This document shows, in pieces, positions 1 through 64,000 of a stretch of DNA of 64,000 bases. The stretch lies in assembly GCF_018614775.1 (NCBI RefSeq), contig NZ_JAGGOF010000002.1, positions 62,001 to 126,000 on the forward strand. The letters run 5' to 3'. The stretch's first letter is position 1. Every line of letters starts with the position of its first letter. Both the position numbers and the translations under genes were made by a program. The notes under the pieces were generated by a model, which was given only the letters and a program-made list of their open reading frames with translations, was not told the DNA's origin and ran no database searches. The stretch comes from Pseudomonas fluorescens. GTDB taxonomy: Bacteria; Pseudomonadota; Gammaproteobacteria; Pseudomonadales; Pseudomonadaceae.

Positions 1-386
1 ACTTCACCGAACACCGCGTAGCCCCAGCCCTGCACCGTTTCGGCGCTGTGGTTGAGGAAGCTGTTGTCCGCCACGTTGATGAAGAACTGCGCGGAGGCCG
101 AATGCGGCTCCATGGTACGGGCCATGGCAACGCTGTACTTCTTGTTCGGCAGGCCGTTATTGGCCTCGTTCTTGATGCTTGGGCGCTTGTCTTTCTTTTC
201 CTTCATGCCCGGCTCGAAACCGCCGCCCTGAATCATGAAGTTGCCGATGACGCGGTGGAACACGGTGTTTTCGTAGTGGCCGGCGTTGACGTACTCAACG
301 AAGTTGGCAACGGTCAATGGCGCCTTTTCGGCGTTCAGTTGCAGGACGATGTCACCGTGGTTGGTGGTCAGTTTGACTTTGCTCAT
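1..386 (-). CDS. ppiB: Peptidyl-prolyl cis-trans isomerase B (3' end outside window)
   Basis: Cyclophilin-type prolyl isomerase, which speeds cis/trans isomerisation of Xaa-Pro bonds during protein folding. The reverse strand starts with ATG at 386 and reads [17 protein letters not shown], followed by the cyclophilin signatures [14 protein letters not shown] and [17 protein letters not shown]. No signal peptide is present, so this is the cytoplasmic PpiB type rather than periplasmic PpiA. About 128 codons lie inside the window and the C-terminus continues beyond position 1. It is divergent from glnS, as is usual in Pseudomonas. Family assignment is secure. Confidence 0.95.
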
Positions 387-635
387 GATGGCTTCTCTTT
401 CTGGGAATTCGTGGGTTTCGGGGCTGTGAGGCCCGCAACCGGTCTGGCTATGATCGGCCAGGCCGGGCAGTTTAGCGCGCCGGGCACGAATTTCGAGGCT
501 GTTTTTCATCGGGTCGTCGATTAAATTCAATCGTTTGCCGGCCTGGCCTGTCAGGTGCTTGACAGCATCGGCTATGATACGGGCTTTGATTTATCAGGCC
601 GCACCCGGCCGCGCACTTGTCTGTTCAAGGATCCT

Positions 636-2333
636 ATGAGCAAGCCCACTGTCGACCCTACCTCGAATTCCAAGACCGGCCCGGCCGTGCCGGTCAATTT
701 CCTGCGCCCGATCATCCAGGCGGACCTGGATTCGGGTAAGCACACACAGATCGTTACCCGTTTTCCACCGGAGCCCAACGGCTACCTGCACATCGGCCAT
801 GCCAAGTCGATCTGTGTGAACTTCGGCCTGGCCCAGGAGTTCGGCGGCGTCACGCACCTGCGTTTCGACGACACCAACCCGGCCAAGGAAGACCAGGAAT
901 ACATCGACGCGATCGAAAGCGACGTCAAGTGGCTGGGTTTCCAATGGTCCGGTGAGGTGCGCTATGCCTCGCAGTATTTCGACCAGTTGCACGACTGGGC
1001 CGTGGAGCTGATCAAGGCCGGCAAGGCCTACGTGTGCGACCTGACCCCCGAACAGGCCAAGGAATACCGTGGCAGCCTGACCGAGCCGGGCAGGAACAGC
1101 CCGTTCCGTGAGCGCAGCGTGGAAGAGAACCTGGACCTGTTCGCTCGCATGCGCGCCGGCGAATTCCCGGACGGTGCACGGGTGCTGCGGGCCAAGATCG
1201 ACATGGCCTCGCCGAACATGAACCTGCGCGACCCGATCATGTACCGCATCCGTCACGCCCATCACCACCAGACCGGTGACAAGTGGTGCATCTACCCCAA
1301 CTATGACTTCACCCATGGTCAGTCGGACGCCATCGAAGGCATCACCCATTCGATCTGCACCCTGGAATTCGAGAGCCACCGTCCGTTGTACGAGTGGTTC
1401 CTGGAGCACCTGCCGGTGCCGGCCAACCCGCGCCAGTACGAATTCAGCCGCCTGAACCTGAACTACACCATCACCAGCAAGCGCAAGCTCAAGCAACTGG
1501 TGGACGAGCAGCACGTCAATGGCTGGGACGATCCGCGCATGTCGACGCTGTCGGGCTTCCGTCGGCGTGGCTACACGCCGAAATCGATCCGCAATTTCTG
1601 CGAGATGGTCGGCACCAACCGTTCCGACGGCGTGGTGGACTTCGGCATGCTGGAATTCAGCATCCGCGACGACCTCGACCACAGCGCCCCGCGCGCCATG
1701 TGCGTGCTGCGTCCGCTGAAAGTCGTGATCACCAACTACCCGGAAGGCCAGGTCGAGAACCTCGAACTGCCTTGCCACCCGAAAGAGGACATGGGCGTTC
1801 GCGTCCTGCCGTTCGCCCGGGAAATCTACATCGACCGTGACGACTTCATGGAAGAGCCGCCAAAAGGCTACAAGCGCCTGGAACCGGCCGGTGAAGTGCG
1901 CCTGCGCGGCAGCTACGTGATTCGTGCCGACGAAGCGATCAAGGACGCCGACGGCAACATCGTCGAGCTGCGTTGCTCGTACGATCCCGAGACCCTGGGC
2001 AAGAACCCGGAAGGGCGCAAGGTCAAGGGCGTGATCCACTGGGTGCCGGCCGCCGCCAGCGTCGAGTGCGAAGTGCGCCTGTACGATCGCCTGTTCCGTT
2101 CGCCGAACCCGGAGAAGGCTGAAGACAGCGCCAGCTTCCTGGACAACATCAACCCTGACTCCCTGCAAGTCCTCACGGGTTGTCGTGCCGAGCCTTCGCT
2201 GGGCAACGCACAGCCGGAAGACCGTTTCCAGTTCGAGCGCGAAGGTTACTTCTGCGCGGATATCAAGGACTCGAAACCAGGTGCTCCGGTATTCAACCGT
2301 ACCGTGACCTTGCGCGATTCCTGGGGTCAGTGA
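636..2333 (+). CDS. glnS: Glutaminyl-tRNA synthetase
   Basis: Class I aminoacyl-tRNA synthetase that charges tRNA-Gln with glutamine. The sequence shows the HIGH-containing motif [15 protein letters not shown] near residue 45 and the KMSKS-equivalent [11 protein letters not shown]. The C-terminal anticodon-binding beta-barrel ends in [13 protein letters not shown] start it at the ATG at 636 ([15 protein letters not shown]), giving 565 aa, the usual length for Pseudomonas GlnS; an in-frame extension upstream to 555 looks non-coding. It is followed 21 bp later by cysS on the same strand, so the two are probably co-transcribed. Confidence 0.97.
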
Positions 2334-2354
2334 TCAAGTCTTAAGGGAAACCCT

Positions 2355-3737
2355 GTGCTTACGATCTACAACACGCTCACCAAGAGCAAAGAAGTCTTCA
2401 AGCCGCTGGATGGCAACAAGGTACGCATGTACGTGTGCGGCATGACCGTGTACGACTACTGCCACATCGGCCATGGTCGCAGCATGGTCGCTTTCGACCT
2501 CGTAACCCGCTGGCTGCGTTTCAGCGGCTACGACCTGACCTACGTGCGTAACATCACCGACATCGAAGACAAGATCATCAATCGCGCCCGCGAAAACGGT
2601 GAACCTTACGATGCGTTGACCGAGCGCATGATCCAGGCCATGCACGAGGACGAGGCGCGCCTCAACATCCTCAAGCCGGACCTGGAGCCGCGTGCCACCG
2701 ACCACATTCCCGGCATGTTGGCGATGATCCAGACCCTGATCGACAAGGGTTATGCCTACGCGCCGGGCAATGGCGACGTGTACTACCGCGTCGCCAGGTT
2801 CATGGGCTACGGCAAGCTGTCGCGCAAGAAAATCGAAGACCTGCGCATTGGTGCGCGCATCGAAGTCGACGAGTCGAAACAGGACCCGCTGGACTTCGTG
2901 CTGTGGAAAGCCGCCAAGCCGGGCGAGCCGAGCTGGGAGTCGCCATGGGGCGCCGGGCGCCCGGGCTGGCACATCGAATGCTCGGTGATGTCCACCTGCT
3001 GCCTGGGTGAAACCTTCGACATTCATGGCGGCGGCAGCGACCTGGAATTCCCGCACCACGAAAACGAAATCGCCCAGAGCGAAGCGGCCACCGGCAAGAC
3101 CTACGCCAACGCGTGGATGCATTGCGGCATGATCCGGATCAACGGCGAGAAGATGTCCAAGTCCTTGAACAACTTCTTCACCATCCGCGACGTGCTCGAC
3201 AAGTACCACCCCGAGGTCGTGCGTTACCTGCTGGTGTCGAGCCACTACCGCAGCGCCATCAACTACTCGGAAGACAACCTCAAGGACGCCAAGGGCGCCC
3301 TGGAGCGTTTCTATCACGCGTTGAAAGGCCTGCCGAAGGTGCCCGCCGCCGGTGGCGAAGCATTCGTGGCGCGGTTTACCGATGTGATGAACGACGACTT
3401 CGGCACGCCGGAAGCCTGCGCGGTGCTGTTCGAGATGGTGCGCGAGATCAACCGCCTGCGTGAGAGCGATCTTAATGCTGCGGCGGGTCTGGCGGCGCGC
3501 CTGAAGGAGCTCGCTAATGTCCTGGGCGTGTTGCAGCTCGAAGCCGATGACTTCCTCCAGGCCGGCGCCGAAGGCCGTGTGGACGCCGCCAAGGTCGAGG
3601 CCTTGATCCAGGCGCGCCTGAGCGCGCGGGCGAACAAGGACTGGGCCGAATCCGACCGCATCCGCGACCAGCTCACCGCCATGGGCGTGGTGCTGGAAGA
3701 CGGGAAGGGCGGGACGACCTGGCGCTTGGCGGACTGA
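2355..3737 (+). CDS. cysS: Cysteinyl-tRNA synthetase
   Basis: Class I synthetase that charges tRNA-Cys. It starts at GTG 2355 behind a weak purine-rich stretch (aaggg) and is 460 aa, the normal length. Visible motifs are [16 protein letters not shown] (HIGH with a zinc-ligand Cys), the zinc-site residues in [19 protein letters not shown] and [12 protein letters not shown], and the KMSKS loop [15 protein letters not shown]. Its position directly behind glnS is conserved in Pseudomonas. Confidence 0.97.
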
Positions 3738-3762
3738 CCTCCCTCAGTCGGATGCTGAACCC

Positions 3763-3852
3763 GTGGGAGCGAGCCTGCTCGCGATAGCAAGCTATCAATC
3801 AACATCCCTGTTGACTGATCCAATGCCTTCGCGAGCAAGCTCGCTCCCACAG
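3763..3852. repeat. REP doublet (BIME)
   Basis: Two inverted REP units, gtgggagcgagcctgctcgcg on the left and cgcgagcaagctcgctcccac on the right, separated by about 45 bp. Each unit is itself palindromic. This is the typical Pseudomonas REP doublet found between genes. It lies just after the cysS stop and may also protect the 3' end of the transcript or end it. Confidence 0.9.
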
Positions 3853-3938
3853 TTTTTTTTGTGCCCGGCCTGCTGATTCCTCTTTTATGAGCTAGTACTG
3901 TCAGGTCGATTCGACGTTCACTGACAGGCGTCTCTCTC

Positions 3939-4394
3939 ATGTTGGCTCATTGGTCTCTCGCAGCAATCCATCTCCTGGCCTTCGCCCTCGGCTTCTGGGC
4001 AGTGCTCACCCGCGGCACGGCGCTGCGGCGCCTGGCGGGCGGCGCGGATGCGGTGCGCAACGTGTTGATGGCGGATAACGTGTGGGGCCTGTCGGCGCTG
4101 GTCCTACTGATAACCGGGGGGATGCGGGCGTTCGGCGGCTACGAGAAAGGCTCGGATTATTACCTGCACCAACCGCTGTTTCACCTGAAGATGACGCTGT
4201 TGCTGCTGATCCTGTTGCTGGAAATCGCGCCGATGATCGTCCTCATCAAATGGCGCATCGCCCTGGGCAAAGGGGCGGCGATCGATGCTTCGCGGGCCGG
4301 TCGGTTTGCCCGCATCAGCCACATCGAAGCCTTGCTGCTGATCTTGATGGTGGTGGCAGCCACGGGCATGGCGCGGGGCGTAAGCCTGGGCTGA
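3939..4394 (+). CDS. DUF2214 family inner-membrane protein
   Basis: A 151-aa integral membrane protein with about four hydrophobic helices (MLAHWSLAAIHLLAFALGF, then NVWGLSALVLLITGGM, LKMTLLLLILLLEIAPMIVL and IEALLLILMVVAATGMARG). The helix pattern and the YLHQPLFHLKM segment match the DUF2214 family. The function is unknown; related small proteins resemble heme- or copper-associated membrane proteins, but nothing seen here proves that. It stands alone between a REP doublet and rsmE. Confidence 0.75.
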   Translation: MLAHWSLAAIHLLAFALGFWAVLTRGTALRRLAGGADAVRNVLMADNVWGLSALVLLITGGMRAFGGYEKGSDYYLHQPLFHLKMTLLLLILLLEIAPMIVLIKWRIALGKGAAIDASRAGRFARISHIEALLLILMVVAATGMARGVSLG

Positions 4395-4591
4395 CCGGCC
4401 GCGAACGCCTGCTTCAGCGCCATTAAAACGAAACGTCTGACAGCCATGCTACGAGCCATGCCATTAGTATCGGTTCACGGGCTGGACGAAAATCAAAGGC
4501 GGGATGGAGCAAGGTAAAGGCGCGGTCGGCCAGAATCTTTAGCCAGCCATTGCGGCGATGCAAACGGGCTGGCTACGGACTGCTGCAGGGC

Positions 4592-4786
4592 TCAGGGAGT
4601 CTGCGGCTTGTCGGGGGCGGTAAGGCCTGCCTGAATACGCTGGTAGATCTCTTCGCGGTGCACCGCGACGTTTTTCGGGGCATTGATGCCGATCCGGACC
4701 TGTTGGCCGCTAACGCCCAGAATGGTGATCGTGATGTCGTCACCAATGTTTATGCTTTCACCGACTTTGCGGGTGAGTATCAGCAT
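4592..4786 (-). CDS. rsmE: Carbon storage regulator, RsmE paralog of CsrA
   Basis: A 64-aa CsrA-family RNA-binding protein that blocks translation by binding GGA motifs in mRNA leaders and is titrated by Gac-controlled small RNAs (RsmX/Y/Z). The sequence [20 protein letters not shown], with the conserved core [28 protein letters not shown] and tail DKPQTP, matches RsmE better than RsmA (which begins MLILTRRVGETLMVGDD). The start is ATG 4786, placed by the Shine-Dalgarno AAGGAG; a longer reading frame upstream is not needed. Its own ribosome site contains a near-consensus RsmE target (separate entry), consistent with the autoregulation described for rsmE. Confidence 0.93.
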
Positions 4787-4790
4787 GGTG

Positions 4791-4800
4791 TTCTCCTTGA
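4791..4800 (-). promoter_or_regulatory. Probable RsmE/CsrA binding site on the rsmE ribosome site
   Basis: On the minus strand this reads TCAAGGAGAA, five bases before the rsmE ATG. The Rsm consensus is (A/U)CANGGANG(U/A); the match is complete except for one position near the 3' end. The GGA core is also the Shine-Dalgarno, so binding would block initiation. Confidence 0.6.
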
Positions 4801-5033
4801 TTGCTTTATAGGGCACCTGATTCAGACAGTGCAGATGTCGGTACTGCTTATAGATTAGTGCTAAGTGTCACAATGTGGGTGCCTCTTTCTGACGTGCAGA
4901 TGCTGCATTAATTCCCAGGGTGCGACTATACAGAGAGGCAGGGCAGGATTCTTGTGTTTTGCGCACTGTTTACGGGGTTCTTGTCGGGCGTGGGTGCTAA
5001 AATCTTCGCCTCATGTCTTCCAGAGGAAACGTT

Positions 5034-5399
5034 GTGCGCAAATTGGCTTGGGTTACCGCGGTGTTGATGCTGGCAGGCTGTGGTGAAGGACGCGACGTCC
5101 AGGCATCGAAGCCCAGACCCGCCGCGACTTCCGTATCAGCCGCAGCTGCCGCGCCGCAGTGGGCGGTCGAGGTTCGGGGCGAGACGCCGCAGGCGGTCAG
5201 CGACCTGACCGGGTGGCTTATCGAGCACAGCTTCATGTCGAACGTGGTGAAGGAAAACGGCAAGGACCGGGTCTTGGTCGGCCCGTTCAATTCAAAGGCC
5301 GAAGCCGAAGCCAGTCAGGAGCAGGTCACTGCCGCGCTGGTCCGGGCGAAAAAGCGCAACATCGAAACGCAGGTGGTGGATTACCCGACGGCCCAATAA
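5034..5399 (+). CDS. SPOR-domain lipoprotein
   Basis: A short predicted lipoprotein. The N-terminus MRKLAWVTAVLMLAGCGEG is a type II signal peptide with lipobox LAGC. After a low-complexity Ala/Pro linker, residues from about 45 (QWAVEVRGETPQAVSDLTGW through VVKENGKDRVLVGPFNSKAEAE) form a SPOR fold, which binds denuded septal peptidoglycan. I prefer the GTG at 5034, which has agagg about eight bases upstream; an ATG seven codons earlier (5013) is the alternative. About 121 aa. The partner and exact role are not known. Confidence 0.8.
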   Translation: MRKLAWVTAVLMLAGCGEGRDVQASKPRPAATSVSAAAAAPQWAVEVRGETPQAVSDLTGWLIEHSFMSNVVKENGKDRVLVGPFNSKAEAEASQEQVTAALVRAKKRNIETQVVDYPTAQ

Positions 5400-5420
5400 T
5401 CGGGCAGCATCCCATCAATT

Positions 5421-5510
5421 GTGGGAGCGAGCCTGCTCGCGATGGCTGTGGATCAGCCTATGCAGATGTTGAGTGATCTACCGCTATCGCGAGCAGGCTC
5501 GCTCCCACAG
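5421..5510. repeat. REP doublet (BIME)
   Basis: Left unit gtgggagcgagcctgctcgcg and right unit cgcgagcaggctcgctcccac in inverted orientation, about 48 bp apart, between convergent genes (the SPOR lipoprotein and endA). Confidence 0.9.
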
Positions 5511-5540
5511 GTTTTGATGGGGGCGTTCACAAATGCGAGG

Positions 5541-6230
5541 TCAGCCGCAGGCCTTCATATCCACCGGTCCGACGAACTCGTTCCCGCGCCCCATGACGCA
5601 CGCCACGCTCTGGTTGCGCTGGCGCTCCCAGCTTTCGACCGGGTAGGTCTTGTCCCAGGCTTCATACAGGCGTCGGTCCTGCTTCGACAATTGCAGGCCG
5701 TACTGCTTGCTCATGTAGAAGTACGTGCGGGCGATCATGCCTCGGATGGAAGGGCGGGGCATGACCTTCTTGGCCTTGAAATCCACCTGGGTCAGGCACG
5801 AGCCGTACTGGCCTTTCTGCACCGGTAACCAGCCGAAACTGAAGTTGCTGCGGTCGCCATTCACTTCGCCGATGCTCGGCACCAGATTGTGCAGGTCGGC
5901 CTCGGCCCGCTGATAGACCGGGTCGTAGCGGGTGCAGTTCTTGCGCCCGCCTTGTTGCCAGCATTGGCGCTGATGACCGATCTCCCACGCCGGAACGATA
6001 TGTTCCCACTCGATGCGCGCCGCACGGCTGGCATTCTTGCGCGGTATGTAGCCACAGGCGGCCAGATTCACACGGTTGCCGGTGTACTTGCAGCCACAAT
6101 AAAACTCGGTGGATTGCGGTGCGTAGAGCTTCCAGGCGACTTTCTTGGCTTCGTTGAAGGTGCGCGGCGCAGCGGCCTGCGCCCCCATCGCTACCAACGC
6201 AAGCAATAACGCAAAACAGCGAACACTCAT
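5541..6230 (-). CDS. endA: Secreted/periplasmic endonuclease I
   Basis: Non-specific DNase of the EndA/Dns/Vvn family, acting in the periplasm or outside the cell. The signal peptide MSVRCFALLLALVAMGAQAAA is followed by the catalytic region IEWEHIVPAWEIGHQRQCW (active-site His in the beta-beta-alpha metal fold) and ADLHNLVPSIGEVNGDRSN. Several Cys typical of this secreted nuclease are present. I start at ATG 6230 (229 aa); a TTG three codons earlier is less likely because the ATG begins a clean signal peptide. The upstream DUF1654 gene ends six bases before this start, so the two are coupled. Confidence 0.92.
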   Translation of the reverse strand: MSVRCFALLLALVAMGAQAAAPRTFNEAKKVAWKLYAPQSTEFYCGCKYTGNRVNLAACGYIPRKNASRAARIEWEHIVPAWEIGHQRQCWQQGGRKNCTRYDPVYQRAEADLHNLVPSIGEVNGDRSNFSFGWLPVQKGQYGSCLTQVDFKAKKVMPRPSIRGMIARTYFYMSKQYGLQLSKQDRRLYEAWDKTYPVESWERQRNQSVACVMGRGNEFVGPVDMKACG

Positions 6231-6235
6231 CACGC

Positions 6236-6514
6236 TCAATCTTCCTTCGGCACAACCCAGAAAACCTGCACACCACCATCGTCGCGATAGGCGAGGGTCA
6301 CGTTGTCGTTCTCATCGATTTCTTCCAGAAGACGCTCCCACTCATCCACTGGCTCATCGGGCAGCCGGAAGATCAGCGCGGCCTTGGCTTTTTGCGCGGT
6401 GGGGCCATTGATGATTTTCGAGACCCGCAGGGCGAGTCGCCCATAGGAATCCAAAGGGGTAGTTGCAGCGGAGGGCGGGGCCACAGGATTATCCTTATTA
6501 AGCTGTACGGGCAT
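6236..6514 (-). CDS. DUF1654 family protein
   Basis: A 92-aa soluble protein with a poorly ordered N-terminus and a conserved core YGRLALRVSKIINGPTAQKA, followed by an acidic stretch (WERLLEEIDENDNVTLAYRDDGG). This fits DUF1654, a Pseudomonas-restricted family of unknown function. Its stop lies six bases before the endA start on the same strand, so it is probably the first gene of a two-gene operon with the nuclease. Confidence 0.75.
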   Translation of the reverse strand: MPVQLNKDNPVAPPSAATTPLDSYGRLALRVSKIINGPTAQKAKAALIFRLPDEPVDEWERLLEEIDENDNVTLAYRDDGGVQVFWVVPKED

Positions 6515-6743
6515 ACAGTATTTAACCGTAGGCTTTTACGCAACTACTTAAAATTCAAGAAAATCGTCTGACAGCGCTTTTGGCGTTTTGATGTAGGAAA
6601 AAAATCTTTATTTCTAGCCGCGACAGAAAAACCTGACCGCTGTACCTTTCGCTACCAGAGCTGACGGGACGAATCGATCCAAGGCGTCGGGGTTGAAATG
6701 GCAACGTTGACAAATTCTGAAACCCTTACCATAGTTCACCTCA

Positions 6744-6757
6744 CGCAAACGTTTGCG
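6744..6757. promoter_or_regulatory. LacI/RbsR-type operator upstream of rbsB
   Basis: CGCAAACGTTTGCG is a perfect 14-bp palindrome with the central CG typical of LacI/PurR/RbsR operators. It lies 54 bp upstream of rbsB, whose operon encodes the LacI-family regulator RbsR, so RbsR is the obvious ligand-controlled repressor. Confidence 0.8.
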
Positions 6758-6810
6758 CGGCGTTCCGTGCAATGATTTGCTCACAATAATCATAAGATCG
6801 GAGTGAACCC

Positions 6811-7767
6811 ATGAAGTTGCCATTCGCTGGACGCCTTCTCGCTGTTGCAATGCTCGCGGCCGCCTCCGCTGCGCTGCCTCTCTCCTCGGCATTCGCCCAG
6901 ACCGCTGAAAAACCCAAGGTCGCCCTGGTCATGAAATCCCTGGCCAACGAATTCTTCCTGACCATGGAAGACGGCGCCAAGGCCTACCAGAAAGAACACT
7001 CCGCCGATTTCGACCTGATCTCCAACGGGATCAAGGACGAAACCGACACCGCCAACCAGATCCGCATCGTCGAGCAGATGATCGTGTCCAAGGTCGACGC
7101 CCTGATCATCGCGCCTGCCGACTCCAAAGCGATGGTGCCGGTGATCAAGAAAGCCGTCGACGCCGGCATCACCGTCATCAACATCGATAACCAACTCGAC
7201 CCTGCCGTGGTCAAGAGCAAGAACATCAACGTGCCGTTCGTAGGCCCGGACAACCGCAAGGGCGCCCGCCTGGTCGGTGAATACCTGGCCAAGCAGCTCA
7301 AGGCCGGTGACGAAGTCGGCATCATCGAGGGCGTGTCCACCACCACCAATGCCCAGGCGCGCACCGCGGGCTTCAAGGATGCGATGGAAGCGGCGCAGGT
7401 CAAGGTCGTGTCGCTGCAGTCGGGTGACTGGGAAATCAACAAGGGCAACCAGGTAGCCGCGTCGATGCTCAGCGAATACCCGAACATCAAGGCGCTGCTG
7501 GCCGGTAACGACAGCATGGCAGTCGGTGCGGTATCCGCCGTGCGTGCTGCGGGCAAGGCTGGCAAGGTGCAAGTGGTCGGTTACGACAACATCAACGCCA
7601 TCAAGCCGATGCTCAAGGACGGTCGCGTCCTGGCGACGGCCGATCAGTTCGCTGCCAAGCAGGCGGTCTTCGGTATCGAGACAGCCTTGAAGATGCTCAA
7701 GGGCGAGAAAGTCGACAGCGGCGCCAACGGCGTGATCGAAACGCCGGTCGAGCTGGTTACGAAGTAA
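6811..7767 (+). CDS. rbsB: Ribose ABC transporter, periplasmic binding protein
   Basis: A 318-aa solute-binding protein that delivers D-ribose to the RbsAC transporter. It has a signal peptide ending in LPLSSAFAQ and a periplasmic binding protein type I fold: VALVMKSLANEFFLTMEDGA, the strand-loop DALIIAPADSKAMVPVI, INIDNQLD, and hinge region GNDSMAVGAVSA/GYDNINAI. It is the first gene of the operon and sits behind the CGCAAACGTTTGCG operator. Ribose specificity follows from the linked rbsK and rbsD. Confidence 0.93.
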   Translation: MKLPFAGRLLAVAMLAAASAALPLSSAFAQTAEKPKVALVMKSLANEFFLTMEDGAKAYQKEHSADFDLISNGIKDETDTANQIRIVEQMIVSKVDALIIAPADSKAMVPVIKKAVDAGITVINIDNQLDPAVVKSKNINVPFVGPDNRKGARLVGEYLAKQLKAGDEVGIIEGVSTTTNAQARTAGFKDAMEAAQVKVVSLQSGDWEINKGNQVAASMLSEYPNIKALLAGNDSMAVGAVSAVRAAGKAGKVQVVGYDNINAIKPMLKDGRVLATADQFAAKQAVFGIETALKMLKGEKVDSGANGVIETPVELVTK

Positions 7768-7823
7768 TCACCCTGGCGATGGAGTGGCGCTCGCCCATCC
7801 GGGCGAGCGCATGGAGAGTTTTT

Positions 7824-9377
7824 ATGTCCGTTTTCGACCCGAACGCTGTCTTGACTGTCAGCGGCATCGGTAAAACCTATGCCCAGCCGGTACTGAGCGG
7901 CATCGACCTGACGTTGATGCGCGGTGAAGTGCTGGCGCTGACCGGTGAGAATGGCGCCGGCAAAAGCACCTTGTCCAAGATCATCGGCGGGTTGGTGACG
8001 CCGACGACCGGGCAGATGCAGTTTCAAGGGCAGGATTATCGTCCCGGCAGCCGTACCCAGGCTGAAGAGCTGGGCGTGCGCATGGTGATGCAGGAGCTCA
8101 ATCTGCTGCCGACCCTTTCCGTGGCCGAAAACCTGTTTCTCGACAACCTGCCCAGCCACTGCGGCTGGATCGATCGCAAGCAATTGCGCAAAGCGGCGAT
8201 CGAAGCGATGGCCCAGGTGGGGCTCGATGCGATCGATCCCGACACGCTGGTCGGCGAGTTGGGCATCGGTCACCAGCAGATGGTCGAGATCGCCCGCAAC
8301 CTGATCGGCGATTGCCACGTGCTGATTCTCGACGAGCCGACCGCCATGCTGACGGCGCGCGAAGTCGAGATGCTGTTCGAACAGATCACCCGTCTGCAGG
8401 CCCGGGGCGTGTCGATCATCTACATTTCCCATCGCCTCGAAGAATTGGCGCGGGTGGCCCAGCGCATCGCGGTACTGCGTGACGGCAACCTGGTCTGCGT
8501 CGAGCCGATGGCCAACTACAACAGCGAGCAACTGGTGACCCTGATGGTCGGCCGGGAGCTGGGCGAGCACATCGACCTGGGCCCACGCCAGATTGGCGCA
8601 CCGGCGCTGACGGTCAAGGGCCTGACCCGTTCCGACAAGGTCTGCGACGTGTCCTTCGAAGTGCGCAGCGGCGAGATCTTCGGCATCTCCGGCCTGATCG
8701 GGGCAGGGCGTACCGAGCTGTTGCGGTTGATCTTTGGCGCCGACGCCGCCGACAGCGGCAGTGTCGCGCTGGGTTCGCCGGCCAAGGTCGCGAACATTCG
8801 TTCCCCGGCCGATGCGGTGGCCCACGGCATCGCATTGATCACCGAAGACCGCAAGGGCGAAGGCCTGCTGCTGACGCAATCGATCGCGGCCAATATTGCC
8901 CTGGGCAACATGCCGGAGATTTCCAGCGCCGGCGTCGTCAATGGCAGCGATGAACTCGGCCTGGCCCAGCGGCAGATCGATGCGATGCGCATCCGCAGTT
9001 CCAGCCCGACGCAGTTGGTGTCCGAGCTGTCCGGCGGCAATCAACAGAAAGTCGTGATCGGCCGCTGGCTCGAACGCGATTGTTCAGTGCTGCTGTTCGA
9101 CGAGCCAACCCGTGGCATCGACGTCGGCGCCAAATTCGACATTTATGCATTGCTCGGTGAGTTGACGCGCCAGGGCAAGGCGCTGGTCGTGGTGTCCAGT
9201 GATTTGCGCGAACTGATGCTGATCTGTGACCGGATCGGCGTGCTCTCCGCCGGGCGGCTGATCGACACGTTCGAGCGCGACAGCTGGACCCAGGATGACT
9301 TGCTTGCGGCGGCATTTGCCGGCTACCAGAAACGTGATGCGTTGCTCAACGAGGCAGCGCCTAGGGATCTTTCATGA
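7824..9377 (+). CDS. rbsA: Ribose ABC transporter, tandem ATPase
   Basis: A 517-aa sugar-import ATPase with two nucleotide-binding domains. Domain 1 has Walker A GENGAGKST, a Q-loop, and Walker B VLILDEPTAML; domain 2 has a degenerate first loop (GLIGAGRTEL), signature LSGGNQQK and Walker B VLLFDEPTRGIDVGAK. The degenerate Walker A in the second half is normal for RbsA/XylG/MglA. The start ATG at 7824 has GGAGAG upstream. Its last four bases (ATGA) overlap the rbsC start. Confidence 0.94.
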   Translation: MSVFDPNAVLTVSGIGKTYAQPVLSGIDLTLMRGEVLALTGENGAGKSTLSKIIGGLVTPTTGQMQFQGQDYRPGSRTQAEELGVRMVMQELNLLPTLSVAENLFLDNLPSHCGWIDRKQLRKAAIEAMAQVGLDAIDPDTLVGELGIGHQQMVEIARNLIGDCHVLILDEPTAMLTAREVEMLFEQITRLQARGVSIIYISHRLEELARVAQRIAVLRDGNLVCVEPMANYNSEQLVTLMVGRELGEHIDLGPRQIGAPALTVKGLTRSDKVCDVSFEVRSGEIFGISGLIGAGRTELLRLIFGADAADSGSVALGSPAKVANIRSPADAVAHGIALITEDRKGEGLLLTQSIAANIALGNMPEISSAGVVNGSDELGLAQRQIDAMRIRSSSPTQLVSELSGGNQQKVVIGRWLERDCSVLLFDEPTRGIDVGAKFDIYALLGELTRQGKALVVVSSDLRELMLICDRIGVLSAGRLIDTFERDSWTQDDLLAAAFAGYQKRDALLNEAAPRDLS

Positions 9378-10351
9378 AAACCGTACCTGCCATCGGTAAA
9401 TCCACTGGCAACTTCTATGGCCTGGGTACCTACCTGGGCCTGGCCGGCGCCTTGTTGGCAATGGTCGCGCTGTTCTCGAGCCTGAGCAGCCATTTCCTGT
9501 CCTATGACACCTTCAGCACCCTGGCAAACCAGATTCCCGACCTGATGGTGCTGGCGGTCGGCATGACGTTCATTCTGATCATCGGCGGCATCGACCTGTC
9601 GGTCGGGTCGGTGCTGGCCCTGGCGGCATCGACGGTCAGCGTGGCCGTACTCGGCTGGGGCTGGAGCGTCTGGCCGTCGGCCTTGCTCGGCATGGCCGTG
9701 GCGGCGCTGGCGGGAACCGTCACCGGTTCGATCACCGTGGCGTGGCGGATCCCGTCGTTCATCGTCTCCCTCGGCGTGCTGGAAATGGCCCGGGGCCTGG
9801 CGTACCAGATGACCGGCTCGCGGACCGCCTACATCGGCGACTCGTTCGCCTGGCTGTCCAACCCGATCGCCTTCGGCATTTCACCGTCGTTCATCATTGC
9901 CTTGCTGGTGATCTTCATTGCCCAGGCCGTGCTGACCCGTACGGTGTTCGGCCGCTACCTGATCGGCATTGGCACCAATGAAGAAGCCGTGCGCCTGGCG
10001 GGCATCAATCCAAAGCCCTACAAGATCCTGGTGTTCAGCCTGATGGGCTTGCTGGCCGGTGTGGCGGCGCTGTTCCAGATTTCCCGATTGGAAGCCGCAG
10101 ATCCGAACGCCGGCTCCGGGCTCGAATTGCAGGTCATCGCAGCCGTGGTCATCGGCGGCACCAGCCTGATGGGCGGGCGCGGTTCGGTCATCAGCACCTT
10201 CTTCGGCGTGCTGATCATCTCCGTGCTCGCGGCAGGCCTGGCGCAGATCGGTGCCACCGAGCCGACCAAGCGCATCATCACCGGTGCGGTGATCGTGGTC
10301 GCGGTCGTGCTCGATACCTACCGCAGCCAGCGCGCCAGTCGGCGGGCCTGA
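9374..10351 (+). CDS. rbsC: Ribose ABC transporter, permease
   Basis: A 325-aa inner-membrane permease of the BPD_transp_2 family, with about ten hydrophobic segments. Conserved stretches include GMTFILIIGGIDLSVGSVLA and the coupling region GINPKPYKILVFSLMGLLAG, then GGTSLMGGRGSV. It overlaps rbsA by four bases and is followed three bases later by rbsR. Confidence 0.94.
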   Translation: MKTVPAIGKSTGNFYGLGTYLGLAGALLAMVALFSSLSSHFLSYDTFSTLANQIPDLMVLAVGMTFILIIGGIDLSVGSVLALAASTVSVAVLGWGWSVWPSALLGMAVAALAGTVTGSITVAWRIPSFIVSLGVLEMARGLAYQMTGSRTAYIGDSFAWLSNPIAFGISPSFIIALLVIFIAQAVLTRTVFGRYLIGIGTNEEAVRLAGINPKPYKILVFSLMGLLAGVAALFQISRLEAADPNAGSGLELQVIAAVVIGGTSLMGGRGSVISTFFGVLIISVLAAGLAQIGATEPTKRIITGAVIVVAVVLDTYRSQRASRRA

Positions 10352-10354
10352 ACC

Positions 10355-11374
10355 ATGGCGACGATCAAGGATGTGGCGGCGCTCGCGGGGATTTCCTACA
10401 CGACTGTGTCCCACGTGGTGAACAAGACGCGGCCGGTCAGTGACGAGGTGCGGCGCAAGGTCGAGGCAGCCATCGAGCGCCTGGACTACGTGCCCAGCGC
10501 CGTCGCCCGTTCGCTCAAGGCCAAGACCACCGCGACCATCGGCCTGTTGGTGCCCAACAGCCTCAACCCGTACTTTGCCGAACTGGCCCGGGGCATCGAG
10601 GATTATTGTGAGCGCAACGGCTATTGCGTGATCCTCTGCAACTCCGACGATAACCCGGACAAGCAGCGCAGTTATCTGCGGGTGTTGCTGGAAAAACGCA
10701 TCGACGGCCTGATCGTTGCGTCTGCTGGTGGTGACGTCGGCCTGGCCGAAGGCCTGACCAGCGTGCGCACGCCCATGGTCATCGTCGACCGTGGGCTCGA
10801 TGGCGTCGACGCGGACCTGGTGCGCATCGACCATGAATACGGCGCGTACCTGGCGACCCGCCACTTGCTGGAGCTGGGTCACCGTGACATCGCCTTTATC
10901 GGCGGGCCGGCCGAGACCAGCGTGGCACAGATGCGCCTGGCGGGTTATTGCCGGGCGCTGAAAGAAGCGGGGATCGAATTGCCCGTCGAGCGCATGCTGG
11001 AAAGCGATTTCACCAGCACCGGCGGCTATCGTGCGGCGGCCGGGTTGCTCGACCGGCAGCCGCCCAGTGCGATTTTCGCGGCCAACGACATGATCGGCAT
11101 CGGTGTGTTGCGCGCTGCGGCTGAACGCAACGTGCGCGTGCCCAGCGAACTGTCGGTGATCGGTTTCGATGACATCCAGATGAGCCGCTATGTGTACCCG
11201 GCGCTGACCACGGTCGGACAGTCGATCCTGCAATTGGGCGAGATGGCGGCCGAAGTGCTCCTGCGACGGATTGCGACGCCGGGGATCGCCACCGATCAGC
11301 GGATCGTGACACCCAGCATTGTCTTGCGTGAGTCAACTGCGCCGCTGTCCGGCACCTTCGCCCAATACCGCTGA
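10355..11374 (+). CDS. rbsR: LacI-family ribose operon repressor
   Basis: A 339-aa LacI/GalR regulator. The N-terminal helix-turn-helix is MATIKDVAALAGISYTTVSH with hinge helix SAVARSLKAKTT; the rest is a periplasmic-binding-like ligand domain (GLLVPNSLNPYFAELARGIE, DGLIVAS, IFAANDMIGIGVLRA). It lies inside the operon it probably controls through the palindrome at 6744-6757, an arrangement common in Pseudomonas. Confidence 0.92.
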   Translation: MATIKDVAALAGISYTTVSHVVNKTRPVSDEVRRKVEAAIERLDYVPSAVARSLKAKTTATIGLLVPNSLNPYFAELARGIEDYCERNGYCVILCNSDDNPDKQRSYLRVLLEKRIDGLIVASAGGDVGLAEGLTSVRTPMVIVDRGLDGVDADLVRIDHEYGAYLATRHLLELGHRDIAFIGGPAETSVAQMRLAGYCRALKEAGIELPVERMLESDFTSTGGYRAAAGLLDRQPPSAIFAANDMIGIGVLRAAAERNVRVPSELSVIGFDDIQMSRYVYPALTTVGQSILQLGEMAAEVLLRRIATPGIATDQRIVTPSIVLRESTAPLSGTFAQYR

Positions 11375-11398
11375 AACCGAATGAATGAGTAGTGACGT

Positions 11399-12313
11399 AT
11401 GTCTGCAAAAGTAGTGGTAATAGGCAGCCTGAACATGGACCTGGTGACCCGGGCGCCACGTTTGCCCCGCGGCGGCGAAACGCTGATCGGTGAGTCGTTC
11501 TCCACCATCCCGGGCGGCAAGGGCGCCAACCAGGCGGTGGCCGCCGCACGGTTGGGCGCGCAGGTGTCCATGGTCGGTTGCGTGGGCAGCGATGCCTACG
11601 GCCAGCAATTGCGCGGGGCGCTGCTGGCCGAGGGTATCGATTGCCAGGCAGTCGGCGTCGTGGACGGCTCCAGCGGCGTGGCCCTGATCGTCGTCGACGA
11701 TAACAGCCAGAATGCGATCGTGATCGTGGCCGGCGCCAACGGCGCGCTGACGCCCGAGGTCCTGGACCGGGTCGATGAGGTGCTGCAAGGCGCCGAGGTG
11801 ATCATCTGCCAGCTGGAGGTGCCGGACGCCACGGTGGGTCATGCGCTCAAGCGGGGCCGTGAGTTGGGCAAGATCGTCATTCTCAACCCGGCGCCGGCCT
11901 CCCATGCGTTGCCGGCCCACTGGTATGCCTACGTCGATTATCTGATTCCCAACGAAAGCGAAGCCGCAATGCTCAGCGGGCTCGCGGTGGACTCCCTGGA
12001 AACCGCCGAAGCCGCCGCGACGCATCTGATCGCGGCCGGCGCCGGTAAAGTGATCGTGACCCTCGGCGCCCAGGGGTTGATGTTTGCCAACGGCACGAGC
12101 TTCGAGCACTTCCCGGCCCCGCTGGTCAAGGCAGTGGACACCACTGCGGCAGGGGACACCTTTGTCGGCGGGTTCGCCGCCGCCCTGGCAGGTGGCAAGG
12201 GCGAGGTCGAGGCGATTCGTTTCGGCCAGGTCGCCGCCGCGCTGTCGGTCACCCGCGCGGGTGCGCAACCCTCCATTCCCACGTTGCTGGAAGTACAGGC
12301 GTTCAAAGCATGA
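11399..12313 (+). CDS. rbsK: Ribokinase
   Basis: PfkB-family kinase that phosphorylates D-ribose to ribose 5-phosphate. 304 aa. Motifs: N-terminal [35 protein letters not shown] (PfkB signature 1) and [18 protein letters not shown] (signature 2, with the catalytic Asp in GAGD-like AAGD). It overlaps the following rbsD by four bases (ATGA). Confidence 0.95.
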
Positions 12314-12714
12314 AAAAGACCCCGTTGTTGAATGTGGCACTGTCGCGATTGATTGCTTCTCTCGGCCATGGCGACAAGGTGGTCATCGGCGACGCCGGCC
12401 TGCCGGTACCGCCCGGCGTCGAGTTGATCGACCTGGCCCTGACCCATGGCATTCCTGATTTTGTCACCACATTGAAGGTGCTGCTCAGCGAGATGCAGGT
12501 GGAAAGCCACGTCTTGGCCGAGGAAATCTTCGACAAACAGCCGTCGGCCCTGACGACACTGAAGGCCCTGCAGGCTGACGGCGCGCTGGGTGCCCAGGCA
12601 CTGGTCAGTCACGAACAGTTCAAGATTCTTAGCCGACAAGCCCGGGCGATTATTCGCACAGGGGAATGTTCCCCGTACTGCAACATCGTGCTGATCGCTG
12701 GCGTCACGTTCTAA
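12310..12714 (+). CDS. rbsD: D-ribose pyranase
   Basis: A 134-aa RbsD/FucU protein that interconverts the pyranose and furanose forms of ribose, supplying RbsK with its substrate form. Conserved motif [20 protein letters not shown] holds the catalytic His near residue 20, and the C-terminus has [17 protein letters not shown]. It is translationally coupled to rbsK. Confidence 0.94.
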
Positions 12715-12742
12715 CCCTGTAACCTTGCACAAGGAGTGCGCC

Positions 12743-13771
12743 ATGCACCGCTATGCTCAGAAAATGCATCAACTGTTCCGGAGGCTGCTGCTTTTGTCAC
12801 TGATCACCGCTACGAGCGCCCACGCGGCGGAAAAAATCGACCTGATCATCGACACCGACCCCGGCGCCGATGACGTGGTGGCGTTGTTGTTCGCCCTGGC
12901 TTCGCCCGAGGAACTGAACATCCGTGCGTTGACCACCGTCGCCGGCAATGTGCGCCTGGACAAGACCTCCCGCAACGCCCGGCTGGCCCGGGAATGGGCA
13001 GGGCGCGAAGAGGTGCCGGTCTACGCCGGCGCGCCGAAGCCGCTGATGCGCACGCCGATCTACGCGGAAAACATCCATGGCAAGGAAGGCCTGTCGGGTG
13101 TCACCGTGCACGAGCCGAAGAAGGGCCTGGCCGAGGGCAACGCCGTCAACTACCTGATCGACACCCTCAAGGCCGCCAAGCCCCATAGCATCACCCTTGC
13201 CATGCTCGGTCCGCAGACCAACCTGGCCCTGGCGCTGATCCAGGAACCTGAGATTGTCCAGGGCATTAAGGAAGTGGTGATCATGGGCGGTGCGCACTTC
13301 AACGGCGGCAACATCACGCCGGTGGCTGAATTCAACCTGTTCGCCGACCCGCAGGCGGCTGAGGTGGTCGCCAAAAGCGGCGTGAAACTGACGTACCTGC
13401 CGCTGGACGTGACCCACAAGATCCTCACCAGCGAAGCGCGCCTTAAGCAGATCGCGGCGGTTAACAACAACGCCAGCAAGCTGGTCGGCGATATCCTCAA
13501 CGAGTACGTCAAGGGCGACATGGAGCACTACGGCATGAGCGGCGGGCCGGTGCATGACGCGACGGTGATTGCCTACCTGCTCAAGCCGCAGCTGTTCACC
13601 GGTCGTTCGGTCAACGTCGTGGTCGACAGCCGCGAAGGGCCGACCTTCGGGCAAACCATCGTCGATTGGTACGACGGTCTGAAAGCGCCGAAGAATGCGT
13701 TCTGGGTGGAGAACGGTGATGCCCAAGGGTTTTTTGACCTGCTGACCGAGCGTCTGGCGCGTCTCAAGTAA
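12743..13771 (+). CDS. Exported inosine-uridine-type nucleoside hydrolase
   Basis: A nucleoside hydrolase that splits ribonucleosides into base and ribose. The N-terminal calcium site IIDTDPGADDVVALLFAL and the region GGNITPVAEFNLFADPQAA are the family signatures. Unlike cytosolic RihA/B/C it has a clear signal peptide (FRRLLLLSLITATSAHA), so it should act in the periplasm and feed ribose to RbsB. I start at ATG 12743, placed by AAGGAG six bases upstream (342 aa). It lies 28 bp after rbsD and is probably the last gene of the ribose operon. Confidence 0.88.
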   Translation: MHRYAQKMHQLFRRLLLLSLITATSAHAAEKIDLIIDTDPGADDVVALLFALASPEELNIRALTTVAGNVRLDKTSRNARLAREWAGREEVPVYAGAPKPLMRTPIYAENIHGKEGLSGVTVHEPKKGLAEGNAVNYLIDTLKAAKPHSITLAMLGPQTNLALALIQEPEIVQGIKEVVIMGGAHFNGGNITPVAEFNLFADPQAAEVVAKSGVKLTYLPLDVTHKILTSEARLKQIAAVNNNASKLVGDILNEYVKGDMEHYGMSGGPVHDATVIAYLLKPQLFTGRSVNVVVDSREGPTFGQTIVDWYDGLKAPKNAFWVENGDAQGFFDLLTERLARLK

Positions 13772-13791
13772 CCGTACCTGGCACAGGACCT

Positions 13792-13880
13792 GTGGGAGCG
13801 AGCCTGCTCGCGATGGGGTATCTCAGCCCACCATAATGTTGGCTGACCACCGCTATCGCGAGCAAGCTCGGCTCCCGCAG
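13792..13880. repeat. REP doublet (BIME), right arm degenerate
   Basis: Left unit gtgggagcgagcctgctcgcg is intact; the right unit (cgcgagcaagctcggctcccgc) has an inserted G and a changed end. It lies between the nucleoside hydrolase stop and a convergent small gene. Confidence 0.85.
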
Positions 13881-13895
13881 GTGCTTGGTGTCGCC

Positions 13896-14093
13896 TCAAT
13901 CCTGCGCGTCGATCAGGCTGGGGTGGCGCTCGAATGCCTGCTGGATAAAGCCGCGGGCGACCTCCGTGCCCAACTCCCTCACCAACAGCTCAATGCCGAT
14001 GATCGCCAGCTCTTCCGGGCTGCTTGGGCTATAGGTGCTGTGGCCCTCCGACCATTTGGCCTTGATGGTGGCTTCGATGCTGACGGTGCTCAT
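13896..14093 (-). CDS. Small conserved hypothetical protein
   Basis: 65 aa from ATG 14093 (MSTVSIEATIKAKWSEGH), mostly helical, ending FIQQAFERHPSLIDAQD. No signal peptide or membrane helix. I do not recognise the family. The reading frame continues upstream without a stop, but MSTV is the most natural start; no strong Shine-Dalgarno is visible. It is divergent from the gene at 14222. Confidence 0.55.
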   Translation of the reverse strand: MSTVSIEATIKAKWSEGHSTYSPSSPEELAIIGIELLVRELGTEVARGFIQQAFERHPSLIDAQD

Positions 14094-14221
14094 GGTGGGC
14101 TCGCGAGTTGAAGGGCTATAAGCTGAGTTAAGCATTTTTGCCCGGGGTTTGGCACTGCGACTTAGGCATTGGGGGAGGGCTGTGCGACACTTGCGCTTTG
14201 ATTTTTCCAAGGAGCCCCGCC

Positions 14222-14527
14222 GTGCAGATCGATTTGAACGCGCCTGGTGGCCTGACCCTCGACGCCGTCCGTCAACTGTTGGCTTCGGCCAGTGATGACG
14301 AGCATACCCAACTGCGCGTGACCAAGGCGGGCATCGCCTACCTGTCTTCGGGGGTGGTCGGCGGCGCCGAGATCGACGGCTTGCTGTTTCGGCTCGAGAC
14401 CTGGGCGAAAGGTTCGGGGTATGTCGGGCGCGTCGCCGCCAGCGATGAGGTCTGGGTTATGCAGATTTACAACGCGCTGAAGGACAACTGGCCTAATCCG
14501 CCCTTTGATTACATCGATGTTTATTGA
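14222..14527 (+). CDS. Small conserved hypothetical protein
   Basis: 101 aa from GTG 14222, which has AAGGAG nine bases upstream. The sequence (VQIDLNAPGGLTLDAVRQLL, then LRVTKAGIAYLSSGVVGGA and a Trp-rich C-terminus NWPNPPFDYIDVY) is soluble and alpha/beta. No family recognised. It is a stand-alone gene between the divergent 65-aa gene and the I78 lipoprotein. Confidence 0.6.
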   Translation: MQIDLNAPGGLTLDAVRQLLASASDDEHTQLRVTKAGIAYLSSGVVGGAEIDGLLFRLETWAKGSGYVGRVAASDEVWVMQIYNALKDNWPNPPFDYIDVY

Positions 14528-14571
14528 GCGGGCGTTCATATTCAGACACGATTCAATGCGCAACGGCACGA

Positions 14572-14596
14572 CCGGCTCAGGCAAACTGCCGGTTTT
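14572..14596 (+). terminator. Weak intrinsic terminator
   Basis: Stem CCGGC / GCCGG with an 11-nt loop, then TTTT. Short, so only tentative. It would end the transcript of the 101-aa gene. Confidence 0.35.
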
Positions 14597-14691
14597 CTGA
14601 AGGTAGGCAGGCTGATAGGGCGGGTGTTGAAACCAAAACGCCATTTGGGCTGTCGCACGTTCTCTGTTTATTTATCAAGAAAGGAGGCTTC

Positions 14692-15006
14692 ATGCCTTGG
14701 AAGCTCGTGTCATTGACTACTTTGCTGGCTACCGCGCTCTTGAGCGGTTGCAGCAGTACGTCCGAGTCGACCCCTGATCCTGTGGCAGCGCAGACGGGTA
14801 ACGGCCGCTGTGAAGCGAAGGGGGCGGAGTTCGCCATTGGCAAGCAGGCTTCACCGCAATTGCTGGAACAGGCCCGTGCCCGTGCCGGCGCGCAGAATGC
14901 CCGGATCCTCAAGCCCAATGACATGGTCACGCTGGAGTACCGTTCCGATCGCCTGAATCTCACGACCGATGCCAACCTGGTGGTCAATCGGGTGAACTGC
15001 GGCTGA
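14692..15006 (+). CDS. Lipoprotein, I78-type peptidase inhibitor family
   Basis: 104-aa predicted outer-membrane lipoprotein: signal peptide with lipobox ALLSGCSS, then a domain matching Inhibitor_I78 (CEAKGAEFAIGKQASPQLLE, ARAGAQNARILKPNDMVTLE, and the end ANLVVNRVNCG). The I78 fold resembles potato-inhibitor I and has been linked to serine protease inhibition; activity here is inferred. The start ATG 14692 has AAGGAGG upstream. It is followed by a strong bidirectional terminator. Confidence 0.82.
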   Translation: MPWKLVSLTTLLATALLSGCSSTSESTPDPVAAQTGNGRCEAKGAEFAIGKQASPQLLEQARARAGAQNARILKPNDMVTLEYRSDRLNLTTDANLVVNRVNCG

Positions 15007-15029
15007 TCGCCGGCTTTACAATCGACCAT

Positions 15030-15061
15030 AAAAAACCCCGTCACATGGACGGGGTTTTTTT
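15030..15061. terminator. Bidirectional intrinsic terminator
   Basis: A5-CCCCGTC-loop-GACGGGG-T6: a 7-bp GC stem flanked by A and T tracts on both strands, between the convergent I78 lipoprotein and cold-shock genes. Confidence 0.92.
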
Positions 15062-15075
15062 AGCGCGCCGAGAAA

Positions 15076-15288
15076 TTACTCAGGGCGAACTTGTGCAGCT
15101 TGCATACCCTTTTGGCCTTTCTCAGCCACGAAGGAAACGGTCTGGCCTTCTTTCAGGCTTTTGAAACCGTCGCTTTCGATAGCTTTGAAGTGTACGAACA
15201 GGTCGTCACCGCCACCTTGAGGAGTGATGAAGCCGAAGCCTTTTTCATCGTTGAACCATTTAACGGTGCCGGTTTGGCGATTAGACAT
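15076..15288 (-). CDS. Cold-shock domain protein (CspA family)
   Basis: A 70-aa single OB-fold nucleic-acid chaperone. It contains RNP1 ([18 protein letters not shown]) and RNP2 (DLFVHFKAI). The start at 15288 follows GGAGAT. It resembles the major Pseudomonas cold-inducible Csp (CapB type). The upstream region on this strand is about 290 bp, leaving room for a long regulatory leader of the kind cspA mRNAs carry. Confidence 0.93.
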
Positions 15289-15438
15289 GGTGTATCTCCA
15301 AGAAACATATATTTTCAGTGTACTGTGCTGCTCAGGCCAACTGGGCACACCCGGGTATCATAGTCGAAATGTTCGATTTGGGAGCCCCCCAGAGGCACTG
15401 TTTGCCAATCAGTCGTGTTTTCTTTACCGCCTCAACTC

Positions 15439-15469
15439 GCTGAAAGCCCCGGTTTTAAAGGCTTTCAGC
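15439..15469. repeat. Inverted repeat upstream of the cold-shock gene
   Basis: GCTGAAAGCC / GGCTTTCAGC, a perfect 10-bp stem with an 11-nt loop, with an outer CGCCTC / GAGGCG pair at about 15429 and 15478. No U-tract follows on either strand in the right place, so it is not a plain terminator. It may be part of the cspA control region or end the gene at 15578. The rest of 15289-15577 holds only A/T-rich promoter-like sequence. Confidence 0.5.
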
Positions 15470-15577
15470 CGAAAATCGAGGCGATAAAAAAAGCTGTAAA
15501 ACCTTAAAAATTCATCGAAAAAAAGGCCAATTCAGCTGGTTTTATCGATTCAGAAGGGGTTCAACAGTCGGTTTTGC

Positions 15578-15880
15578 TCACTTTTTCGCCGGGGCCTGGG
15601 CCTTGCATTTGGCGATTTCTCCGAGGGCTTTTCGTTGCAATGCCTCGGGTGCCTTGTTGTCCATCAGCGCTTGAATGTCGGCGGCCGGGTAGGACTTGAT
15701 CGCATCGGCGCCGCACGCGCAGTGGGATTTGGCCGCTGCCGCGCCGATCTGTGGCGTAGCGGCTTGCGTGCACTGGGCCATGTACTTATCGCGCTCGCCC
15801 TTGGGCCAGTCGGCATGGGCGGTCAGCGGGAGCAGCAGGGCGAGGGGGGCGACTACTGCGAACAATGTATTCAGACGCAT
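15578..15880 (-). CDS. Small secreted protein of unknown function
   Basis: 100 aa with a signal peptide (MRLNTLFAVVAPLALLLPLTAHA) and a mature part with four Cys (QCTQAA, HCACGAD, AKCKAQ), probably two disulfides in the periplasm. The C-terminus is rich in Ala and Lys. It looks like a conserved Pseudomonas periplasmic protein, but I cannot name a function. Confidence 0.65.
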   Translation of the reverse strand: MRLNTLFAVVAPLALLLPLTAHADWPKGERDKYMAQCTQAATPQIGAAAAKSHCACGADAIKSYPAADIQALMDNKAPEALQRKALGEIAKCKAQAPAKK

Positions 15881-16141
15881 GCGAGGATGCTCCTTTCGGG
15901 TGAATGTCTTGTTATCTGAGGTGTTGCGTTTGCTTCAGTTCAGCACTCTGGCATAAAACCCGTGGTTTTACGCCCGCTTCATTTCGAGCACGGCGATGAC
16001 CGTTCATCTGTGCTAGCATGCCGGGCTTGGGTATTTTCAGGCTGCGGATGACGACAGGTCCCGGCGGCGGTCAATGCTCGACTTAACCCTGATTTGAATC
16101 CCAGTCACTCTGGTTCGGTTTCCACGGTTGGCCGCAAGGCT

Positions 16142-16235
16142 CCTGCCGCTGTAAGGCAGGCGTTCGTCATTGAATGGCCTGGGCTGGATCTTGTACTGGC
16201 TCATCCCAACCCACGTGACCTTTGGTAGGGGTCAC
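16142..16235 (+). promoter_or_regulatory. thrS leader with two tRNA-Thr anticodon-arm mimics
   Basis: Two hairpins precede the thrS ribosome site. Hairpin A (16142-16160) is CCTGCC / GGCAGG with the 7-nt loop GCTGTAA. Hairpin B (16215-16235) is GTGACCT / GGGTCAC with the 7-nt loop TTGGTAG. Read as anticodon loops, B has U33 followed by GGU and A has UGU at 34-36; both are threonine anticodons. In E. coli thrS, two leader stem-loops imitate the tRNA-Thr anticodon arm and let ThrRS repress its own translation, with the same order upstream of the Shine-Dalgarno (here GGAGAGGAGG). The rest of 15881-16141 shows no gene. Confidence 0.7.
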
Positions 16236-16254
16236 CACTAGGAGAGGAGGCGCC

Positions 16255-18177
16255 ATGCCAACTATTACTCTTCCCGACGGCAGTCAACGTTCATTCGATC
16301 ACCCGGTTTCCGTAGCCGAGGTCGCCGCATCCATCGGCGCGGGCCTGGCCAAGGCCACCCTGGCCGGCAAGGTCAACGGCAAACTGGTCGACGCCAGCGA
16401 CGTCATCGACAGCGACGCCACGCTGCAAATCATCACGCCCAAGGACGAAGAGGGGCTGGAGATCATTCGCCACTCCTGCGCGCACCTGGTCGGCCATGCG
16501 GTCAAGCAGCTGTACCCGAGCGCGAAAATGGTCATCGGGCCCGTCATCGACGAAGGCTTCTATTACGACATCGCCTTCGAACGTCCTTTTACGCCGGAAG
16601 ACATGGCGGCCATCGAACAGCGCATGCAGCAGCTGATCGAGAAAGACTACGACGTCATCAAGAAAGTCACCCCGCGCGCCGAAGTCATCGAGGTGTTCAA
16701 GGCCCGTGGCGAAGACTACAAGCTGCGTCTGGTCGAAGACATGCCGGACGAACAGGCCATGGGCCTGTACTACCATGAAGAATACGTCGACATGTGCCGT
16801 GGCCCGCACGTGCCGAACACGCGTTTCCTGAAATCCTTCAAGCTGACCAAACTGTCCGGCGCCTACTGGCGTGGCGACGCGAAGAACGAGCAGTTGCAGC
16901 GCGTCTATGGCACCGCCTGGGCCGACAAGAAACAACTGGCGGCCTACATCCAGCGCATCGAGGAAGCCGAGAAACGCGATCACCGCAAGATCGGCAAGCG
17001 CCTGGGCCTGTTCCACACCCAGGAAGAGTCGCCGGGCATGGTGTTCTGGCACCCGAACGGCTGGACCCTGTACCAGGTGCTCGAGCAGTACATGCGCCAG
17101 GTCCAGCGTGAAAACGGTTACCTCGAGATCAAGACGCCGCAAGTGGTGGACCGCAGCCTGTGGGAGAAATCCGGGCACTGGGCCAACTACGCCGACAACA
17201 TGTTCACCACCCAGTCGGAAAACCGCGACTACGCAATCAAGCCAATGAACTGCCCGTGCCACGTGCAGGTGTTCAACCAGGGCCTGAAAAGCTACCGTGA
17301 ATTGCCGATGCGCCTGGCCGAGTTCGGTGCTTGCCACCGCAACGAGCCCTCGGGCGCGCTACACGGCATCATGCGCGTGCGGGCCTTTACCCAGGACGAT
17401 GCGCACATCTTCTGCACCGAAGAGCAGATGCAGGCCGAATCCGCCGCCTTCATCAAGCTGACCATGGACGTCTATCGGGACTTCGGCTTCACCGAAGTCG
17501 AGATGAAACTGTCCACTCGTCCGGAAAAGCGTGTCGGTTCCGATGAGCTGTGGGACCGCGCCGAAGCGGCCCTGGCCGCAGCCCTCGACAGTGCGGGCCT
17601 TGCGTACGACCTGCAGCCGGGTGAGGGCGCTTTCTACGGTCCGAAGATCGAATTCTCGCTGAAAGATTGCCTTGGCCGTGTCTGGCAGTGTGGTACCCTT
17701 CAGCTCGATTTTAACCTGCCGATCCGTCTGGGCGCCGAATATGTGTCCGAAGACAACAGCCGCAAGCACCCGGTCATGCTTCACCGCGCGATCCTCGGTT
17801 CCTTCGAGCGTTTTGTCGGGATCCTGATCGAACACTACGAGGGCGCGTTCCCGGCGTGGCTGGCACCGACCCAGGCAGTGATCATGAATATCACTGATAA
17901 ACAGGCAGATTTTGCCGCCGAAGTCGAAAAAACTCTCAATCAAAGCGGATTTCGTGCCAAGTCCGACTTGAGAAATGAAAAGATCGGCTTTAAAATCCGC
18001 GAGCATACTTTGCTCAAGGTACCCTTTCTCTTGGTTATCGGAGATCGGGAAGTCGAGATGCAGACTGTCGCTGTGCGTACTCGTGAAGGTGCTGACCTGG
18101 GCTCGATGCCCGTCGCCCAATTTGCTGAGTTCCTCGCGCAAGCGGTTTCCCGGCGTGGTCGCCCAGATTTGGAGTAA
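16255..18177 (+). CDS. thrS: Threonyl-tRNA synthetase
   Basis: Class II synthetase that charges tRNA-Thr and hydrolyses Ser-tRNA-Thr. 640 aa, the full length. An N-terminal TGS domain (residues 1-61) is followed by the editing domain with H73xxxH77 (HSCAHLVGH). The class II core then shows motif 2 ([15 protein letters not shown]), the zinc-ligand Cys in [10 protein letters not shown], and motif 3 ([16 protein letters not shown]). The C-terminus is the anticodon domain. The start ATG at 16255 follows GGAGAGGAGG. Its leader suggests self-repression of translation. infC follows almost directly. Confidence 0.97.
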
Positions 18178-18179
18178 TT

Positions 18180-18728
18180 ATTATTAAGCGTGAAATGAGA
18201 CAAGATAAACGAGCTGCACCGAAAGCCCCGATCAACGAGAATATCTCGGCACGCGAGGTTCGGTTAATTGGCGCTGACGGCGAGCAGATTGGCATCGTCT
18301 CGATTGATGAAGCGCTTCGTATTGCTGAAGAAGCGAAGCTTGATCTGGTAGAAATTTCCGCAGACGCAGTCCCGCCGGTTTGTCGGGTGATGGACTACGG
18401 CAAATCGATCTTCGAAAAGAAGAAGCAGGTTGCCGCGGCGAAGAAGAACCAGAAGCAGATTCAGGTAAAAGAAATCAAGTTTCGTCCAGGGACGGAGGAA
18501 GGGGATTACCAGGTAAAACTGCGCAACCTGGTACGTTTCCTGAGTGATGGGGACAGGGCCAAGGTATCCTTGCGATTCCGCGGCCGTGAGATGGCCCACC
18601 AGGAGCTGGGGATGGAACTCCTCAAGCGGGTTGAACAAGACCTGCTCGAGTACGGTTCGGTCGAACAGCATCCTAAGATGGAAGGACGCCAGCTGATCAT
18701 GGTCATCGCCCCGAAAAAGAAGAAGTAA
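18180..18728 (+). CDS. infC: Translation initiation factor IF-3 (AUU start)
   Basis: IF-3 binds the 30S subunit and checks start-codon and initiator pairing. The conserved protein begins upstream of the first ATG (18195): the in-frame codons ATT ATT AAG CGT GAA ATG follow GGAG, giving [12 protein letters not shown] as in other Pseudomonas. The rare AUU start is the known basis of IF-3 autoregulation, since IF-3 rejects it. About 182 aa, with the linker [13 protein letters not shown] and C-domain signature [16 protein letters not shown] intact. The start could be either of the two ATT codons. Confidence 0.93.
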
Positions 18729-18788
18729 TCACCAGGGCACGGCAGGCCTTGCGATTATGTTTATCAACTGAATGCGGAGTATCCGAAC

Positions 18789-18983
18789 ATGCCAAAGATG
18801 AAAACTAAAAGTGGTGCTGCTAAGCGGTTTCTGAAAACTGCTAACGGTATCAAGCACAAGCACGCTTTCAAGAGCCACATCCTGACCAAAATGTCGACCA
18901 AGCGTAAGCGTCAACTGCGCGGTAGCAGCTTGCTGCATCCGTCTGACGTGGCAAAAGTCGAGCGCATGCTGCGCCTTCGTTAA
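18789..18983 (+). CDS. rpmI: Ribosomal protein L35 (bL35)
   Basis: 64 aa, strongly basic, beginning [20 protein letters not shown], with the usual [16 protein letters not shown] segment. It is the second gene of the infC-rpmI-rplT unit. The 60-nt gap before it is where L20 autoregulatory structures sit in E. coli; I did not resolve one here. Confidence 0.97.
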
Positions 18984-19013
18984 TTTTTGGATCAAGAATA
19001 GAGGAAGTAACTC

Positions 19014-19370
19014 ATGGCTCGTGTAAAGCGTGGCGTCATTGCCCGTAAGCGTCACAAAAAAATTCTGAAACTTGCTAAAGGCTACTACGGCGCGCGTTCC
19101 CGCGTATTCCGTGTTGCCAAGCAAGCGGTAATCAAGGCAGGCCAATACGCCTACCGTGACCGTCGTCAGAAAAAACGTCAGTTCCGCGCTCTGTGGATCG
19201 CTCGTATCAACGCTGGTGCTCGTGTTAACGGTCTGTCCTACAGCCGTTTCATCGCCGGCCTGAAAAAAGCGTCCATCGAGATCGACCGCAAGGTTCTGGC
19301 TGATCTGGCAGTGAACGAAAAAGCGGCGTTTGCTGCGATTGTCGAGAAAGCTAAAGCCACCTTGGCTTAA
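19014..19370 (+). CDS. rplT: Ribosomal protein L20 (bL20)
   Basis: 118 aa, beginning [20 protein letters not shown], with the typical [17 protein letters not shown] and [20 protein letters not shown] segments. It binds 23S rRNA early in 50S assembly and represses the operon in E. coli. Confidence 0.97.
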
Positions 19371-19425
19371 GTACCCCCGGCAGTCACCGGGGTCCACCTC
19401 TGTGGGCCTGGGTGTCAAACGTCAT

Positions 19426-20496
<1,071 letters not shown>

Positions 20497-20498
20497 GG

Positions 20499-20634
20499 CT
20501 TGTACGAAAAGTCGCCGAGCGGCGATCAGGCAAGGCGAAAACAGGCGAGGAAGCGGAGTTTACTGGTTGTAAATGAGCATTCCGAGCCTGTTTTCAACGC
20601 AGCATGATCGTCGCGCAGGCACTTTACGTACAAG
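20499..20634. mobile_element. MITE-like 136-bp imperfect palindrome between pheS and pheT
   Basis: Two arms of about 65 bp with roughly three-quarters identity meet at a TGGTT loop. The ends are CTTGTACG(A/T)AAAGT and its complement; the cores share GAAAACAGGC. The element begins two bases after the pheS stop. Its full-length hairpin, lack of coding capacity and terminal symmetry suggest a non-autonomous mobile element or repeat. It is transcribed within the operon and could fold there. Confidence 0.7.
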
Positions 20635-20675
20635 GCCTGGGTCGCAGTCGGTAACGAATCTATTAGGGGGACAGG

Positions 20676-23054
20676 ATGAAATTCAGTGAACAATGGCTGC
20701 GCGGCTGGGTAAGCCCGCAGGTAAGCCGGGACGAGCTGGTTGCTCGCCTGTCGATGGCCGGCCTTGAGGTCGATAGCGTTGCACCGGTCGCCGGTGAGTT
20801 CAGCGGCGTGGTAGTGGGCGAGGTGCTGGGCACCGAACAGCACCCGGACGCTGACAAGCTGCGGGTGTGCCAGGTCAGCAATGGCACGGAGACCTTCCAG
20901 GTCGTCTGCGGCGCGCCAAACGTGCGTCCGGGCCTGAAGATCCCGTTCGCCATGATCGGTGCCGAGCTGCCCGGCGACTTCAAGATCAAGAAAGCCAAGC
21001 TGCGCGGCGTCGAATCCAACGGCATGTTGTGCTCCCAGGCCGAACTGCAGATTGGCGAAGGCAACGATGGCCTGATGGAGCTGGCGGCCGATGCGCCGGT
21101 CGGCCAGGACATCCGTGAATACCTGGGCCTGGACGATGCGAGCATCGAGGTCGACCTGACGCCGAACCGTGGCGACTGCCTGTCCCTGGCCGGTCTGGCC
21201 CGTGAAGTCGGTGCACTGTATGCCGCTCCGGTGACGCGTCCTGTGGTCGCAACCGTACCGGCGGTGCACGATGAAGTACGTTCGGTCGAAGTATTGGCAC
21301 CGGCAGCCTGCCCGCGCTACCTGGGTCGTGTTATCCGCAATGTCGACCTGTCGAAGCCGACGCCGCTGTGGATGGTCGAGCGCCTGCGTCGCGCCGACGT
21401 GCGCAGCATCGATGCTGCTGTCGACATCACCAACTACGTGATGCTGGAGCTGGGCCAACCGCTGCACGCGTTCGATCTTGCCGAAATCAACGGCGGCATC
21501 CGCGTGCGCATGGCTGAAGAGGGCGAGAAGCTGGTATTGCTCGACGGCCAGGAAGTGAGCCTGCGCAGCGATACCCTGGTGATTGCCGACCATTCCCGCG
21601 CCCTGGCGATTGCCGGCGTGATGGGCGGCGAGCACAGCGGCGTTTCCGCGACCACCCGTGACGTGTTCCTCGAAAGCGCCTTCTTCGACCAGATCGCAGT
21701 CGCTGGCAAGGCTCGTTCCTACGGCCTGCACACCGACGCCTCGCACCGCTATGAGCGCGGCGTGGACTGGCAACTGGCCCGTGAAGCCATGGAGCGCGCC
21801 ACTGGCTTGCTGCTGGACATCACCGGCGGTGAAGCCGGCCCGATCATCGAGGCCGTCAGCGAGCAGCACCTGCCCAAAATTGCCCCGGTCACCCTGCGTG
21901 CCCAGCGCATTTCCCAGATGCTCGGGATGGACATGGAGGCTGCCGAAGTCGAGCGTCTGCTTGGCGCCCTGGGCCTGAACATCAGCGCCGATGGAGCAGG
22001 GCAGTGGCGTGTCGAAGTGCCAAGCCATCGCTTCGATATCAGCCTGGAAGTCGACCTGATCGAAGAACTGGCCCGCCTGTACGGCTACAACCGCCTGCCG
22101 GTTCGCTACCCGCAAGCTCGCCTGGCCCCACAGGCCAAGGCTGAAGCCCGTAGCGACCTGCCGGAACTGCGCCGACTGCTGGTGGCCCGTGGGTATCAGG
22201 AAGCGATCACCTACAGCTTCATCGATCCGCGCCAGTTCGAACTGTTCAGCCCGGGCGTCGAGCCGCTGTTGCTGGCCAATCCGATCTCCAACGACATGGC
22301 GGCCATGCGCTCGTCTCTGTGGCCTGGCCTGGTCAAGTCGCTGCAGCACAACCTGAACCGCCAGCAGGACCGCGTGCGCCTGTTCGAAAGTGGCCTGCGC
22401 TTTGTCGGTCAACTGGACGGTTTGAAGCAGGAGTCGATGCTGGCCGGTGTCGTCTGCGGTAGCCGTCTGCCGGAAGGCTGGGCACAAGGCCGCGATGTCG
22501 TTGACTTCTTCGACGTCAAGGCTGACGTGGAAGCGGTACTCGGTTTCGCCGGGGCGCTCGACGCGTTCACGTTCGTACCGGGCAAGCATCCGGCACTGCA
22601 CCCGGGGCAGACCGCGCGCATTGAGCGCGACGGGCGTGAAGTCGGCTACGTCGGCGCGATTCACCCTGAACTGTCGAAGAACCTCGGACTTGATCGTCCG
22701 GTGTTCGTCTTCGAGCTGATCCTGGCCGAAGTGGCGTTGGGGAAAATGCCGAAATTCCAGGAGTTATCGCGCTTTCCTGAAGTGCGCCGTGACCTGGCGT
22801 TGCTGGCCGATCGCGAGGTGGCCTCCAGTGCTGTGCTGGCGGTAATCCGTGAAAATGCAGGCGAATGGCTGACGGACCTCAGGCTATTTGACGTGTATCA
22901 GGGTAAAGGCATTGATCCGCATAGAAAAAGCCTTGCCGTCGGCTTGACCTGGCAGCATCCATCGCGCACTCTTAATGACGATGAGGTGAATACCGCAACG
23001 CAAAACATCCTCACCTCGCTCGAAACCAGGTTGAACGCCACGTTAAGGAAGTGA
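20676..23054 (+). CDS. pheT: Phenylalanyl-tRNA synthetase beta subunit
   Basis: 792 aa, full length. Domains in order: an EMAP/tRNA-binding OB fold near residues 40-150 (VVVGEVLGTEQHPDADKLRV), the B3/4 editing domain, B5, the inactive class II-like core, and the C-terminal anticodon-binding domain (RFPEVRRDLALLADREV). The start ATG 20676 has AGGGGG upstream. The gene is intact despite the palindromic element in front of it. It is followed three bases later by ihfA. Confidence 0.97.
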   Translation: MKFSEQWLRGWVSPQVSRDELVARLSMAGLEVDSVAPVAGEFSGVVVGEVLGTEQHPDADKLRVCQVSNGTETFQVVCGAPNVRPGLKIPFAMIGAELPGDFKIKKAKLRGVESNGMLCSQAELQIGEGNDGLMELAADAPVGQDIREYLGLDDASIEVDLTPNRGDCLSLAGLAREVGALYAAPVTRPVVATVPAVHDEVRSVEVLAPAACPRYLGRVIRNVDLSKPTPLWMVERLRRADVRSIDAAVDITNYVMLELGQPLHAFDLAEINGGIRVRMAEEGEKLVLLDGQEVSLRSDTLVIADHSRALAIAGVMGGEHSGVSATTRDVFLESAFFDQIAVAGKARSYGLHTDASHRYERGVDWQLAREAMERATGLLLDITGGEAGPIIEAVSEQHLPKIAPVTLRAQRISQMLGMDMEAAEVERLLGALGLNISADGAGQWRVEVPSHRFDISLEVDLIEELARLYGYNRLPVRYPQARLAPQAKAEARSDLPELRRLLVARGYQEAITYSFIDPRQFELFSPGVEPLLLANPISNDMAAMRSSLWPGLVKSLQHNLNRQQDRVRLFESGLRFVGQLDGLKQESMLAGVVCGSRLPEGWAQGRDVVDFFDVKADVEAVLGFAGALDAFTFVPGKHPALHPGQTARIERDGREVGYVGAIHPELSKNLGLDRPVFVFELILAEVALGKMPKFQELSRFPEVRRDLALLADREVASSAVLAVIRENAGEWLTDLRLFDVYQGKGIDPHRKSLAVGLTWQHPSRTLNDDEVNTATQNILTSLETRLNATLRK

Positions 23055-23057
23055 CGT

Positions 23058-23360
23058 ATGGGGGCTCTGACGAAAGCTGAGATGGCGGAACGTCTGTATG
23101 AGGAGCTGGGCCTGAATAAACGGGAAGCCAAAGAATTGGTCGAACTGTTTTTCGAAGAAATCAGGCACGCTTTGGAAGACAACGAACAGGTCAAGTTGTC
23201 CGGTTTCGGCAATTTCGACCTGCGGGACAAACGCCAGCGGCCTGGCCGCAATCCGAAAACGGGAGAAGAAATCCCGATCACGGCTCGCCGTGTGGTCACC
23301 TTTCGTCCAGGGCAGAAGTTGAAGGCCCGAGTTGAGGCTTATGCTGGAACCAAGTCATAA
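23058..23360 (+). CDS. ihfA: Integration host factor alpha subunit
   Basis: 100-aa HU/IHF-family DNA-bending protein, beginning [20 protein letters not shown]. It contains the DNA-contacting arm [23 protein letters not shown] and ends in [10 protein letters not shown]. It sits directly behind pheT as in E. coli and Pseudomonas. Its 3' end overlaps the MerR-family gene by 20 bp. Confidence 0.97.
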
Positions 23361-23697
23361 CGACGAACTACCCGTCATCCCGGGCAAACGCTACTTCACC
23401 ATCGGTGAAGTCAGCGAGCTGTGTGCGGTAAAGCCGCATGTGCTGCGCTATTGGGAGCAGGAGTTTCCTCAACTCAACCCGGTCAAGCGCCGCGGAAACC
23501 GCCGGTACTATCAGCGACAGGACGTGCTGATGATCCGGCAGATCCGCGCGCTCCTTTACGACCAGGGGTTCACCATCGGCGGCGCACGCCTGCGCCTGTC
23601 GGGTGACGAAGCCAAAGACGACACAACCCAGTACAAACAAATGATCCGCCAGATGATCGCCGAGCTTGAAGATGTGCTGGTGGTGCTCAAGAAATAA
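23341..23697 (+). CDS. MerR-family transcriptional regulator
   Basis: 118 aa from ATG 23341, which lies inside the ihfA 3' end. The MerR winged helix is clear ([26 protein letters not shown], then [20 protein letters not shown]). A short C-terminal coiled coil replaces a ligand domain, and no metal-binding Cys cluster is seen. It is conserved at this place in Pseudomonas; its targets are not known. Confidence 0.9.
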
Positions 23698-23788
23698 AAT
23701 TTCTGCTTTTAAATACTTCCAGTTTTCAAAAGCTTGCGATATATTCCTGAGCGTTCCGCTGAGAAGCGAAACAAGATTCACGCCTAGT

Positions 23789-23865
23789 CGGGGCGTAGCG
23801 CAGTCCGGTAGCGCACTAGCATGGGGTGCTAGGGGTCGAGTGTTCGAATCACTCCGTCCCGACCA
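23789..23865 (+). tRNA. tRNA-Pro (anticodon GGG)
   Basis: A 77-nt cloverleaf: acceptor CGGGGCG / CGTCCCG, D-arm GCGC...GCGC, anticodon stem CTAGC / GCTAG with loop ATGGGGT (anticodon GGG), T-arm GAGTG-TTCGAAT-CACTC and encoded CCA. tRNA-Pro genes behind ihfA are frequent integration sites, and a lower-GC insert follows here. I found no second copy of the tRNA 3' end downstream. Confidence 0.97.
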
Positions 23866-23882
23866 TATTTTTCAATGATCTG

Positions 23883-23909
23883 GCCCAGCCGTTAGCGGTT
23901 GGGCTTTTT
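23883..23909 (+). terminator. Intrinsic terminator after tRNA-Pro
   Basis: Stem GCCCAGCC / GGTTGGGC (one G-T pair) with a 6-nt loop, then TTTTT. Confidence 0.88.
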
Positions 23910-23934
23910 CATGTCCGCAGGAAACGGTTTGTAT

Positions 23935-23952
23935 GGGTATCCTTGGATACCC
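23935..23952. promoter_or_regulatory. Palindrome before the ATPase/DUF4276 operon
   Basis: GGGTATCC-TT-GGATACCC: 8-bp perfect arms, 58 bp upstream of the ATPase start. It may be an operator for this operon; no regulator gene is beside it. Confidence 0.4.
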
Positions 23953-24010
23953 TTCTATGATGGGGCTGCAAAGCGCGATACTAATCAGGTTTAACCAAGG
24001 AGCAGATGCG

Positions 24011-25180
24011 ATGCTGATCCAGTCCATTCAACTGACTAACTTTCTGAGCTTCGGGGCTTCTACAGCCGCTATTCCTTTGGGGTCGTTGAATGTCATTATT
24101 GGGCCGAACGGATCGGGCAAGTCCAACCTGCTGGAGTCTATTGAGCTTTTACGCAGTGCGCCGGAGCAACTGCTCAAGCCGATACGCGAGGGTGGCGGTG
24201 TTCGCGATTGGCTTTGGCAAGGCGCCAAGGGCACGCCTATAGCCTCGTTGGATGTTTTGCTTCCCCATCCGAATGGCTCCAAGAACCTGCGTTATCACCT
24301 GGCTTTTACCGAGGTGGGGCAGCGTTTCGAGATCGCGGATGAGCGGGTTGAAAATGAAAATCCCGACGGACCCAAACATCCTCAGCCGTACTTTTTTTAC
24401 CATTTCAATAAGGGACGACCGGTTCTGAACCTGAAGGGTGGAGAGGTTCGTTCCCTGCGGCAGGAGGATGTCGATCTGGAAAAGTCCATCCTATCTCAGC
24501 GTCGCGATCCGGATCAGTACCCGGAAATCACCTATCTAGGACAAGCACTGGGCAAGATTCAGCTTTATAGAGAGTGGAGTTTTGGGCGCTATACCGCCCC
24601 TCGGTTACCTCAAAAGGCGGATTTGCCTAATGACGTGTTGGAGCCTGATTCCAGCAACTTGGGACTCGTGCTCAACCGGCTGCGCCGTGATCCTGCTGTC
24701 AAACACCGTCTGTTGACGGCTTTACAGGCGCTTTACAGCGGTATTGATGATTACGATGTGCGGATTGAGGGCGGCACGGTGCAGGTGTTCTTCCACGAGG
24801 GTGGGTTCACAGTGCCTGCGACCCGGTTGTCCGACGGTACTCTGCGTTATCTCTGCCTGCTGGCTGTTCTGTGTCACCCCAACCCTCCGCCGTTGATTTG
24901 CATCGAAGAGCCTGAGTTGGGATTGCACCCCGATATTCTGCCGACGCTGGCGGAGCTGCTGAAGGAAGCCGCTACGCGTACACAACTTATAGTGACTACA
25001 CATTCCGATGTACTGGTAGATGCTATGAGTGATCAGCCAGAATCTATTCTAGTGTCGGAGAAAACAGACACCGGTACGACGCTAACGCGACTCAACGCCG
25101 AAAAACTGAGGCCCTGGCTGGAGAAATACAGGCTTGGGCAATTGTGGACAAGGGGAGAGATTGGAGGAACACGTTGGTGA
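24011..25180 (+). CDS. AAA (AAA_21/OLD-like) ATPase, predicted defence protein
   Basis: 389-aa SMC-like ATPase. Walker A GPNGSGKSN at residues 31-39, an ABC-type signature region RLSDGTLRYLCLLAVL near 270, Walker B LICIEEPELGLHP at 295-307 and the switch VTTHSDVLVD near 331. No transmembrane or nuclease domain is fused; the TOPRIM-like partner is the next gene, with a four-base GTGA overlap. The start is ATG 24011 behind AAGGAG. Similar ATPase plus TOPRIM-type pairs (OLD, PARIS, AbiL, Gabija families) are anti-phage systems, so a defence role is inferred. GC content is visibly lower than in the flanking genes, which suggests horizontal transfer next to tRNA-Pro. Confidence 0.82.
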   Translation: MLIQSIQLTNFLSFGASTAAIPLGSLNVIIGPNGSGKSNLLESIELLRSAPEQLLKPIREGGGVRDWLWQGAKGTPIASLDVLLPHPNGSKNLRYHLAFTEVGQRFEIADERVENENPDGPKHPQPYFFYHFNKGRPVLNLKGGEVRSLRQEDVDLEKSILSQRRDPDQYPEITYLGQALGKIQLYREWSFGRYTAPRLPQKADLPNDVLEPDSSNLGLVLNRLRRDPAVKHRLLTALQALYSGIDDYDVRIEGGTVQVFFHEGGFTVPATRLSDGTLRYLCLLAVLCHPNPPPLICIEEPELGLHPDILPTLAELLKEAATRTQLIVTTHSDVLVDAMSDQPESILVSEKTDTGTTLTRLNAEKLRPWLEKYRLGQLWTRGEIGGTRW

Positions 25181-25818
25181 AACTCTACGTCGAAGGGGGA
25201 GGAGACGCCGCTTCACTGAAAACAGCTTGTCGCGAAGGGTTTTCGAAATTTCTAGAAAAGGCCGGTTTCAAAGGGCGTATGCCCAGAATAGTAGCGTGTG
25301 GCAGTCGTAACGATGCGTTTGACTCCTTTTGTACGGCGATGCGTAACGGTGAGCTGGCCATGCTGTTGGTAGATAGTGAGGCGCCGTTATCCGAATTTAC
25401 CCAGCCGGGTGATGCACAGCAATCTATTGATCGGGCCCGCTGGTTACCCTGGCAGCATTTGCAGCAACGTCAGGACGATGGTTGGCAAAAGCCGGTGGGC
25501 TCTGCGGACTGGCAGTGTCATTTGATGGCACAGTGCATGGAAAGCTGGCTGTTAGCGGATCGGCGAGCACTCAGGGATTTTTTCGGACAGGGTTTTCAGG
25601 AAGGACAATTGCCAGCGATTGGAAACTCTGTTGAGCGTGTGCCCAAGGCACAGGTTTATGATGCTCTTGCCAAAGCTACACGGGACTGCAAGTCTAAAAG
25701 TCAGTACGGTAAAGGAGACCATTCTTTCAAGCTGTTAGGGCTTATTGATCCGGGCAAAGTGAGTGACGCCTCTCCTTGGGCCAAACGATTTATTGAAATT
25801 CTTGAGCTACGTATGTGA
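25177..25818 (+). CDS. DUF4276 family protein (TOPRIM-like partner of the ATPase)
   Basis: 213 aa from GTG 25177, overlapping the ATPase stop (GTGA), with GGAGG ten bases upstream; TTG at 25174 is the alternative. The N-terminus KLYVEGGGDAASLKT puts a Glu (residue 6) at the TOPRIM position, and LLVDSEAP (residues 64-70) supplies a DxE in place of DxD. The later segment CGSRNDAFDSF and the C-terminal GDHSFKLLGLIDPGK fit DUF4276. Its tight coupling to an OLD-like ATPase suggests an effector, possibly a nuclease, licensed by the ATPase. The biochemical activity is inferred, not shown. Confidence 0.8.
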   Translation: MKLYVEGGGDAASLKTACREGFSKFLEKAGFKGRMPRIVACGSRNDAFDSFCTAMRNGELAMLLVDSEAPLSEFTQPGDAQQSIDRARWLPWQHLQQRQDDGWQKPVGSADWQCHLMAQCMESWLLADRRALRDFFGQGFQEGQLPAIGNSVERVPKAQVYDALAKATRDCKSKSQYGKGDHSFKLLGLIDPGKVSDASPWAKRFIEILELRM

Positions 25819-26096
25819 TGCGTAAACATTACTACAGTCCCAGTAGCAAATATGTGCAGAAGCTGATTCGCATGCATCAGGATCGGCACCAACTGCGTGG
25901 CCTGTTATTGGCTGGAGCCGAGTCTGCTCCAGCTGTTCCTTCGGATGGCGATTATTTCGCATCGTTACGTGCCAGGGTTCACAAGCTTCGAGACTTCCGC
26001 ATGCTCGTCCTGCAGGACCCGACGGCTATGGCAGCCAACCCAACACCGAGGGATACGCCATGCAATCACTCATGCAACAGCGCGCCGCCGGCCTGA
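25818..26096 (+). pseudogene. N-terminally truncated ParD-like antitoxin fused to unrelated tail
   Basis: 92-aa frame whose ATG shares a base with the DUF4276 stop (TGATG). Residues 5-55, including SPSSKYVQKLIR and QLRGLLLAGAESAPAVPSDG then YFASLRARV, match the C-terminal two-thirds of ParD antitoxins (pattern SSEYVRELIRKDQDR...LLLAGAESAPAAPADA..YF..LR.RV). The N-terminal ribbon-helix-helix strand is missing, and the last 35 residues look out of family. No parE toxin follows. It is either debris from a lost parDE locus or a short toxin-binding protein co-opted by the operon. Recognition is from memory of the family. Confidence 0.6.
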
Positions 26097-26197
26097 CGAA
26101 GGTTCCGCTGGACCTGGACGGTGCCATTAACTTCACCCAGGTGCTGGAGGCTCGCGCCGACGGCATCAAGGTCTCGCTGTCGGGTGACCGGAAATGA
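26060..26197 (+). CDS. Unrecognised 45-aa reading frame
   Basis: ATG 26060 to TGA 26197, starting MQSLMQQRAAGLTKVPLDLD and ending VSLSGDRK. The composition is protein-like and GC-rich compared with the preceding island, so it may be the 3' remnant of a chromosomal gene cut by the insertion. No strong Shine-Dalgarno. No family recognised. Confidence 0.3.
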   Translation: MQSLMQQRAAGLTKVPLDLDGAINFTQVLEARADGIKVSLSGDRK

Positions 26198-26261
26198 TCG
26201 GCGAACCGTTGCCCAACCCGCGGGACGCAAACAACGGATTTTCCTCAAAGAAGAAATGATT

Positions 26262-26393
26262 TGGCGCCAGCTTGTGGCTGGCGCCGTTGTTTCAATGAAA
26301 CGCTATTGGAGAGTTCAGTGCCGAGTGTTCGTGGCACTCGGCACTGGCATGCACCCCTGTGCATGACGGGGCGTTTTACTGCATGCAGAAACG
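26262..26393. terminator. Cluster of hairpins between the island and the MFS gene
   Basis: Four stems: GGCGCCAGC / GCTGGCGCC near 26262-26283; GTGCCGAGTG / CACTCGGCAC at 26318-26344 (10 bp perfect); ATGCAC / GTGCAT near 26348-26364; and GGCGTTT / AAACGCC near 26366-26392. They probably end transcription from both directions. Nothing coding is seen in 26198-26435. Confidence 0.55.
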
Positions 26394-26435
26394 CCCATTC
26401 CGACATCCTGTCGCTCCCCGAAAGGAGTGAATGAG

Positions 26436-27692
26436 TCAAACGCTGTCGATGCCCTCGGCGGCCGGAGCAGAAACCCTGGCCGGTGCGGTTTCGCGCAGGC
26501 AGGTGGCGACCAGCAGCCCGACCAGCACAGCGCCGAGTGCCAGATACATGGTGTTTTCGATGCCATGGTGCTGGGCGATATAACCGGCGATGGCCGGCGC
26601 GACGCCGCCACCGAAAATCTCGCCGATGCCGACTACCAGACCGGTGGCGGTGGAGGTCAGCGCCGCTGGAACCGACTCGCTGGTCAGCGGCCCGACGGTC
26701 ATGCAGATCATGCTGAAGTTGAAAAAGATCGTCAGGAATAGCAGCGCGAACAATTTCACCGGCTCGGCACCCGTGCCCATCAGCAGCCACAGGAACACCC
26801 CGGTGGCCACGAACGAGATGAGCACCACCGGTTTGCGGCCGATACGGTCCGACACCGCCGGCATGATCAACTGCCCGAGAAAACCACCGAGGCCGATGGC
26901 CGACATCACAAAGCCCATCTGCTGCACCTGCAGGTGCAGATAGTCCATCAGGTAGTTGGGCATCATCACGCTGATGACGAACAGACAGGTGAGCATGCAA
27001 AACATGCCAACGATGTTCAGCCACACATTGCGAAAGCGCAGGGCATCCAGCCAGCCCGGTTGATCGGTAGCGGTGCGGCTTTCGGCTTTTTGCGGCGTGG
27101 CGGTGCGGGTTTCCCGCAGGTAGCGGTACATCGCCAGGGCCAGCAGGAAGCCCGGCAGCGAGACGATCACGAACACCCAACGCCAGGATGGCACGACCAA
27201 CAGCAACTGCGTGGCCAGAATCGGTGCCAGCCCCAGGCCCAGGATCGGGAAGAACGCCTGTTGAATGCCGATGTTCATCCCGCGCCGCGCCGGGTGCGAA
27301 GACTCGGCCGTGGCCGCCAGTGCTGTCGGCGTGAAGGCGCCTTCGGAGATGCCCATGATCGCCCGAATCAGCATCAAGCCACCGATACCGGTGGCCAGAC
27401 CGGACAGCCCCGCGAGCAACGAAAACACCAGCACCGCCGGGATCAGTACCTTGCGCCGGCCGATTCGATCGGACAGTCGGCCCATGAAAATCGAAGAAAT
27501 ACCCCAGGCCAGGCCCAAGACAGCGGTCACATTACCGAGGTCCTGATAGTCCAGGCCGAGGTCTTTCATCATCACCGGGAACAGTGGCAGGATGATGAAC
27601 CGGTCCAGGCCCACCAGGCCGAAACCCAGTGCCAGCATGGCCACCGCTTTGAACTCGTAGCGAACATCCCACGCATGCTTGTTGTTATTCAT
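26436..27692 (-). CDS. MFS transporter of the aromatic catabolic operon
   Basis: 418-aa major facilitator with about 12 membrane helices. The loop-2 signature GRLSDRIGRRKVLIP and its repeat in the second half (PAVSDRIGRKPVVLIS) are clear. A cytoplasmic central loop (ETRTATPQKAESRTATD) divides the halves. It is the last gene of the operon that carries a hydroxylase, ring-cleavage dioxygenase and hydrolase, so it most likely imports the aromatic acid or a related substrate by proton symport. Confidence 0.85.
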   Translation of the reverse strand: MNNNKHAWDVRYEFKAVAMLALGFGLVGLDRFIILPLFPVMMKDLGLDYQDLGNVTAVLGLAWGISSIFMGRLSDRIGRRKVLIPAVLVFSLLAGLSGLATGIGGLMLIRAIMGISEGAFTPTALAATAESSHPARRGMNIGIQQAFFPILGLGLAPILATQLLLVVPSWRWVFVIVSLPGFLLALAMYRYLRETRTATPQKAESRTATDQPGWLDALRFRNVWLNIVGMFCMLTCLFVISVMMPNYLMDYLHLQVQQMGFVMSAIGLGGFLGQLIMPAVSDRIGRKPVVLISFVATGVFLWLLMGTGAEPVKLFALLFLTIFFNFSMICMTVGPLTSESVPAALTSTATGLVVGIGEIFGGGVAPAIAGYIAQHHGIENTMYLALGAVLVGLLVATCLRETAPARVSAPAAEGIDSV

Positions 27693-27752
27693 GGTTGTTA
27701 CTCGGATGGAGTTGAGGAGGGCCGCCGCACCAGCAACGCGGTTGCCAGGGGC

Positions 27753-29114
27753 TTAGAAATAAACCAGCGCTTCGACCAGCCCGGTCAGTTGGGTGCGGTC
27801 ACGCCCGGCGCCGAACGGGTGATCGTCGGCATTGCCATCGAACATGTCGTAACGCACTTCGGGACGCAGCGAGATGTACTTGTTCAGGTCATAACGCAGG
27901 CCAGCGGTGACGGCATTGAAGTTGCCGCGGGCGGTGGAGGTGGGCAGCAGGATGAAACCGTCCGGGTCGGCGAAATGCTCGGCGCGCACCGAGTAAGAAA
28001 GGTCCGGCCGCTGCTGGTAAGTCAGCACCGCGTTCGCGCCCCACCAATGCGCGCCGTTGAAACCGGGGCCGTTGATGATGTCGACGGTGCTGGCTTTGCC
28101 GTCGCCGTCCTGATGGCCGTAGACCACTTCGGCGCCCATCGACCAGTTCGAGTCGAAGCGATGCCAGCCGTTGAGCGAGTGCTGCTGTTTGAATTGGCCG
28201 TCTGCCGACACCAGGCGCGAGGTCGGCTCCTGCACATCGCTGAAGCTGTCGTTCTGTTCATCGCCGAGGATGAATTCATAATCGATCCAGGTCTGCATGT
28301 CGGCGGTGCGCCAACGCATGGCACCCATCAGCGACTTGCTGTCGTTGTTGTCGCGCAGGTTGTTCCAGCCCTGCACCACGCCTAGCTCCACACCGAGAAT
28401 CCCCGACTCACCGTTGTACAGGCGAGTTCCGAGCTGAACGCCACCCACGGTGCCGGGCTCGCTGACGAAGGCGTAGGTCTTGCTGGCGAAAGGGTTGCGC
28501 GCGGCACGGATGTTCGGCGGGATTTCATAACCGAGCGCCGGACCAAAAACCCCGGCCATGGCGGTGATGCCGGGACCGTAAGGCAAGTAAGCCGTGGCGG
28601 CGATGTTGGGGATGGCGAGGAATTTCTGTTTGTCACGCTGAGCCTTTGCCGGGTCGTCATCGCCCGGTGAGTTCACGCCCCAATGCATGTCCCAGCCTTG
28701 GGTCCGGGCGAATTGCGCATTGCGGCCGTAGTTCATCTCGAAGGTGAAACCGAAGGAGGCTTTGGTCGGCGCCGGGCCGGGCAGGGGCGTGATGCGCGGG
28801 ATCATGTCGCCCTTGAGCGCTTTGTCGACGAACAGGTGCAGGCCGCCCCATTCCAGGCCTTCATCGGCGAAGCCCACCAGCGGCAGGTTGCTCAAGCCAT
28901 CCTGACGCTCGTCGTGGGTCGAGCGGTTGTTGCGCGAGTAGCCCACGTCAAACAGACCGGAGACCGTGATCCCGTAATCCTTTTCCAGCGTGTCGCCGAA
29001 CAGGCTGCGAAACAGCGTACCTTCACCGGTCTCGGGGGGTTCTGCCGCGTGAGCATTGAGCGTCGCGAAGGCGGCCAGAACCGCACCAAGGGTTTTCACT
29101 TTGATGGTGTGCAT
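27753..29114 (-). CDS. Outer-membrane beta-barrel porin (bbp2-like)
   Basis: 453-aa exported protein with signal peptide (MHTIKVKTLGAVLAAFATLNAHA). The mature part has alternating beta-strands rich in aromatic residues and ends in EALVYF, the terminal-Phe barrel signal. The pattern fits the putative beta-barrel porin-2 family (OmpL-like). Within this operon it would let the aromatic substrate cross the outer membrane. It lies between the hydroxylase and MFS genes with about 60 bp on each side. Confidence 0.78.
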   Translation of the reverse strand: MHTIKVKTLGAVLAAFATLNAHAAEPPETGEGTLFRSLFGDTLEKDYGITVSGLFDVGYSRNNRSTHDERQDGLSNLPLVGFADEGLEWGGLHLFVDKALKGDMIPRITPLPGPAPTKASFGFTFEMNYGRNAQFARTQGWDMHWGVNSPGDDDPAKAQRDKQKFLAIPNIAATAYLPYGPGITAMAGVFGPALGYEIPPNIRAARNPFASKTYAFVSEPGTVGGVQLGTRLYNGESGILGVELGVVQGWNNLRDNNDSKSLMGAMRWRTADMQTWIDYEFILGDEQNDSFSDVQEPTSRLVSADGQFKQQHSLNGWHRFDSNWSMGAEVVYGHQDGDGKASTVDIINGPGFNGAHWWGANAVLTYQQRPDLSYSVRAEHFADPDGFILLPTSTARGNFNAVTAGLRYDLNKYISLRPEVRYDMFDGNADDHPFGAGRDRTQLTGLVEALVYF

Positions 29115-29182
29115 TGTCTCTCTCTTTTTCTTATTGTCAGAGTTTCAGAGGAAAGGGGCGTCCATGCCTCGGCAGATCGGTG

Positions 29183-30802
29183 TCAGACGTAACAGGCCTT
29201 CGCGTCGTTATCGACGGCGTTGTGGCGGGTGCTGTGTTGCAGTTGCTGGCGCAGTGAGCCGAGCAGCTTCGGCAGTTCCGACAGCTCGGCCACGCCGCCG
29301 TAACAGTAGTAGTCCGGGCGCACGACGAGAGCCTTGAGCCCGGCCTCGGTCATGAACTGCAAGTATTTGCCAGATACGTCGCGGTAGATGCCCTTGGCAC
29401 TGTCGGCCACGCTGGCCAGTCGCACGACCTTGAGGTCGGATTCGTTGATGAATGCCAGCAGTTGCGGATCGAGCTGCGCCAAAGGGTCTTCGTCGCCCCT
29501 GACCAGCAGGTGGAAACCACGGCCTATGACGTCGTCATAGCGACCGACCTGGCCTCCGATTTCAATCGAACCGTGTACGCCGAGAATGCCGCGCAATTGA
29601 CCGTCCTCCTGCAAAAGTCCATCGGTCAGGCCGGGGAACGGCGGCAGCGGTGCAACGTTGCCGCTCAGGTAAGCTGCGTCACGCTCGGCAGCCTCCACCG
29701 GGTCTGACACGCAGACCACTTTGCCCATGGCCATCGACGCTTCGATCACCGCGCGGATCTGCGGCTTGCGCTCCAGGGTGTAGCTGTCCAGCAGGGTGTT
29801 GTCGGCCAGACCGCGCAGCAACAGGTCCAGGCGCCAGGACAGGTTCCACGCATCGCGAATGCCCGAGCACATGCCCTGGCCCATGAACGGTGGCATCACG
29901 TGGGCCGCGTCGCCGGCCAGCAGCACCCGGCCGCTGTGCCAGTTCGCGGCGATGCGCGAGCGGAACTGATAGACCGCGTGGCGCACCAGGTCGGCGGTGT
30001 CCGGCGTGACCCAACGCGACAGCAGCGACCAGACCTTGTCGGTGTCTTGCAGGTCCTCGATGGTTTCGTGGGGCAGGCGCATGAATTCCCAGCGGCGATA
30101 GCCGGGGCCGCCGGGCACCATGGTGGTCGGGCGCTCGGGGTTGCACCATTGGCCGATGTCCGGCACGTCCAGTTGCACACCGGGCTTTGGCTGCAGGTCG
30201 ACCACCAACCAGTCTTCCTGGAAACCCAGGTCCTGCCATTCAATGCCCAGCGACTGGCGCACGAAACTGTTGGCGCCGTCGGCACCGATCACGTAGCGAG
30301 CGCGAACGCTTTGCTGTTCTTCACCGAGGGCGAATTTGCCGTTCTGGCGGATCACCCTGTTGAGCGCCATGTCACAGCCATTCGCGTCCTGCTTGAGTGC
30401 AGTGGCTTCCCAGCCCTGATGAATCTGCACGTTGCCGATGCTCTTGGCCTTGCGGTCCAGTGCGGCTTCCAGCGAAGGTTGGTTGAACAGGTAGCCGAAC
30501 GGTCCGTCGCTGATGGATTCGGCCGACCAGTCGATCTCCACCAGCACTTTCCAGTCAGCGTTGAACCACTGATAGCGCGCCGACGGCTGGGAGATTTTCG
30601 CCAGCTCTTCGCCAAGGCCCATGGACAAGAAAATGCGGCGGATCTCATGATCGTAAAACACCGCGCGTGGCAGCGGATAAAGCGCCGGCCAGCGTTCGAA
30701 GACGGCGACCGAGTAACCCATCTGACCCAACAGAATGGCCAGGGTCTGGCCGACAGGACCGTAACCGGCGATGGCGACATCGACTGTGGTGTGCTGATTC
30801 AT
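29183..30802 (-). CDS. FAD-dependent aromatic hydroxylase (MhpA-like)
   Basis: 539-aa class A flavoprotein monooxygenase that would hydroxylate a phenolic ring with NAD(P)H and O2, making a catechol for the next enzyme. Motifs: GxGxxG in VAIAGYGPVGQTLAILLGQM, the DG motif YVIGADGANSFVR, and the GD motif LLAGDAAHVMPPFMGQGMCS. It is closest in type to MhpA (3-hydroxyphenylpropionate hydroxylase), but the linked hydrolase is not MhpC, so the substrate remains open; flavonoid hydroxylases such as FdeE are another possibility. The start is ATG 30802 (MNQHTTVDVAIAG). Confidence 0.85.
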   Translation of the reverse strand: MNQHTTVDVAIAGYGPVGQTLAILLGQMGYSVAVFERWPALYPLPRAVFYDHEIRRIFLSMGLGEELAKISQPSARYQWFNADWKVLVEIDWSAESISDGPFGYLFNQPSLEAALDRKAKSIGNVQIHQGWEATALKQDANGCDMALNRVIRQNGKFALGEEQQSVRARYVIGADGANSFVRQSLGIEWQDLGFQEDWLVVDLQPKPGVQLDVPDIGQWCNPERPTTMVPGGPGYRRWEFMRLPHETIEDLQDTDKVWSLLSRWVTPDTADLVRHAVYQFRSRIAANWHSGRVLLAGDAAHVMPPFMGQGMCSGIRDAWNLSWRLDLLLRGLADNTLLDSYTLERKPQIRAVIEASMAMGKVVCVSDPVEAAERDAAYLSGNVAPLPPFPGLTDGLLQEDGQLRGILGVHGSIEIGGQVGRYDDVIGRGFHLLVRGDEDPLAQLDPQLLAFINESDLKVVRLASVADSAKGIYRDVSGKYLQFMTEAGLKALVVRPDYYCYGGVAELSELPKLLGSLRQQLQHSTRHNAVDNDAKACYV

Positions 30803-30907
30803 GACTGTGCCTCGTGTACTGCTCAATGATGTCCGGACATGGCCGGGCCCGTCGCGCGTGTCAGTGGACTCGCGCGATGCAGGAAGTCGGGTTGGCTGAG
30901 GGGGGGC

Positions 30908-31828
30908 TCAGGCCGGTGCCGGAGTGTCCGCTTCAGTATTGAAAATGAAGTTGTCCGGCACGTTCGGCCCCCACAGGTACAGGGAGCTTTCCGGTGGGAA
31001 ATCGCTGGCGGGCCATTCGACGCCTTGGTCGATGTAGTCGATGTCGGCCGAGTATTCGCAGAACGAACCCCACGGGTCCTGCACGTAATGGAAATAGTTG
31101 GAGCCCAGACAATGACGACCGGTGCCCCAGCCTTTTGTGTGCCCGGCAGCTGCCATCTGCGAAGCGCCAGCGCCGACTTCGTTGATGTTGTCGACTTCCC
31201 AGGCCGCGTGGTGCCAGCCTTTGGCGCTGCTCTTGGCGAAGGCCACCAGATGATGATCGCAGCCGTGCGGCGCGTGGCTGAAGGCGATGATGTCCAACGA
31301 TTTGTCGGAAAGCTTCAGGCCCAGCGCTTGTTCGTAAAAGTGCAGGGCGCCAAGGACGTCCGGCGTGAACAGCAGGACATGGGACAGGCGACGCGGACGG
31401 ATGAGGGCCTGTCCATCGCGCGTGGTTGCGCCACGGTTATTGGCCGGAGTGCTACGGGTAAGGTGGTCAGTCTTCTGATCAGGCATGGTTTTTTCGCCGA
31501 CCTTGACTTGCAACAGGTTGCCATCGGGATCGCGGAACCAGATGCCTTCGCCGGGATGATCTTCAAAACGCCCGCCAGCGGTTTCGATCTGCTGGCGTAG
31601 CGCCGGGAAGTCCTGCTCGTAGCAATTGAAGCTCAGGTAGGCCATGGATTTGGCGGCGGCAGGCAGGATTTTTGCCCACACATGCCCGTCGGCAGCCCGC
31701 AGCAGGAGCTGGCCCGGCTGACGTTCCACATCGAGGCCGAAGCTTTCAAAGAATTGGCAGGCTTCGTCCAGCGATGGAACGTTCAGTGCGTAGTGATCGA
31801 TTGAATGCACACCATGGGACACGCTCAT
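30908..31828 (-). CDS. Two-domain extradiol ring-cleavage dioxygenase (VOC family)
   Basis: 306 aa. Type I extradiol dioxygenase that cleaves a catechol next to its hydroxyls using Fe(II). The two VOC domains start at HSIDHYALNVPSL and RLSHVLLFTPDVL; the metal ligands in the second are H150, H206 or H207 and E258 (SFCEYSAD), with H192 and Y248 as likely acid-base residues. All are present, so it should be active. I start at MSVSHG (31828). It lies between the hydrolase and hydroxylase. Confidence 0.88.
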   Translation of the reverse strand: MSVSHGVHSIDHYALNVPSLDEACQFFESFGLDVERQPGQLLLRAADGHVWAKILPAAAKSMAYLSFNCYEQDFPALRQQIETAGGRFEDHPGEGIWFRDPDGNLLQVKVGEKTMPDQKTDHLTRSTPANNRGATTRDGQALIRPRRLSHVLLFTPDVLGALHFYEQALGLKLSDKSLDIIAFSHAPHGCDHHLVAFAKSSAKGWHHAAWEVDNINEVGAGASQMAAAGHTKGWGTGRHCLGSNYFHYVQDPWGSFCEYSADIDYIDQGVEWPASDFPPESSLYLWGPNVPDNFIFNTEADTPAPA

Positions 31829-31907
31829 GATTGCCTCCATTTTCAATTATTGTAGTTATTGTACGCAGGGCTGTCGGGCGGCCCTGCGCTGAGTCGAATC
31901 AGTGTGA

Positions 31908-32741
31908 TCAGGCTTCGTCGACCACCGGGTTCACCAGCTTGCCGATACCTTCGATGGACACTTCCACCACGTCACCGGCCTTCAGGTACACCTTCGGGTT
32001 CATGCCGAAGCCGACGCCTGCCGGGGTGCCGCTGACAATCACGTCGCCGGCTTCCAGGGTCACCGCTTGGCTCAGGGTCGAAATGATGGTGGCCACGTCG
32101 AACAGCATGTCGTTGGTGTTGGCCGATTGCACAACTTTACCGTTGACCCGGGTTTCCAGCAGCAAGCCCTTGCCACCTACCGGCAATTCATCGACGGTGA
32201 CCAGCACCGGGCCGAATGCACCGGTGTCATCGAAGTTTTTGCCCACGGTCCACTGCGGCGAAATGAATTGGTACTCGCGCACGGAGCCTTCGTTGAACAA
32301 CGCGTAGCCGGCAACATGGGTTAGCGCATCTTCCTTGCTGATGTGACGGCCGCCGCTTTTCAACACCACGGCCATTTCACCCTCGTAGTCGAGGCTGTCG
32401 GATACCCGTGGGCGAATCAGCGGTTTGTTGTGGGCGGTCAGGCTGGAGTTCCAGCGCGGGAACAGGGTCGGGTAATCAGGTTGGGCGTACGGCGATTCCT
32501 TGGTGTGGTCGGCATAGTTCAGACCCACGCAAACGATCTTGGTCGGACGCGCCATCAGGGGCAGGTAGGCGTCTTCGGCAATCTCGACCAGCGCACCGCT
32601 GGCTTCGGTGCCGTGAGTGGTCAGGTCCACGCCACGAGCCAGCAGGGACTCAAGCGACTCGGTGCCCAGAACGCGTACACCTTCGGCAGTAACGACACCC
32701 AGGACAGGTTGGCCTTGATTGAGGAAACGAACGTAGCGCAT
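31908..32741 (-). CDS. Fumarylacetoacetate hydrolase family protein
   Basis: 277 aa FAH-fold enzyme. The catalytic core KIVCVGLNYADHTKES, the metal ligands in DYEGEMAVVL and YALFNEGSVREYQF, and the GDVIVSGTPAGVGFG loop are intact. FAH enzymes cleave or decarboxylate beta-diketo and acylpyruvate compounds. Here it is the first gene of the operon and would act on the ring-fission product in place of an alpha/beta-type MhpC hydrolase. Confidence 0.88.
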   Translation of the reverse strand: MRYVRFLNQGQPVLGVVTAEGVRVLGTESLESLLARGVDLTTHGTEASGALVEIAEDAYLPLMARPTKIVCVGLNYADHTKESPYAQPDYPTLFPRWNSSLTAHNKPLIRPRVSDSLDYEGEMAVVLKSGGRHISKEDALTHVAGYALFNEGSVREYQFISPQWTVGKNFDDTGAFGPVLVTVDELPVGGKGLLLETRVNGKVVQSANTNDMLFDVATIISTLSQAVTLEAGDVIVSGTPAGVGFGMNPKVYLKAGDVVEVSIEGIGKLVNPVVDEA

Positions 32742-32818
32742 GACGGTTTCTCTTGTTGGAGTGAAAAAGGGCCGGCGTGATGGGCAGCCGACCGCTTAGC
32801 CATAAAGCTAGGCTCAAT

Positions 32819-32851
32819 AAAATATATCGTCAACAAGAAAATATATATTTT
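32819..32851. promoter_or_regulatory. A/T-rich inverted repeat in the divergent regulatory region
   Basis: AAAATATAT (32819-32827) and ATATATTTT (32843-32851) are inverted, and the right half is also part of the perfect 14-bp palindrome AAAATATATATTTT (32838-32851). It lies between the divergent FAH and GntR genes and is the best operator candidate for the FCD regulator. Confidence 0.5.
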
Positions 32852-32915
32852 GATGAATGTGATAAATTTTTGGTTCTGTGTATGATTCAACGGACAACGC
32901 AAAAAGGAGTCGAGC

Positions 32916-33617
32916 GTGAATTCCCCTCAGATCAACTGGCAATCCGCGGAGCCCGCGGAAAAACGCACCATGGCCTCGCAACTCGAAGCCAGGATTCGCC
33001 AGGACATCATCAACGGTCATCTGGCCCCAGGCAGCCGCCTGCGCCTCAAGGAGCTGGCCGAAGCGTACGACGTCGGGGTCATTCCGTTGCGCGAAGCGCT
33101 GTCGCGCCTGGCCAGCAGTGGCTTCGTCTCGGCAGCCGACCAGAAAGGCTTCAGCGTCGGGCAGATTACCGCCGCGGAAATTGCCGACATCACCGCCGCT
33201 CGGCTGCACATCGAATGCAAAGCGCTGGCCGATTCGATTCGCCAGGGCGATGTGGAATGGGAGAGCCGCGTACTGGCCGCGCATCACCGGCTCGATCGCC
33301 TGACCATCGTCGAAGGCCCCGAGCGCCTGCTCAAGCCGGAATGGGAAAATGCCCATGAACTCTTTCATCAGGCATTGATTTCCAGCTGTAACTCTCCGAC
33401 GTTGTTGCGGTTGTGCTCAGCATTGCGCGATCAGACAGCACGCTATCGCTTCCTGTCGATGCATTACAAGGAGAGCAGTCAACGGGATGTTCCCCACGAG
33501 CATCGGCAGTTGATGGACGCGGCGCTGGCCAAGGACATCGACAAGGCGTGCGAGATGTTGTCCAGCCATTACCAGACGACGACGGATTCGGTGTTGAAGC
33601 ACGCGTTGCTGGTCTAG
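32916..33617 (+). CDS. GntR-family regulator with FCD domain
   Basis: 233 aa from GTG 32916 behind AAAAGGAGT. The N-terminal winged helix reads QLEARIRQDIINGHLAPGSR then LKELAEAYDVGVIPLREALS; the C-terminal FCD domain has the metal/ligand His pattern (HHRLD, ENAHELFHQALI, EHRQLMDAAL). It is divergent from the aromatic operon and probably represses it until a pathway acid binds. Confidence 0.9.
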   Translation: MNSPQINWQSAEPAEKRTMASQLEARIRQDIINGHLAPGSRLRLKELAEAYDVGVIPLREALSRLASSGFVSAADQKGFSVGQITAAEIADITAARLHIECKALADSIRQGDVEWESRVLAAHHRLDRLTIVEGPERLLKPEWENAHELFHQALISSCNSPTLLRLCSALRDQTARYRFLSMHYKESSQRDVPHEHRQLMDAALAKDIDKACEMLSSHYQTTTDSVLKHALLV

Positions 33618-33692
33618 GCCGGCGAGCCCTTTGGCGTGCAATCAATACTCTTTGGTCGCTTAGCGAGCAGGCAGCATTCGGTTTTATCGATT

Positions 33693-34742
33693 TCAAAACA
33701 CCACCCGACGCACCCACCCACTCAACGGCACCACCTGATGACCCGGCCCCGGCAACAACCGCCCAGCCAGTCCCATGCCTTCGCTGACCAATACCGCGTC
33801 TTCCACCACGCACAAGTTGGATGGGGTATCCAGGTCATGGGCGAGCACGGTGATCTGGGCAGTTTGCAGATTGCAGCTCAGCAGTCGGCCGCTGAACCGG
33901 GTAAAGCCGCCGTGAAGCGCTTCGCCGTTCCAGTCAGGCAGCAAGGGTTGTTGCACGCTGTCGCAGAGTTCCAGCACCAGTACATTGCCTTTCGGGCATA
34001 ACGCCAGTCCGGTGGGCAGTTGCAGTCCGCTGATGAGCCTGTCGATCTGTCCGCTGGCGGGCCAGACGCGGATCACCTGGCCGGCCTTGTCGGCGAAGTC
34101 GATGCCCTTGCGGGTCGGGTCGGTGCGCAGTTCGCCGGAGAACAGGCTGATGAGCACGGCGTCTGTCGCCGGTTCGTACACCAGGGTGACCGGGACGGCT
34201 TCCTGGCCCTGGTCCAGGTCGGGCAGTTGGACCAATACCCGTTCGTCCTGGCCGGGGGCGAACTCCACCAATTGATTGGTATCGGGTTTGACGGCCAGCC
34301 AGCTGCGGCGGGTCGGGTGGTAGCACAGCGCATTGAGGTTGCCTCGGCTGTGAAACACTGGTTCGGGCGGTGTGTATTGCAGGTCCAGCAGTTTGGAACC
34401 CCCGACGTAATCGGTCTGGCTGACCAGGCAGCGCCCGTCGCCGCAGGCGATGTCCGACAGCCCCATGATTTCATCGCGGAACATGCGCGCCTGCATGTTC
34501 ATGGCGCGAAAACCGTCGGCCAGTGTTTCCCGGGGCAGGTAGGCGCCGGGGTTGTTCATATCGGGTCGCAGTCGGCTGATGCGACCACTGAAGGTCTGTT
34601 CCGGCAGGCCTGAACCGGCTTCGACCAGCAGCAGGCTGCCGTCGGCCTGCACACAAAGGCCGCGCGGGTTCAGCAGGCCTTCGGCGATGATAGTGCTGGC
34701 ACGCAGGGTTTCGCTGGGTCGCGCAGGGATATGCATGGGCAT
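33693..34742 (-). CDS. Beta-propeller protein (ScyD/ScyE-like), last gene of the ebo operon
   Basis: 349 aa with repeated propeller blades (NPRGLCVQADGSLLLVEAGSG, LPTGLALCPKGNVLVLELCD, TPSNLCVVEDAVLVSEGMG). No signal peptide is visible after the start I choose (ATG 34742, GGAGAG upstream; ATG 34736 is an alternative). The blade style resembles the ScyD/ScyE/NHL-repeat proteins of scytonemin clusters, which fits the ebo genes upstream. It starts 30 bp after the preceding stop. The role is unknown; substrate binding or an enzyme on the exported metabolite are options. Confidence 0.65.
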   Translation of the reverse strand: MPMHIPARPSETLRASTIIAEGLLNPRGLCVQADGSLLLVEAGSGLPEQTFSGRISRLRPDMNNPGAYLPRETLADGFRAMNMQARMFRDEIMGLSDIACGDGRCLVSQTDYVGGSKLLDLQYTPPEPVFHSRGNLNALCYHPTRRSWLAVKPDTNQLVEFAPGQDERVLVQLPDLDQGQEAVPVTLVYEPATDAVLISLFSGELRTDPTRKGIDFADKAGQVIRVWPASGQIDRLISGLQLPTGLALCPKGNVLVLELCDSVQQPLLPDWNGEALHGGFTRFSGRLLSCNLQTAQITVLAHDLDTPSNLCVVEDAVLVSEGMGLAGRLLPGPGHQVVPLSGWVRRVVF

Positions 34743-34771
34743 GAGTTTCTCTCCGTGTGAATAGGGGGCGA

Positions 34772-36586
34772 TCACTGCGGCGGTTGCCACGGTTCACCGG
34801 TGAGATAGGCCCGCAGCAGCGCCCGCTGGCAGAGCGACATCGAGCGCACTACGGGCATGAACAGGGTGGTGCCTTTGTAGGCGTCCGAGGTGCGAGCGAG
34901 AATGGGGTTCTTGGCGCCCATGATCGCGTCGGGTTGATTCAACGGGATGTAGCGTGACATGGCGGGGAAGGCCAGGTAGTGAAAACGCAGGACGTTCGGG
35001 TACATCAGCGGCCAGGTGATGGTGGTGCCCTGGGGAATGCCGAAATCGGTCTGGGCGTACTTGCGAAAGTTGGTGAGCCAGGCGCTGCTGGTGAAGCCTT
35101 TGGCCGTGCAGGTCAGCGCGACGAAACCGGCCTGGGCGGCGCTGCCCGGCTTGAGGGTGACGGGGAAACTGACTGAAAGCTCGCCCGCGTTTACGGTCAG
35201 CGAATCCGGGAAATCGAGAAAGTCCCAGTACTTCGGATCAACGTACACGGGCGCAGGTGGCCCTGGCTTCAGGTCTATTTCGGTAGCGCTGGGGACCGCT
35301 CCGCCCAGGTACCTGACCTGCAGGGTGACCGATAGGCCATTGGGGTAGTCCTCCAGATAGACGTTGCGCTGGTCGGCATAGATCCGATAGGTCGATTCGG
35401 TGACCTGCAACGTGGTGTCGGCGACGGTGCCTGGCGCGTTGATCGCCAGGGCATTGGCCTGCACGGCCTGTTGTTGGGTCGTGGTCAGGGGCAGGTCGAC
35501 GATGCCGCCATACACGTAGTAGTCGAGCAACGGGCTGTGGGTCGGGTCCAGGGCGCCCAGGGGGGTGGTGCCGGCGGTGATGGTGACTGTGCCGTAATTC
35601 GCATTGGGCCCGATGGGGCTGGTGATGTCGTCCCTGACCGCCCGGAAGGTTTCCTTCGGGATGACGTTTACCATGTCGATGCTCAGGTAGCTGTTGTTTT
35701 CGCCCAGGTCGGCATAACCGGCGTTCCCTGTGCACGGGTTGACCAGTTGCCGACCGGGCTGGCAGCCCAGCGGCTCGTCGGCGAAGGCCGGGGCGAGTGT
35801 GCCGATGACCCGGCCGATGCTCGGGTTGGGCGTGTATTTGCCGGCGGCGTAATCGGCGTCCAGCTGTGCGGTGGTCATGGTCGGGCACATCTCGAACATG
35901 ACGAAGCGCAGGACGATGCCTGTCGCGCCCGGCGCCTGGATGATCGAGCGCAGCCCACTGCTGTTCTGGTTCCAGCTGACGATGCTGCTCAGGGGGAAGG
36001 TCAGCTGGAAGGTCCCGCTGGCGTGGAAGGAGCCTGGCGCATCCATTGTGGCCGGCAGCAGCACTCGGCCCGCCACGTCGAAACTGCTGCACACGGCATT
36101 GCTGTGGATCAACAGCTGTATGTCGTTGGTGCCGCCGATTTGCAGGCCGCCGACGAAGATTTGCGTAGTGGTCGAGGCGGTGGGGTCCAGGTCCACCATC
36201 ATCGGGCCGGAAACGGGGGCCTGTTGGGTCAGCGGATCCACCGAGCCGAGCAGGTAGACCGGCTGGCCCACCAGGTCACCGGTGGTGCTGACACTGCCCG
36301 GAGCACCTTGAGAGCTGATCAAGGCATTCTGCATGTCGACCACGTGTTGCCCGTAGTGATTCCAGCCGCCGGCGGTGTACTTCTTGCCGTTGGGCGCGTT
36401 GATCATGCTGTTCAACTGGTCATCGGTATAAGACTGGGCGCCGGGTGCCAGGGTCGAGGTGGTCAGGTCGAAGAGCGGCCACTTGGCATTGCCGTCGTAA
36501 GGAATGGTCGGGGAGTTGTTCGGCACGCTGACGTCCGTGCGGATGCCGCCCCAGAAATTCAATCGTGGTCCGTTCAGGATGCTCAT
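34772..36586 (-). CDS. Large unknown protein, paralog of the gene at 38947
   Basis: 604 aa, starting MSILNGPRLNFWGGIRTDVS. No signal peptide, no membrane helix, no family I recognise. It is homologous to the 786-aa neighbour: both start MS(I/V)LN.PR, share a middle block ending in LAPAFADEP / LGLWFADEY, and share the C-terminal pattern YPNVLRFHYLAFPAMSRYIP then MPVVRSMSLCQRALLRAYL. The sequence is rich in Thr, Pro and Gly beta-type segments. It starts four bases after the stop of the c-type protein at 36590, repeating the pairing seen at 41318/38947. Confidence 0.75.
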   Translation of the reverse strand: MSILNGPRLNFWGGIRTDVSVPNNSPTIPYDGNAKWPLFDLTTSTLAPGAQSYTDDQLNSMINAPNGKKYTAGGWNHYGQHVVDMQNALISSQGAPGSVSTTGDLVGQPVYLLGSVDPLTQQAPVSGPMMVDLDPTASTTTQIFVGGLQIGGTNDIQLLIHSNAVCSSFDVAGRVLLPATMDAPGSFHASGTFQLTFPLSSIVSWNQNSSGLRSIIQAPGATGIVLRFVMFEMCPTMTTAQLDADYAAGKYTPNPSIGRVIGTLAPAFADEPLGCQPGRQLVNPCTGNAGYADLGENNSYLSIDMVNVIPKETFRAVRDDITSPIGPNANYGTVTITAGTTPLGALDPTHSPLLDYYVYGGIVDLPLTTTQQQAVQANALAINAPGTVADTTLQVTESTYRIYADQRNVYLEDYPNGLSVTLQVRYLGGAVPSATEIDLKPGPPAPVYVDPKYWDFLDFPDSLTVNAGELSVSFPVTLKPGSAAQAGFVALTCTAKGFTSSAWLTNFRKYAQTDFGIPQGTTITWPLMYPNVLRFHYLAFPAMSRYIPLNQPDAIMGAKNPILARTSDAYKGTTLFMPVVRSMSLCQRALLRAYLTGEPWQPPQ

Positions 36587-36589
36587 GCT

Positions 36590-37879
36590 CTATTCCTCGT
36601 CCTTGATGGTTATGGCGGCAGGCGAATTGGCGAATTTGAACAGGTAGGAAAAGTCGGCCTTGTAGGGGTTTTTGACCGGTGTCGCCATGGAGTGGCAGTT
36701 CATGCAGCTGCTGTTGGGCTGGATATAGCTTTCCATGGTCACGTTGGCCGAGAGCGCCGGGGTCGGCTGGCCCAGGGGATTGCTGGGGTTGTCCGGCATC
36801 AGCGGGCGCTGGGTGGTGATGAGTTGGTAATACTTCAGCACGCTGTTGCGCAGGTCCGGGTCGCTGCGGTAGCGGGCGTTGACCTCCTGGGTGACTCCGG
36901 CAATCGGCGTGACCCGGTTCAGCGGGTTCGGCGTCTGGAAAGTGGTGCCGGGCTTGGGCACGCAGACCAGGTGGCCGCCTTGGGTCTGCCAGTCGCAGGG
37001 GGACTGGTTGAGACTGGCGGCGGGGGTGCTGGCGTTGAAGTAGGAATAGGCTGTGCCCGTTGCCGGCTGATCGACCCACTGACCGTGCTCCAGCGTTTTG
37101 GGCGCAACGTTGTCGATCTGCTCGAAGGTTGACCAGATCCACTGCGGATAACCGTTCACCTTGGTGATCAGGTGCAGGCCCACCAGGCCCAGGTAGGCTT
37201 CGGTGACACCGTTACGCTGGCCCTGGTCATCGAAGGTGGCGACGCGGGCGAACTGGGTCAGGTAGTGGCTGGCATTGTCATTGGACGTGAGGATGCGCCA
37301 GCTCGACTTGACCTCGATGACGCCGTTGGGGAAGTTGATGTTACTGGCCTTGGAGACGATATTGGCGTTGTAGAACTGGTTGTTGACGATGTAGTCGTAG
37401 GAGGTCTCGTTGGCCGAGATGTCGTAGTAGGTCGGGTTGCCGGCCTGGTCGATCAGCCAGCCGCCGACGGCCTGGTCGACGGCATTCACCTGGGTGCTGT
37501 TCTTCAGCGCGGCGATGTTGATGATGCCCAGGCTCTTGGCCGCCTGCGGGGTATTCCAGGGGCCCGGGTCGGCCCCTTGTGGCAGAAAGATTTCCGCCAC
37601 GGTCTTGTAGGTTTGCCAGACGGTGTAGCCGGGGTCCCCAGGCTGTTTGCTGCAATCGGGATCACCGCGCTGCCCATTCTGCGCGGGCCAGTTCAAGGCG
37701 ATGAACAACTGCCAGCTGTACTGATCGAACAGGTCCTGGCTGGCGTTGGCGGCGGGTGCCGTGGTCGGGGGTTGGCAATTCAGGCTGGTCTGTGTCGGTG
37801 TGTTCCGGGCCTGGGTTTGATCCAGCGCCAGGGCCGGCAAACTGGCGAGCCCCAGCAACAGCATGGTGAACGTTTTCAT
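36590..37879 (-). CDS. Secreted protein with single c-type heme site, paralog of the gene at 41318
   Basis: 429 aa with signal peptide (MKTFTMLLLGLASLPALA). A single CxxCH (CMNCH, residues 392-396) lies near the C-terminus, so one covalent heme is expected in the periplasm. Motifs shared with the 380-aa paralog are SWQLFIALNWPAQ, EVKSSWRIL, and GLHLITKVNGYPQWIWSTFE. These aromatic motifs are typical of an uncharacterised cytochrome-like family. It is paired with the 604-aa gene (three bases apart). Confidence 0.75.
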   Translation of the reverse strand: MKTFTMLLLGLASLPALALDQTQARNTPTQTSLNCQPPTTAPAANASQDLFDQYSWQLFIALNWPAQNGQRGDPDCSKQPGDPGYTVWQTYKTVAEIFLPQGADPGPWNTPQAAKSLGIINIAALKNSTQVNAVDQAVGGWLIDQAGNPTYYDISANETSYDYIVNNQFYNANIVSKASNINFPNGVIEVKSSWRILTSNDNASHYLTQFARVATFDDQGQRNGVTEAYLGLVGLHLITKVNGYPQWIWSTFEQIDNVAPKTLEHGQWVDQPATGTAYSYFNASTPAASLNQSPCDWQTQGGHLVCVPKPGTTFQTPNPLNRVTPIAGVTQEVNARYRSDPDLRNSVLKYYQLITTQRPLMPDNPSNPLGQPTPALSANVTMESYIQPNSSCMNCHSMATPVKNPYKADFSYLFKFANSPAAITIKDEE

Positions 37880-37908
37880 GGCAATCCTTCGTCTTGAGTC
37901 GATTCACT

Positions 37909-37934
37909 GTGGGAAGGAGCAAGCTCCCTCCCAC
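37909..37934. repeat. Short REP-like palindrome inside the operon
   Basis: GTGGGAAGGAGC-AA-GCTCCCTCCCAC, a 12-bp stem with one mismatch, between the genes at 36590 and 37964. It may reduce read-through or protect the upstream mRNA. Confidence 0.7.
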
Positions 37935-37963
37935 ACACTCATTCCAAATCCATAAATGAATCG

Positions 37964-38887
37964 TCAGGGTTTGCGCTGCATCAGTTTGTTCCACTGGGCT
38001 TTTTGGCCGTTGCTCTGTGAAGCCGGTGGCTCGAACAGCTGGCAGGGCGGTGGATTGGACGGGCACATCGCGGCGACCTGTGCCCAGGTCTGGGCCGGAT
38101 CAGGCTTGGCGATACGGAAGTGGGTGTAGTTCTGGCTGACAATCGGTGCGTTGGCGACGCTGGTGTCACCGGAGAAATAGAACGACTGCGCAGGCCGGTA
38201 GGGTGGTTGGCCAGCCATCTTCTTGTAGAAGGCGTAGCCGAACAGGATCGGCCCTTGCGGCGAGTCGAGGTCCAGGGCGTAGGCCTGCACGCTGCCGTCG
38301 AGGTTCTTGCTGCGCTCGGCGCTGTAGGGCAAATGCTGGATGAAGTCTTGCCTTGGCGGATGATTCATCGGCGAGAACATGCAGCAGGCCGGCATGTCCT
38401 TGGGGCGGTCCTGCGGGTAGGTCAGGAAGTACGCCTTGTTGCCCAGGGACACGAAGGAGCAGGTGTAGTTGTTGTTCTTGATCGGGAAAATCGGCAGGCA
38501 GTATTTCTCGTAGTGCTCCATCATCGCGCCGAAGCCGTCGCCATCCGGTGGGATGTAGGTGGTGTCGTAGTAGCTTGTCCCGCGGGAGACGGTGTAGTCC
38601 GCCGGGCTGAGGGTAGTGGGTGGATTGCTGTAGGGCGGCGGGTTCTTCTCGTAGTTGTGCATCACCCGGTACATGGTCCAGTCACTGATCCAGAACGCCG
38701 GGAAAAACGGATCGGACGGGTCGCCCGGCGCGCGTTTGGCGATGCAGTTGCCGTTCTGTTCGTTGCAGCCTTCGGTGTTGTGCACCCCCATGGTGAAGTA
38801 CACGGCGCCGCTGTCCTGCTGGGCTAAAACGCAAGGGCTGAGCAGCAGGGTCAGCAGCAACAGCCGTTTCAAAATGCTGGCTTTCAT
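37964..38887 (-). CDS. Cys-rich secreted protein of unknown function
   Basis: 307 aa with signal peptide (MKASILKRLLLLTLLLSPCVLA). The mature part has about eight Cys (EGCNEQNGNC, EKYCLPIF, YTCSFVS, PACCMFSP, AAMCPSNPPPC), suggesting disulfides in the periplasm, and is rich in Tyr, Pro and Asn. It contains no CxxCH. I do not recognise the family. It lies between the two paralogous c-type/large-protein pairs. Confidence 0.7.
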   Translation of the reverse strand: MKASILKRLLLLTLLLSPCVLAQQDSGAVYFTMGVHNTEGCNEQNGNCIAKRAPGDPSDPFFPAFWISDWTMYRVMHNYEKNPPPYSNPPTTLSPADYTVSRGTSYYDTTYIPPDGDGFGAMMEHYEKYCLPIFPIKNNNYTCSFVSLGNKAYFLTYPQDRPKDMPACCMFSPMNHPPRQDFIQHLPYSAERSKNLDGSVQAYALDLDSPQGPILFGYAFYKKMAGQPPYRPAQSFYFSGDTSVANAPIVSQNYTHFRIAKPDPAQTWAQVAAMCPSNPPPCQLFEPPASQSNGQKAQWNKLMQRKP

Positions 38888-38946
38888 ATGTCACTCCTGT
38901 GAAATGCCGGGCGGCGGGTTCGCCACCCGGTGGTCCTGTGAAACCG

Positions 38947-41307
38947 TCAGAGGTCGCCGTAGTCGCTCATCTTCAGTGGCATGGGCGGGTAATTGCGCTT
39001 CACCAACGCCTTGGCCCACAGCTCCAGCACGGCGCGTCGGCTTTGCGACATGTCGCGGGTGATGGGCATCGAGAGCGTGCTCTCTTCCTGGTACTCCTTG
39101 CTGATCAGCACGATCAGCTGATCAACGGCGCCTTCGACCCGTGCCTGGGAGTTGAGCGGCATGTACTTGTTCATGATCGGGTACAGGTAATAGAACGATT
39201 GCAGCACGCGGGGGAAGATGAAGTTGTCCCAAAGCTCCTGGGGGGCGTTCGGATCCTTGTAGATGGCGTTCCATTTGTTGACGAAGTCCTGTTGCAGCTG
39301 CGGGTCCAAGGGCAGGACCCGCAGCGGGGCGAGGAAGTCGATGTAGGCCTGGGGCAGTTTGAAGCTGAAGGGGATGGTCGGGTCGCGTTGGTCTTCCTTC
39401 ACGAAAAAACGCAGCGTAGGGAAGCCCGGGGCAACCGCCCTGAAGCTCAGTTGAGCGATGCCCTTGGCGTCGGTCGTGGTAGTGACATAGGCGTAATCGA
39501 TCGGGCTGGACTGGCTGTTGTCCAGCGTCCCGGTGGTATAGATCGCCGCATCGAAGGCCAGGCACGGGCGCAGGTCGATGGCGATCGCGCTGCTCGGGCC
39601 ATGCAGGAACTGCTGATAGCCGATGGGTGTACCCGTTGGTGTCTCCACCGATTGCAGTGCGGTGAGCCGGCGACCACTGCCGGTCGCCAGGTAAGGGGAC
39701 ACCGGGGGAGCGTTCTCGAATCGCGGCAGGTTGGCGGTGTTCTTCGTGCGGTCTGCCGGGTTGTCATAGAACAGTGTGAAGTCGGCCGCATTGCTGAAGG
39801 CCAGGTAGTAGTCGCTGGTGGTGACCATGTAGGGGTTGTCATATTCCGCCACCCACAGCGTGGTGTTGGCAGCCGGCTGGCCATTTTTCTGCACCATGAT
39901 GTTCAGCGTCTTGTGGTCCCCCACATCGATGAACGTACCACTCTCGATCACTTCGGCGGTCCACACCTGCTGGGTGGCGGCAATCTTCGGCTCCTCTGGC
40001 GCCGGGCCCTGTTGGTGCAGCTCCAGCGGACCTGACTGCAAGGTGGCCTTGTCTGCGTCGCTCAGGGTGAAGTCCAGCAGGCCTGAGCGCAGGTCGAAGG
40101 CGGATTGTTGATACTGGTCGAAACCGAAACTCACCACCGGGGTGAACACCCCATTTTTGCGCGCCCCCAGTTGGTAGTCGCCGGCCTGGTATTTTTCGGC
40201 GGTCAGAATGGGGGCCTTGGGGTCTACCGGATAGAAAGGAAAGGTGTTCCCCAGGTCCAGCGACAGGGTGTTGCCGGTGATTTGTGCCGACGTTACGCCC
40301 AGCGTCATGGATTTCTCCTGGGTGCCTTGATACAGACTGACCGCTTCGGCGGGCACCAGGCGCGGCCCGGCGGGGGCAGTGGGGTATTCGTCGGCGAACC
40401 ACAGGCCCAGGGTCGCGGCGGTGCGGCTGTAGGCGGGGTTGAAGAAGATATCGGCGACGTTGTTCAGGCCCGCCTCGTACATCCTCTTCACGTTGTCCAT
40501 GGCCTCCGGGGTCGTCGAGTGGGTATCGATCGGTGGGAAGTCATTGAACACGCCGTTCCTGTCGTAACAGGTCAGGTACGTGGAGAACCTGAACATCAGG
40601 CCCTGGGCGTTCTGCTGCTTCATCTGCTGTTGAAGATTGTTCAGCAGCGACGAGTTGCCGATGACCCACTCCAGGCTGTCCTGGGTGAAACAGGTCTGCC
40701 AGGTGGTGGTGACATACGCCAGGCCGCCGAGGTTCGCCCACTTGAAGTTAAGGAAGCGGTCCAGCATGCGGTGCTGGCGATTGAGGGTCAGGCCGCAGGT
40801 AGCATCCCCCAGCACCAGTTTGTCGAAGTACAGCGCGGTGAAGGTGTTCTGCCACGGGCTGATATCCACGAAGCGGGCGGCGGAAGGCCCGGTGCTGCCA
40901 AAGGGATTGCCATTCAACTGGTAGCTCTTGCCGACCAGTGCATCCTGGGCGATGTAGGTGTTGGCTTGCAGCTCGCCGCCGATGATCAGCGATTGGGTCT
41001 GGTTGTAGTTCACCGTGCCGCAGGCATTGTCGCCGAACAGGTCCCATTCGGCGGGTATGAACGGGGGTCCGCCATTGGTGGGTACTTGCGTCACATAGGT
41101 CGGGAAGGTCTCCACGGGGCTGATCGCCCAGGGCATCAAGGTGGTGGGAGCGTTGTCCGGTGTGATGCCGTAGGTTTCCACAAACGGCCAGTTGATATCC
41201 ATCTTCACCGCGTCATAAAGCGGCAGCACGTCGTTATTGTTGGCCGTCGGCGGGTTCCAGAACATATGGCCGTTGAGGTAGATGCGCGGGAAATTCAATA
41301 CGCTCAT
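38947..41307 (-). CDS. Large unknown protein, paralog of the gene at 34772
   Basis: 786 aa, starting MSVLNFPRIYLNGHMFWNPP, with no signal peptide and no membrane helix. It has an N-terminal region shared with the 604-aa paralog, a longer middle with Ig-like beta segments (LNIMVQKNGQPAANTTLWVA, ISFRAVAPGFPTLRFFVKED-type), and a shared C-terminal helix block YPIMNKYMPLNSQ then MPITRDMSQSRRAVLELWA. No catalytic motif stands out. It starts 10 bp after the stop of the 380-aa heme protein. Function unknown. Confidence 0.75.
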   Translation of the reverse strand: MSVLNFPRIYLNGHMFWNPPTANNNDVLPLYDAVKMDINWPFVETYGITPDNAPTTLMPWAISPVETFPTYVTQVPTNGGPPFIPAEWDLFGDNACGTVNYNQTQSLIIGGELQANTYIAQDALVGKSYQLNGNPFGSTGPSAARFVDISPWQNTFTALYFDKLVLGDATCGLTLNRQHRMLDRFLNFKWANLGGLAYVTTTWQTCFTQDSLEWVIGNSSLLNNLQQQMKQQNAQGLMFRFSTYLTCYDRNGVFNDFPPIDTHSTTPEAMDNVKRMYEAGLNNVADIFFNPAYSRTAATLGLWFADEYPTAPAGPRLVPAEAVSLYQGTQEKSMTLGVTSAQITGNTLSLDLGNTFPFYPVDPKAPILTAEKYQAGDYQLGARKNGVFTPVVSFGFDQYQQSAFDLRSGLLDFTLSDADKATLQSGPLELHQQGPAPEEPKIAATQQVWTAEVIESGTFIDVGDHKTLNIMVQKNGQPAANTTLWVAEYDNPYMVTTSDYYLAFSNAADFTLFYDNPADRTKNTANLPRFENAPPVSPYLATGSGRRLTALQSVETPTGTPIGYQQFLHGPSSAIAIDLRPCLAFDAAIYTTGTLDNSQSSPIDYAYVTTTTDAKGIAQLSFRAVAPGFPTLRFFVKEDQRDPTIPFSFKLPQAYIDFLAPLRVLPLDPQLQQDFVNKWNAIYKDPNAPQELWDNFIFPRVLQSFYYLYPIMNKYMPLNSQARVEGAVDQLIVLISKEYQEESTLSMPITRDMSQSRRAVLELWAKALVKRNYPPMPLKMSDYGDL

Positions 41308-41317
41308 GTCATGCTCC

Positions 41318-42460
41318 TTAGCGTTGCCACTGGGCGCGTTTCAGCGACCAGACAAAGTCCAGTTTTTTGTAACCGGCGAAAGCCGAGTCCGGCAGCGGAG
41401 TGGTGGGGTAGGCGATGCCGCCTTGATGCGGAATGGCGAAATTGAAGTAACCCTTATCGGTCGAATAGGCGGCGGTGCCATGGCAGGCCAGGCACGACGA
41501 CGTGCTCTGGAACGCCGATTCCAGCTGTGAGTTGGCCAGCACCTGGGTGACGGGTTGGAACTCCACGCCGATCAGTTCGTACTTCGACAGGGTGGGGTTA
41601 CTGGCCTGGAACTGCGCATTGACCGGCTTGGCCGCCGGTGTCGGTCCGGTGGTGTTGGTCATCGGTTCGGCTTTTGGCGCATTGGTCACCGTGTACTTGC
41701 TGTTGTTGATGTTTTCGAAGGTGGTCCAGACCCAATTGGCGTTCAGCTTGTTGACCACGTGCAGGCCGCTCAGGGCGGCATAGCCGACCGCGTAGGTGCC
41801 GTCGCTCTGCTGGTAGTAAGCCTGGGCAATGTAGTAGCCATCGTTTTCCAGCGTCTGCTTGTAGGCCGTGTCCGTACCGATCCACAACCAGGCGGATTTC
41901 AACTCCCAGGCGGTGGACGGGAACACCAGGTTGTCCGGCAGCGCGGCCTGGCCATTCATGTTGTAGACCTGACGCTGCACGATGTAATCGAACGTGTCCT
42001 GGCCCATCAGCAATTGGAAGCGTACCGGGCTGCCTTTTTGGGACGCGGGCACGGCACCGCCCATTTGCAGGATCAGCCCGTCGACCTGTTGGGTGGCATT
42101 GAGGTTGTGCAGGGTCCGGGTCAGGTCCAGGCCTTCTGCCTGGGCTTGCTTGAGCACCGCGTCCGGCGGCGGCACCGACGCGCCGTAGGCGCCGGGAGGG
42201 GCGCCATTGGGCAGGTAGACCTGATCGGAGGGCTTCATGGTTTCCCACTCGAGGTTGGGGCTCCCGGTGGTGGCGGGCTGATTCAGGCAGACGAACCAGT
42301 TCCAGGCCATGGTCTCGGGACTCTTGGCAAACGCTGCCCGGGTCTGGTCGACGTTGGCGCCAAATTGCAGGAAATTGCTGCAATCGAAGCTGTTGGTGTT
42401 CTCAGCCTGAGCCAAACCGGCCACGGCACTGAGAACGGTTATGGATATGGCTCGCCGCAT
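41318..42460 (-). CDS. Secreted protein with single c-type heme site, paralog of the gene at 36590
   Basis: 380 aa with a signal peptide (MRRAISITVLSAVAGLAQA) and one CxxCH (CLACH, residues 323-327). It shares with its paralog the blocks ETMAWNWFVCLNQPA, TAWELKSAWLWIG and GLHVVNKLNANWVWTTFENI. A monoheme periplasmic redox or electron-transfer role is likely from the motif; no partner oxidase is visible. Its start overlaps the eboF 3' end by 22 bp, tying the extension genes to the ebo genes. Confidence 0.77.
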   Translation of the reverse strand: MRRAISITVLSAVAGLAQAENTNSFDCSNFLQFGANVDQTRAAFAKSPETMAWNWFVCLNQPATTGSPNLEWETMKPSDQVYLPNGAPPGAYGASVPPPDAVLKQAQAEGLDLTRTLHNLNATQQVDGLILQMGGAVPASQKGSPVRFQLLMGQDTFDYIVQRQVYNMNGQAALPDNLVFPSTAWELKSAWLWIGTDTAYKQTLENDGYYIAQAYYQQSDGTYAVGYAALSGLHVVNKLNANWVWTTFENINNSKYTVTNAPKAEPMTNTTGPTPAAKPVNAQFQASNPTLSKYELIGVEFQPVTQVLANSQLESAFQSTSSCLACHGTAAYSTDKGYFNFAIPHQGGIAYPTTPLPDSAFAGYKKLDFVWSLKRAQWQR

Positions 42461-43884
42461 GGAAGCTCCTTGGCATTGGCCGTGTCGGTATGAGGGTGCC
42501 CCAGGAAGTGTTCGAGGAGCAGTTGTTTCACGGCCGTGGCCGCCAGGTGCGGCGGCAATGGCAGATCACAATTGGTGATGAGCAGTGGCCCGGTCCGGGT
42601 GCTGCCGGGCAGGCGCCCATGGCTGCCGCGAACCAGCCTGGTGTCCAGCGGAATCAGGTCCATGTAGTAGCGCAAGCCGAGCTTCTTCTGAAGCAGGCGG
42701 CGCGCCACTTTCCATTGGGGGAAACGAATGGCCGGGTCGATGAACAGCTCCAGCGGGTCGTAGCCCGGCTTGCGATGGATGTCCACGGTGCGGGCAAAGT
42801 CGGGTGCCTTGCGCTCGTCGAACCAGTAGTAGTAATCGAACCAGAACCCCGGCTCGGCCACGGCCACCAGCTCGCCACTGCGTGGGTGATCCAGTTGCCA
42901 GGCCCGTTGTTCGATTTTATCCAGCACGCGCTCGATGCCGGGCTGGCGCTGCAACAGCGCCTTGACCCGAGGGATGTCTTGCGCTTGCTTCACGTAGACA
43001 TGCGCGATCTGGTGATCGGCCACGGCGAAGGCCGCGCTGGCCCCGGGGTCGAGCAGCTCCCAGCTCAGCGATTGGCGCACCTGCAACAGGCCTTCCGAGC
43101 GCAACAGGCGATTGATGGACACCGATTGCCGGACCGCTTCGATGCCGTATTCGGACAGCAGCATCACCGCCGCGCCCTGTTCCTGGGCGAAGGCCAGCAG
43201 ACGCCCCACTTCGCCGTCGATGGCCCGTACCTCGTCCGCAATCGATGGATGATCGGGCCCCAGCCGTTGCAGGCTGTAGTCGAGATGGGGCAGGTAGGTC
43301 AATTGCAAATCGGGCCGGTTCAGCTGGAACTCGGCGATGGCGCAATCAACGATCCAACGGCTTGACGCAATGCCGGCCGCCGGGCCCCAGAAGCTCGGGA
43401 AGGGGAATTTGCCGATCTGTTCCTCGATGCATTCGTGCAACGTGGCTGGCGCCGAATACAGGCCGAAGACTTTGCGCCCGTCGGCGGGGTAGTGAGGGCG
43501 TGGGGTGATGGCGGCGTCCACGTCCGCATACATGTTGTACCACCAGAACAACTGGCTGCAACGAAAGCCGGGGAGCTGGCGCTTGAGCACTTGCCAGACC
43601 TTTTCTCCCTGGATCAAGGCGTTGGGTTGCAGCCAGAAGCGGACTTCGGCCTGATCGCGAAAATACCAGCCGTTGCCCACGATGCCGTGCTCCGAAGGCG
43701 CCTGGCCGGTGAGGATCGAGGCCTGCACCGTCGATGTGACGGCCGGGAACATCGGTTGCAGGGTCGCCATCCGGGCGGTTTTCAGCAGGGCATTGATGTG
43801 CGGCGTCGCGTCCCCCAGCAGTGCCGGCGTCAGCCCCACTACGTTGATCAGCAGCAGCGGTTGACGCGGGCGATCAGCGGGCAT
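42439..43884 (-). CDS. Alkaline phosphatase/nucleotide pyrophosphatase family protein (EboF type)
   Basis: 481 aa, type I phosphodiesterase/nucleotide pyrophosphatase fold without a signal peptide. The nucleophile motif is FPAVTSTVQASILTGQAPSEHG (Thr in AVTST) and metal-ligand segments include YLPHLDYSLQRLGPDHP, LSEYGIE and DHQIAHVYVK. It belongs to the ebo gene set, where a phosphatase-like protein follows eboE. It overlaps the eboE stop by 11 bp. Confidence 0.82.
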   Translation of the reverse strand: MPADRPRQPLLLINVVGLTPALLGDATPHINALLKTARMATLQPMFPAVTSTVQASILTGQAPSEHGIVGNGWYFRDQAEVRFWLQPNALIQGEKVWQVLKRQLPGFRCSQLFWWYNMYADVDAAITPRPHYPADGRKVFGLYSAPATLHECIEEQIGKFPFPSFWGPAAGIASSRWIVDCAIAEFQLNRPDLQLTYLPHLDYSLQRLGPDHPSIADEVRAIDGEVGRLLAFAQEQGAAVMLLSEYGIEAVRQSVSINRLLRSEGLLQVRQSLSWELLDPGASAAFAVADHQIAHVYVKQAQDIPRVKALLQRQPGIERVLDKIEQRAWQLDHPRSGELVAVAEPGFWFDYYYWFDERKAPDFARTVDIHRKPGYDPLELFIDPAIRFPQWKVARRLLQKKLGLRYYMDLIPLDTRLVRGSHGRLPGSTRTGPLLITNCDLPLPPHLAATAVKQLLLEHFLGHPHTDTANAKELPCGEPYP

Positions 43885-45103
43885 TGGCGTACGCCTCCAG
43901 CGCTGGGACGTGCAGTAGCTGGTGCTGGTGCAGTTGCGCTTCGACCCAATGCAGTTCCGCCGTGATCCCCTGGAGTTGGGCGTGCTCGGTGGTGGGACGC
44001 AACGGCGCGGGCAGGACGCCCCAGCTATAGGTCTCCACCTCCAGGACGGGGCGAAAATCCCGGTGCTCGGCGAGGAAGTCGAAGGTCTGCGTCAGGGCGA
44101 CCTGACTGCCGCTGAGCTCGGGCAACAGCAAGTGTTCGCTGAACAAAGGAATGTGAAAGTGGATGCGCAGTTCGGGGTGTTGCCCCGGATTGTTCGCGCA
44201 TTCGTCGAGGGCGACGGGAAGGTCCGCCCAGGCCGATAGCCGGTCCTGCGCATCGCGCGCCTTCACTTGATGCAGGTAGGTGGTTTCGGCGAAGTCGCCC
44301 AAGGTCTTGAGCACGTGTTCACGCCGCTCGACATCTTGGGGCAGGCGGCAGATCAAGGCGTTGGACAGCTGGATCTTGCCCACGGGCACCCCGGCCTGAC
44401 GCAGCTTGTCCAGCGAGTGATAACAGTCTTCGAACATCACGGCCTGGTGGCAGACATCAAAACACAGCGCCAGATGATCGTGGTGCGGGTCGCTGGCTTG
44501 CAGGTGCTGGAAAAAGGCAATCGCCTGGTCGGTGTTTTCCAGCACGCAGTCCGGTTCCATCTCCAGGCAGAACACAATTTTCTTGCCCGTCTCCAGGTGC
44601 AGTCTCGCCAATGAAGCCGTGAGTTGACGCAACTGGTATTCGGCGCGCTCCTGCAACGTCGGGTTCCAGTTCGCGGCATAGCCCAGCGGCACGCTGGAGA
44701 TCACGCCCTGCTGACAATCCGGCGGCAAGGCCTGGGCGAGGATCCAGGCCAGGTTCAAGCTGTACGCCAGGCGTTTCTGATCGGCCCAACTGGGCAGATA
44801 GACCTCGGCTTTCACGGCGCCCTGATGAAATTGGCCGTAGGGAAAGCCGTTAAGCGAAGTCAGGCGTAGCCCACAGCGTTGCAGCAGGTTGAGAAAGTCC
44901 GTGCTAGCCGCTTTCTGTTGCAACTGCGCTGCGGCGAGGTCGCTGATCCACAGCCCGCTGTCCTGCTCCTGCAAGCCGCGCAGGCTTCGTACGCCCTGGA
45001 AATGCGCTTCGATGGAGGACCGGAGCCCGGCGAGGTCACGGGTCGGATGCACATTGCTGCAGTAACCGATCTGCCCGGCTGCCCAACCCGTGCCGGCCGT
45101 CAT
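43874..45103 (-). CDS. eboE: EboE, metabolite traffic protein (sugar-isomerase-like TIM barrel)
   Basis: 409 aa. The start ATG 45103 overlaps the eboB stop (ATGA). The N-terminus GYCSNVHPTRDLAGL, then LGLRLTSLNGFPYGQFH-type and CLEMEPDC...LCFDVCHQAVMFED segments, match the EboE family, an AP-endonuclease/xylose-isomerase-like barrel with putative metal residues. In Nostoc the ebo genes are needed to deliver a scytonemin precursor to the periplasm; the biochemical step of EboE is not known. Confidence 0.85.
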   Translation of the reverse strand: MTAGTGWAAGQIGYCSNVHPTRDLAGLRSSIEAHFQGVRSLRGLQEQDSGLWISDLAAAQLQQKAASTDFLNLLQRCGLRLTSLNGFPYGQFHQGAVKAEVYLPSWADQKRLAYSLNLAWILAQALPPDCQQGVISSVPLGYAANWNPTLQERAEYQLRQLTASLARLHLETGKKIVFCLEMEPDCVLENTDQAIAFFQHLQASDPHHDHLALCFDVCHQAVMFEDCYHSLDKLRQAGVPVGKIQLSNALICRLPQDVERREHVLKTLGDFAETTYLHQVKARDAQDRLSAWADLPVALDECANNPGQHPELRIHFHIPLFSEHLLLPELSGSQVALTQTFDFLAEHRDFRPVLEVETYSWGVLPAPLRPTTEHAQLQGITAELHWVEAQLHQHQLLHVPALEAYANAR

Positions 45104-45984
45104 TTGATCACCGGTTCCTGGCCCCGCAAGGCGGAGTTGTCCTGCCATTGGCGACGCTGGTCGATGGGCAGCGGGGTACTGACCAGGGTTTTATCCAGCT
45201 GGCCGCTCTGGCCGAAAAAGTCCACCGGATTATGGAACAGCACCTGCTCGACCTGGGTTTCACTGAAGCCGGCCGCCAGCATCGCCTGGCCCGTCTTGGG
45301 CACCTTGAGCGGGTCGCTGATGCCCCAGTCGGCGGCGCTGTTGACCACCATTTTCTCCGTGCCGTATTGCTGGAGCAGGGCGACCATGCGCTGTTCCGAC
45401 ATCTTGGTGTTGGGGTAGATGGAGTGGCCGCGCCAGCAATCGCTTTCCAGCACCAGCGGCAGGGTCAGTTCGTTGAGGTGGTCAATGATCACCAGATGCT
45501 CGGCAATCCCCACTTCACGGATCACCGCCAGGGTGCGCCTGGTGCCGCCGATCTTGTCGCGGTGCGGTGTGTGGACCAGCACCGGCAGGTTGAATTGCCT
45601 GGCGAGTTCCAACTGGGCGGCGAGGAAACGATCCTCTTCGGGGGTGATGTCGTCGTAGCCGATTTCGCCGACCGCCACGACGCCTTCCTTCACCAGGTAG
45701 CGCGGCAGAATCTCCAACACCTCATTGGCCACCGACAGATCATTGGCCTCTTTGGGGTTGAGACCGATGGTGCAGAAGTGATGGATGCCGAACATGCTGG
45801 CACGAAAGCGCTCCCAACCCAGCAAGGTGTCGAAGTAGTCGATGAAACTGCCGACACTGGTCCTGGCCTGGCCCTGCCAGAAGGCGGGTTCTATGACCCC
45901 GGTGATGCCGGCGGCCGCCATGTTCTGGTAGTCATCGGTGGTGCGGCTGACCATGTGGATGTGCGGGTCGAAATACTTGAGCAT
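45100..45984 (-). CDS. eboB: EboB, TatD-family metal-dependent hydrolase
   Basis: 294 aa. The TatD metal site starts DPHIHMVSRTTDDY (H8, H10), with VGEIGYDD, LVHTPHRDK and IIDHLNE as later ligand strands. It is part of the conserved ebo order. It starts 38 bp after eboA and overlaps eboE by four bases. Confidence 0.87.
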   Translation of the reverse strand: MLKYFDPHIHMVSRTTDDYQNMAAAGITGVIEPAFWQGQARTSVGSFIDYFDTLLGWERFRASMFGIHHFCTIGLNPKEANDLSVANEVLEILPRYLVKEGVVAVGEIGYDDITPEEDRFLAAQLELARQFNLPVLVHTPHRDKIGGTRRTLAVIREVGIAEHLVIIDHLNELTLPLVLESDCWRGHSIYPNTKMSEQRMVALLQQYGTEKMVVNSAADWGISDPLKVPKTGQAMLAAGFSETQVEQVLFHNPVDFFGQSGQLDKTLVSTPLPIDQRRQWQDNSALRGQEPVIK

Positions 45985-46021
45985 GGTGAATCCTCATCAG
46001 AAAAGGCGGGACCGTTGTGCA

Positions 46022-46795
46022 TCACTTCGCTGAGGGGCCGACCAGGTAGTCGTGCCATTCCGGCGGCAGGCGCTGCTGCTGGTTCAGGCCGGTCAAGCGC
46101 TGGCGTTGCGCCGGGCTGAGCAAGTCGAAGGCAATCACCCGGGGCAGACCGACCGACACCGTTCGTTCGGCGGCGAGTTGTTCGTCCAGCAGGTCGAGGG
46201 CCAACTGATTGAGGCTGACGCCCTGTCGTTGTGCCAGGCCGATCAGGCGCCGGATGTCGAGGCCCATGCCCAGCGTCTTCAGCACCAATTGGTGGAAGGC
46301 CCGTTCGCTGTAGTGTCGCGATGGGTAGAGGGTGTCCAGGGCGAGGGCGGCAAACACCTGGTTATTACTGGTACGCCCGGCCTGCAACGCCAGCTCCACG
46401 CAGAGCCCGCGGCGATCGAGCCAGTCGAAGGCTTTCAGGGTGGCGATCTTTTCCTGGTCGTCGCCCCACAAATACAGTTGGCGCAACACGGGCAATTGCT
46501 CGGCAGCGGGTTGCTGCTCCAGCACCTGGGCCAGCAGCAACGCCCGCGCCAGTTGAACGCTGCTCCAGCCGGCACAGTCGGGCAGCTCACGTTCCTTGAG
46601 GTGGCGCTTGCACTGGCTGCTCAACAGCGCCGCAGTGCGGGCGTCCGGGTGTTGCGCCAACTGTTCTTGTGCCTGGCGCCACCACTGCAGCTCGCTGTCA
46701 TCGAGCTGTTGGCCGAACAACTGGCGATGCTCGGCGAGACAGCCCAGGCGCATGTCGAGAGCCGTCGATGGCGGCTTGGTAACGTCCGTGTTCAT
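46022..46795 (-). CDS. eboA: EboA-domain protein
   Basis: 257 aa, all-helical. Diagnostic blocks are DDQEKIATLKAFDWLDRRG and SNNQVFAALALDTLYPSRHYSERAFHQLVLKTLGMGLDIRRL, which match the EboA domain. It has no catalytic motif and probably serves as scaffold. It overlaps eboC by four bases (ATGA). Confidence 0.87.
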   Translation of the reverse strand: MNTDVTKPPSTALDMRLGCLAEHRQLFGQQLDDSELQWWRQAQEQLAQHPDARTAALLSSQCKRHLKERELPDCAGWSSVQLARALLLAQVLEQQPAAEQLPVLRQLYLWGDDQEKIATLKAFDWLDRRGLCVELALQAGRTSNNQVFAALALDTLYPSRHYSERAFHQLVLKTLGMGLDIRRLIGLAQRQGVSLNQLALDLLDEQLAAERTVSVGLPRVIAFDLLSPAQRQRLTGLNQQQRLPPEWHDYLVGPSAK

Positions 46796-47682
46796 GTCGG
46801 TTTGATCCAGCGCTGAAAGTGTGGAAGCAGAAAAAACACCAAGACACAGAGCAGGCTGCCCAAGGGCTGGTCAGCCACGGCCAGCACCAAGGCATCGAAC
46901 AGTGGCAAGGCAGCCAGGCCGGCACCGATAAACGCGCGCACCTGCCGCTGCCGGGGGTTGGCAAGGTGACGCCAGTAGTGCCAGCCCAGCCAGCCCAGCC
47001 AGAGCAACAGCACCGGCCAGAACCAGACGTTGTCGCTATAGAACGCCAAGGCCAGTGGACTCAGCATCAGGACCAGAGGGAGGCGGCTGAGCAACTGGTT
47101 GCGGTGTTCCTGGCGGGCCAGGTAGGTCAGGCCGCTGATGTAGACCCCGAGCAACAGGGCGCACAACCAGATCGGTTCCGCTGGCACCGCCAGGCTGGCC
47201 GCCGCCGTGAGGTAGAGCGCCGATCGGCAGGCGCCCATCAGCCAGACGCTGTGGGCGTATTTCTTGTGCAGCAGGTTGTAGCCAAGGATGCAGCCCACCA
47301 GCAGGGCGGCACTGCCCAGCAGCCAGTGCGGTTGATCGATCAGCCGGCTCAGGCCCAACACCGATGCAGCGGCCAAGGTCAGCAACAAAACGGTGGCCAG
47401 CCTCACTTGCTGTCGGCTGACCAGGCCAAGGGTGATGGGGCGCGGGTTCTGGTGTTGCTGGTCCCAGTCGGCGTCCAGCAAGTCATTCAACAACATGCCG
47501 GCCAGGTACAGCAGCGACAGCGCGGCCAGCAGCAGTACCCACACCAACGAAGAGGGCGGGGCCAAGGCGCCGGCACTGCTGGCAAGCAGCGCGGCGGCCA
47601 TGACGTTGGTCCATACCGTGGGCAGGTTGGACACCCGGCCCAGGGTCATCCAGGTCTTCAGGTTCAGCGGCAGCGGGCTCAT
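46792..47682 (-). CDS. eboC: EboC, UbiA-like prenyltransferase family protein
   Basis: 296-aa membrane protein with about eight helices. The first Asp-rich motif NDLLDADWDQQHQNPRPI is present, and the second region (ARQEHRN) is weak. UbiA proteins attach prenyl groups to aromatic acceptors. In ebo clusters EboC may modify or carry the metabolite in the membrane. It overlaps both neighbours by four bases. Confidence 0.87.
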   Translation of the reverse strand: MSPLPLNLKTWMTLGRVSNLPTVWTNVMAAALLASSAGALAPPSSLVWVLLLAALSLLYLAGMLLNDLLDADWDQQHQNPRPITLGLVSRQQVRLATVLLLTLAAASVLGLSRLIDQPHWLLGSAALLVGCILGYNLLHKKYAHSVWLMGACRSALYLTAAASLAVPAEPIWLCALLLGVYISGLTYLARQEHRNQLLSRLPLVLMLSPLALAFYSDNVWFWPVLLLWLGWLGWHYWRHLANPRQRQVRAFIGAGLAALPLFDALVLAVADQPLGSLLCVLVFFLLPHFQRWIKPT

Positions 47683-49556
47683 TGCGCGCAGCCTTCTCTG
47701 AGGATGAGCGTGGGGTCGAGTCCGGTGGACAGTCGTTGCAATGCTTGCTCCATGCGCGCGGTATCGATGTCATGCAGGTCCACCGATTCGCCGATCCGGC
47801 TGAGCATGGGGATGGACAGTTGCCCGCCCAGATGCTGGCGGAACTCCTCCAGCCCGAGCAGCACCTGCGAGCGGCCCTGTGCATCCTTCAAGTCCAGCTC
47901 CGGTGGATTCAGGCAGAAGCCGAGCTTGACCAGCAGGCGCAGGACGCGTTCGCTGTCGGCATTGCTCAACAGCCCCAAGGCGTTGGCGTAGAGCCCATCC
48001 AGCGCCATGCCCACCGCCACGGCTTCACCATGCCGCAGGCGATGGCGGCTGAGGTTTTCCAATTTGTGCGCGGCCCAGTGCCCATAGTCCAAGGGCCGCC
48101 CGTTACCACGTTCGAAAGGATCACCGGCACCGGTGATGTGCCCCAGGTGCAGTTCGGCGCAGCGGCGGATTGCGTAGCGGCTGGCCGCGTGATCAAAGTG
48201 GGCGAGGGCATCGGCGTGCTGCTCCATCCATTCGAAGAACGCCCGGTCCTTGATCAACGCGACCTTTACCGCCTCGGCCAGCCCGGCAATCTGGTCGCGA
48301 TGGCTCAGGCTCGTCAGCAACTGGAAGTCGTTGATCACTGCCGTGGCAGGATAAAAGGCGCCCAGCAGGTTCTTCTGGCCAAAGGCATTGATGCCGTTCT
48401 TCACGCCGATACCGGCGTCGTTCTGCGCGAGCACCGTACTCGGAACCCGGATCAGGCGAATGCCACGGTGGAAGGTCGCACAGGCATAGCCCACCGCATC
48501 CAGCACCGCGCCGCCGCCCAGGGCCAGCACATAGCAATGCCGGTCCAGCCCATGGTGCAGCATGTCGGTGTACAACTGCTGCAGCACCTCTGCGGTTTTG
48601 CTCAATTCGCCAGCCGGCACCGCAATGGGCGCCGCCTGCAAACGCAAGTCCGCAGCATGGGCGGCAAAGTAGCCGTCGATCTGGCCCAACAACGGCGGGG
48701 CGCTTTGCAACAGCTGTTCATCGGCGAACACCAGCACCGTTACCGGGCCGCTGTGCTGGGCCGTGAGTTGACGGTGCAGGCAAGGATTGAGCGGATCGAA
48801 CAGGTGGTCGGTGAACAGCACCGGGTAGTCGTAGCTGACCTCGAAGCGTCCGCGCAATGGTTGCTCCGCGCCGCTGCGACGCAGGGCCTTGGTCAGGTTG
48901 TACCCGGCGATGAACAGCCCGGGCAACACCATGCTGGCGAGCAGGGTCACCAGCAACGCATTCTGTTCGACCAGGAAGGTCCCGATGGCGCTGTAGGCCA
49001 GTGCCAGGCCCGCATTCGCCAGGGTGGTGACCAACAGGAACGGGCGCAGCGGGTAGCGTTGCATGCCGGCGGCGACCACCGAGGTTTCTGCCAGCACCGG
49101 TACGCCGCGCAGGCAGATCAACGACAGCGTGCCCAACCGGTAGGCCATTTGCCCCGGCTGGCGCTGATGCAAGCCCAGGCGCCCGGACAGCAGGCGAAAA
49201 TACCCGGCCCCCAGCGCGTAACCCAATCCGGCCCCCAGGCACAGGCCGATGAAAATCGCCAGGTAGCCACCGAGACTGCCGAGCATTGCCACGGCCAGCA
49301 GCGCCACCATGCTTGAAGGCACCGGCAGCACCACGTCCAGCGCCAGCAGCGCGATCAGCAACAACGCCAGGCCAAGTTTCTGGGAAGGCGTCGAAGGCAG
49401 GTACAGGTTGAGGTGGGTCAGGAAGTCCTGGATCTGTTGTTCGAACAACAGAAAGCTGGCAATGACCAGGCCCGAGAAGCACAGTAAGGAAAGCCAAAAC
49501 AGACGGGCAGGCTCTCTTTGCGAGCGTGCACGAAACCAACGGCTGCGCTTCATCAA
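47679..49556 (-). CDS. eboD: EboD fused to an N-terminal VTT/DedA-like membrane domain
   Basis: 625 aa, well above the roughly 390 aa of plain EboD. Residues 20-225 hold five or six hydrophobic helices with the VTT/SNARE-associated pattern (LDVVLPVPSSMVALLAVAML, LRGVPVLAETSVVAAGMQRY). Residues 240-620 are a sugar-phosphate-cyclase/3-dehydroquinate-synthase-like domain with GGGAVLD (347-353), PST (372-374) and the zinc ligands E428, H493 and H509 conserved. It is the first gene of the 12-gene operon; its start ATG 49556 lies about 220 bp after the next upstream gene, where the promoter must be. Confidence 0.87.
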   Translation of the reverse strand: MMKRSRWFRARSQREPARLFWLSLLCFSGLVIASFLLFEQQIQDFLTHLNLYLPSTPSQKLGLALLLIALLALDVVLPVPSSMVALLAVAMLGSLGGYLAIFIGLCLGAGLGYALGAGYFRLLSGRLGLHQRQPGQMAYRLGTLSLICLRGVPVLAETSVVAAGMQRYPLRPFLLVTTLANAGLALAYSAIGTFLVEQNALLVTLLASMVLPGLFIAGYNLTKALRRSGAEQPLRGRFEVSYDYPVLFTDHLFDPLNPCLHRQLTAQHSGPVTVLVFADEQLLQSAPPLLGQIDGYFAAHAADLRLQAAPIAVPAGELSKTAEVLQQLYTDMLHHGLDRHCYVLALGGGAVLDAVGYACATFHRGIRLIRVPSTVLAQNDAGIGVKNGINAFGQKNLLGAFYPATAVINDFQLLTSLSHRDQIAGLAEAVKVALIKDRAFFEWMEQHADALAHFDHAASRYAIRRCAELHLGHITGAGDPFERGNGRPLDYGHWAAHKLENLSRHRLRHGEAVAVGMALDGLYANALGLLSNADSERVLRLLVKLGFCLNPPELDLKDAQGRSQVLLGLEEFRQHLGGQLSIPMLSRIGESVDLHDIDTARMEQALQRLSTGLDPTLILREGCAQ

Positions 49557-49777
49557 GCATCCCTCTTGTTGTTTTCGACAGATTCCGTGTCAGTTACCAA
49601 ATGCAGCGTCGGGTGCGTTTCAGATCAATAAATTCTCTCGCCGGGAGGGCTGTTTTTTACGAGCCGTGGGCCGTGTGGGTGAAGACAGTCTTGAATCTAG
49701 TCGGACATGGTGTTTTTGCAAGGTCGTCTGATGGCAATGTGATTTTTTCCGGGCCAATGCATATGCACTGGGAGGTT

Positions 49778-51799
49778 CTAGACACTTGCCACCCCATGGC
49801 CGAGAGACTGCCGATAATGTTCTTCGTCGACTTCGGTCAGGGTTGCATAGCCGTCGTAGTGATAAATTCGATGCTTGTCTCGGGCATAGCGGTCTGTCAG
49901 GAATTCGAGGGTGGCCAGGTCGATACGCTTGGCGCTCAGTGGGCGACGGTGGCAGAACAGCTTGCGCGTACCCAACTGCAAAAAATCGGGGTGCGGTACG
50001 CGGACCTCCTCAGGATCGAACGCCACATCCAACGGCTTGCCTTCCGAGAAGATCAAGGTCGGGCTGATGGCATAAGTACCGAGAATGCGTGTGTCAGAGG
50101 GATGGAGACGTTTTTTCGCCTCGCCGTAGTAATACACCGCGTCCCGGTCCTTGGCCCAACCATGGCCGCAGGACTCGAAGGTGGCCAGTTGCGCCTTACG
50201 AATCGGTTCGGGGGGATGGTAGAAAATCCGGTGGCAGAACACGGTTTTGCCGTCGGTCAGGTAGGGCGGGCCGAGTGAGCGGAAGTGCTCTGCGGGTTCT
50301 TGGGAAAACCGTTCAGGCACCTGGGTTTCGACGTTATGAAACGGGATCAGATACAAGCCTTGGGCATCGCCGCACAGGTGCGTGTCCAGCAATTTGAAAC
50401 TCGCCGCGTCCAGTCCGTTGATCACACGTCCGTGAAAATACACCTGGCGGCCCCGTTCGAACCCGAGACCGATGGGCTGTAACGGCAGCGTTTGCGTATG
50501 CGTTTGCGCGGCTGCGGGTAGTGCCTGCAAGCGGTGCCACCAATAATCCTCCAATTGCGGATGGGCTTCGAAGTACGGTGCCCAGGTTTCTTGCATGGCC
50601 TCATCGATGATGCCGCCGGAGTCCAGCGGACCGTTCTTGTCACCTGCCAGTACGGGCGCGTCATCCTGGTCGTTGCGATAGAGCTGGGCCACTACGAAGC
50701 TTTCTACATCGACATCAAGGCGTTTCTGGCGCTTGTAGACGTGTTGGTGATCACGGTAGTAATCGAACCCCAAGTGACGAAAACTGGGGCCATGAGCGTC
50801 ACGCAAGCGGGTTCCGGCGGCGTAGACGAACCTGTCGTCCACGGCAAAATAATCATCTTCGTACTCGCTGGCGCCCACCACGCGGCCGCACTCATCGAAC
50901 GCTGGCTGCCAGCACTTGAGCAGGTGGAAGTCGCCGACGTAGCGGATAGTCTTGCCCGTCAGGTAGTAAGCGCGCTGGCTGTCCTTGGCGTAGCGTTCAT
51001 TGAGTACGGTGAAGGTGCTCAGGTCGGCATTGTCGATACGGTAGAAATATTCATAGGAGATGCCCGAGCCTTGCTGCGCTTGCACGATGACCGACTGCCC
51101 ATCGGTTCCCCAGCGATGGGCGAGCATCTGGAAGTCGTCCGGATTTGCAATCGGCAGCGGCGTACCGTCTTTCTGGTGCAGGGGCTTGAACCCCTTGTAG
51201 ACCTGATCGTCGATCACTCGATAGGACGGGTGGTTGCAATACCGCACCCGCGCCGTGGCGCTGGCGATAAATTGGCCTTGCAGAAAGAGATGCACGCCGT
51301 CGCTGAACAGCGCGGAGGCTGAAGCCACCGAGGCCGGTGTCGCTGCCAACAGGGCCAGGCGGTCGGGGCGCGCCTGGGGGATTTGAGTGATCGCGTACTC
51401 ACCGAACCAATAGGCGCGGGATTCGTCACGCCAGTACTGGTGGCCGAGGCTCTCCAGGCCTTTGTCGAACCGAAACGGCAGGGCCTGAAGCGCGTGGTAG
51501 CCGTGGCGCTCCCGATAGCCTGGAAGCAGATAGTAATCGCGCAGGGCGTCGCGCAAGACCCAAGGGCTGCGTCGATGCCGCCAAACCGGTTGACCTGCCA
51601 GCAAGGGCGAGGGCGGATAATGCCCGGCGTTCGCACATTGCGCCCACTCAGCGGGGCGTGCGCCTTCAGGGCTGAGCATGATGTACACATCAGGCACTTG
51701 CCCGTCGCCCAGCAGCACACCGTCCATGAACGCAAAGCCTTGATGCCATTCGAGGTCAAGCGGCTCCCAGTCAGCCTTGTCCGTCCCGGTGATTGTCAT
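49778..51799 (-). CDS. DKNYY-repeat family protein
   Basis: 673 aa, no signal peptide. It contains many copies of the DKNYY pattern (YAKDSQRAYYLTGK, YAVDDRFVYAAGTRL, WAKDRDAVYYYGEAKK, RYARDKHRIYHYDG), a repeat that folds into short beta hairpins and is found in bacterial proteins of unknown function. It is on the same strand as eboD but about 220 bp upstream; co-transcription is uncertain. Confidence 0.8.
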   Translation of the reverse strand: MTITGTDKADWEPLDLEWHQGFAFMDGVLLGDGQVPDVYIMLSPEGARPAEWAQCANAGHYPPSPLLAGQPVWRHRRSPWVLRDALRDYYLLPGYRERHGYHALQALPFRFDKGLESLGHQYWRDESRAYWFGEYAITQIPQARPDRLALLAATPASVASASALFSDGVHLFLQGQFIASATARVRYCNHPSYRVIDDQVYKGFKPLHQKDGTPLPIANPDDFQMLAHRWGTDGQSVIVQAQQGSGISYEYFYRIDNADLSTFTVLNERYAKDSQRAYYLTGKTIRYVGDFHLLKCWQPAFDECGRVVGASEYEDDYFAVDDRFVYAAGTRLRDAHGPSFRHLGFDYYRDHQHVYKRQKRLDVDVESFVVAQLYRNDQDDAPVLAGDKNGPLDSGGIIDEAMQETWAPYFEAHPQLEDYWWHRLQALPAAAQTHTQTLPLQPIGLGFERGRQVYFHGRVINGLDAASFKLLDTHLCGDAQGLYLIPFHNVETQVPERFSQEPAEHFRSLGPPYLTDGKTVFCHRIFYHPPEPIRKAQLATFESCGHGWAKDRDAVYYYGEAKKRLHPSDTRILGTYAISPTLIFSEGKPLDVAFDPEEVRVPHPDFLQLGTRKLFCHRRPLSAKRIDLATLEFLTDRYARDKHRIYHYDGYATLTEVDEEHYRQSLGHGVASV

Positions 51800-52036
51800 G
51801 TTATTGCGATCTGCTCTCCAGACAGGTGGGGCACCCAGGCAAAGGTCGCCGCTACGACGCTCAGGAAATGAACGTCAGCAGCGCTCTCACCAGGATCCGG
51901 CCATTCAGGGAAAATGATACCTACGGTCCAGAGGGGCGTGAAGGCTAGAGTGGGGAGCGGGTGACCGACATCACTTACGCTGTCCGGAGCGGGCCGGCGA
52001 AAGGATGTCGGTGCAATGGCGTAATCCCAGCCACGG

Positions 52037-53980
52037 TCAGAACTTGAAGCGCCCAACCAATCCCTTGAGCTGCCCGGAAATATCGGTCAAGCGTCCCGAG
52101 CCGGTTTGCGCCGAGTGGGCGAATTCTTCAACCAGTTGGGCGTCGGCATGGATCTGCGCGATGTGTCGGTTGATGTCTTCGGCCACCTGGTGCTGTTCCT
52201 CTGCCGCCGTGGCGATCTGGGTGTTCTGGTCGCGGATCGAGTCCACCGAGTTGCGGATCTTATCGAAGCTGTCGCGCGCCTGTTGGATGCGTTCGACGCT
52301 GGTTTGCGACACCTGAAGGCTGCTTTGCATCTGCTGGGTGACTTCCTGGGTCCGCCGGGCAAGGTTGCCGAGCAGGCTGTCGATTTCACCGGTGGAGTCG
52401 GCTGTCCGCCGTGCCAGGGCGCGTACTTCGTCGGCGACCACTGCAAACCCACGGCCCTGGTCACCGGCGCGAGCGGCTTCGATGGCGGCGTTGAGGGCGA
52501 GCAGGTTGGTCTGTTCGGCGATCGAGCGAATGGTGTCGAGGATGGTGTTGATGTTCTTGCTGTCTTGCTCAAGCGCTTGCATGGTCTGGGTCGACTTTTG
52601 CAGATCCTCGCTCAGTTTCAATACGCTGCCGGTGGCTTCGCCGATGTGGTGCTGGCCGTCGTGCACGTCGCGATAACCGGTGTCCGCACTGGAGGCGGCT
52701 TCGCTGCAGGAACGGGCCACTTCGTTGGCGGTGGCGACCATCTCGTTGAACGCGGTGCTCACCAGTTCCACGGCCTGGCGCTGGCGCCCGGCGGCTTCGT
52801 TCATGTTCTGGGCGACATCGCGGGTGTCGGCAGCGGCGCTTTGCAGGTCGGAGGAGGCGCTGCCGATGCGTTGGACCAACTGGGCAATCATGCCCAGGAA
52901 CTGGTTGAACCAACTGGCCAGGGTGGCGGTTTCGTCCTTGCCCTGCACCGTGAGTTGGCGGGTCAGGTCGCCTTCACCTTCGGCGATTTCCTGCAGGCCA
53001 TTCGCAACGCCACGAATCGGGCGCACGATCACGCTGGCGAAACTTGCACCGACCACGGCGAAGACCACCGCCAACGTGGCGGCGATCACCGCAATCAGCC
53101 AGGTCAGGCTTGAAGCCTCGGCCATCACTTCGTCGCGCTTGATCAGGCCAATGAAGCGCCAGCCCAGGCCTTTGGAACTGACAACGTTAGCCATGTAGGG
53201 CACACCGTCGATCTCGATCTGGGTGACGCCGTCGCCGCTCTTGGCAAGCTCGGCATAGTTGGGGCCCAGGTCGGCCAGGGGCTTGAAGTTGTGCTTGGCG
53301 TCGCCGGCGTCCACCAGCACGTTGCCGTTGGCTTCCACCAGAATCAGGTAGCCGCTCTCACCCAACTTGATGTTCTTGACCAGTTCGGTCAGTTGCTTGA
53401 GCGACACGTCCAGGCCGACGACGCCCACCAGTTTGCCGGCAGCATCGGAGACAGTGTGGACGATACCGATCAGCGACACGTCATCCGGTGCCCAGTAATA
53501 GGCGTCCGTGCGCACGGTGTTGCCAGGCGAGGCGATGGCAGCCTTGTACCAGGGACGTACGCGTGGGTCGTAGTTGGAAATTTTCGGGTCATCCGGCCAG
53601 CTGGCGTAGCCACCATCGGCCAACCCCAGGGAAAGATAGGCGGTGGTCGGATGGGTCTTGGCGAACCGGTCGAAAATCGCCAGGAGTTCTTTATTGGTTT
53701 CAGGAAGCGGGATTTGCGCCGCGTCGGCGCCGGAATAGTTTTTCAGGTCCTTGGCGACAACGATCCGCGGATCCTTGGCGAAGAACTCGACGTTCTGGCT
53801 GATGCCGTCGAAGAACTGCTTCATCCCGTTGTCAATCTGGCGGATTTCACGGCCGCTGCTGTCGAGGAAGTTGGTTTTTGCCGCGTCTCGCAGGTTCAAT
53901 ACGACGAGCACTGCCACCAGGACAACCGGGAGGCAGGCAATGGTCGCGAACGCCCATGTCAGCTTTTGTTTGATATTCAT
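52037..53980 (-). CDS. Methyl-accepting chemotaxis protein with dCache sensor
   Basis: 647 aa. Helix 1 ([20 protein letters not shown]), a periplasmic dCache_1 domain at about 35-280, helix 2 ([20 protein letters not shown]), HAMP, and the MCP signalling domain with the conserved hairpin tip [18 protein letters not shown]. The sensor contains YDPRVRPWY and a later Asp (VVGLDVS), as in the amino-acid-binding dCache motif. It is similar in plan to PctA/PctB-type amino acid receptors. The ligand is inferred. Confidence 0.88.
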
Positions 53981-54263
53981 GACTTCTCCCGCGGAATATT
54001 TTTGATGTTGGAGCGGCGGAAACAGCAGCGGTTGGCCTTGCGGGTTTTCAGAAAGGGAAAAGCGCCCATGCCTACTCCCAGTGTATCGACCAAAGTCGTA
54101 GGCACTTGAGGCCCGCCAGCGTTGACAGTGACCGAACAGTCAAGGTGATTGCAGACGGCACGACTAGGCTGGAAAATGCCCCGGATGGTCCCGCACCCTT
54201 TGCCTCCCCGTGAGCGAGAAAGTGCCGCGCGTCCTGATCGTCTTCATGTATTCACGAGGCCCT

Positions 54264-55292
54264 ATGGCGAGCGCATTCGAGAGCGTACTTAAAAACAAGA
54301 ACATGGCTTATCGACCACTGGGCTCGACGCCTGCCGGCCGGGCGCCGATTCGCGTCGCGTTTGTATTGATGGACAACTTCTCGATGATGTCCTTCACCGG
54401 CGCGGTGGACGCGCTGGTGACGGCCAACCTGATGAGCGATATGCCCCTCTATGAGGTGTTGACGGTTGGGGTCTGCGGCGCACAGGTAACGAGCGATCTC
54501 GGGATTGTCATCTCGACCGACATCGAGTTGGCGCAGATGCCGGAAAACCAGGACGTGCTGATCGTCGCCGGCGGCTTTCGCGTGAAGCTGCAGGGCCATC
54601 CCTTGCTGCGCCGCAAGCTGCGCGCCAATGCCACCGCCGGGGCGATGATGGGCGGGCTCTGGAACGGCGTGTTTTTTGTCGCCGACGCTGGCCTGCTCGA
54701 GGGTTTCGAGTGCGCCGTCCACCCGGAAAGTCGCGCGATGATGCTGGAGGTGTTCCCCAACGTGAAGGTGTCCAGCCGTGCCTATGTCCTGGACCGGGGG
54801 CGAGTCAGTTGCGCCGGGGCCAACAGTTCGTTGCGCATGATGCTGCAGGTGATTCGCCAGACGGGAGGCGAGGCGCTGGTGGGCGCGATCGAGGAAATCC
54901 TGCGTTGCGATGAATCAGGCGATGCCACGGACTTGCCGCCGGTCTTCGTCGAAACGGACCCGACGCTGCCGGAAAGCCTCAAGTTGGCGTTGGAGTTGAT
55001 GTGGCAAAACGTCGAAGAGCCACTGACGATCGATGAACTGGCGGCGTGCGTGAAGATTTCCAAGCGGCAGCTGGAACGGCGCTTCTGCAGTTTTCTCGGG
55101 GCGACCCCCACGCGTTATTACCTGGAGTTGCGCCTGACCCGCGCGCGTCAACTTATCCAGCAGACCAATCGCTCGGTCACGGAAATCGCCGTGGCCACGG
55201 GCTTCGTCAGTTCGCCGCATTTCCAGCGGCGTTTCCGGGATTTCTTCGGTGTTCCGCCGGGCAGTTATCGTTCGACGTTTGCGCGCAAGTAA
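54264..55292 (+). CDS. GlxA-type AraC-family regulator (amidotransferase-like domain)
   Basis: 342 aa from ATG 54264 (MASAFESVLKNKN), which has CGAGG close upstream; a GTG at 54210 would add 18 residues. The N-terminal half is a DJ-1/PfpI-like domain (FVLMDNFSMMSFTGAVDALV, VLIVAGGF) without the nucleophile Cys. The C-terminal half is an AraC helix-turn-helix (LTIDELAACVKISKRQLERR, VTEIAVATGFVSSPHFQRRF). Such proteins sense quaternary-amine or amino-acid metabolites in Pseudomonas; the ligand here is unknown. Confidence 0.85.
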   Translation: MASAFESVLKNKNMAYRPLGSTPAGRAPIRVAFVLMDNFSMMSFTGAVDALVTANLMSDMPLYEVLTVGVCGAQVTSDLGIVISTDIELAQMPENQDVLIVAGGFRVKLQGHPLLRRKLRANATAGAMMGGLWNGVFFVADAGLLEGFECAVHPESRAMMLEVFPNVKVSSRAYVLDRGRVSCAGANSSLRMMLQVIRQTGGEALVGAIEEILRCDESGDATDLPPVFVETDPTLPESLKLALELMWQNVEEPLTIDELAACVKISKRQLERRFCSFLGATPTRYYLELRLTRARQLIQQTNRSVTEIAVATGFVSSPHFQRRFRDFFGVPPGSYRSTFARK

Positions 55293-55314
55293 GCATTTTC
55301 AGCGGCACAACAAC

Positions 55315-55338
55315 GTCGAGGGAGCAAGCTCCCTCGAC
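55315..55338. terminator. Perfect-arm hairpin after the GlxA gene
   Basis: GTCGAGGGAGC-AA-GCTCCCTCGAC: an 11-bp stem with an AA loop, between convergent genes. It lacks a clear T-tract, so REP-like folding or rho-independent ending are both possible. Confidence 0.5.
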
Positions 55339-55374
55339 CCGACAGCGGTGCTTCCCTCGCAAAGGGAACACGCC

Positions 55375-56097
55375 TCATGGCATTTGCGGCAATTCCTGCG
55401 GCCGCAGATCGAAGACCAGCACCTCGGCATCCTGGCCGTTGCTCAGGGTCAGCACCTGCTCCTCGCGCACCCGCACGCCGTCACCTTCCTGTAGTTGCAC
55501 GCCGTTAAGCTCGACAGCGCCTCGGGCCACATGCACATAGGCGTACCGATCAGGCGCCAGCGTCAGGGTCGCGCTTTCGTTGCCGTCGAACAACCCGGCA
55601 TGGACCCGTGCGTCCTGGCGTACCTCAAGTGAGCCATCGGCACCGTCCGGCGAGATGATCAGTTGCAGGCGGCCGCGTTTCTGCTCGGCGCTGAAGTGCT
55701 CCTGTTGATAGCGTGGCTTGGCGCCGCTGACGTTGGGCACAATCCAGATTTGCAGGAAGTGCACCAACTCATCCGCGCTGTGGTTGAACTCACTGTGGGC
55801 CACGCCGCTGCCCGCGCTCATCAGTTGTACGTCACCCGGGCGGATGACCGAGCCCGTGCCGAGGGTGTCCTTGTGCTCCAGCGCACCTTCGAGCACATAG
55901 GAAAAAATCTCCATGTCCCGGTGGGGGTGCTGGCCGAAACCCTTGGCGGCGGCAACGCGGTCGTCGTTGATCACCAGCAGGTCGGAAAAGCCCTGTTGGT
56001 TGAGGTCACGGTAGTTGGCGAAGGAAAAGGTGTGGAACGAGGTCAGCCAGCCGTGGCGGGCGATGCCGCGATCCGAAGCTTTGCGAAGGGTCAGCAT
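55375..56097 (-). CDS. Pirin family protein (YhhW-like)
   Basis: 240-aa bicupin. N-terminal motif FHTFSFANYRDLNQQGFSDL, the metal-binding cluster GFGQHPHRDMEIFSYVLEGA (His-x-His and Glu) and MSAGSGVAHSEFNH are all intact. E. coli YhhW has quercetinase activity in vitro; the physiological role is unclear. It is convergent to the GlxA gene before it. Confidence 0.9.
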   Translation of the reverse strand: MLTLRKASDRGIARHGWLTSFHTFSFANYRDLNQQGFSDLLVINDDRVAAAKGFGQHPHRDMEIFSYVLEGALEHKDTLGTGSVIRPGDVQLMSAGSGVAHSEFNHSADELVHFLQIWIVPNVSGAKPRYQQEHFSAEQKRGRLQLIISPDGADGSLEVRQDARVHAGLFDGNESATLTLAPDRYAYVHVARGAVELNGVQLQEGDGVRVREEQVLTLSNGQDAEVLVFDLRPQELPQMP

Positions 56098-56279
56098 GAT
56101 GGATTCTCCTGATGTCTGTGGGCGGCGGCTGGGCCGTTCGCCGGGTTCAGAAGAAGATTAATGGTTATCGTAATCTTCAATAAGTAGATGAAAAACGAAA
56201 TACTGTCCGCCATAGGTGGACAATTGCCAGCTCGCGGCGGGGGCTGCGCTTCGTCATAATGCTGGCTATCAAAGCCCCT

Positions 56280-56369
56280 GTGGGAGCGAGCCTGCTCGCG
56301 ATAGCGGTGTATCAGCCAACATTGATATTGCCTGACCTGACGCTATCGCGAGCAGGCTCGCTCCCACAG
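56280..56369. repeat. REP doublet (BIME)
   Basis: Left unit gtgggagcgagcctgctcgcg and right unit cgcgagcaggctcgctcccac, inverted, about 46 bp apart. It fills most of the 334-bp gap 56098-56431; no other element is seen there. Confidence 0.9.
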
Positions 56370-56431
56370 GGGGCATAAGGTGTGTTTAAGGTTTTACTGC
56401 GTTCCTCTGTTATTTCCTGGCGTTTTTACTG

Positions 56432-57382
56432 ATGAAAACCGTTGCAATGGTGCTGTTCCCGAACTTCCTGCTGCTCGACATGGCCGGGCCTCTGGAAGTG
56501 TTCTCGATCGCCAATCGGTATCTCGCTGCAGATGACCGTTATCAGCTGTTGACCCTCGGGACCGAGCGCGGCCCGTTGCGTGCTTCAAATGGCGTGACGG
56601 TGCAGGCCGATATCCACATCGACCAGGCGTGGGCGGCCTACGACGTGTTGCTGGTACCGGGTGGGCCGGGCGCCTATGACGATCGGCATCGCGGGTTGCA
56701 CATCTGGCTGCGGGCCGCGGCGCAACGGGCCACGCGCTACGGCTCGATCTGCACCGGCGCCTTTGTGCTCGGTGAGGCCGGGTTGCTCGACGGTTACCGC
56801 GTCACCACCCACTGGCATTACACCGAACGACTGATCCAGCGTTTCCCCAAGGCGCTGGTGGAAACCGACAAGATCTTCCTGCAGGACCGTCGCCTGTTCA
56901 CCTCCGGCGGCGTCACGGCCGGTATCGACCTGGCACTGGCCATCGTTGCCCAGGACCATGGCCGCAAAGTGGCACTGGACGTGGCCAAGGTGTTGCTGGT
57001 GGTGATGAAGCGCCAGGGCGGGCAGGCGCAGTTCAGCCCGCTGGTAGCGACCGTGGCGGCGCAGGAATCGGCCATCACCCGGGTGCAGAACCATGTGATG
57101 GAGCATTTGGAGGAGCCGTACACCATCGAGCGCATGGCGGCGCTGGCGGCCATGAGTGCGCGGCACTTTGCCCGGATGTTCGCCCGGGAGGTGAAGATGA
57201 CGCCGATGGAATTCCTGCAAGGTGCGCGCATCGACCGCGCCCGCCAGCTCCTGGAAAGCACCGATCTGCCCCTCAAGACCGTGGCCTTTCGCAGCGGCTT
57301 CGGCAGTGTCCGGCACATGCGCTCGCTGTTCAGCGAAAAGCTCGGCCTGACCCCGGTTCAGTACCGCCAGCAGTTCAGTTGA
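56432..57382 (+). CDS. GlxA-type AraC-family regulator
   Basis: 316 aa. DJ-1/PfpI domain with LVPGGPGAYDD and the nucleophile-elbow sequence GSICTGAFVLGEAGLLDG (Cys retained), then an AraC domain (YTIERMAALAAMSARHFARM, LPLKTVAFRSGFGSVRHMRS). It sits between the pirin and a wHTH-ATPase regulator; no obvious target operon is adjacent. Confidence 0.87.
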   Translation: MKTVAMVLFPNFLLLDMAGPLEVFSIANRYLAADDRYQLLTLGTERGPLRASNGVTVQADIHIDQAWAAYDVLLVPGGPGAYDDRHRGLHIWLRAAAQRATRYGSICTGAFVLGEAGLLDGYRVTTHWHYTERLIQRFPKALVETDKIFLQDRRLFTSGGVTAGIDLALAIVAQDHGRKVALDVAKVLLVVMKRQGGQAQFSPLVATVAAQESAITRVQNHVMEHLEEPYTIERMAALAAMSARHFARMFAREVKMTPMEFLQGARIDRARQLLESTDLPLKTVAFRSGFGSVRHMRSLFSEKLGLTPVQYRQQFS

Positions 57383-57565
57383 GCCACGGGTGTCCGTCCA
57401 GGGCACCGTCATGTCCGTGGTGCGTCCTGTGCCAGCATTGTTCTGTGGGCGATGACTGCCAAGATACCCGCACACCCTCTGGAAAGGATGTGCAGGAGCC
57501 GGGGCAGACGCGTTTGTCGATTCGCAGCGTCATGCCCGCAGCGGTTATCCGGCGCTGGATCGCCC

Positions 57566-59032
57566 ATGAACAGTTTCATCAAACCCGATACCGAAGTGGC
57601 GGTGGGCTTCGGTCCGTTTGCCTTTTACCGGCAGCAACGGCTGGTCACCCGTGATGGCGAGCCGCTCGGGCTGGGGGGGCGGGCCCTGGATATTCTCCAG
57701 GTGTTGGTGGAGCACGCCGGCACCTACGTCAGCAAGCAAGCGCTCCTGGCCTGTGTCTGGCCCGACAGCGTCGTCGAGGAAATCAACCTGCGCGTGCACA
57801 TCGCGGCGCTGCGGCGGGCCTTTGGTGACGGGCAGGACGGTAGTCAGTACATCCTCAATGATCCTCGGCAGGGCTATTGCTTTGTGGCCTCCCTGTCTGC
57901 GCCACCGCGCCGTGAACGGCACAACCTGCCGGCGCGGCTGAGCCCGGTGATCGGGCGCGATAAGGTGCTGGGGCGCCTGCTGGCCGACGTACCGCGCCAG
58001 CGCCTGACCACCGTGACCGGCCCAGGCGGTGTCGGCAAGACCACTGTGGTACTGCGGGCAGCGGAGCTGTTGCTGGAGCATTTTGCGGACGGTGCCTGGT
58101 TCGTTGACTTCGCCGCCATCAGTGACCCGGACCAGGTGCGCACGCACGTGGCCCGCGCGTTGGGGATTACGTCTGATGGCTTGGACCGGCACCTGCAACC
58201 CTGTCGCCTGTTGCTGGTGCTCGATGGTTGCGAGCATCTGCTGGACGCCTGTCGGGAGCTGGCCGGAATGCTGGGCGCAGCGGCACCCGATGTGTCGTTG
58301 CTGTTGAGCAGCCGCGAACCCCTGAACATCGTCGATGAAAACGTAGTGCAATTACCCGGCCTGACGCTCGCGTCGCCCCTTGAGCCCGCACACCAACTAT
58401 GGGCGTCCCCGGCAACGCAGTTGCTGATCGAACGGGTCGGCGCTCGGCAGCAGGGTTTCACGCCCACGGATCGCGACCTGGTGGCGATCGGGCAAATCTG
58501 CCAACGCCTGGATGGGTTGCCGCTGGCGCTGGAACTGGCGGCTGCCCAGGTTGGGGTGCTGGGCGTGGCCGGTGTCCTCGAACAATTGGAGCAAGGCTTC
58601 TCGTTGTTGAGCCACGGACGGCGTACCGCGGTGGCCCGTCATCGAAGCCTGGAGGCCATGCTCGATTGGAGTTTCGAACGCCTGAGCGCCGCGGAGCAAA
58701 CGGTCTTTGAGCGCCTGGCGGTGTTTGACAGACCCTTCACCCTGAAGACGGCAACGGCGGTGATCAGTTGCCCTGAAGTGGGTGTCGAGCAGTTGCCCTG
58801 GCTGCTGTCACGGCTGGCGAGTCAGTCCCTGCTGAGGGTCGAGCAGTGCGCCAACGGGGTCAGGTTTTCCTGGCTGCGCACGACCCGCGCCTATGCCCTG
58901 GAAAAACTCCGGCGCAGTGGCGGGTGGTCGCTGTACCAGCGCCGCTACGTCTTGCAGGATGCCTGGAAGCCGCTGCATTCAAGACCCGCACCGCCCAGAC
59001 AGGTCCTGGAGCAGCGCGTCGGCCTCCAGTAA
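57566..59032 (+). CDS. Winged-helix/NTPase regulator without TPR domain
   Basis: 488 aa. OmpR/CadC-type winged helix at residues 10-110 (LGGRALDILQVLVEHAGTYV, VVEEINLRVHIAALRRAFGD), then a STAND/NB-ARC-like NTPase with P-loop GPGGVGKT (152-159), LLVLDGCEHLLD and the motif QRLDGLPLALELAAAQV. It lacks the long C-terminal TPR part of its 935-aa relative and ends with about 20 residues read on the strand opposite that gene. Start ATG 57566 is placed by the winged-helix position. Confidence 0.83.
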   Translation: MNSFIKPDTEVAVGFGPFAFYRQQRLVTRDGEPLGLGGRALDILQVLVEHAGTYVSKQALLACVWPDSVVEEINLRVHIAALRRAFGDGQDGSQYILNDPRQGYCFVASLSAPPRRERHNLPARLSPVIGRDKVLGRLLADVPRQRLTTVTGPGGVGKTTVVLRAAELLLEHFADGAWFVDFAAISDPDQVRTHVARALGITSDGLDRHLQPCRLLLVLDGCEHLLDACRELAGMLGAAAPDVSLLLSSREPLNIVDENVVQLPGLTLASPLEPAHQLWASPATQLLIERVGARQQGFTPTDRDLVAIGQICQRLDGLPLALELAAAQVGVLGVAGVLEQLEQGFSLLSHGRRTAVARHRSLEAMLDWSFERLSAAEQTVFERLAVFDRPFTLKTATAVISCPEVGVEQLPWLLSRLASQSLLRVEQCANGVRFSWLRTTRAYALEKLRRSGGWSLYQRRYVLQDAWKPLHSRPAPPRQVLEQRVGLQ

Positions 59033-61786
59033 ATCGGGGGTGTCGAAGCCTTCGGTGAAGCGCCGGTAGACCGGCCCGAGCAGTTCCAGCGCGGCCCGCC
59101 CCTGGCCCCGGCGTTGCCATAACCGCGCCAGGGACGTGGCGCTGCGCAGTTCCCAGGCCAGGGCATGGTCACGGTGGGCCACCGCCAATGCTGTCTGCAG
59201 CTGTGCTTCGGCGCGATCCTCAAGGGCCGGGTCGTTGCGGGCGAGCAAGGTTTGCGCGTCGGCGCGCAGGAGCTCCGCCGAGCACCAGCCTGCCGCGCCG
59301 CTGTGGGCACGCTCCAGTTGCGCCGTACTGACGCTACCGGCGCGCAGGGTGGCGACGATGTCCTGCACCAGCCTTGCACTTGCCGACTCCGTTTCCAGGG
59401 GTTCGTTATCGAAGGCGCGGACGTAATAGCGGGCCCAATCGTGGAAGAACATCACGAAATGCTTCTTCGTCTGGTATTGCAACAAATCGAGCCGGTCCCG
59501 GGCGGTGGCGTGATCGCCGTTGTAGCAGGCGATCACGCAACCGGCCAGCGCCAGGGTGTAGCAGATCGATGTGCCATGGTCGATCTGCAGGGCAATCTGC
59601 AACGCCAGGTCGGCGGTGCGTTGGGCCTTCTCGGGGAAACCCTGTAGCCACAGGATGCGCGCCAGAATGGTCAGCGAGGCCACGCTCTGGTCGTACTGCA
59701 CGCCGAAGCCATGGGTGAAGCGGCTGAGATGACCGCTCTGGGCCATGCGCTGGATCACTTGCTCGGCGTCGCGCCGTGCCGCGCCCTGGTCCCCGGCGAA
59801 ATGCAACGCCAGGACCCGCAGGCGCTGGGCGCTCAGGGACAGGGTCGGGTCGCCCCGCGTGCCCAGCCGGTCGAAGTCCTGGCTTTGCTCCAGCGCCAGC
59901 CCGTAATTACCGCAACTGAGGTTGACGGCCATATGACCCGATACCGCCCGCAACTCGCCCGCCAAGTCCTGGTTTTGCTGCGCCAGCTGCCGGGCGATGA
60001 CGAAGGCATGGATGGTGGCCGGCGTGCCGCCCTCGGTGTGGTAGCTGTAGCTGCCATGGGCCAGTTCCAGGGCGAGGGTCAGCTTCGGGCAGGGCATGGG
60101 GCTGGCGCGGAGCAGTTCCAGTGCCTTGCTGACGTAGAGGCCATGCTCCTTGAGCAATGACAGCTCCTGCCAGAGGGGCAAGGTGCGCGCGGTCAGGCGG
60201 ATCGCCACGGCACGCGCGCCCTGGGGACCCAATCCCCAATCGAGCGCCGCGCGTATATCGTCGCGATAAGCGGCGTAGCGGGCGATCCACAGGTGCGTAG
60301 GGGTGGTTTGCCAATCGTCCTCGGCCTGCTTCATCAGCGTCAGGCAACGTTCGGCGTGACGCTCCCGGCTGGCGGACAACTCTACGGCGTCGGTCAGTTT
60401 TTCGAGGGCATAGCTGCGGGTCGTGTCCAACAGGCGATAGCGCACCTCTTCATCGCCAATCTCGACGTTGAGCAACGATTTGGCGACCAACTGGCTGACC
60501 GAGACCAGCACTTGCTCGGGCGCAACCTGCTGGCCGACGATCACCGCGGCAGCCGATGTCAGGTTGAAGCTGCCCATGAACACCGCCAGCCGCCGCAGGC
60601 ACGTCTGCTCGCACGAGGTGAGCAGCGCAAAGCTCCAATCCAGTGTGGCACGCAAGGTTTGCTGGCGTGGTTCAGCGTCGGCGCTGTTGTGAAGCAGGGC
60701 ACTGCTGGCCAGCAATTGCTGGTGCAGCTCTTGTACCGTGAACCGGCTGATTTGCGCGGCAGCCAGCTCGATGGCCAGGGGAATGCCGTCCAGTCGCTGG
60801 CAGATCTCGGCCACCCACGGCACCTCGCGGTCGGTCAGCTCGAAGTCGTCGCGGCTGGCCATCGCGCGCTCGGCGAACAGTTGCAGGGCCGGGTACTCCA
60901 GGGCTGGATAACCTTCGACGGGCATCTCCCTCGGCGGGAACGCCAGGGCGTCCAGATGCTGTACGTGCTCGCCCTCGGCGCGCAGGCCTTCGCGACTGGT
61001 GGCGAGGATATGCAGGTGCGGGGCGCCGCGCAGCAGGGTTTCGCTGAGCTGGGCGACGGCGTCGATCAGGTGCTCGCAGTTGTCGATCACCAGCAGCAGG
61101 CGCCGCTCCTTGAGCTGGCGGGCAATGGCGTCCAGCGGGTCGCCGTCCTGCAACGGCAGGTCCAGCAGCGCCGCCAGGTTGGGCGCGATCATGGCCGGGT
61201 CGTTCAGGGGGGCCAGGTCCAGCAGGTAAGTGCCGTCGCGGTAGTGGCCGATCAGCCGTTCGGCGACCCGCAAGGCAACGGTGGTCTTGCCGATGCCGCC
61301 GGTCCCGACCAGGGTGATAAAGCGTTTTCGCGGCAGTTGCGCCACCAGGCTTTCCAGCAAGGCGTGCCGGCCGATCATGCGGGTATGCCGCAGCGGCAGG
61401 TTGCGCGCCAGGGAAGGGTGGGGCATTTGCACCGGCGGTTCGAGGGGTTCAAGTGACACGGGGGCGACAAAACTGTAGCCGCGCTGTGCCACGGTGATGA
61501 TGTAGCGCTGGCCAGCCTGGCCATCGCCCAGGGCCTTGCGCAGTGCTGCGACGTGCACGCGCAGGTTGGTGTCTTCGACGATGCTTTTGGGCCAGACACG
61601 GGCGATCAGTTGTTGCTTGCTCACCACTTGCCCGGCGTGTTCGAGCAGCACCAGCAGGATCTCCACCGCCCGGCGTCCCAGGCGCAACGGTTGCCCGGCT
61701 TCCAGCACCAGGTGCTGCTGAGGATGCACCCGGTAAGGGCCGAAGTGCACCGTCTGTTCGGCGGGCAGGCTGGGAGAGTGGTTCAT
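58979..61786 (-). CDS. Winged-helix/NTPase/TPR regulator
   Basis: 935 aa from ATG 61786 (MNHSPSLPAEQ); a GTG at 61810 would add eight residues. Winged helix at 12-110, P-loop GTGGIGKT at 161-168, LLLVIDNCEHLIDA, QRLDGIPLAIELAAAQI, then a long helical region from about 450 to the end with TPR-like repeats. This is the AfsR/MalT-like plan of a ligand-gated regulator, homologous to the 488-aa gene it meets tail to tail (54-bp overlap). Confidence 0.85.
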   Translation of the reverse strand: MNHSPSLPAEQTVHFGPYRVHPQQHLVLEAGQPLRLGRRAVEILLVLLEHAGQVVSKQQLIARVWPKSIVEDTNLRVHVAALRKALGDGQAGQRYIITVAQRGYSFVAPVSLEPLEPPVQMPHPSLARNLPLRHTRMIGRHALLESLVAQLPRKRFITLVGTGGIGKTTVALRVAERLIGHYRDGTYLLDLAPLNDPAMIAPNLAALLDLPLQDGDPLDAIARQLKERRLLLVIDNCEHLIDAVAQLSETLLRGAPHLHILATSREGLRAEGEHVQHLDALAFPPREMPVEGYPALEYPALQLFAERAMASRDDFELTDREVPWVAEICQRLDGIPLAIELAAAQISRFTVQELHQQLLASSALLHNSADAEPRQQTLRATLDWSFALLTSCEQTCLRRLAVFMGSFNLTSAAAVIVGQQVAPEQVLVSVSQLVAKSLLNVEIGDEEVRYRLLDTTRSYALEKLTDAVELSASRERHAERCLTLMKQAEDDWQTTPTHLWIARYAAYRDDIRAALDWGLGPQGARAVAIRLTARTLPLWQELSLLKEHGLYVSKALELLRASPMPCPKLTLALELAHGSYSYHTEGGTPATIHAFVIARQLAQQNQDLAGELRAVSGHMAVNLSCGNYGLALEQSQDFDRLGTRGDPTLSLSAQRLRVLALHFAGDQGAARRDAEQVIQRMAQSGHLSRFTHGFGVQYDQSVASLTILARILWLQGFPEKAQRTADLALQIALQIDHGTSICYTLALAGCVIACYNGDHATARDRLDLLQYQTKKHFVMFFHDWARYYVRAFDNEPLETESASARLVQDIVATLRAGSVSTAQLERAHSGAAGWCSAELLRADAQTLLARNDPALEDRAEAQLQTALAVAHRDHALAWELRSATSLARLWQRRGQGRAALELLGPVYRRFTEGFDTPDLLEADALLQDLSGRCGS

Positions 61787-61945
61787 CTTGCGCTCAATGT
61801 TCCGGGTCACTGTGCAGAGGTCTTAATCCGAGCATGTTCCTCAGGTTTGGGCTTGAGTGCAACGGTTTAGAGCCTTGGGGGGCAAGCTTGCTTACGAGGC
61901 GGCCTGGTAGCCGACCTGTTCTTTGGAGCGATCGCGTTCCCCTGT

Positions 61946-61969
61946 GGGAGCGAGCCTGCTCGCGATGAA
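61946..61969 (+). repeat. Single REP unit
   Basis: gtgggagcgagcctgctcgcg without an inverted partner, in the 323-bp gap between the NTPase regulator and the hydrolase. The rest of 61787-62109 looks like promoter sequence only. Confidence 0.8.
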
Positions 61970-62109
61970 GTTGCCTCGACGCCCGGGGAACTCATCGCTT
62001 TCAGCGCCGGCAAGCCTTGCTTCCACAAAAAATTAACAACGTTTAACTCACGCACTGGACTCCGCTGACCGGACCATGAAGCCATCCACTTATCTCAAGG
62101 AAGCATGTC

Positions 62110-62931
62110 ATGAGCACCTTTATCACCCGCGACGGCACTGAGATTTACTACAAGGATTGGGGCAGTGGACAACCGGTGGTGTTCAGCCACGGCTGGCCGT
62201 TGAACTCCGACAGTTGGGAGGCGCAGATGATGTTCCTGGCTTCCAACGGCTACCGGGTGATCGCCCACGACCGCCGTGGGCACGGGCGCTCCAGCCAGCC
62301 TTGGGATGGCAACGACATGGACACCTACGCCGATGACCTGGCCGAACTGATCGAGCGGCTGGACTTGAAGGACGCGGTGTTGCTGGGCTTCTCCACCGGC
62401 GGTGGCGAGGTGGCGCGCTACATCGGTCGCCATGGTGCGGCGCGTGTTGCCAAGCTCGGTCTGATCTCGGCGGTGACGCCGCTGATGGTCAAGACCGCGT
62501 CCAACCCGGGCGGTTTGCCCATCGAGGTGTTCGACGGTTTCCGCCAGGCGTCCCTGGCTGACCGTTCTCAGCTATACAAAGATGTGGCCAGTGCGTTTTT
62601 CGGCGCCAACCGTCCGGGCGCCAAGGTGACCCAAGGCATGATCGACTGGTTCTGGATGCAGGGCATGCTTGCCGGCCACAAGAACACCTATGACTGCATC
62701 AAGGCGTTCTCGGAAACCGATCTGTCCGAAGACCTGCGCAACATCGATGTGCCGACCCTGGTGGTGCATGGCGATGACGACCAGGTGGTGCCGATCGAAA
62801 CCGCCGGCATCGCGGCGGCCAAGCTGTTGAAAAACTCGCAATTGCTGATCTATCCAGGCGCACCCCACGGACTGACCGATACCCACAAGGACCGGCTGAA
62901 CGCGGACCTGCTGGCGTTCATCCGGGGCTGA
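62110..62931 (+). CDS. Alpha/beta hydrolase (cofactor-free haloperoxidase-like)
   Basis: 273 aa. Nucleophile elbow GFSTGGGE (Ser95), oxyanion region [11 protein letters not shown], acid in HGDDDQVVP (about 222-224) and His in YPGAPHGL (about 253). The family includes non-heme chloroperoxidases and perhydrolases, in which peroxidase activity is usually a side reaction of an esterase. It begins behind AAGGAAGC, with a LysR gene downstream on the same strand. Confidence 0.9.
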
Positions 62932-62949
62932 TCAAGCCACGAGCCCCCT

Positions 62950-63039
62950 GTGGAAGCGGGCTTGCTCGCGAATGCGGTCCGACATTCAACACCTTCGTTG
63001 ACTGACACACCGCTTTCGCGAGCAAGCCCGCTCCCACAC
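62950..63039. repeat. REP doublet, variant sequence
   Basis: Left unit gtggaagcgggcttgctcgcg and right unit cgcgagcaagcccgctcccac, inverted. This is a slightly different REP type (gcggg core) from the others in the window. Confidence 0.85.
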
Positions 63040-63083
63040 AGGTCAAGCATTCACCAGGATTGGCAATCAACAGGACCAACCCT

Positions 63084-64000
63084 ATGAACCGCAACGATTT
63101 ACGCCGTCTCGACATGAACCTGCTGGTGATCTTCGAGGCGCTGATGTTCGAGAAGAACCTGACCCGCGTTGCTGAAAAGCTGTTCATGGGCCAGCCGGCG
63201 GTGAGCGCGGCGCTGGGGCGGCTGCGGGATCTGTTCGATGATCCGCTGCTGATCCGCCACGGTCGCGGCATGGAACCGACGCCTCGGGCGATGGCGATCC
63301 TGCGCGAGCTGCAACCGGCCATGGACACGATTTCCGGTGCAGTCAGCCGGGCCAAGGCGTTTGATCCGTCCACCAGTTGCGACGTGTTTCGCATCGGTCT
63401 GTCCGACGATGCCGAGTTCGGCCTGTTTCCACCGTTGTTGAGCCAACTGCGCGAAGAAGCACCGGGCATCATCGTGGTGGTGCGCCGGGCCAATTACCTG
63501 CTGATGTCGTCGCTGCTGGGCAGTGGCGAAATCAGCGTGGGCGTCAGCTACACCACCGACCTGCCGGCCAATGCCAAGCGCAAGAAACTGCGGGATATCC
63601 CCTGCAAGGTCCTGCGCGGCGACAACCGCCCGGGACCGCTGACCCTGGACGAATACTGCGAACGTCCCCACGCCATGGTGTCGTTCTCGGGTGACCTGAG
63701 CGGCAATATCGACCTGGACCTGGCCCGCATTGGCCGGACCCGCAAAGTGGTGTTGGGGGTGCCGCAATTCAGTGGCCTGCGCGCTTTGCTGGCCGGTACC
63801 GACTTGATTGCCACCGTGCCCGACTATGCCGCCTGCGCCCTGGTGGAAGGCTGCGCGTTGCGCGCCGAAGACCCGCCGTTCGAGATCAACGCGGCTGAGT
63901 TGTCGATGGTCTGGAGCGGCGTGCATGACAACGACCCCGCCGAGCGCTGGCTGCGTTCGCGCATTTCCACCCACATGTCCCAACCGTTGCCGGCCGCCGC
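63084..64000 (+). CDS. LysR-family regulator (3' end outside window)
   Basis: ATG 63084 (MNRNDLRRLDMNLLVIFEAL) begins a LysR winged helix (KNLTRVAEKLFMGQPAVSAA, LRDLFDDPLLIRHGRGMEPT) and a substrate-binding domain. About 305 codons are open to the window end, so only a few residues or the stop are missing. It lies 152 bp after the alpha/beta hydrolase and may control it or a gene beyond the window. Confidence 0.88.
   Translation, partial: MNRNDLRRLDMNLLVIFEALMFEKNLTRVAEKLFMGQPAVSAALGRLRDLFDDPLLIRHGRGMEPTPRAMAILRELQPAMDTISGAVSRAKAFDPSTSCDVFRIGLSDDAEFGLFPPLLSQLREEAPGIIVVVRRANYLLMSSLLGSGEISVGVSYTTDLPANAKRKKLRDIPCKVLRGDNRPGPLTLDEYCERPHAMVSFSGDLSGNIDLDLARIGRTRKVVLGVPQFSGLRALLAGTDLIATVPDYAACALVEGCALRAEDPPFEINAAELSMVWSGVHDNDPAERWLRSRISTHMSQPLPAA

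What the first reader, a model, noticed from the sequence alone, without database searches (positions are those of the whole stretch)
34772..42460. Duplicated two-gene module: monoheme secreted protein plus large partner without signal peptide
Genes 41318/38947 and 36590/34772 are paralogous pairs in the same order. The heme proteins share ALN.P/CLNQP, E(L/V)KS(A/S)W and W(I/V)W(S/T)TFE blocks and one C-terminal CxxCH; the large proteins share MS(I/V)LN.PR starts and MP(I/V)(T/V)R.MS...RA(L/V)L ends. The pair is kept although the heme protein is exported and the partner shows no export signal. I know no described function for either family.
Basis: partly seen in the sequence, partly recalled or inferred. 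Interest (0 to 1): 0.75.

Follow-up and report, generated by a model that had tools for sequence, protein, structure and literature searches.

The report
Half-VioB proteins paired with P460-like cytochromes
In a Pseudomonas gene cluster that resembles one known to make a worm repellent, two proteins built like half of the violacein enzyme VioB are each paired with an exported haem protein of an apparently new cytochrome P460-like branch, which gives concrete leads to how the repellent might be made.

Summary
In detail: both gene pairs exist at the stated places and are paralogous. The locus is an ebo cluster with extra genes, the arrangement described for the EDB ("edible") cluster of P. fluorescens NZI7, which repels C. 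elegans (PMC6282210, PMC9655573, passages; primary papers not held). The large proteins are standalone N-terminal regions of VioB/StaD/RebD, enzymes that couple tryptophan-derived imines (hhalign E 3e-40). They lack the C-terminal ferritin-like half, and 9 of 10 such genomes show none. The haem proteins have no Pfam hit, but the predicted fold's top 17 structural rows are all cytochrome P460/c'-beta (Z 5.7-6.9; next 3.4). A lysine at the P460 cross-link motif and a histidine where P460 has its catalytic glutamate are invariant in 28 of 28 family members. In 369 sampled genomes only the window's own has both families; elsewhere the haem family stands beside other redox enzymes. My model: the large proteins act in the cytoplasm on an indole intermediate, Ebo exports it, the haem proteins oxidise it in the periplasm, as in scytonemin biosynthesis. 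VioB-N homology is near certain, the P460 assignment likely, the relay an inference (about 0.5).

The parts
41318..42460 (-). HEME1: exported monohaem c-type protein, 380 aa, P460-like fold predicted
   Evidence: ORF; hydrophobic N-terminus, 2.21; model, fold search
41480..41494 (-). CxxCH haem attachment motif of HEME1 (C323-H327)
   Evidence: invariant in 58 of 58 rows of A4
41897..41899 (-). K188 of HEME1, at the motif position of the P460 cross-linking lysine (NeP460 Lys70)
   Evidence: 28 of 28; 58 of 58; profile alignment; NeP460 sequence, review table
41759..41761 (-). H234 of HEME1, at the motif position of the P460 distal glutamate (NeP460 Glu96)
   Evidence: 28 of 28; 58 of 58; register rests on the lysine four residues on and the motif GL-x4-K
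38947..41307 (-). LARGE1: standalone VioB N-terminal-region protein, 786 aa, no hydrophobic N-terminus
   Evidence: VioB homology
37964..38887 (-). SEC307: exported 307-aa protein of unknown family, inherited with HEME2 and LARGE2
   Evidence: no family or structure match; block inheritance
36590..37879 (-). HEME2: exported monohaem protein, 429 aa, paralogue of HEME1
36692..36706 (-). CxxCH of HEME2 (C392-H396)
   Evidence: alignment
37307..37309 (-). K191 of HEME2 (equivalent of K188 of HEME1)
37169..37171 (-). H237 of HEME2 (equivalent of H234 of HEME1)
34772..36586 (-). LARGE2: standalone VioB N-terminal-region protein, 604 aa, no hydrophobic N-terminus
33693..34790 (-). ScyE-like NHL-type protein, no clear signal in the window copy, overlaps the end of LARGE2
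   Evidence: NF033206, 55 bits, below the cut-off of 80; NHL 0.01; 1.22
42439..43884 (-). type I phosphodiesterase family protein of the ebo cluster
   Evidence: PF01663, 1.3e-62; homologues in other ebo clusters
43874..45148 (-). EboE
   Evidence: NF035939, 1.7e-120
45100..45984 (-). EboB-type TatD-like metallohydrolase
   Evidence: PF01026, 1.2e-11
46022..46795 (-). EboA domain protein
   Evidence: NF035938, 2e-38
46792..47682 (-). EboC-type UbiA-like prenyltransferase
   Evidence: NF035940, 88 bits, below the cut-off of 250; PF01040, 1.6e-13
47679..49556 (-). ebo-cluster 3-dehydroquinate-synthase-like protein with an N-terminal VTT membrane domain

Best explanation
The window carries an EDB-type metabolite cluster. 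Each pair supplies one step on each side of the inner membrane. LARGE1 and LARGE2 are cytoplasmic VioB N-terminal-region proteins that bind and perhaps couple or tailor an indole intermediate derived from tryptophan. The Ebo proteins carry the product to the periplasm. There HEME1 and HEME2, P460-superfamily c-type haem proteins with a lysine at the cross-link position and a histidine at the distal base position, oxidise it with peroxide or as an electron-accepting dehydrogenase; SEC307 assists HEME2. The genes are kept together because the pair serves one pathway step before and one after export, not because the proteins must touch. Shown here: paralogy, VioB-N homology, lack of the ferritin-like half, different N-termini, block inheritance, and genome-level co-occurrence of LARGE1 with EboE. 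Predicted: the P460 fold and the Lys/His active site. Inferred: substrate, order of steps, chemistry. Separate confidences: VioB-N homology 0.97; P460 fold of the haem protein 0.85; Lys/His active site 0.65; two-sided relay around Ebo 0.5.
For: LARGE = VioB-N: hhalign prob. 100, E 3e-40, LARGE 1-767 on VioB 1-620; LARGE1 alone and LARGE2 alone each match VioB (scores 191.8 and 149.8; shuffled LARGE2 at most 30.2 in 30). VioB and RebD act on tryptophan-derived indole-3-pyruvate imine (PMC10076799, passages). P460: the top 17 VIA rows are all cyt P460/c'-beta, Z 5.7-6.9, 126-145 residues aligned of targets 135-161 long; next row Z 3.4; K and H invariant 28 of 28; the profile alignment of the broad family runs through the same order of elements (prob. 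40, E 3e-4, 133 columns). Relay: N-termini; Ebo exports the scytonemin monomer for periplasmic oxidation, and EDB contains ebo plus ORFs with signal peptides (PMC6282210, passages); EDB in E. coli gave indoles from tryptophan (PMC9655573, passages). LARGE1 and EboE occur in the same 10 of 144 related genomes.
Against: No Trp oxidase of VioA/RebO type was recognised among the cluster's Pfam hits, so the source of an imine substrate is open. Five His and one Cys that all five VioB-N rows share are absent from both LARGE families, so LARGE may not be an enzyme of the VioB kind, or no enzyme at all; each LARGE family has other conserved Cys or His of its own. PF16694 does not hit the haem proteins; Foldseek E is 0.48 and Z is under 8; profile evidence without CxxCH is weak (score 17.5 against a best shuffle of 16.2, 0 of 100), and the EDB rows alone or the sub-region alone align only at CxxCH. 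Ten ebo regions elsewhere show neither family by tblastn with the window proteins. Strict adjacency could equally mean a complex.
Confidence: 0.5

Rival explanations
1. HEME and LARGE form one complex, a split VioB in which the ferritin-like redox half has been replaced by a separately made c-type haem protein. LARGE reaches the periplasm by a route without a Sec signal, or HEME partly stays inside.
For: HEME1 beside LARGE1 in all 53 loci fetched by LARGE1, spacing -4 to +16 bases. LARGE lacks the ferritin half and no ferritin-like gene was found in 9 of 10 EDB genomes, so a redox centre would have to come from elsewhere. No His or Cys is shared by LARGE1, LARGE2 and VioB-N. VioB-N with a separate ferritin-like gene exists elsewhere (L139).
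Against: N-termini differ in all copies measured. No export route for LARGE was identified (type I secretion was not examined). HEME relatives elsewhere live in genomes without a detected VioB-like partner.
Confidence: 0.2
2. HEME proteins are electron carriers that accept or donate electrons for whichever oxidoreductase stands beside them; LARGE is a cytoplasmic scaffold or metabolite carrier without chemistry of its own.
For: HEME relatives stand near a GMC flavoprotein (own genome L141), a LodA-type quinoprotein with a flavoprotein (L146), an LPMO (L144) and, with two ORFs between, a multicopper oxidase (L147).
Against: The fold match is to mono-His-ligated, ligand-binding cytochromes, not to electron-transfer cytochromes c (PMC11928373, abstract and passages). 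Invariant K and H are more than an electron carrier would need. No flavoprotein or quinoprotein oxidase was recognised by Pfam among genes 33693-49556.
Confidence: 0.2
3. The pairs are not functionally linked to each other; they are separate passengers of an ebo metabolite cluster that happen to be adjacent.
For: The families are usually apart outside this cluster.
Against: The second module is present or absent as a block in all 50 loci that can be judged (39 present, two of them in pieces; 11 absent, one with a 43-residue remnant; none partial) and occurs without pair 1 in a Kangiellaceae MAG.
Confidence: 0.1

Closest known systems
VioB / StaD / RebD (chromopyrrolic-acid-type synthases, NCBIfam TIGR04492 for VioB)
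   Same: Homologous over the whole large protein to VioB residues 1-620, same MSILNFPR-type start, same C-terminal helical block; the EDB cluster is reported to make tryptophan-derived indoles (PMC9655573, passages).
   Different: No ferritin-like C-terminal half (PF12902), far under the VioB cut-off (29.2 and 26.2 against 1250 bits), five His and one Cys conserved in the five VioB-N rows missing, no VioA-type oxidase recognised beside it.
Cytochrome P460 / cytochrome c'-beta superfamily (PF16694)
   Same: Predicted beta-sheet fold, CxxCH near the C-terminus, order of elements, Lys at the cross-link motif (K in 7 of 17 sampled P460-family proteins, F, M, V or Q in the others), Lys four residues after the distal position (K or R in 16 of 17; K in 23 of 28 haem-family members), W-x-aromatic strand before the haem motif.
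   Different: About 380-430 aa in EDB instead of about 160-215; not recognised by PF16694; invariant His at the distal position (0 of 17 sampled P460-family proteins; none of the six in the review's table).
EDB cluster of Pseudomonas fluorescens NZI7
   Same: ebo cluster plus non-ebo ORFs with signal peptides in Pseudomonas (description in PMC6282210, passages).
   Different: The NZI7 sequence was not held, so gene-by-gene identity is untested.
Scytonemin ebo/scy system of cyanobacteria
   Same: ebo genes, ScyE-like protein, exported proteins, indole-type chemistry (PMC6282210, passages).
   Different: No scyA- or scyB-type enzyme among the cluster's Pfam hits (scyC not tested); ScyE-like protein under the family cut-off; exported haem proteins in addition.

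Membership tests
VioB (TIGR04492) - large proteins | homology over the N-terminal region | tested here: met
   hhalign E 3e-40; each paralogue alone matches
VioB (TIGR04492) - large proteins | whole-protein score over the curated cut-off of 1250 bits | tested here: not met
   29.2 and 26.2 bits
VioB (TIGR04492) - large proteins | C-terminal ferritin-like domain (PF12902) | tested here: not met
   no such Pfam hit; PF12902 not found in 9 of 10 EDB genomes, one elsewhere in the tenth
VioB (TIGR04492) - large proteins | imine-dimer synthase activity | not testable with these tools
   needs purified protein
Cytochrome P460/c'-beta superfamily - haem proteins | beta-sheet fold | tested here: met
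   top 17 of 36 listed VIA rows are P460/c'-beta, Z 5.7-6.9, next Z 3.4; Z under 8 and Foldseek E 0.48, so likely rather than certain; on a predicted model
Cytochrome P460/c'-beta superfamily - haem proteins | match to PF16694 | tested here: not met
   no match at E up to 1
Cytochrome P460/c'-beta superfamily - haem proteins | single CxxCH near the C-terminus | tested here: met
   58 of 58 rows
Cytochrome P460 (strict sense) | lysine at the haem cross-link position | tested here: inconclusive
   Lys invariant 28 of 28 with identical motif spacing, but the register is by sequence only and the cross-link itself cannot be seen
Cytochrome P460 (strict sense) | distal carboxylate (Glu96/Asp102) of the hydroxylamine-oxidising members | tested here: not met
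   His at that motif position, 28 of 28
EDB cluster | ebo set beside signal-peptide ORFs in Pseudomonas | tested here: met
   EboC-type gene is below its equivalog cut-off
EDB cluster | nematode repellence | not testable with these tools
   published for NZI7 (PMC6282210, PMC9655573, passages)
ScyD/ScyE (NF033206) - gene 33693-34790 | score over the curated cut-off of 80 bits | tested here: not met
   55 bits
ScyD/ScyE (NF033206) - gene 33693-34790 | Sec signal peptide, periplasmic | tested here: inconclusive
   window copy 1.22; 0 of 51 homologues over 2.0 but the highest, 1.79, overlaps the lowest HEME2, and start codons of this set are uncertain

The most novel reading that the evidence does not exclude
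The haem proteins are a large, so far unnamed branch of the P460 superfamily with a lysine-modified haem and a distal histidine, a P460-peroxidase hybrid active site, used by gammaproteobacteria as an interchangeable periplasmic oxidant next to flavoproteins, LodA-type quinoproteins, LPMOs and, in EDB clusters, a VioB-derived indole pathway; in EDB the redox half of VioB has been dropped and its oxidative chemistry moved across the membrane to this haem.
Probability: 0.3. Interest if true: 0.88.

Novelty: new variant of a known kind. Interest (0 to 1): 0.72.

Why it matters
Three open questions become testable at once. (1) EDB gives Pseudomonas a defence against grazing nematodes and its chemistry is only partly known; naming VioB-type proteins and P460-type haem proteins in such a cluster says which enzymes to assay and that mature c-type haem is needed, which aerobically grown E. 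coli makes poorly (general knowledge). (2) The PDB copy searched holds no relative of this region of VioB found by sequence, and which half of VioB does the chemistry is unclear to me from what I could read; natural stand-alone halves, and a natural split pair in L139, are ready-made test proteins. (3) A haem family with an invariant Lys/His pair in a P460-like pocket would extend P460 chemistry beyond hydroxylamine and NO, and its presence beside LPMO and LodA-type enzymes suggests a general periplasmic redox part that family databases miss (no Pfam or NCBIfam model matched HEME1, HEME2 or the third copy of the genome).

Tried and rejected
Pfam and NCBIfam for the haem proteins and SEC307: no match. 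PDB sequence searches: LARGE1, HEME1 and SEC307 alone gave nothing at E up to 1; their profiles gave only hits at E 0.74-0.91 that I disregard. The VioB profile A5 finds only a ferritin-like protein (3hl1) over its C-terminal half.

LARGE1 structure search: the model is good (pLDDT 85.2), but the matches are mostly Ig-like, complement/alpha-2-macroglobulin and similar beta-sandwiches over residues 448-665, Z at most 7.2; I draw nothing from them, and residues 1-440 were barely tested.

HEME against P460 by sequence: hhalign of the EDB rows aligned only the CxxCH (prob. 30). The broader family, full length, gave prob. 40, E 3e-4, 133 columns; cut to residues 145-345 it again aligned only 18 columns at the CxxCH (prob. 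42, E 2.6e-4), and global mode gave nothing useful (E 0.85 and 0.034) (all). With CxxCH cut out the best segment is the FP..K block, above all 100 column shuffles but narrowly (17.5 against 16.2).

Single duplication of the pair: HEME1 and HEME2 are each a clade but not shown to be sisters; AU p 0.247 for holding them together. In the LARGE tree a stand-alone VioB-N from another family falls beside LARGE2 at 85/82, on a long branch.

Linkage of LARGE to ebo outside EDB: 2 of 3 other genomes with LARGE-like proteins (G316, G375) also have EboE, but on different contigs, so no cluster is shown. A whole-genome comparison in cyanobacteria failed because the tool needs a genome handle and was dropped.

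Papers: the two primary EDB papers (ISME J 2013, by a DOI recalled from memory; J Nat Prod 2022, PMC9328163) are not held. I know their content only from passages of PMC6282210, PMC9655573, PMC5736907 and PMC4406715. Passages of PMC9235831 on ebo genes were seen; PMC5133447 held none of my terms. I cannot say whether the primary papers already note a VioB resemblance. Listings that showed no paper joining these topics within the held library.
Full report
WHAT IS THERE. Sixteen kilobases of minus-strand genes (49556 down to 33693) form one tightly packed cluster: an ebo set (dehydroquinate-synthase-like protein with a VTT domain, EboC-type, EboA, EboB-type, EboE, phosphodiesterase), then HEME1, LARGE1, SEC307, HEME2, LARGE2 and a ScyE-like protein. 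Names HEME1/2, LARGE1/2 and SEC307 are mine. The two pairs are paralogous: haem proteins 26% identical, E 3e-22; large proteins E 8e-11 plus a second segment and profile E 2.7e-18.

WHICH CLUSTER IT IS. The published EDB cluster of P. fluorescens NZI7 contains a full ebo set and other ORFs with signal peptides, and transposon hits in its eboA, eboD or eboE homologues make the bacterium edible for C. elegans (PMC6282210, passages read). A review says that expressing EDB in E. [quoted passage not shown] I could not read the two primary papers. That this window holds an EDB homologue is an inference from gene content.

DISTRIBUTION. Of 144 related genomes, 10 carry LARGE1 and the same 10 carry EboE. 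A scan of the named genome collection with the LARGE alignment gave 62 loci (84 relatives found, best 80 kept); I class 53 of these (L057-L109) as EDB-type. They were fetched by LARGE1, so its presence is by construction; what is informative is that all 53 also have HEME1 beside it. They come from Pseudomonas, Azomonas agilis, Rheinheimera faecalis, a Paucimonas MAG and a record named Pantoea sp. Cy-639. Three of the 53 end too early to judge the second pair (L070, L076, L106); of the other 50, 39 have SEC307, HEME2 and LARGE2 (in pieces in L100 and L105), 11 have none of them (L064 keeps a 43-residue LARGE2 remnant), none has only a part. A Kangiellaceae MAG (L116) has ebo, SEC307, HEME2, LARGE2 and the ScyE-like gene but no pair 1. 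So each pair behaves as a unit, and pair 2 as a three-gene unit.

THE LARGE PROTEINS ARE HALF OF VIOB. NCBIfam gave the only lead: weak hits to VioB, E 2e-7 and 1.6e-6. The scan also brought in VioB loci (Iodobacter L115, 1588 bits against a cut-off of 1250; L111 and L114 are 88% and 83% identical to it) and VioB-like proteins of cyanobacteria (L110, L112, L117; L110 and L117 score 958 and 969 bits, below the cut-off), of which L110 stands beside an amine-oxidase-type flavoprotein and ORFs that look like P450s by eye. Profile comparison aligns LARGE 1-767 with VioB 1-620 at E 3e-40; LARGE1 alone and LARGE2 alone match VioB as well as or better than each other (191.8 and 149.8 against 147). The ferritin-like half (PF12902) is missing from LARGE and was not found in 9 of 10 EDB genomes; the tenth has one elsewhere. 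In one other genome VioB-N and a ferritin-like protein are separate neighbouring genes (L139), so the halves are separable in nature. No His or Cys is conserved across LARGE1, LARGE2 and VioB-N, and five His and one Cys that all five VioB-N rows share are absent from both LARGE families; LARGE1 has three Cys and LARGE2 three His and one Cys of its own, so metal or haem binding is not excluded (dependent on the alignment). VioB and RebD convert indole-3-pyruvate imine to coupled dimers and RebD is also called a catalase (PMC10076799, passages); StaD is called a hemoprotein in a reference title.

THE HAEM PROTEINS ARE P460-LIKE. No family or solved-structure match by sequence. The model of HEME1 is good (pLDDT 84.8, 58 rows). 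Foldseek's first two rows are cytochrome c'-beta but at E about 0.5. VIA-align's first 17 rows are all cytochrome P460 or c'-beta, Z 5.7-6.9, nearly the whole target aligned, then a drop to Z 3.4. The tool warns that Z under 8 can be a common arrangement; the uniform family and the gap argue against that here. In a broad family alignment (28 sequences: 11 of the 58 EDB rows and all 17 other matches, one of them in the window's own genome) F56, K188, W191, H234, Y294, E314 and the CxxCH are invariant; K188 and H234 are also 58 of 58 in the EDB set. Motif spacing matches N. europaea P460 as printed: F-x7-K at the cross-link lysine (Lys70), GL-[E/H]-x3-K at the distal glutamate (Glu96), W-x-aromatic-x2-F, then CxxCH (chain numbering is one higher than the published numbers). 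The review's table gives Lys70/Lys78/Lys106 or Met/Phe at the first place and Glu/Asp/Ala/Gly at the second (PMC11928373, abstract and passages); in 17 P460-family proteins sampled here the second place is E, G, F, A, T or V, never H. The unforced profile alignment puts K188 on the lysine place and K238 on the lysine four after Glu96, but leaves a two-column gap at H234; the exact register of H234 is therefore my reading of the motif. Without the CxxCH the profile signal is weak, and other settings align only the CxxCH. [quoted passage not shown]

PARTNERS ELSEWHERE. In 369 gammaproteobacterial genomes the haem profile matches 8, the large profile 4, EboE 15 (only the best few candidates of a genome are scored, so the first two are lower bounds). 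Haem and large overlap only in the window's genome; large and EboE also in G316 and G375, on different contigs; haem and EboE only in the window's genome. Haem relatives stand near a GMC flavoprotein (own genome, L141) and an FAD protein (L031/L142), each with one small ORF between, a LodA-type quinoprotein with a halogenase-like flavoprotein (L146), an LPMO (L144) and, with two ORFs between, a multicopper oxidase (L147). Of 10 ebo regions elsewhere that I looked at, none shows LARGE or HEME by tblastn with the window proteins (four of the ten are under 15 kb).

MECHANISM. Compartments are the key. By a simple hydropathy measure none of 50 LARGE1 and 40 LARGE2 has a signal-type N-terminus (at most 1.25), while HEME1, HEME2 and SEC307 have one (over 2.0 in 40 of 51, 36 of 41 and 36 of 39; at least 1.65 in all), and the haem-to-large spacing of -4 to +16 bases leaves little room for a hidden signal. 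The window's ScyE-like protein shows no clear signal either (1.22), but its homologues reach 1.79, so that case is open. Ebo exports a cytoplasmic precursor for periplasmic oxidation in scytonemin synthesis (PMC6282210). The simplest reading is a relay: LARGE inside, Ebo across, HEME outside. It explains why a gene pair is kept although its products part company. It also suggests (inference, general knowledge of E. coli cytochrome c maturation) that the indoles seen in E. coli may be shunt products of a pathway whose haem step was not mature. Weak points: no tryptophan oxidase recognised in the cluster, LARGE may be a carrier and not an enzyme, and a complex is not excluded.

NOVELTY. The cluster type is known. 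Within the listings and passages I saw no paper names the large proteins as VioB halves or the haem proteins as P460-like; the primary EDB papers were not readable, so this is not a claim of priority. I rate it a new variant of known kinds.

Noticed in passing
L141:314-4414 (own genome, contig C95): Third haem-family protein in the same genome, followed by a 204-aa ORF and a 740-aa GMC oxidoreductase; likely a separate periplasmic dehydrogenase system.
   Followed up: partly
L144:3658-7026: Haem-family gene directly after an LPMO (AA10) with cellulose-binding domain: a possible electron or peroxide partner of the LPMO.
   Followed up: partly
L146:289-5130: Haem-family gene beside a LodA-type (CTQ) oxidase and a tryptophan-halogenase-like flavoprotein.
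   Followed up: partly
L139:1-3641: Natural split of VioB: stand-alone VioB-N gene and a separate ferritin-like (PF12902) gene on one short contig.
   Followed up: partly
L110:7879-18849 and L117:7381-19121: Cyanobacterial cluster with an amine oxidase (scanned in L110 only), a VioB-like protein (958 and 969 bits, below the VioB cut-off) and, by eye, a monooxygenase, a glutathione-transferase-like and two P450-like ORFs: probably a bisindole pathway that I did not identify further.
   Followed up: partly
L064, between LARGE1 and the ScyE-like gene: 43-residue remnant of LARGE2, probably a scar of loss of the second module.
   Followed up: partly
L096 and L118 (Pseudomonas sp. FEN, one contig): Cluster without the second module and with only two short eboC hits, while an eboC match, SEC307, HEME2 and LARGE2 lie at the start of the same contig.
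   Followed up: no
window 37964-38887: SEC307, exported, inherited with HEME2 and LARGE2 wherever it could be judged, no family known.
   Followed up: partly
L170:227-1525 and L167:13650-15035: Other ebo clusters have exported proteins that look like beta-propellers beside them (by eye, not scanned).
   Followed up: no
window 49778-51799: 673-aa protein with DKNYY matches (PF13644) just upstream of the ebo genes; relation to the cluster untested.
   Followed up: no
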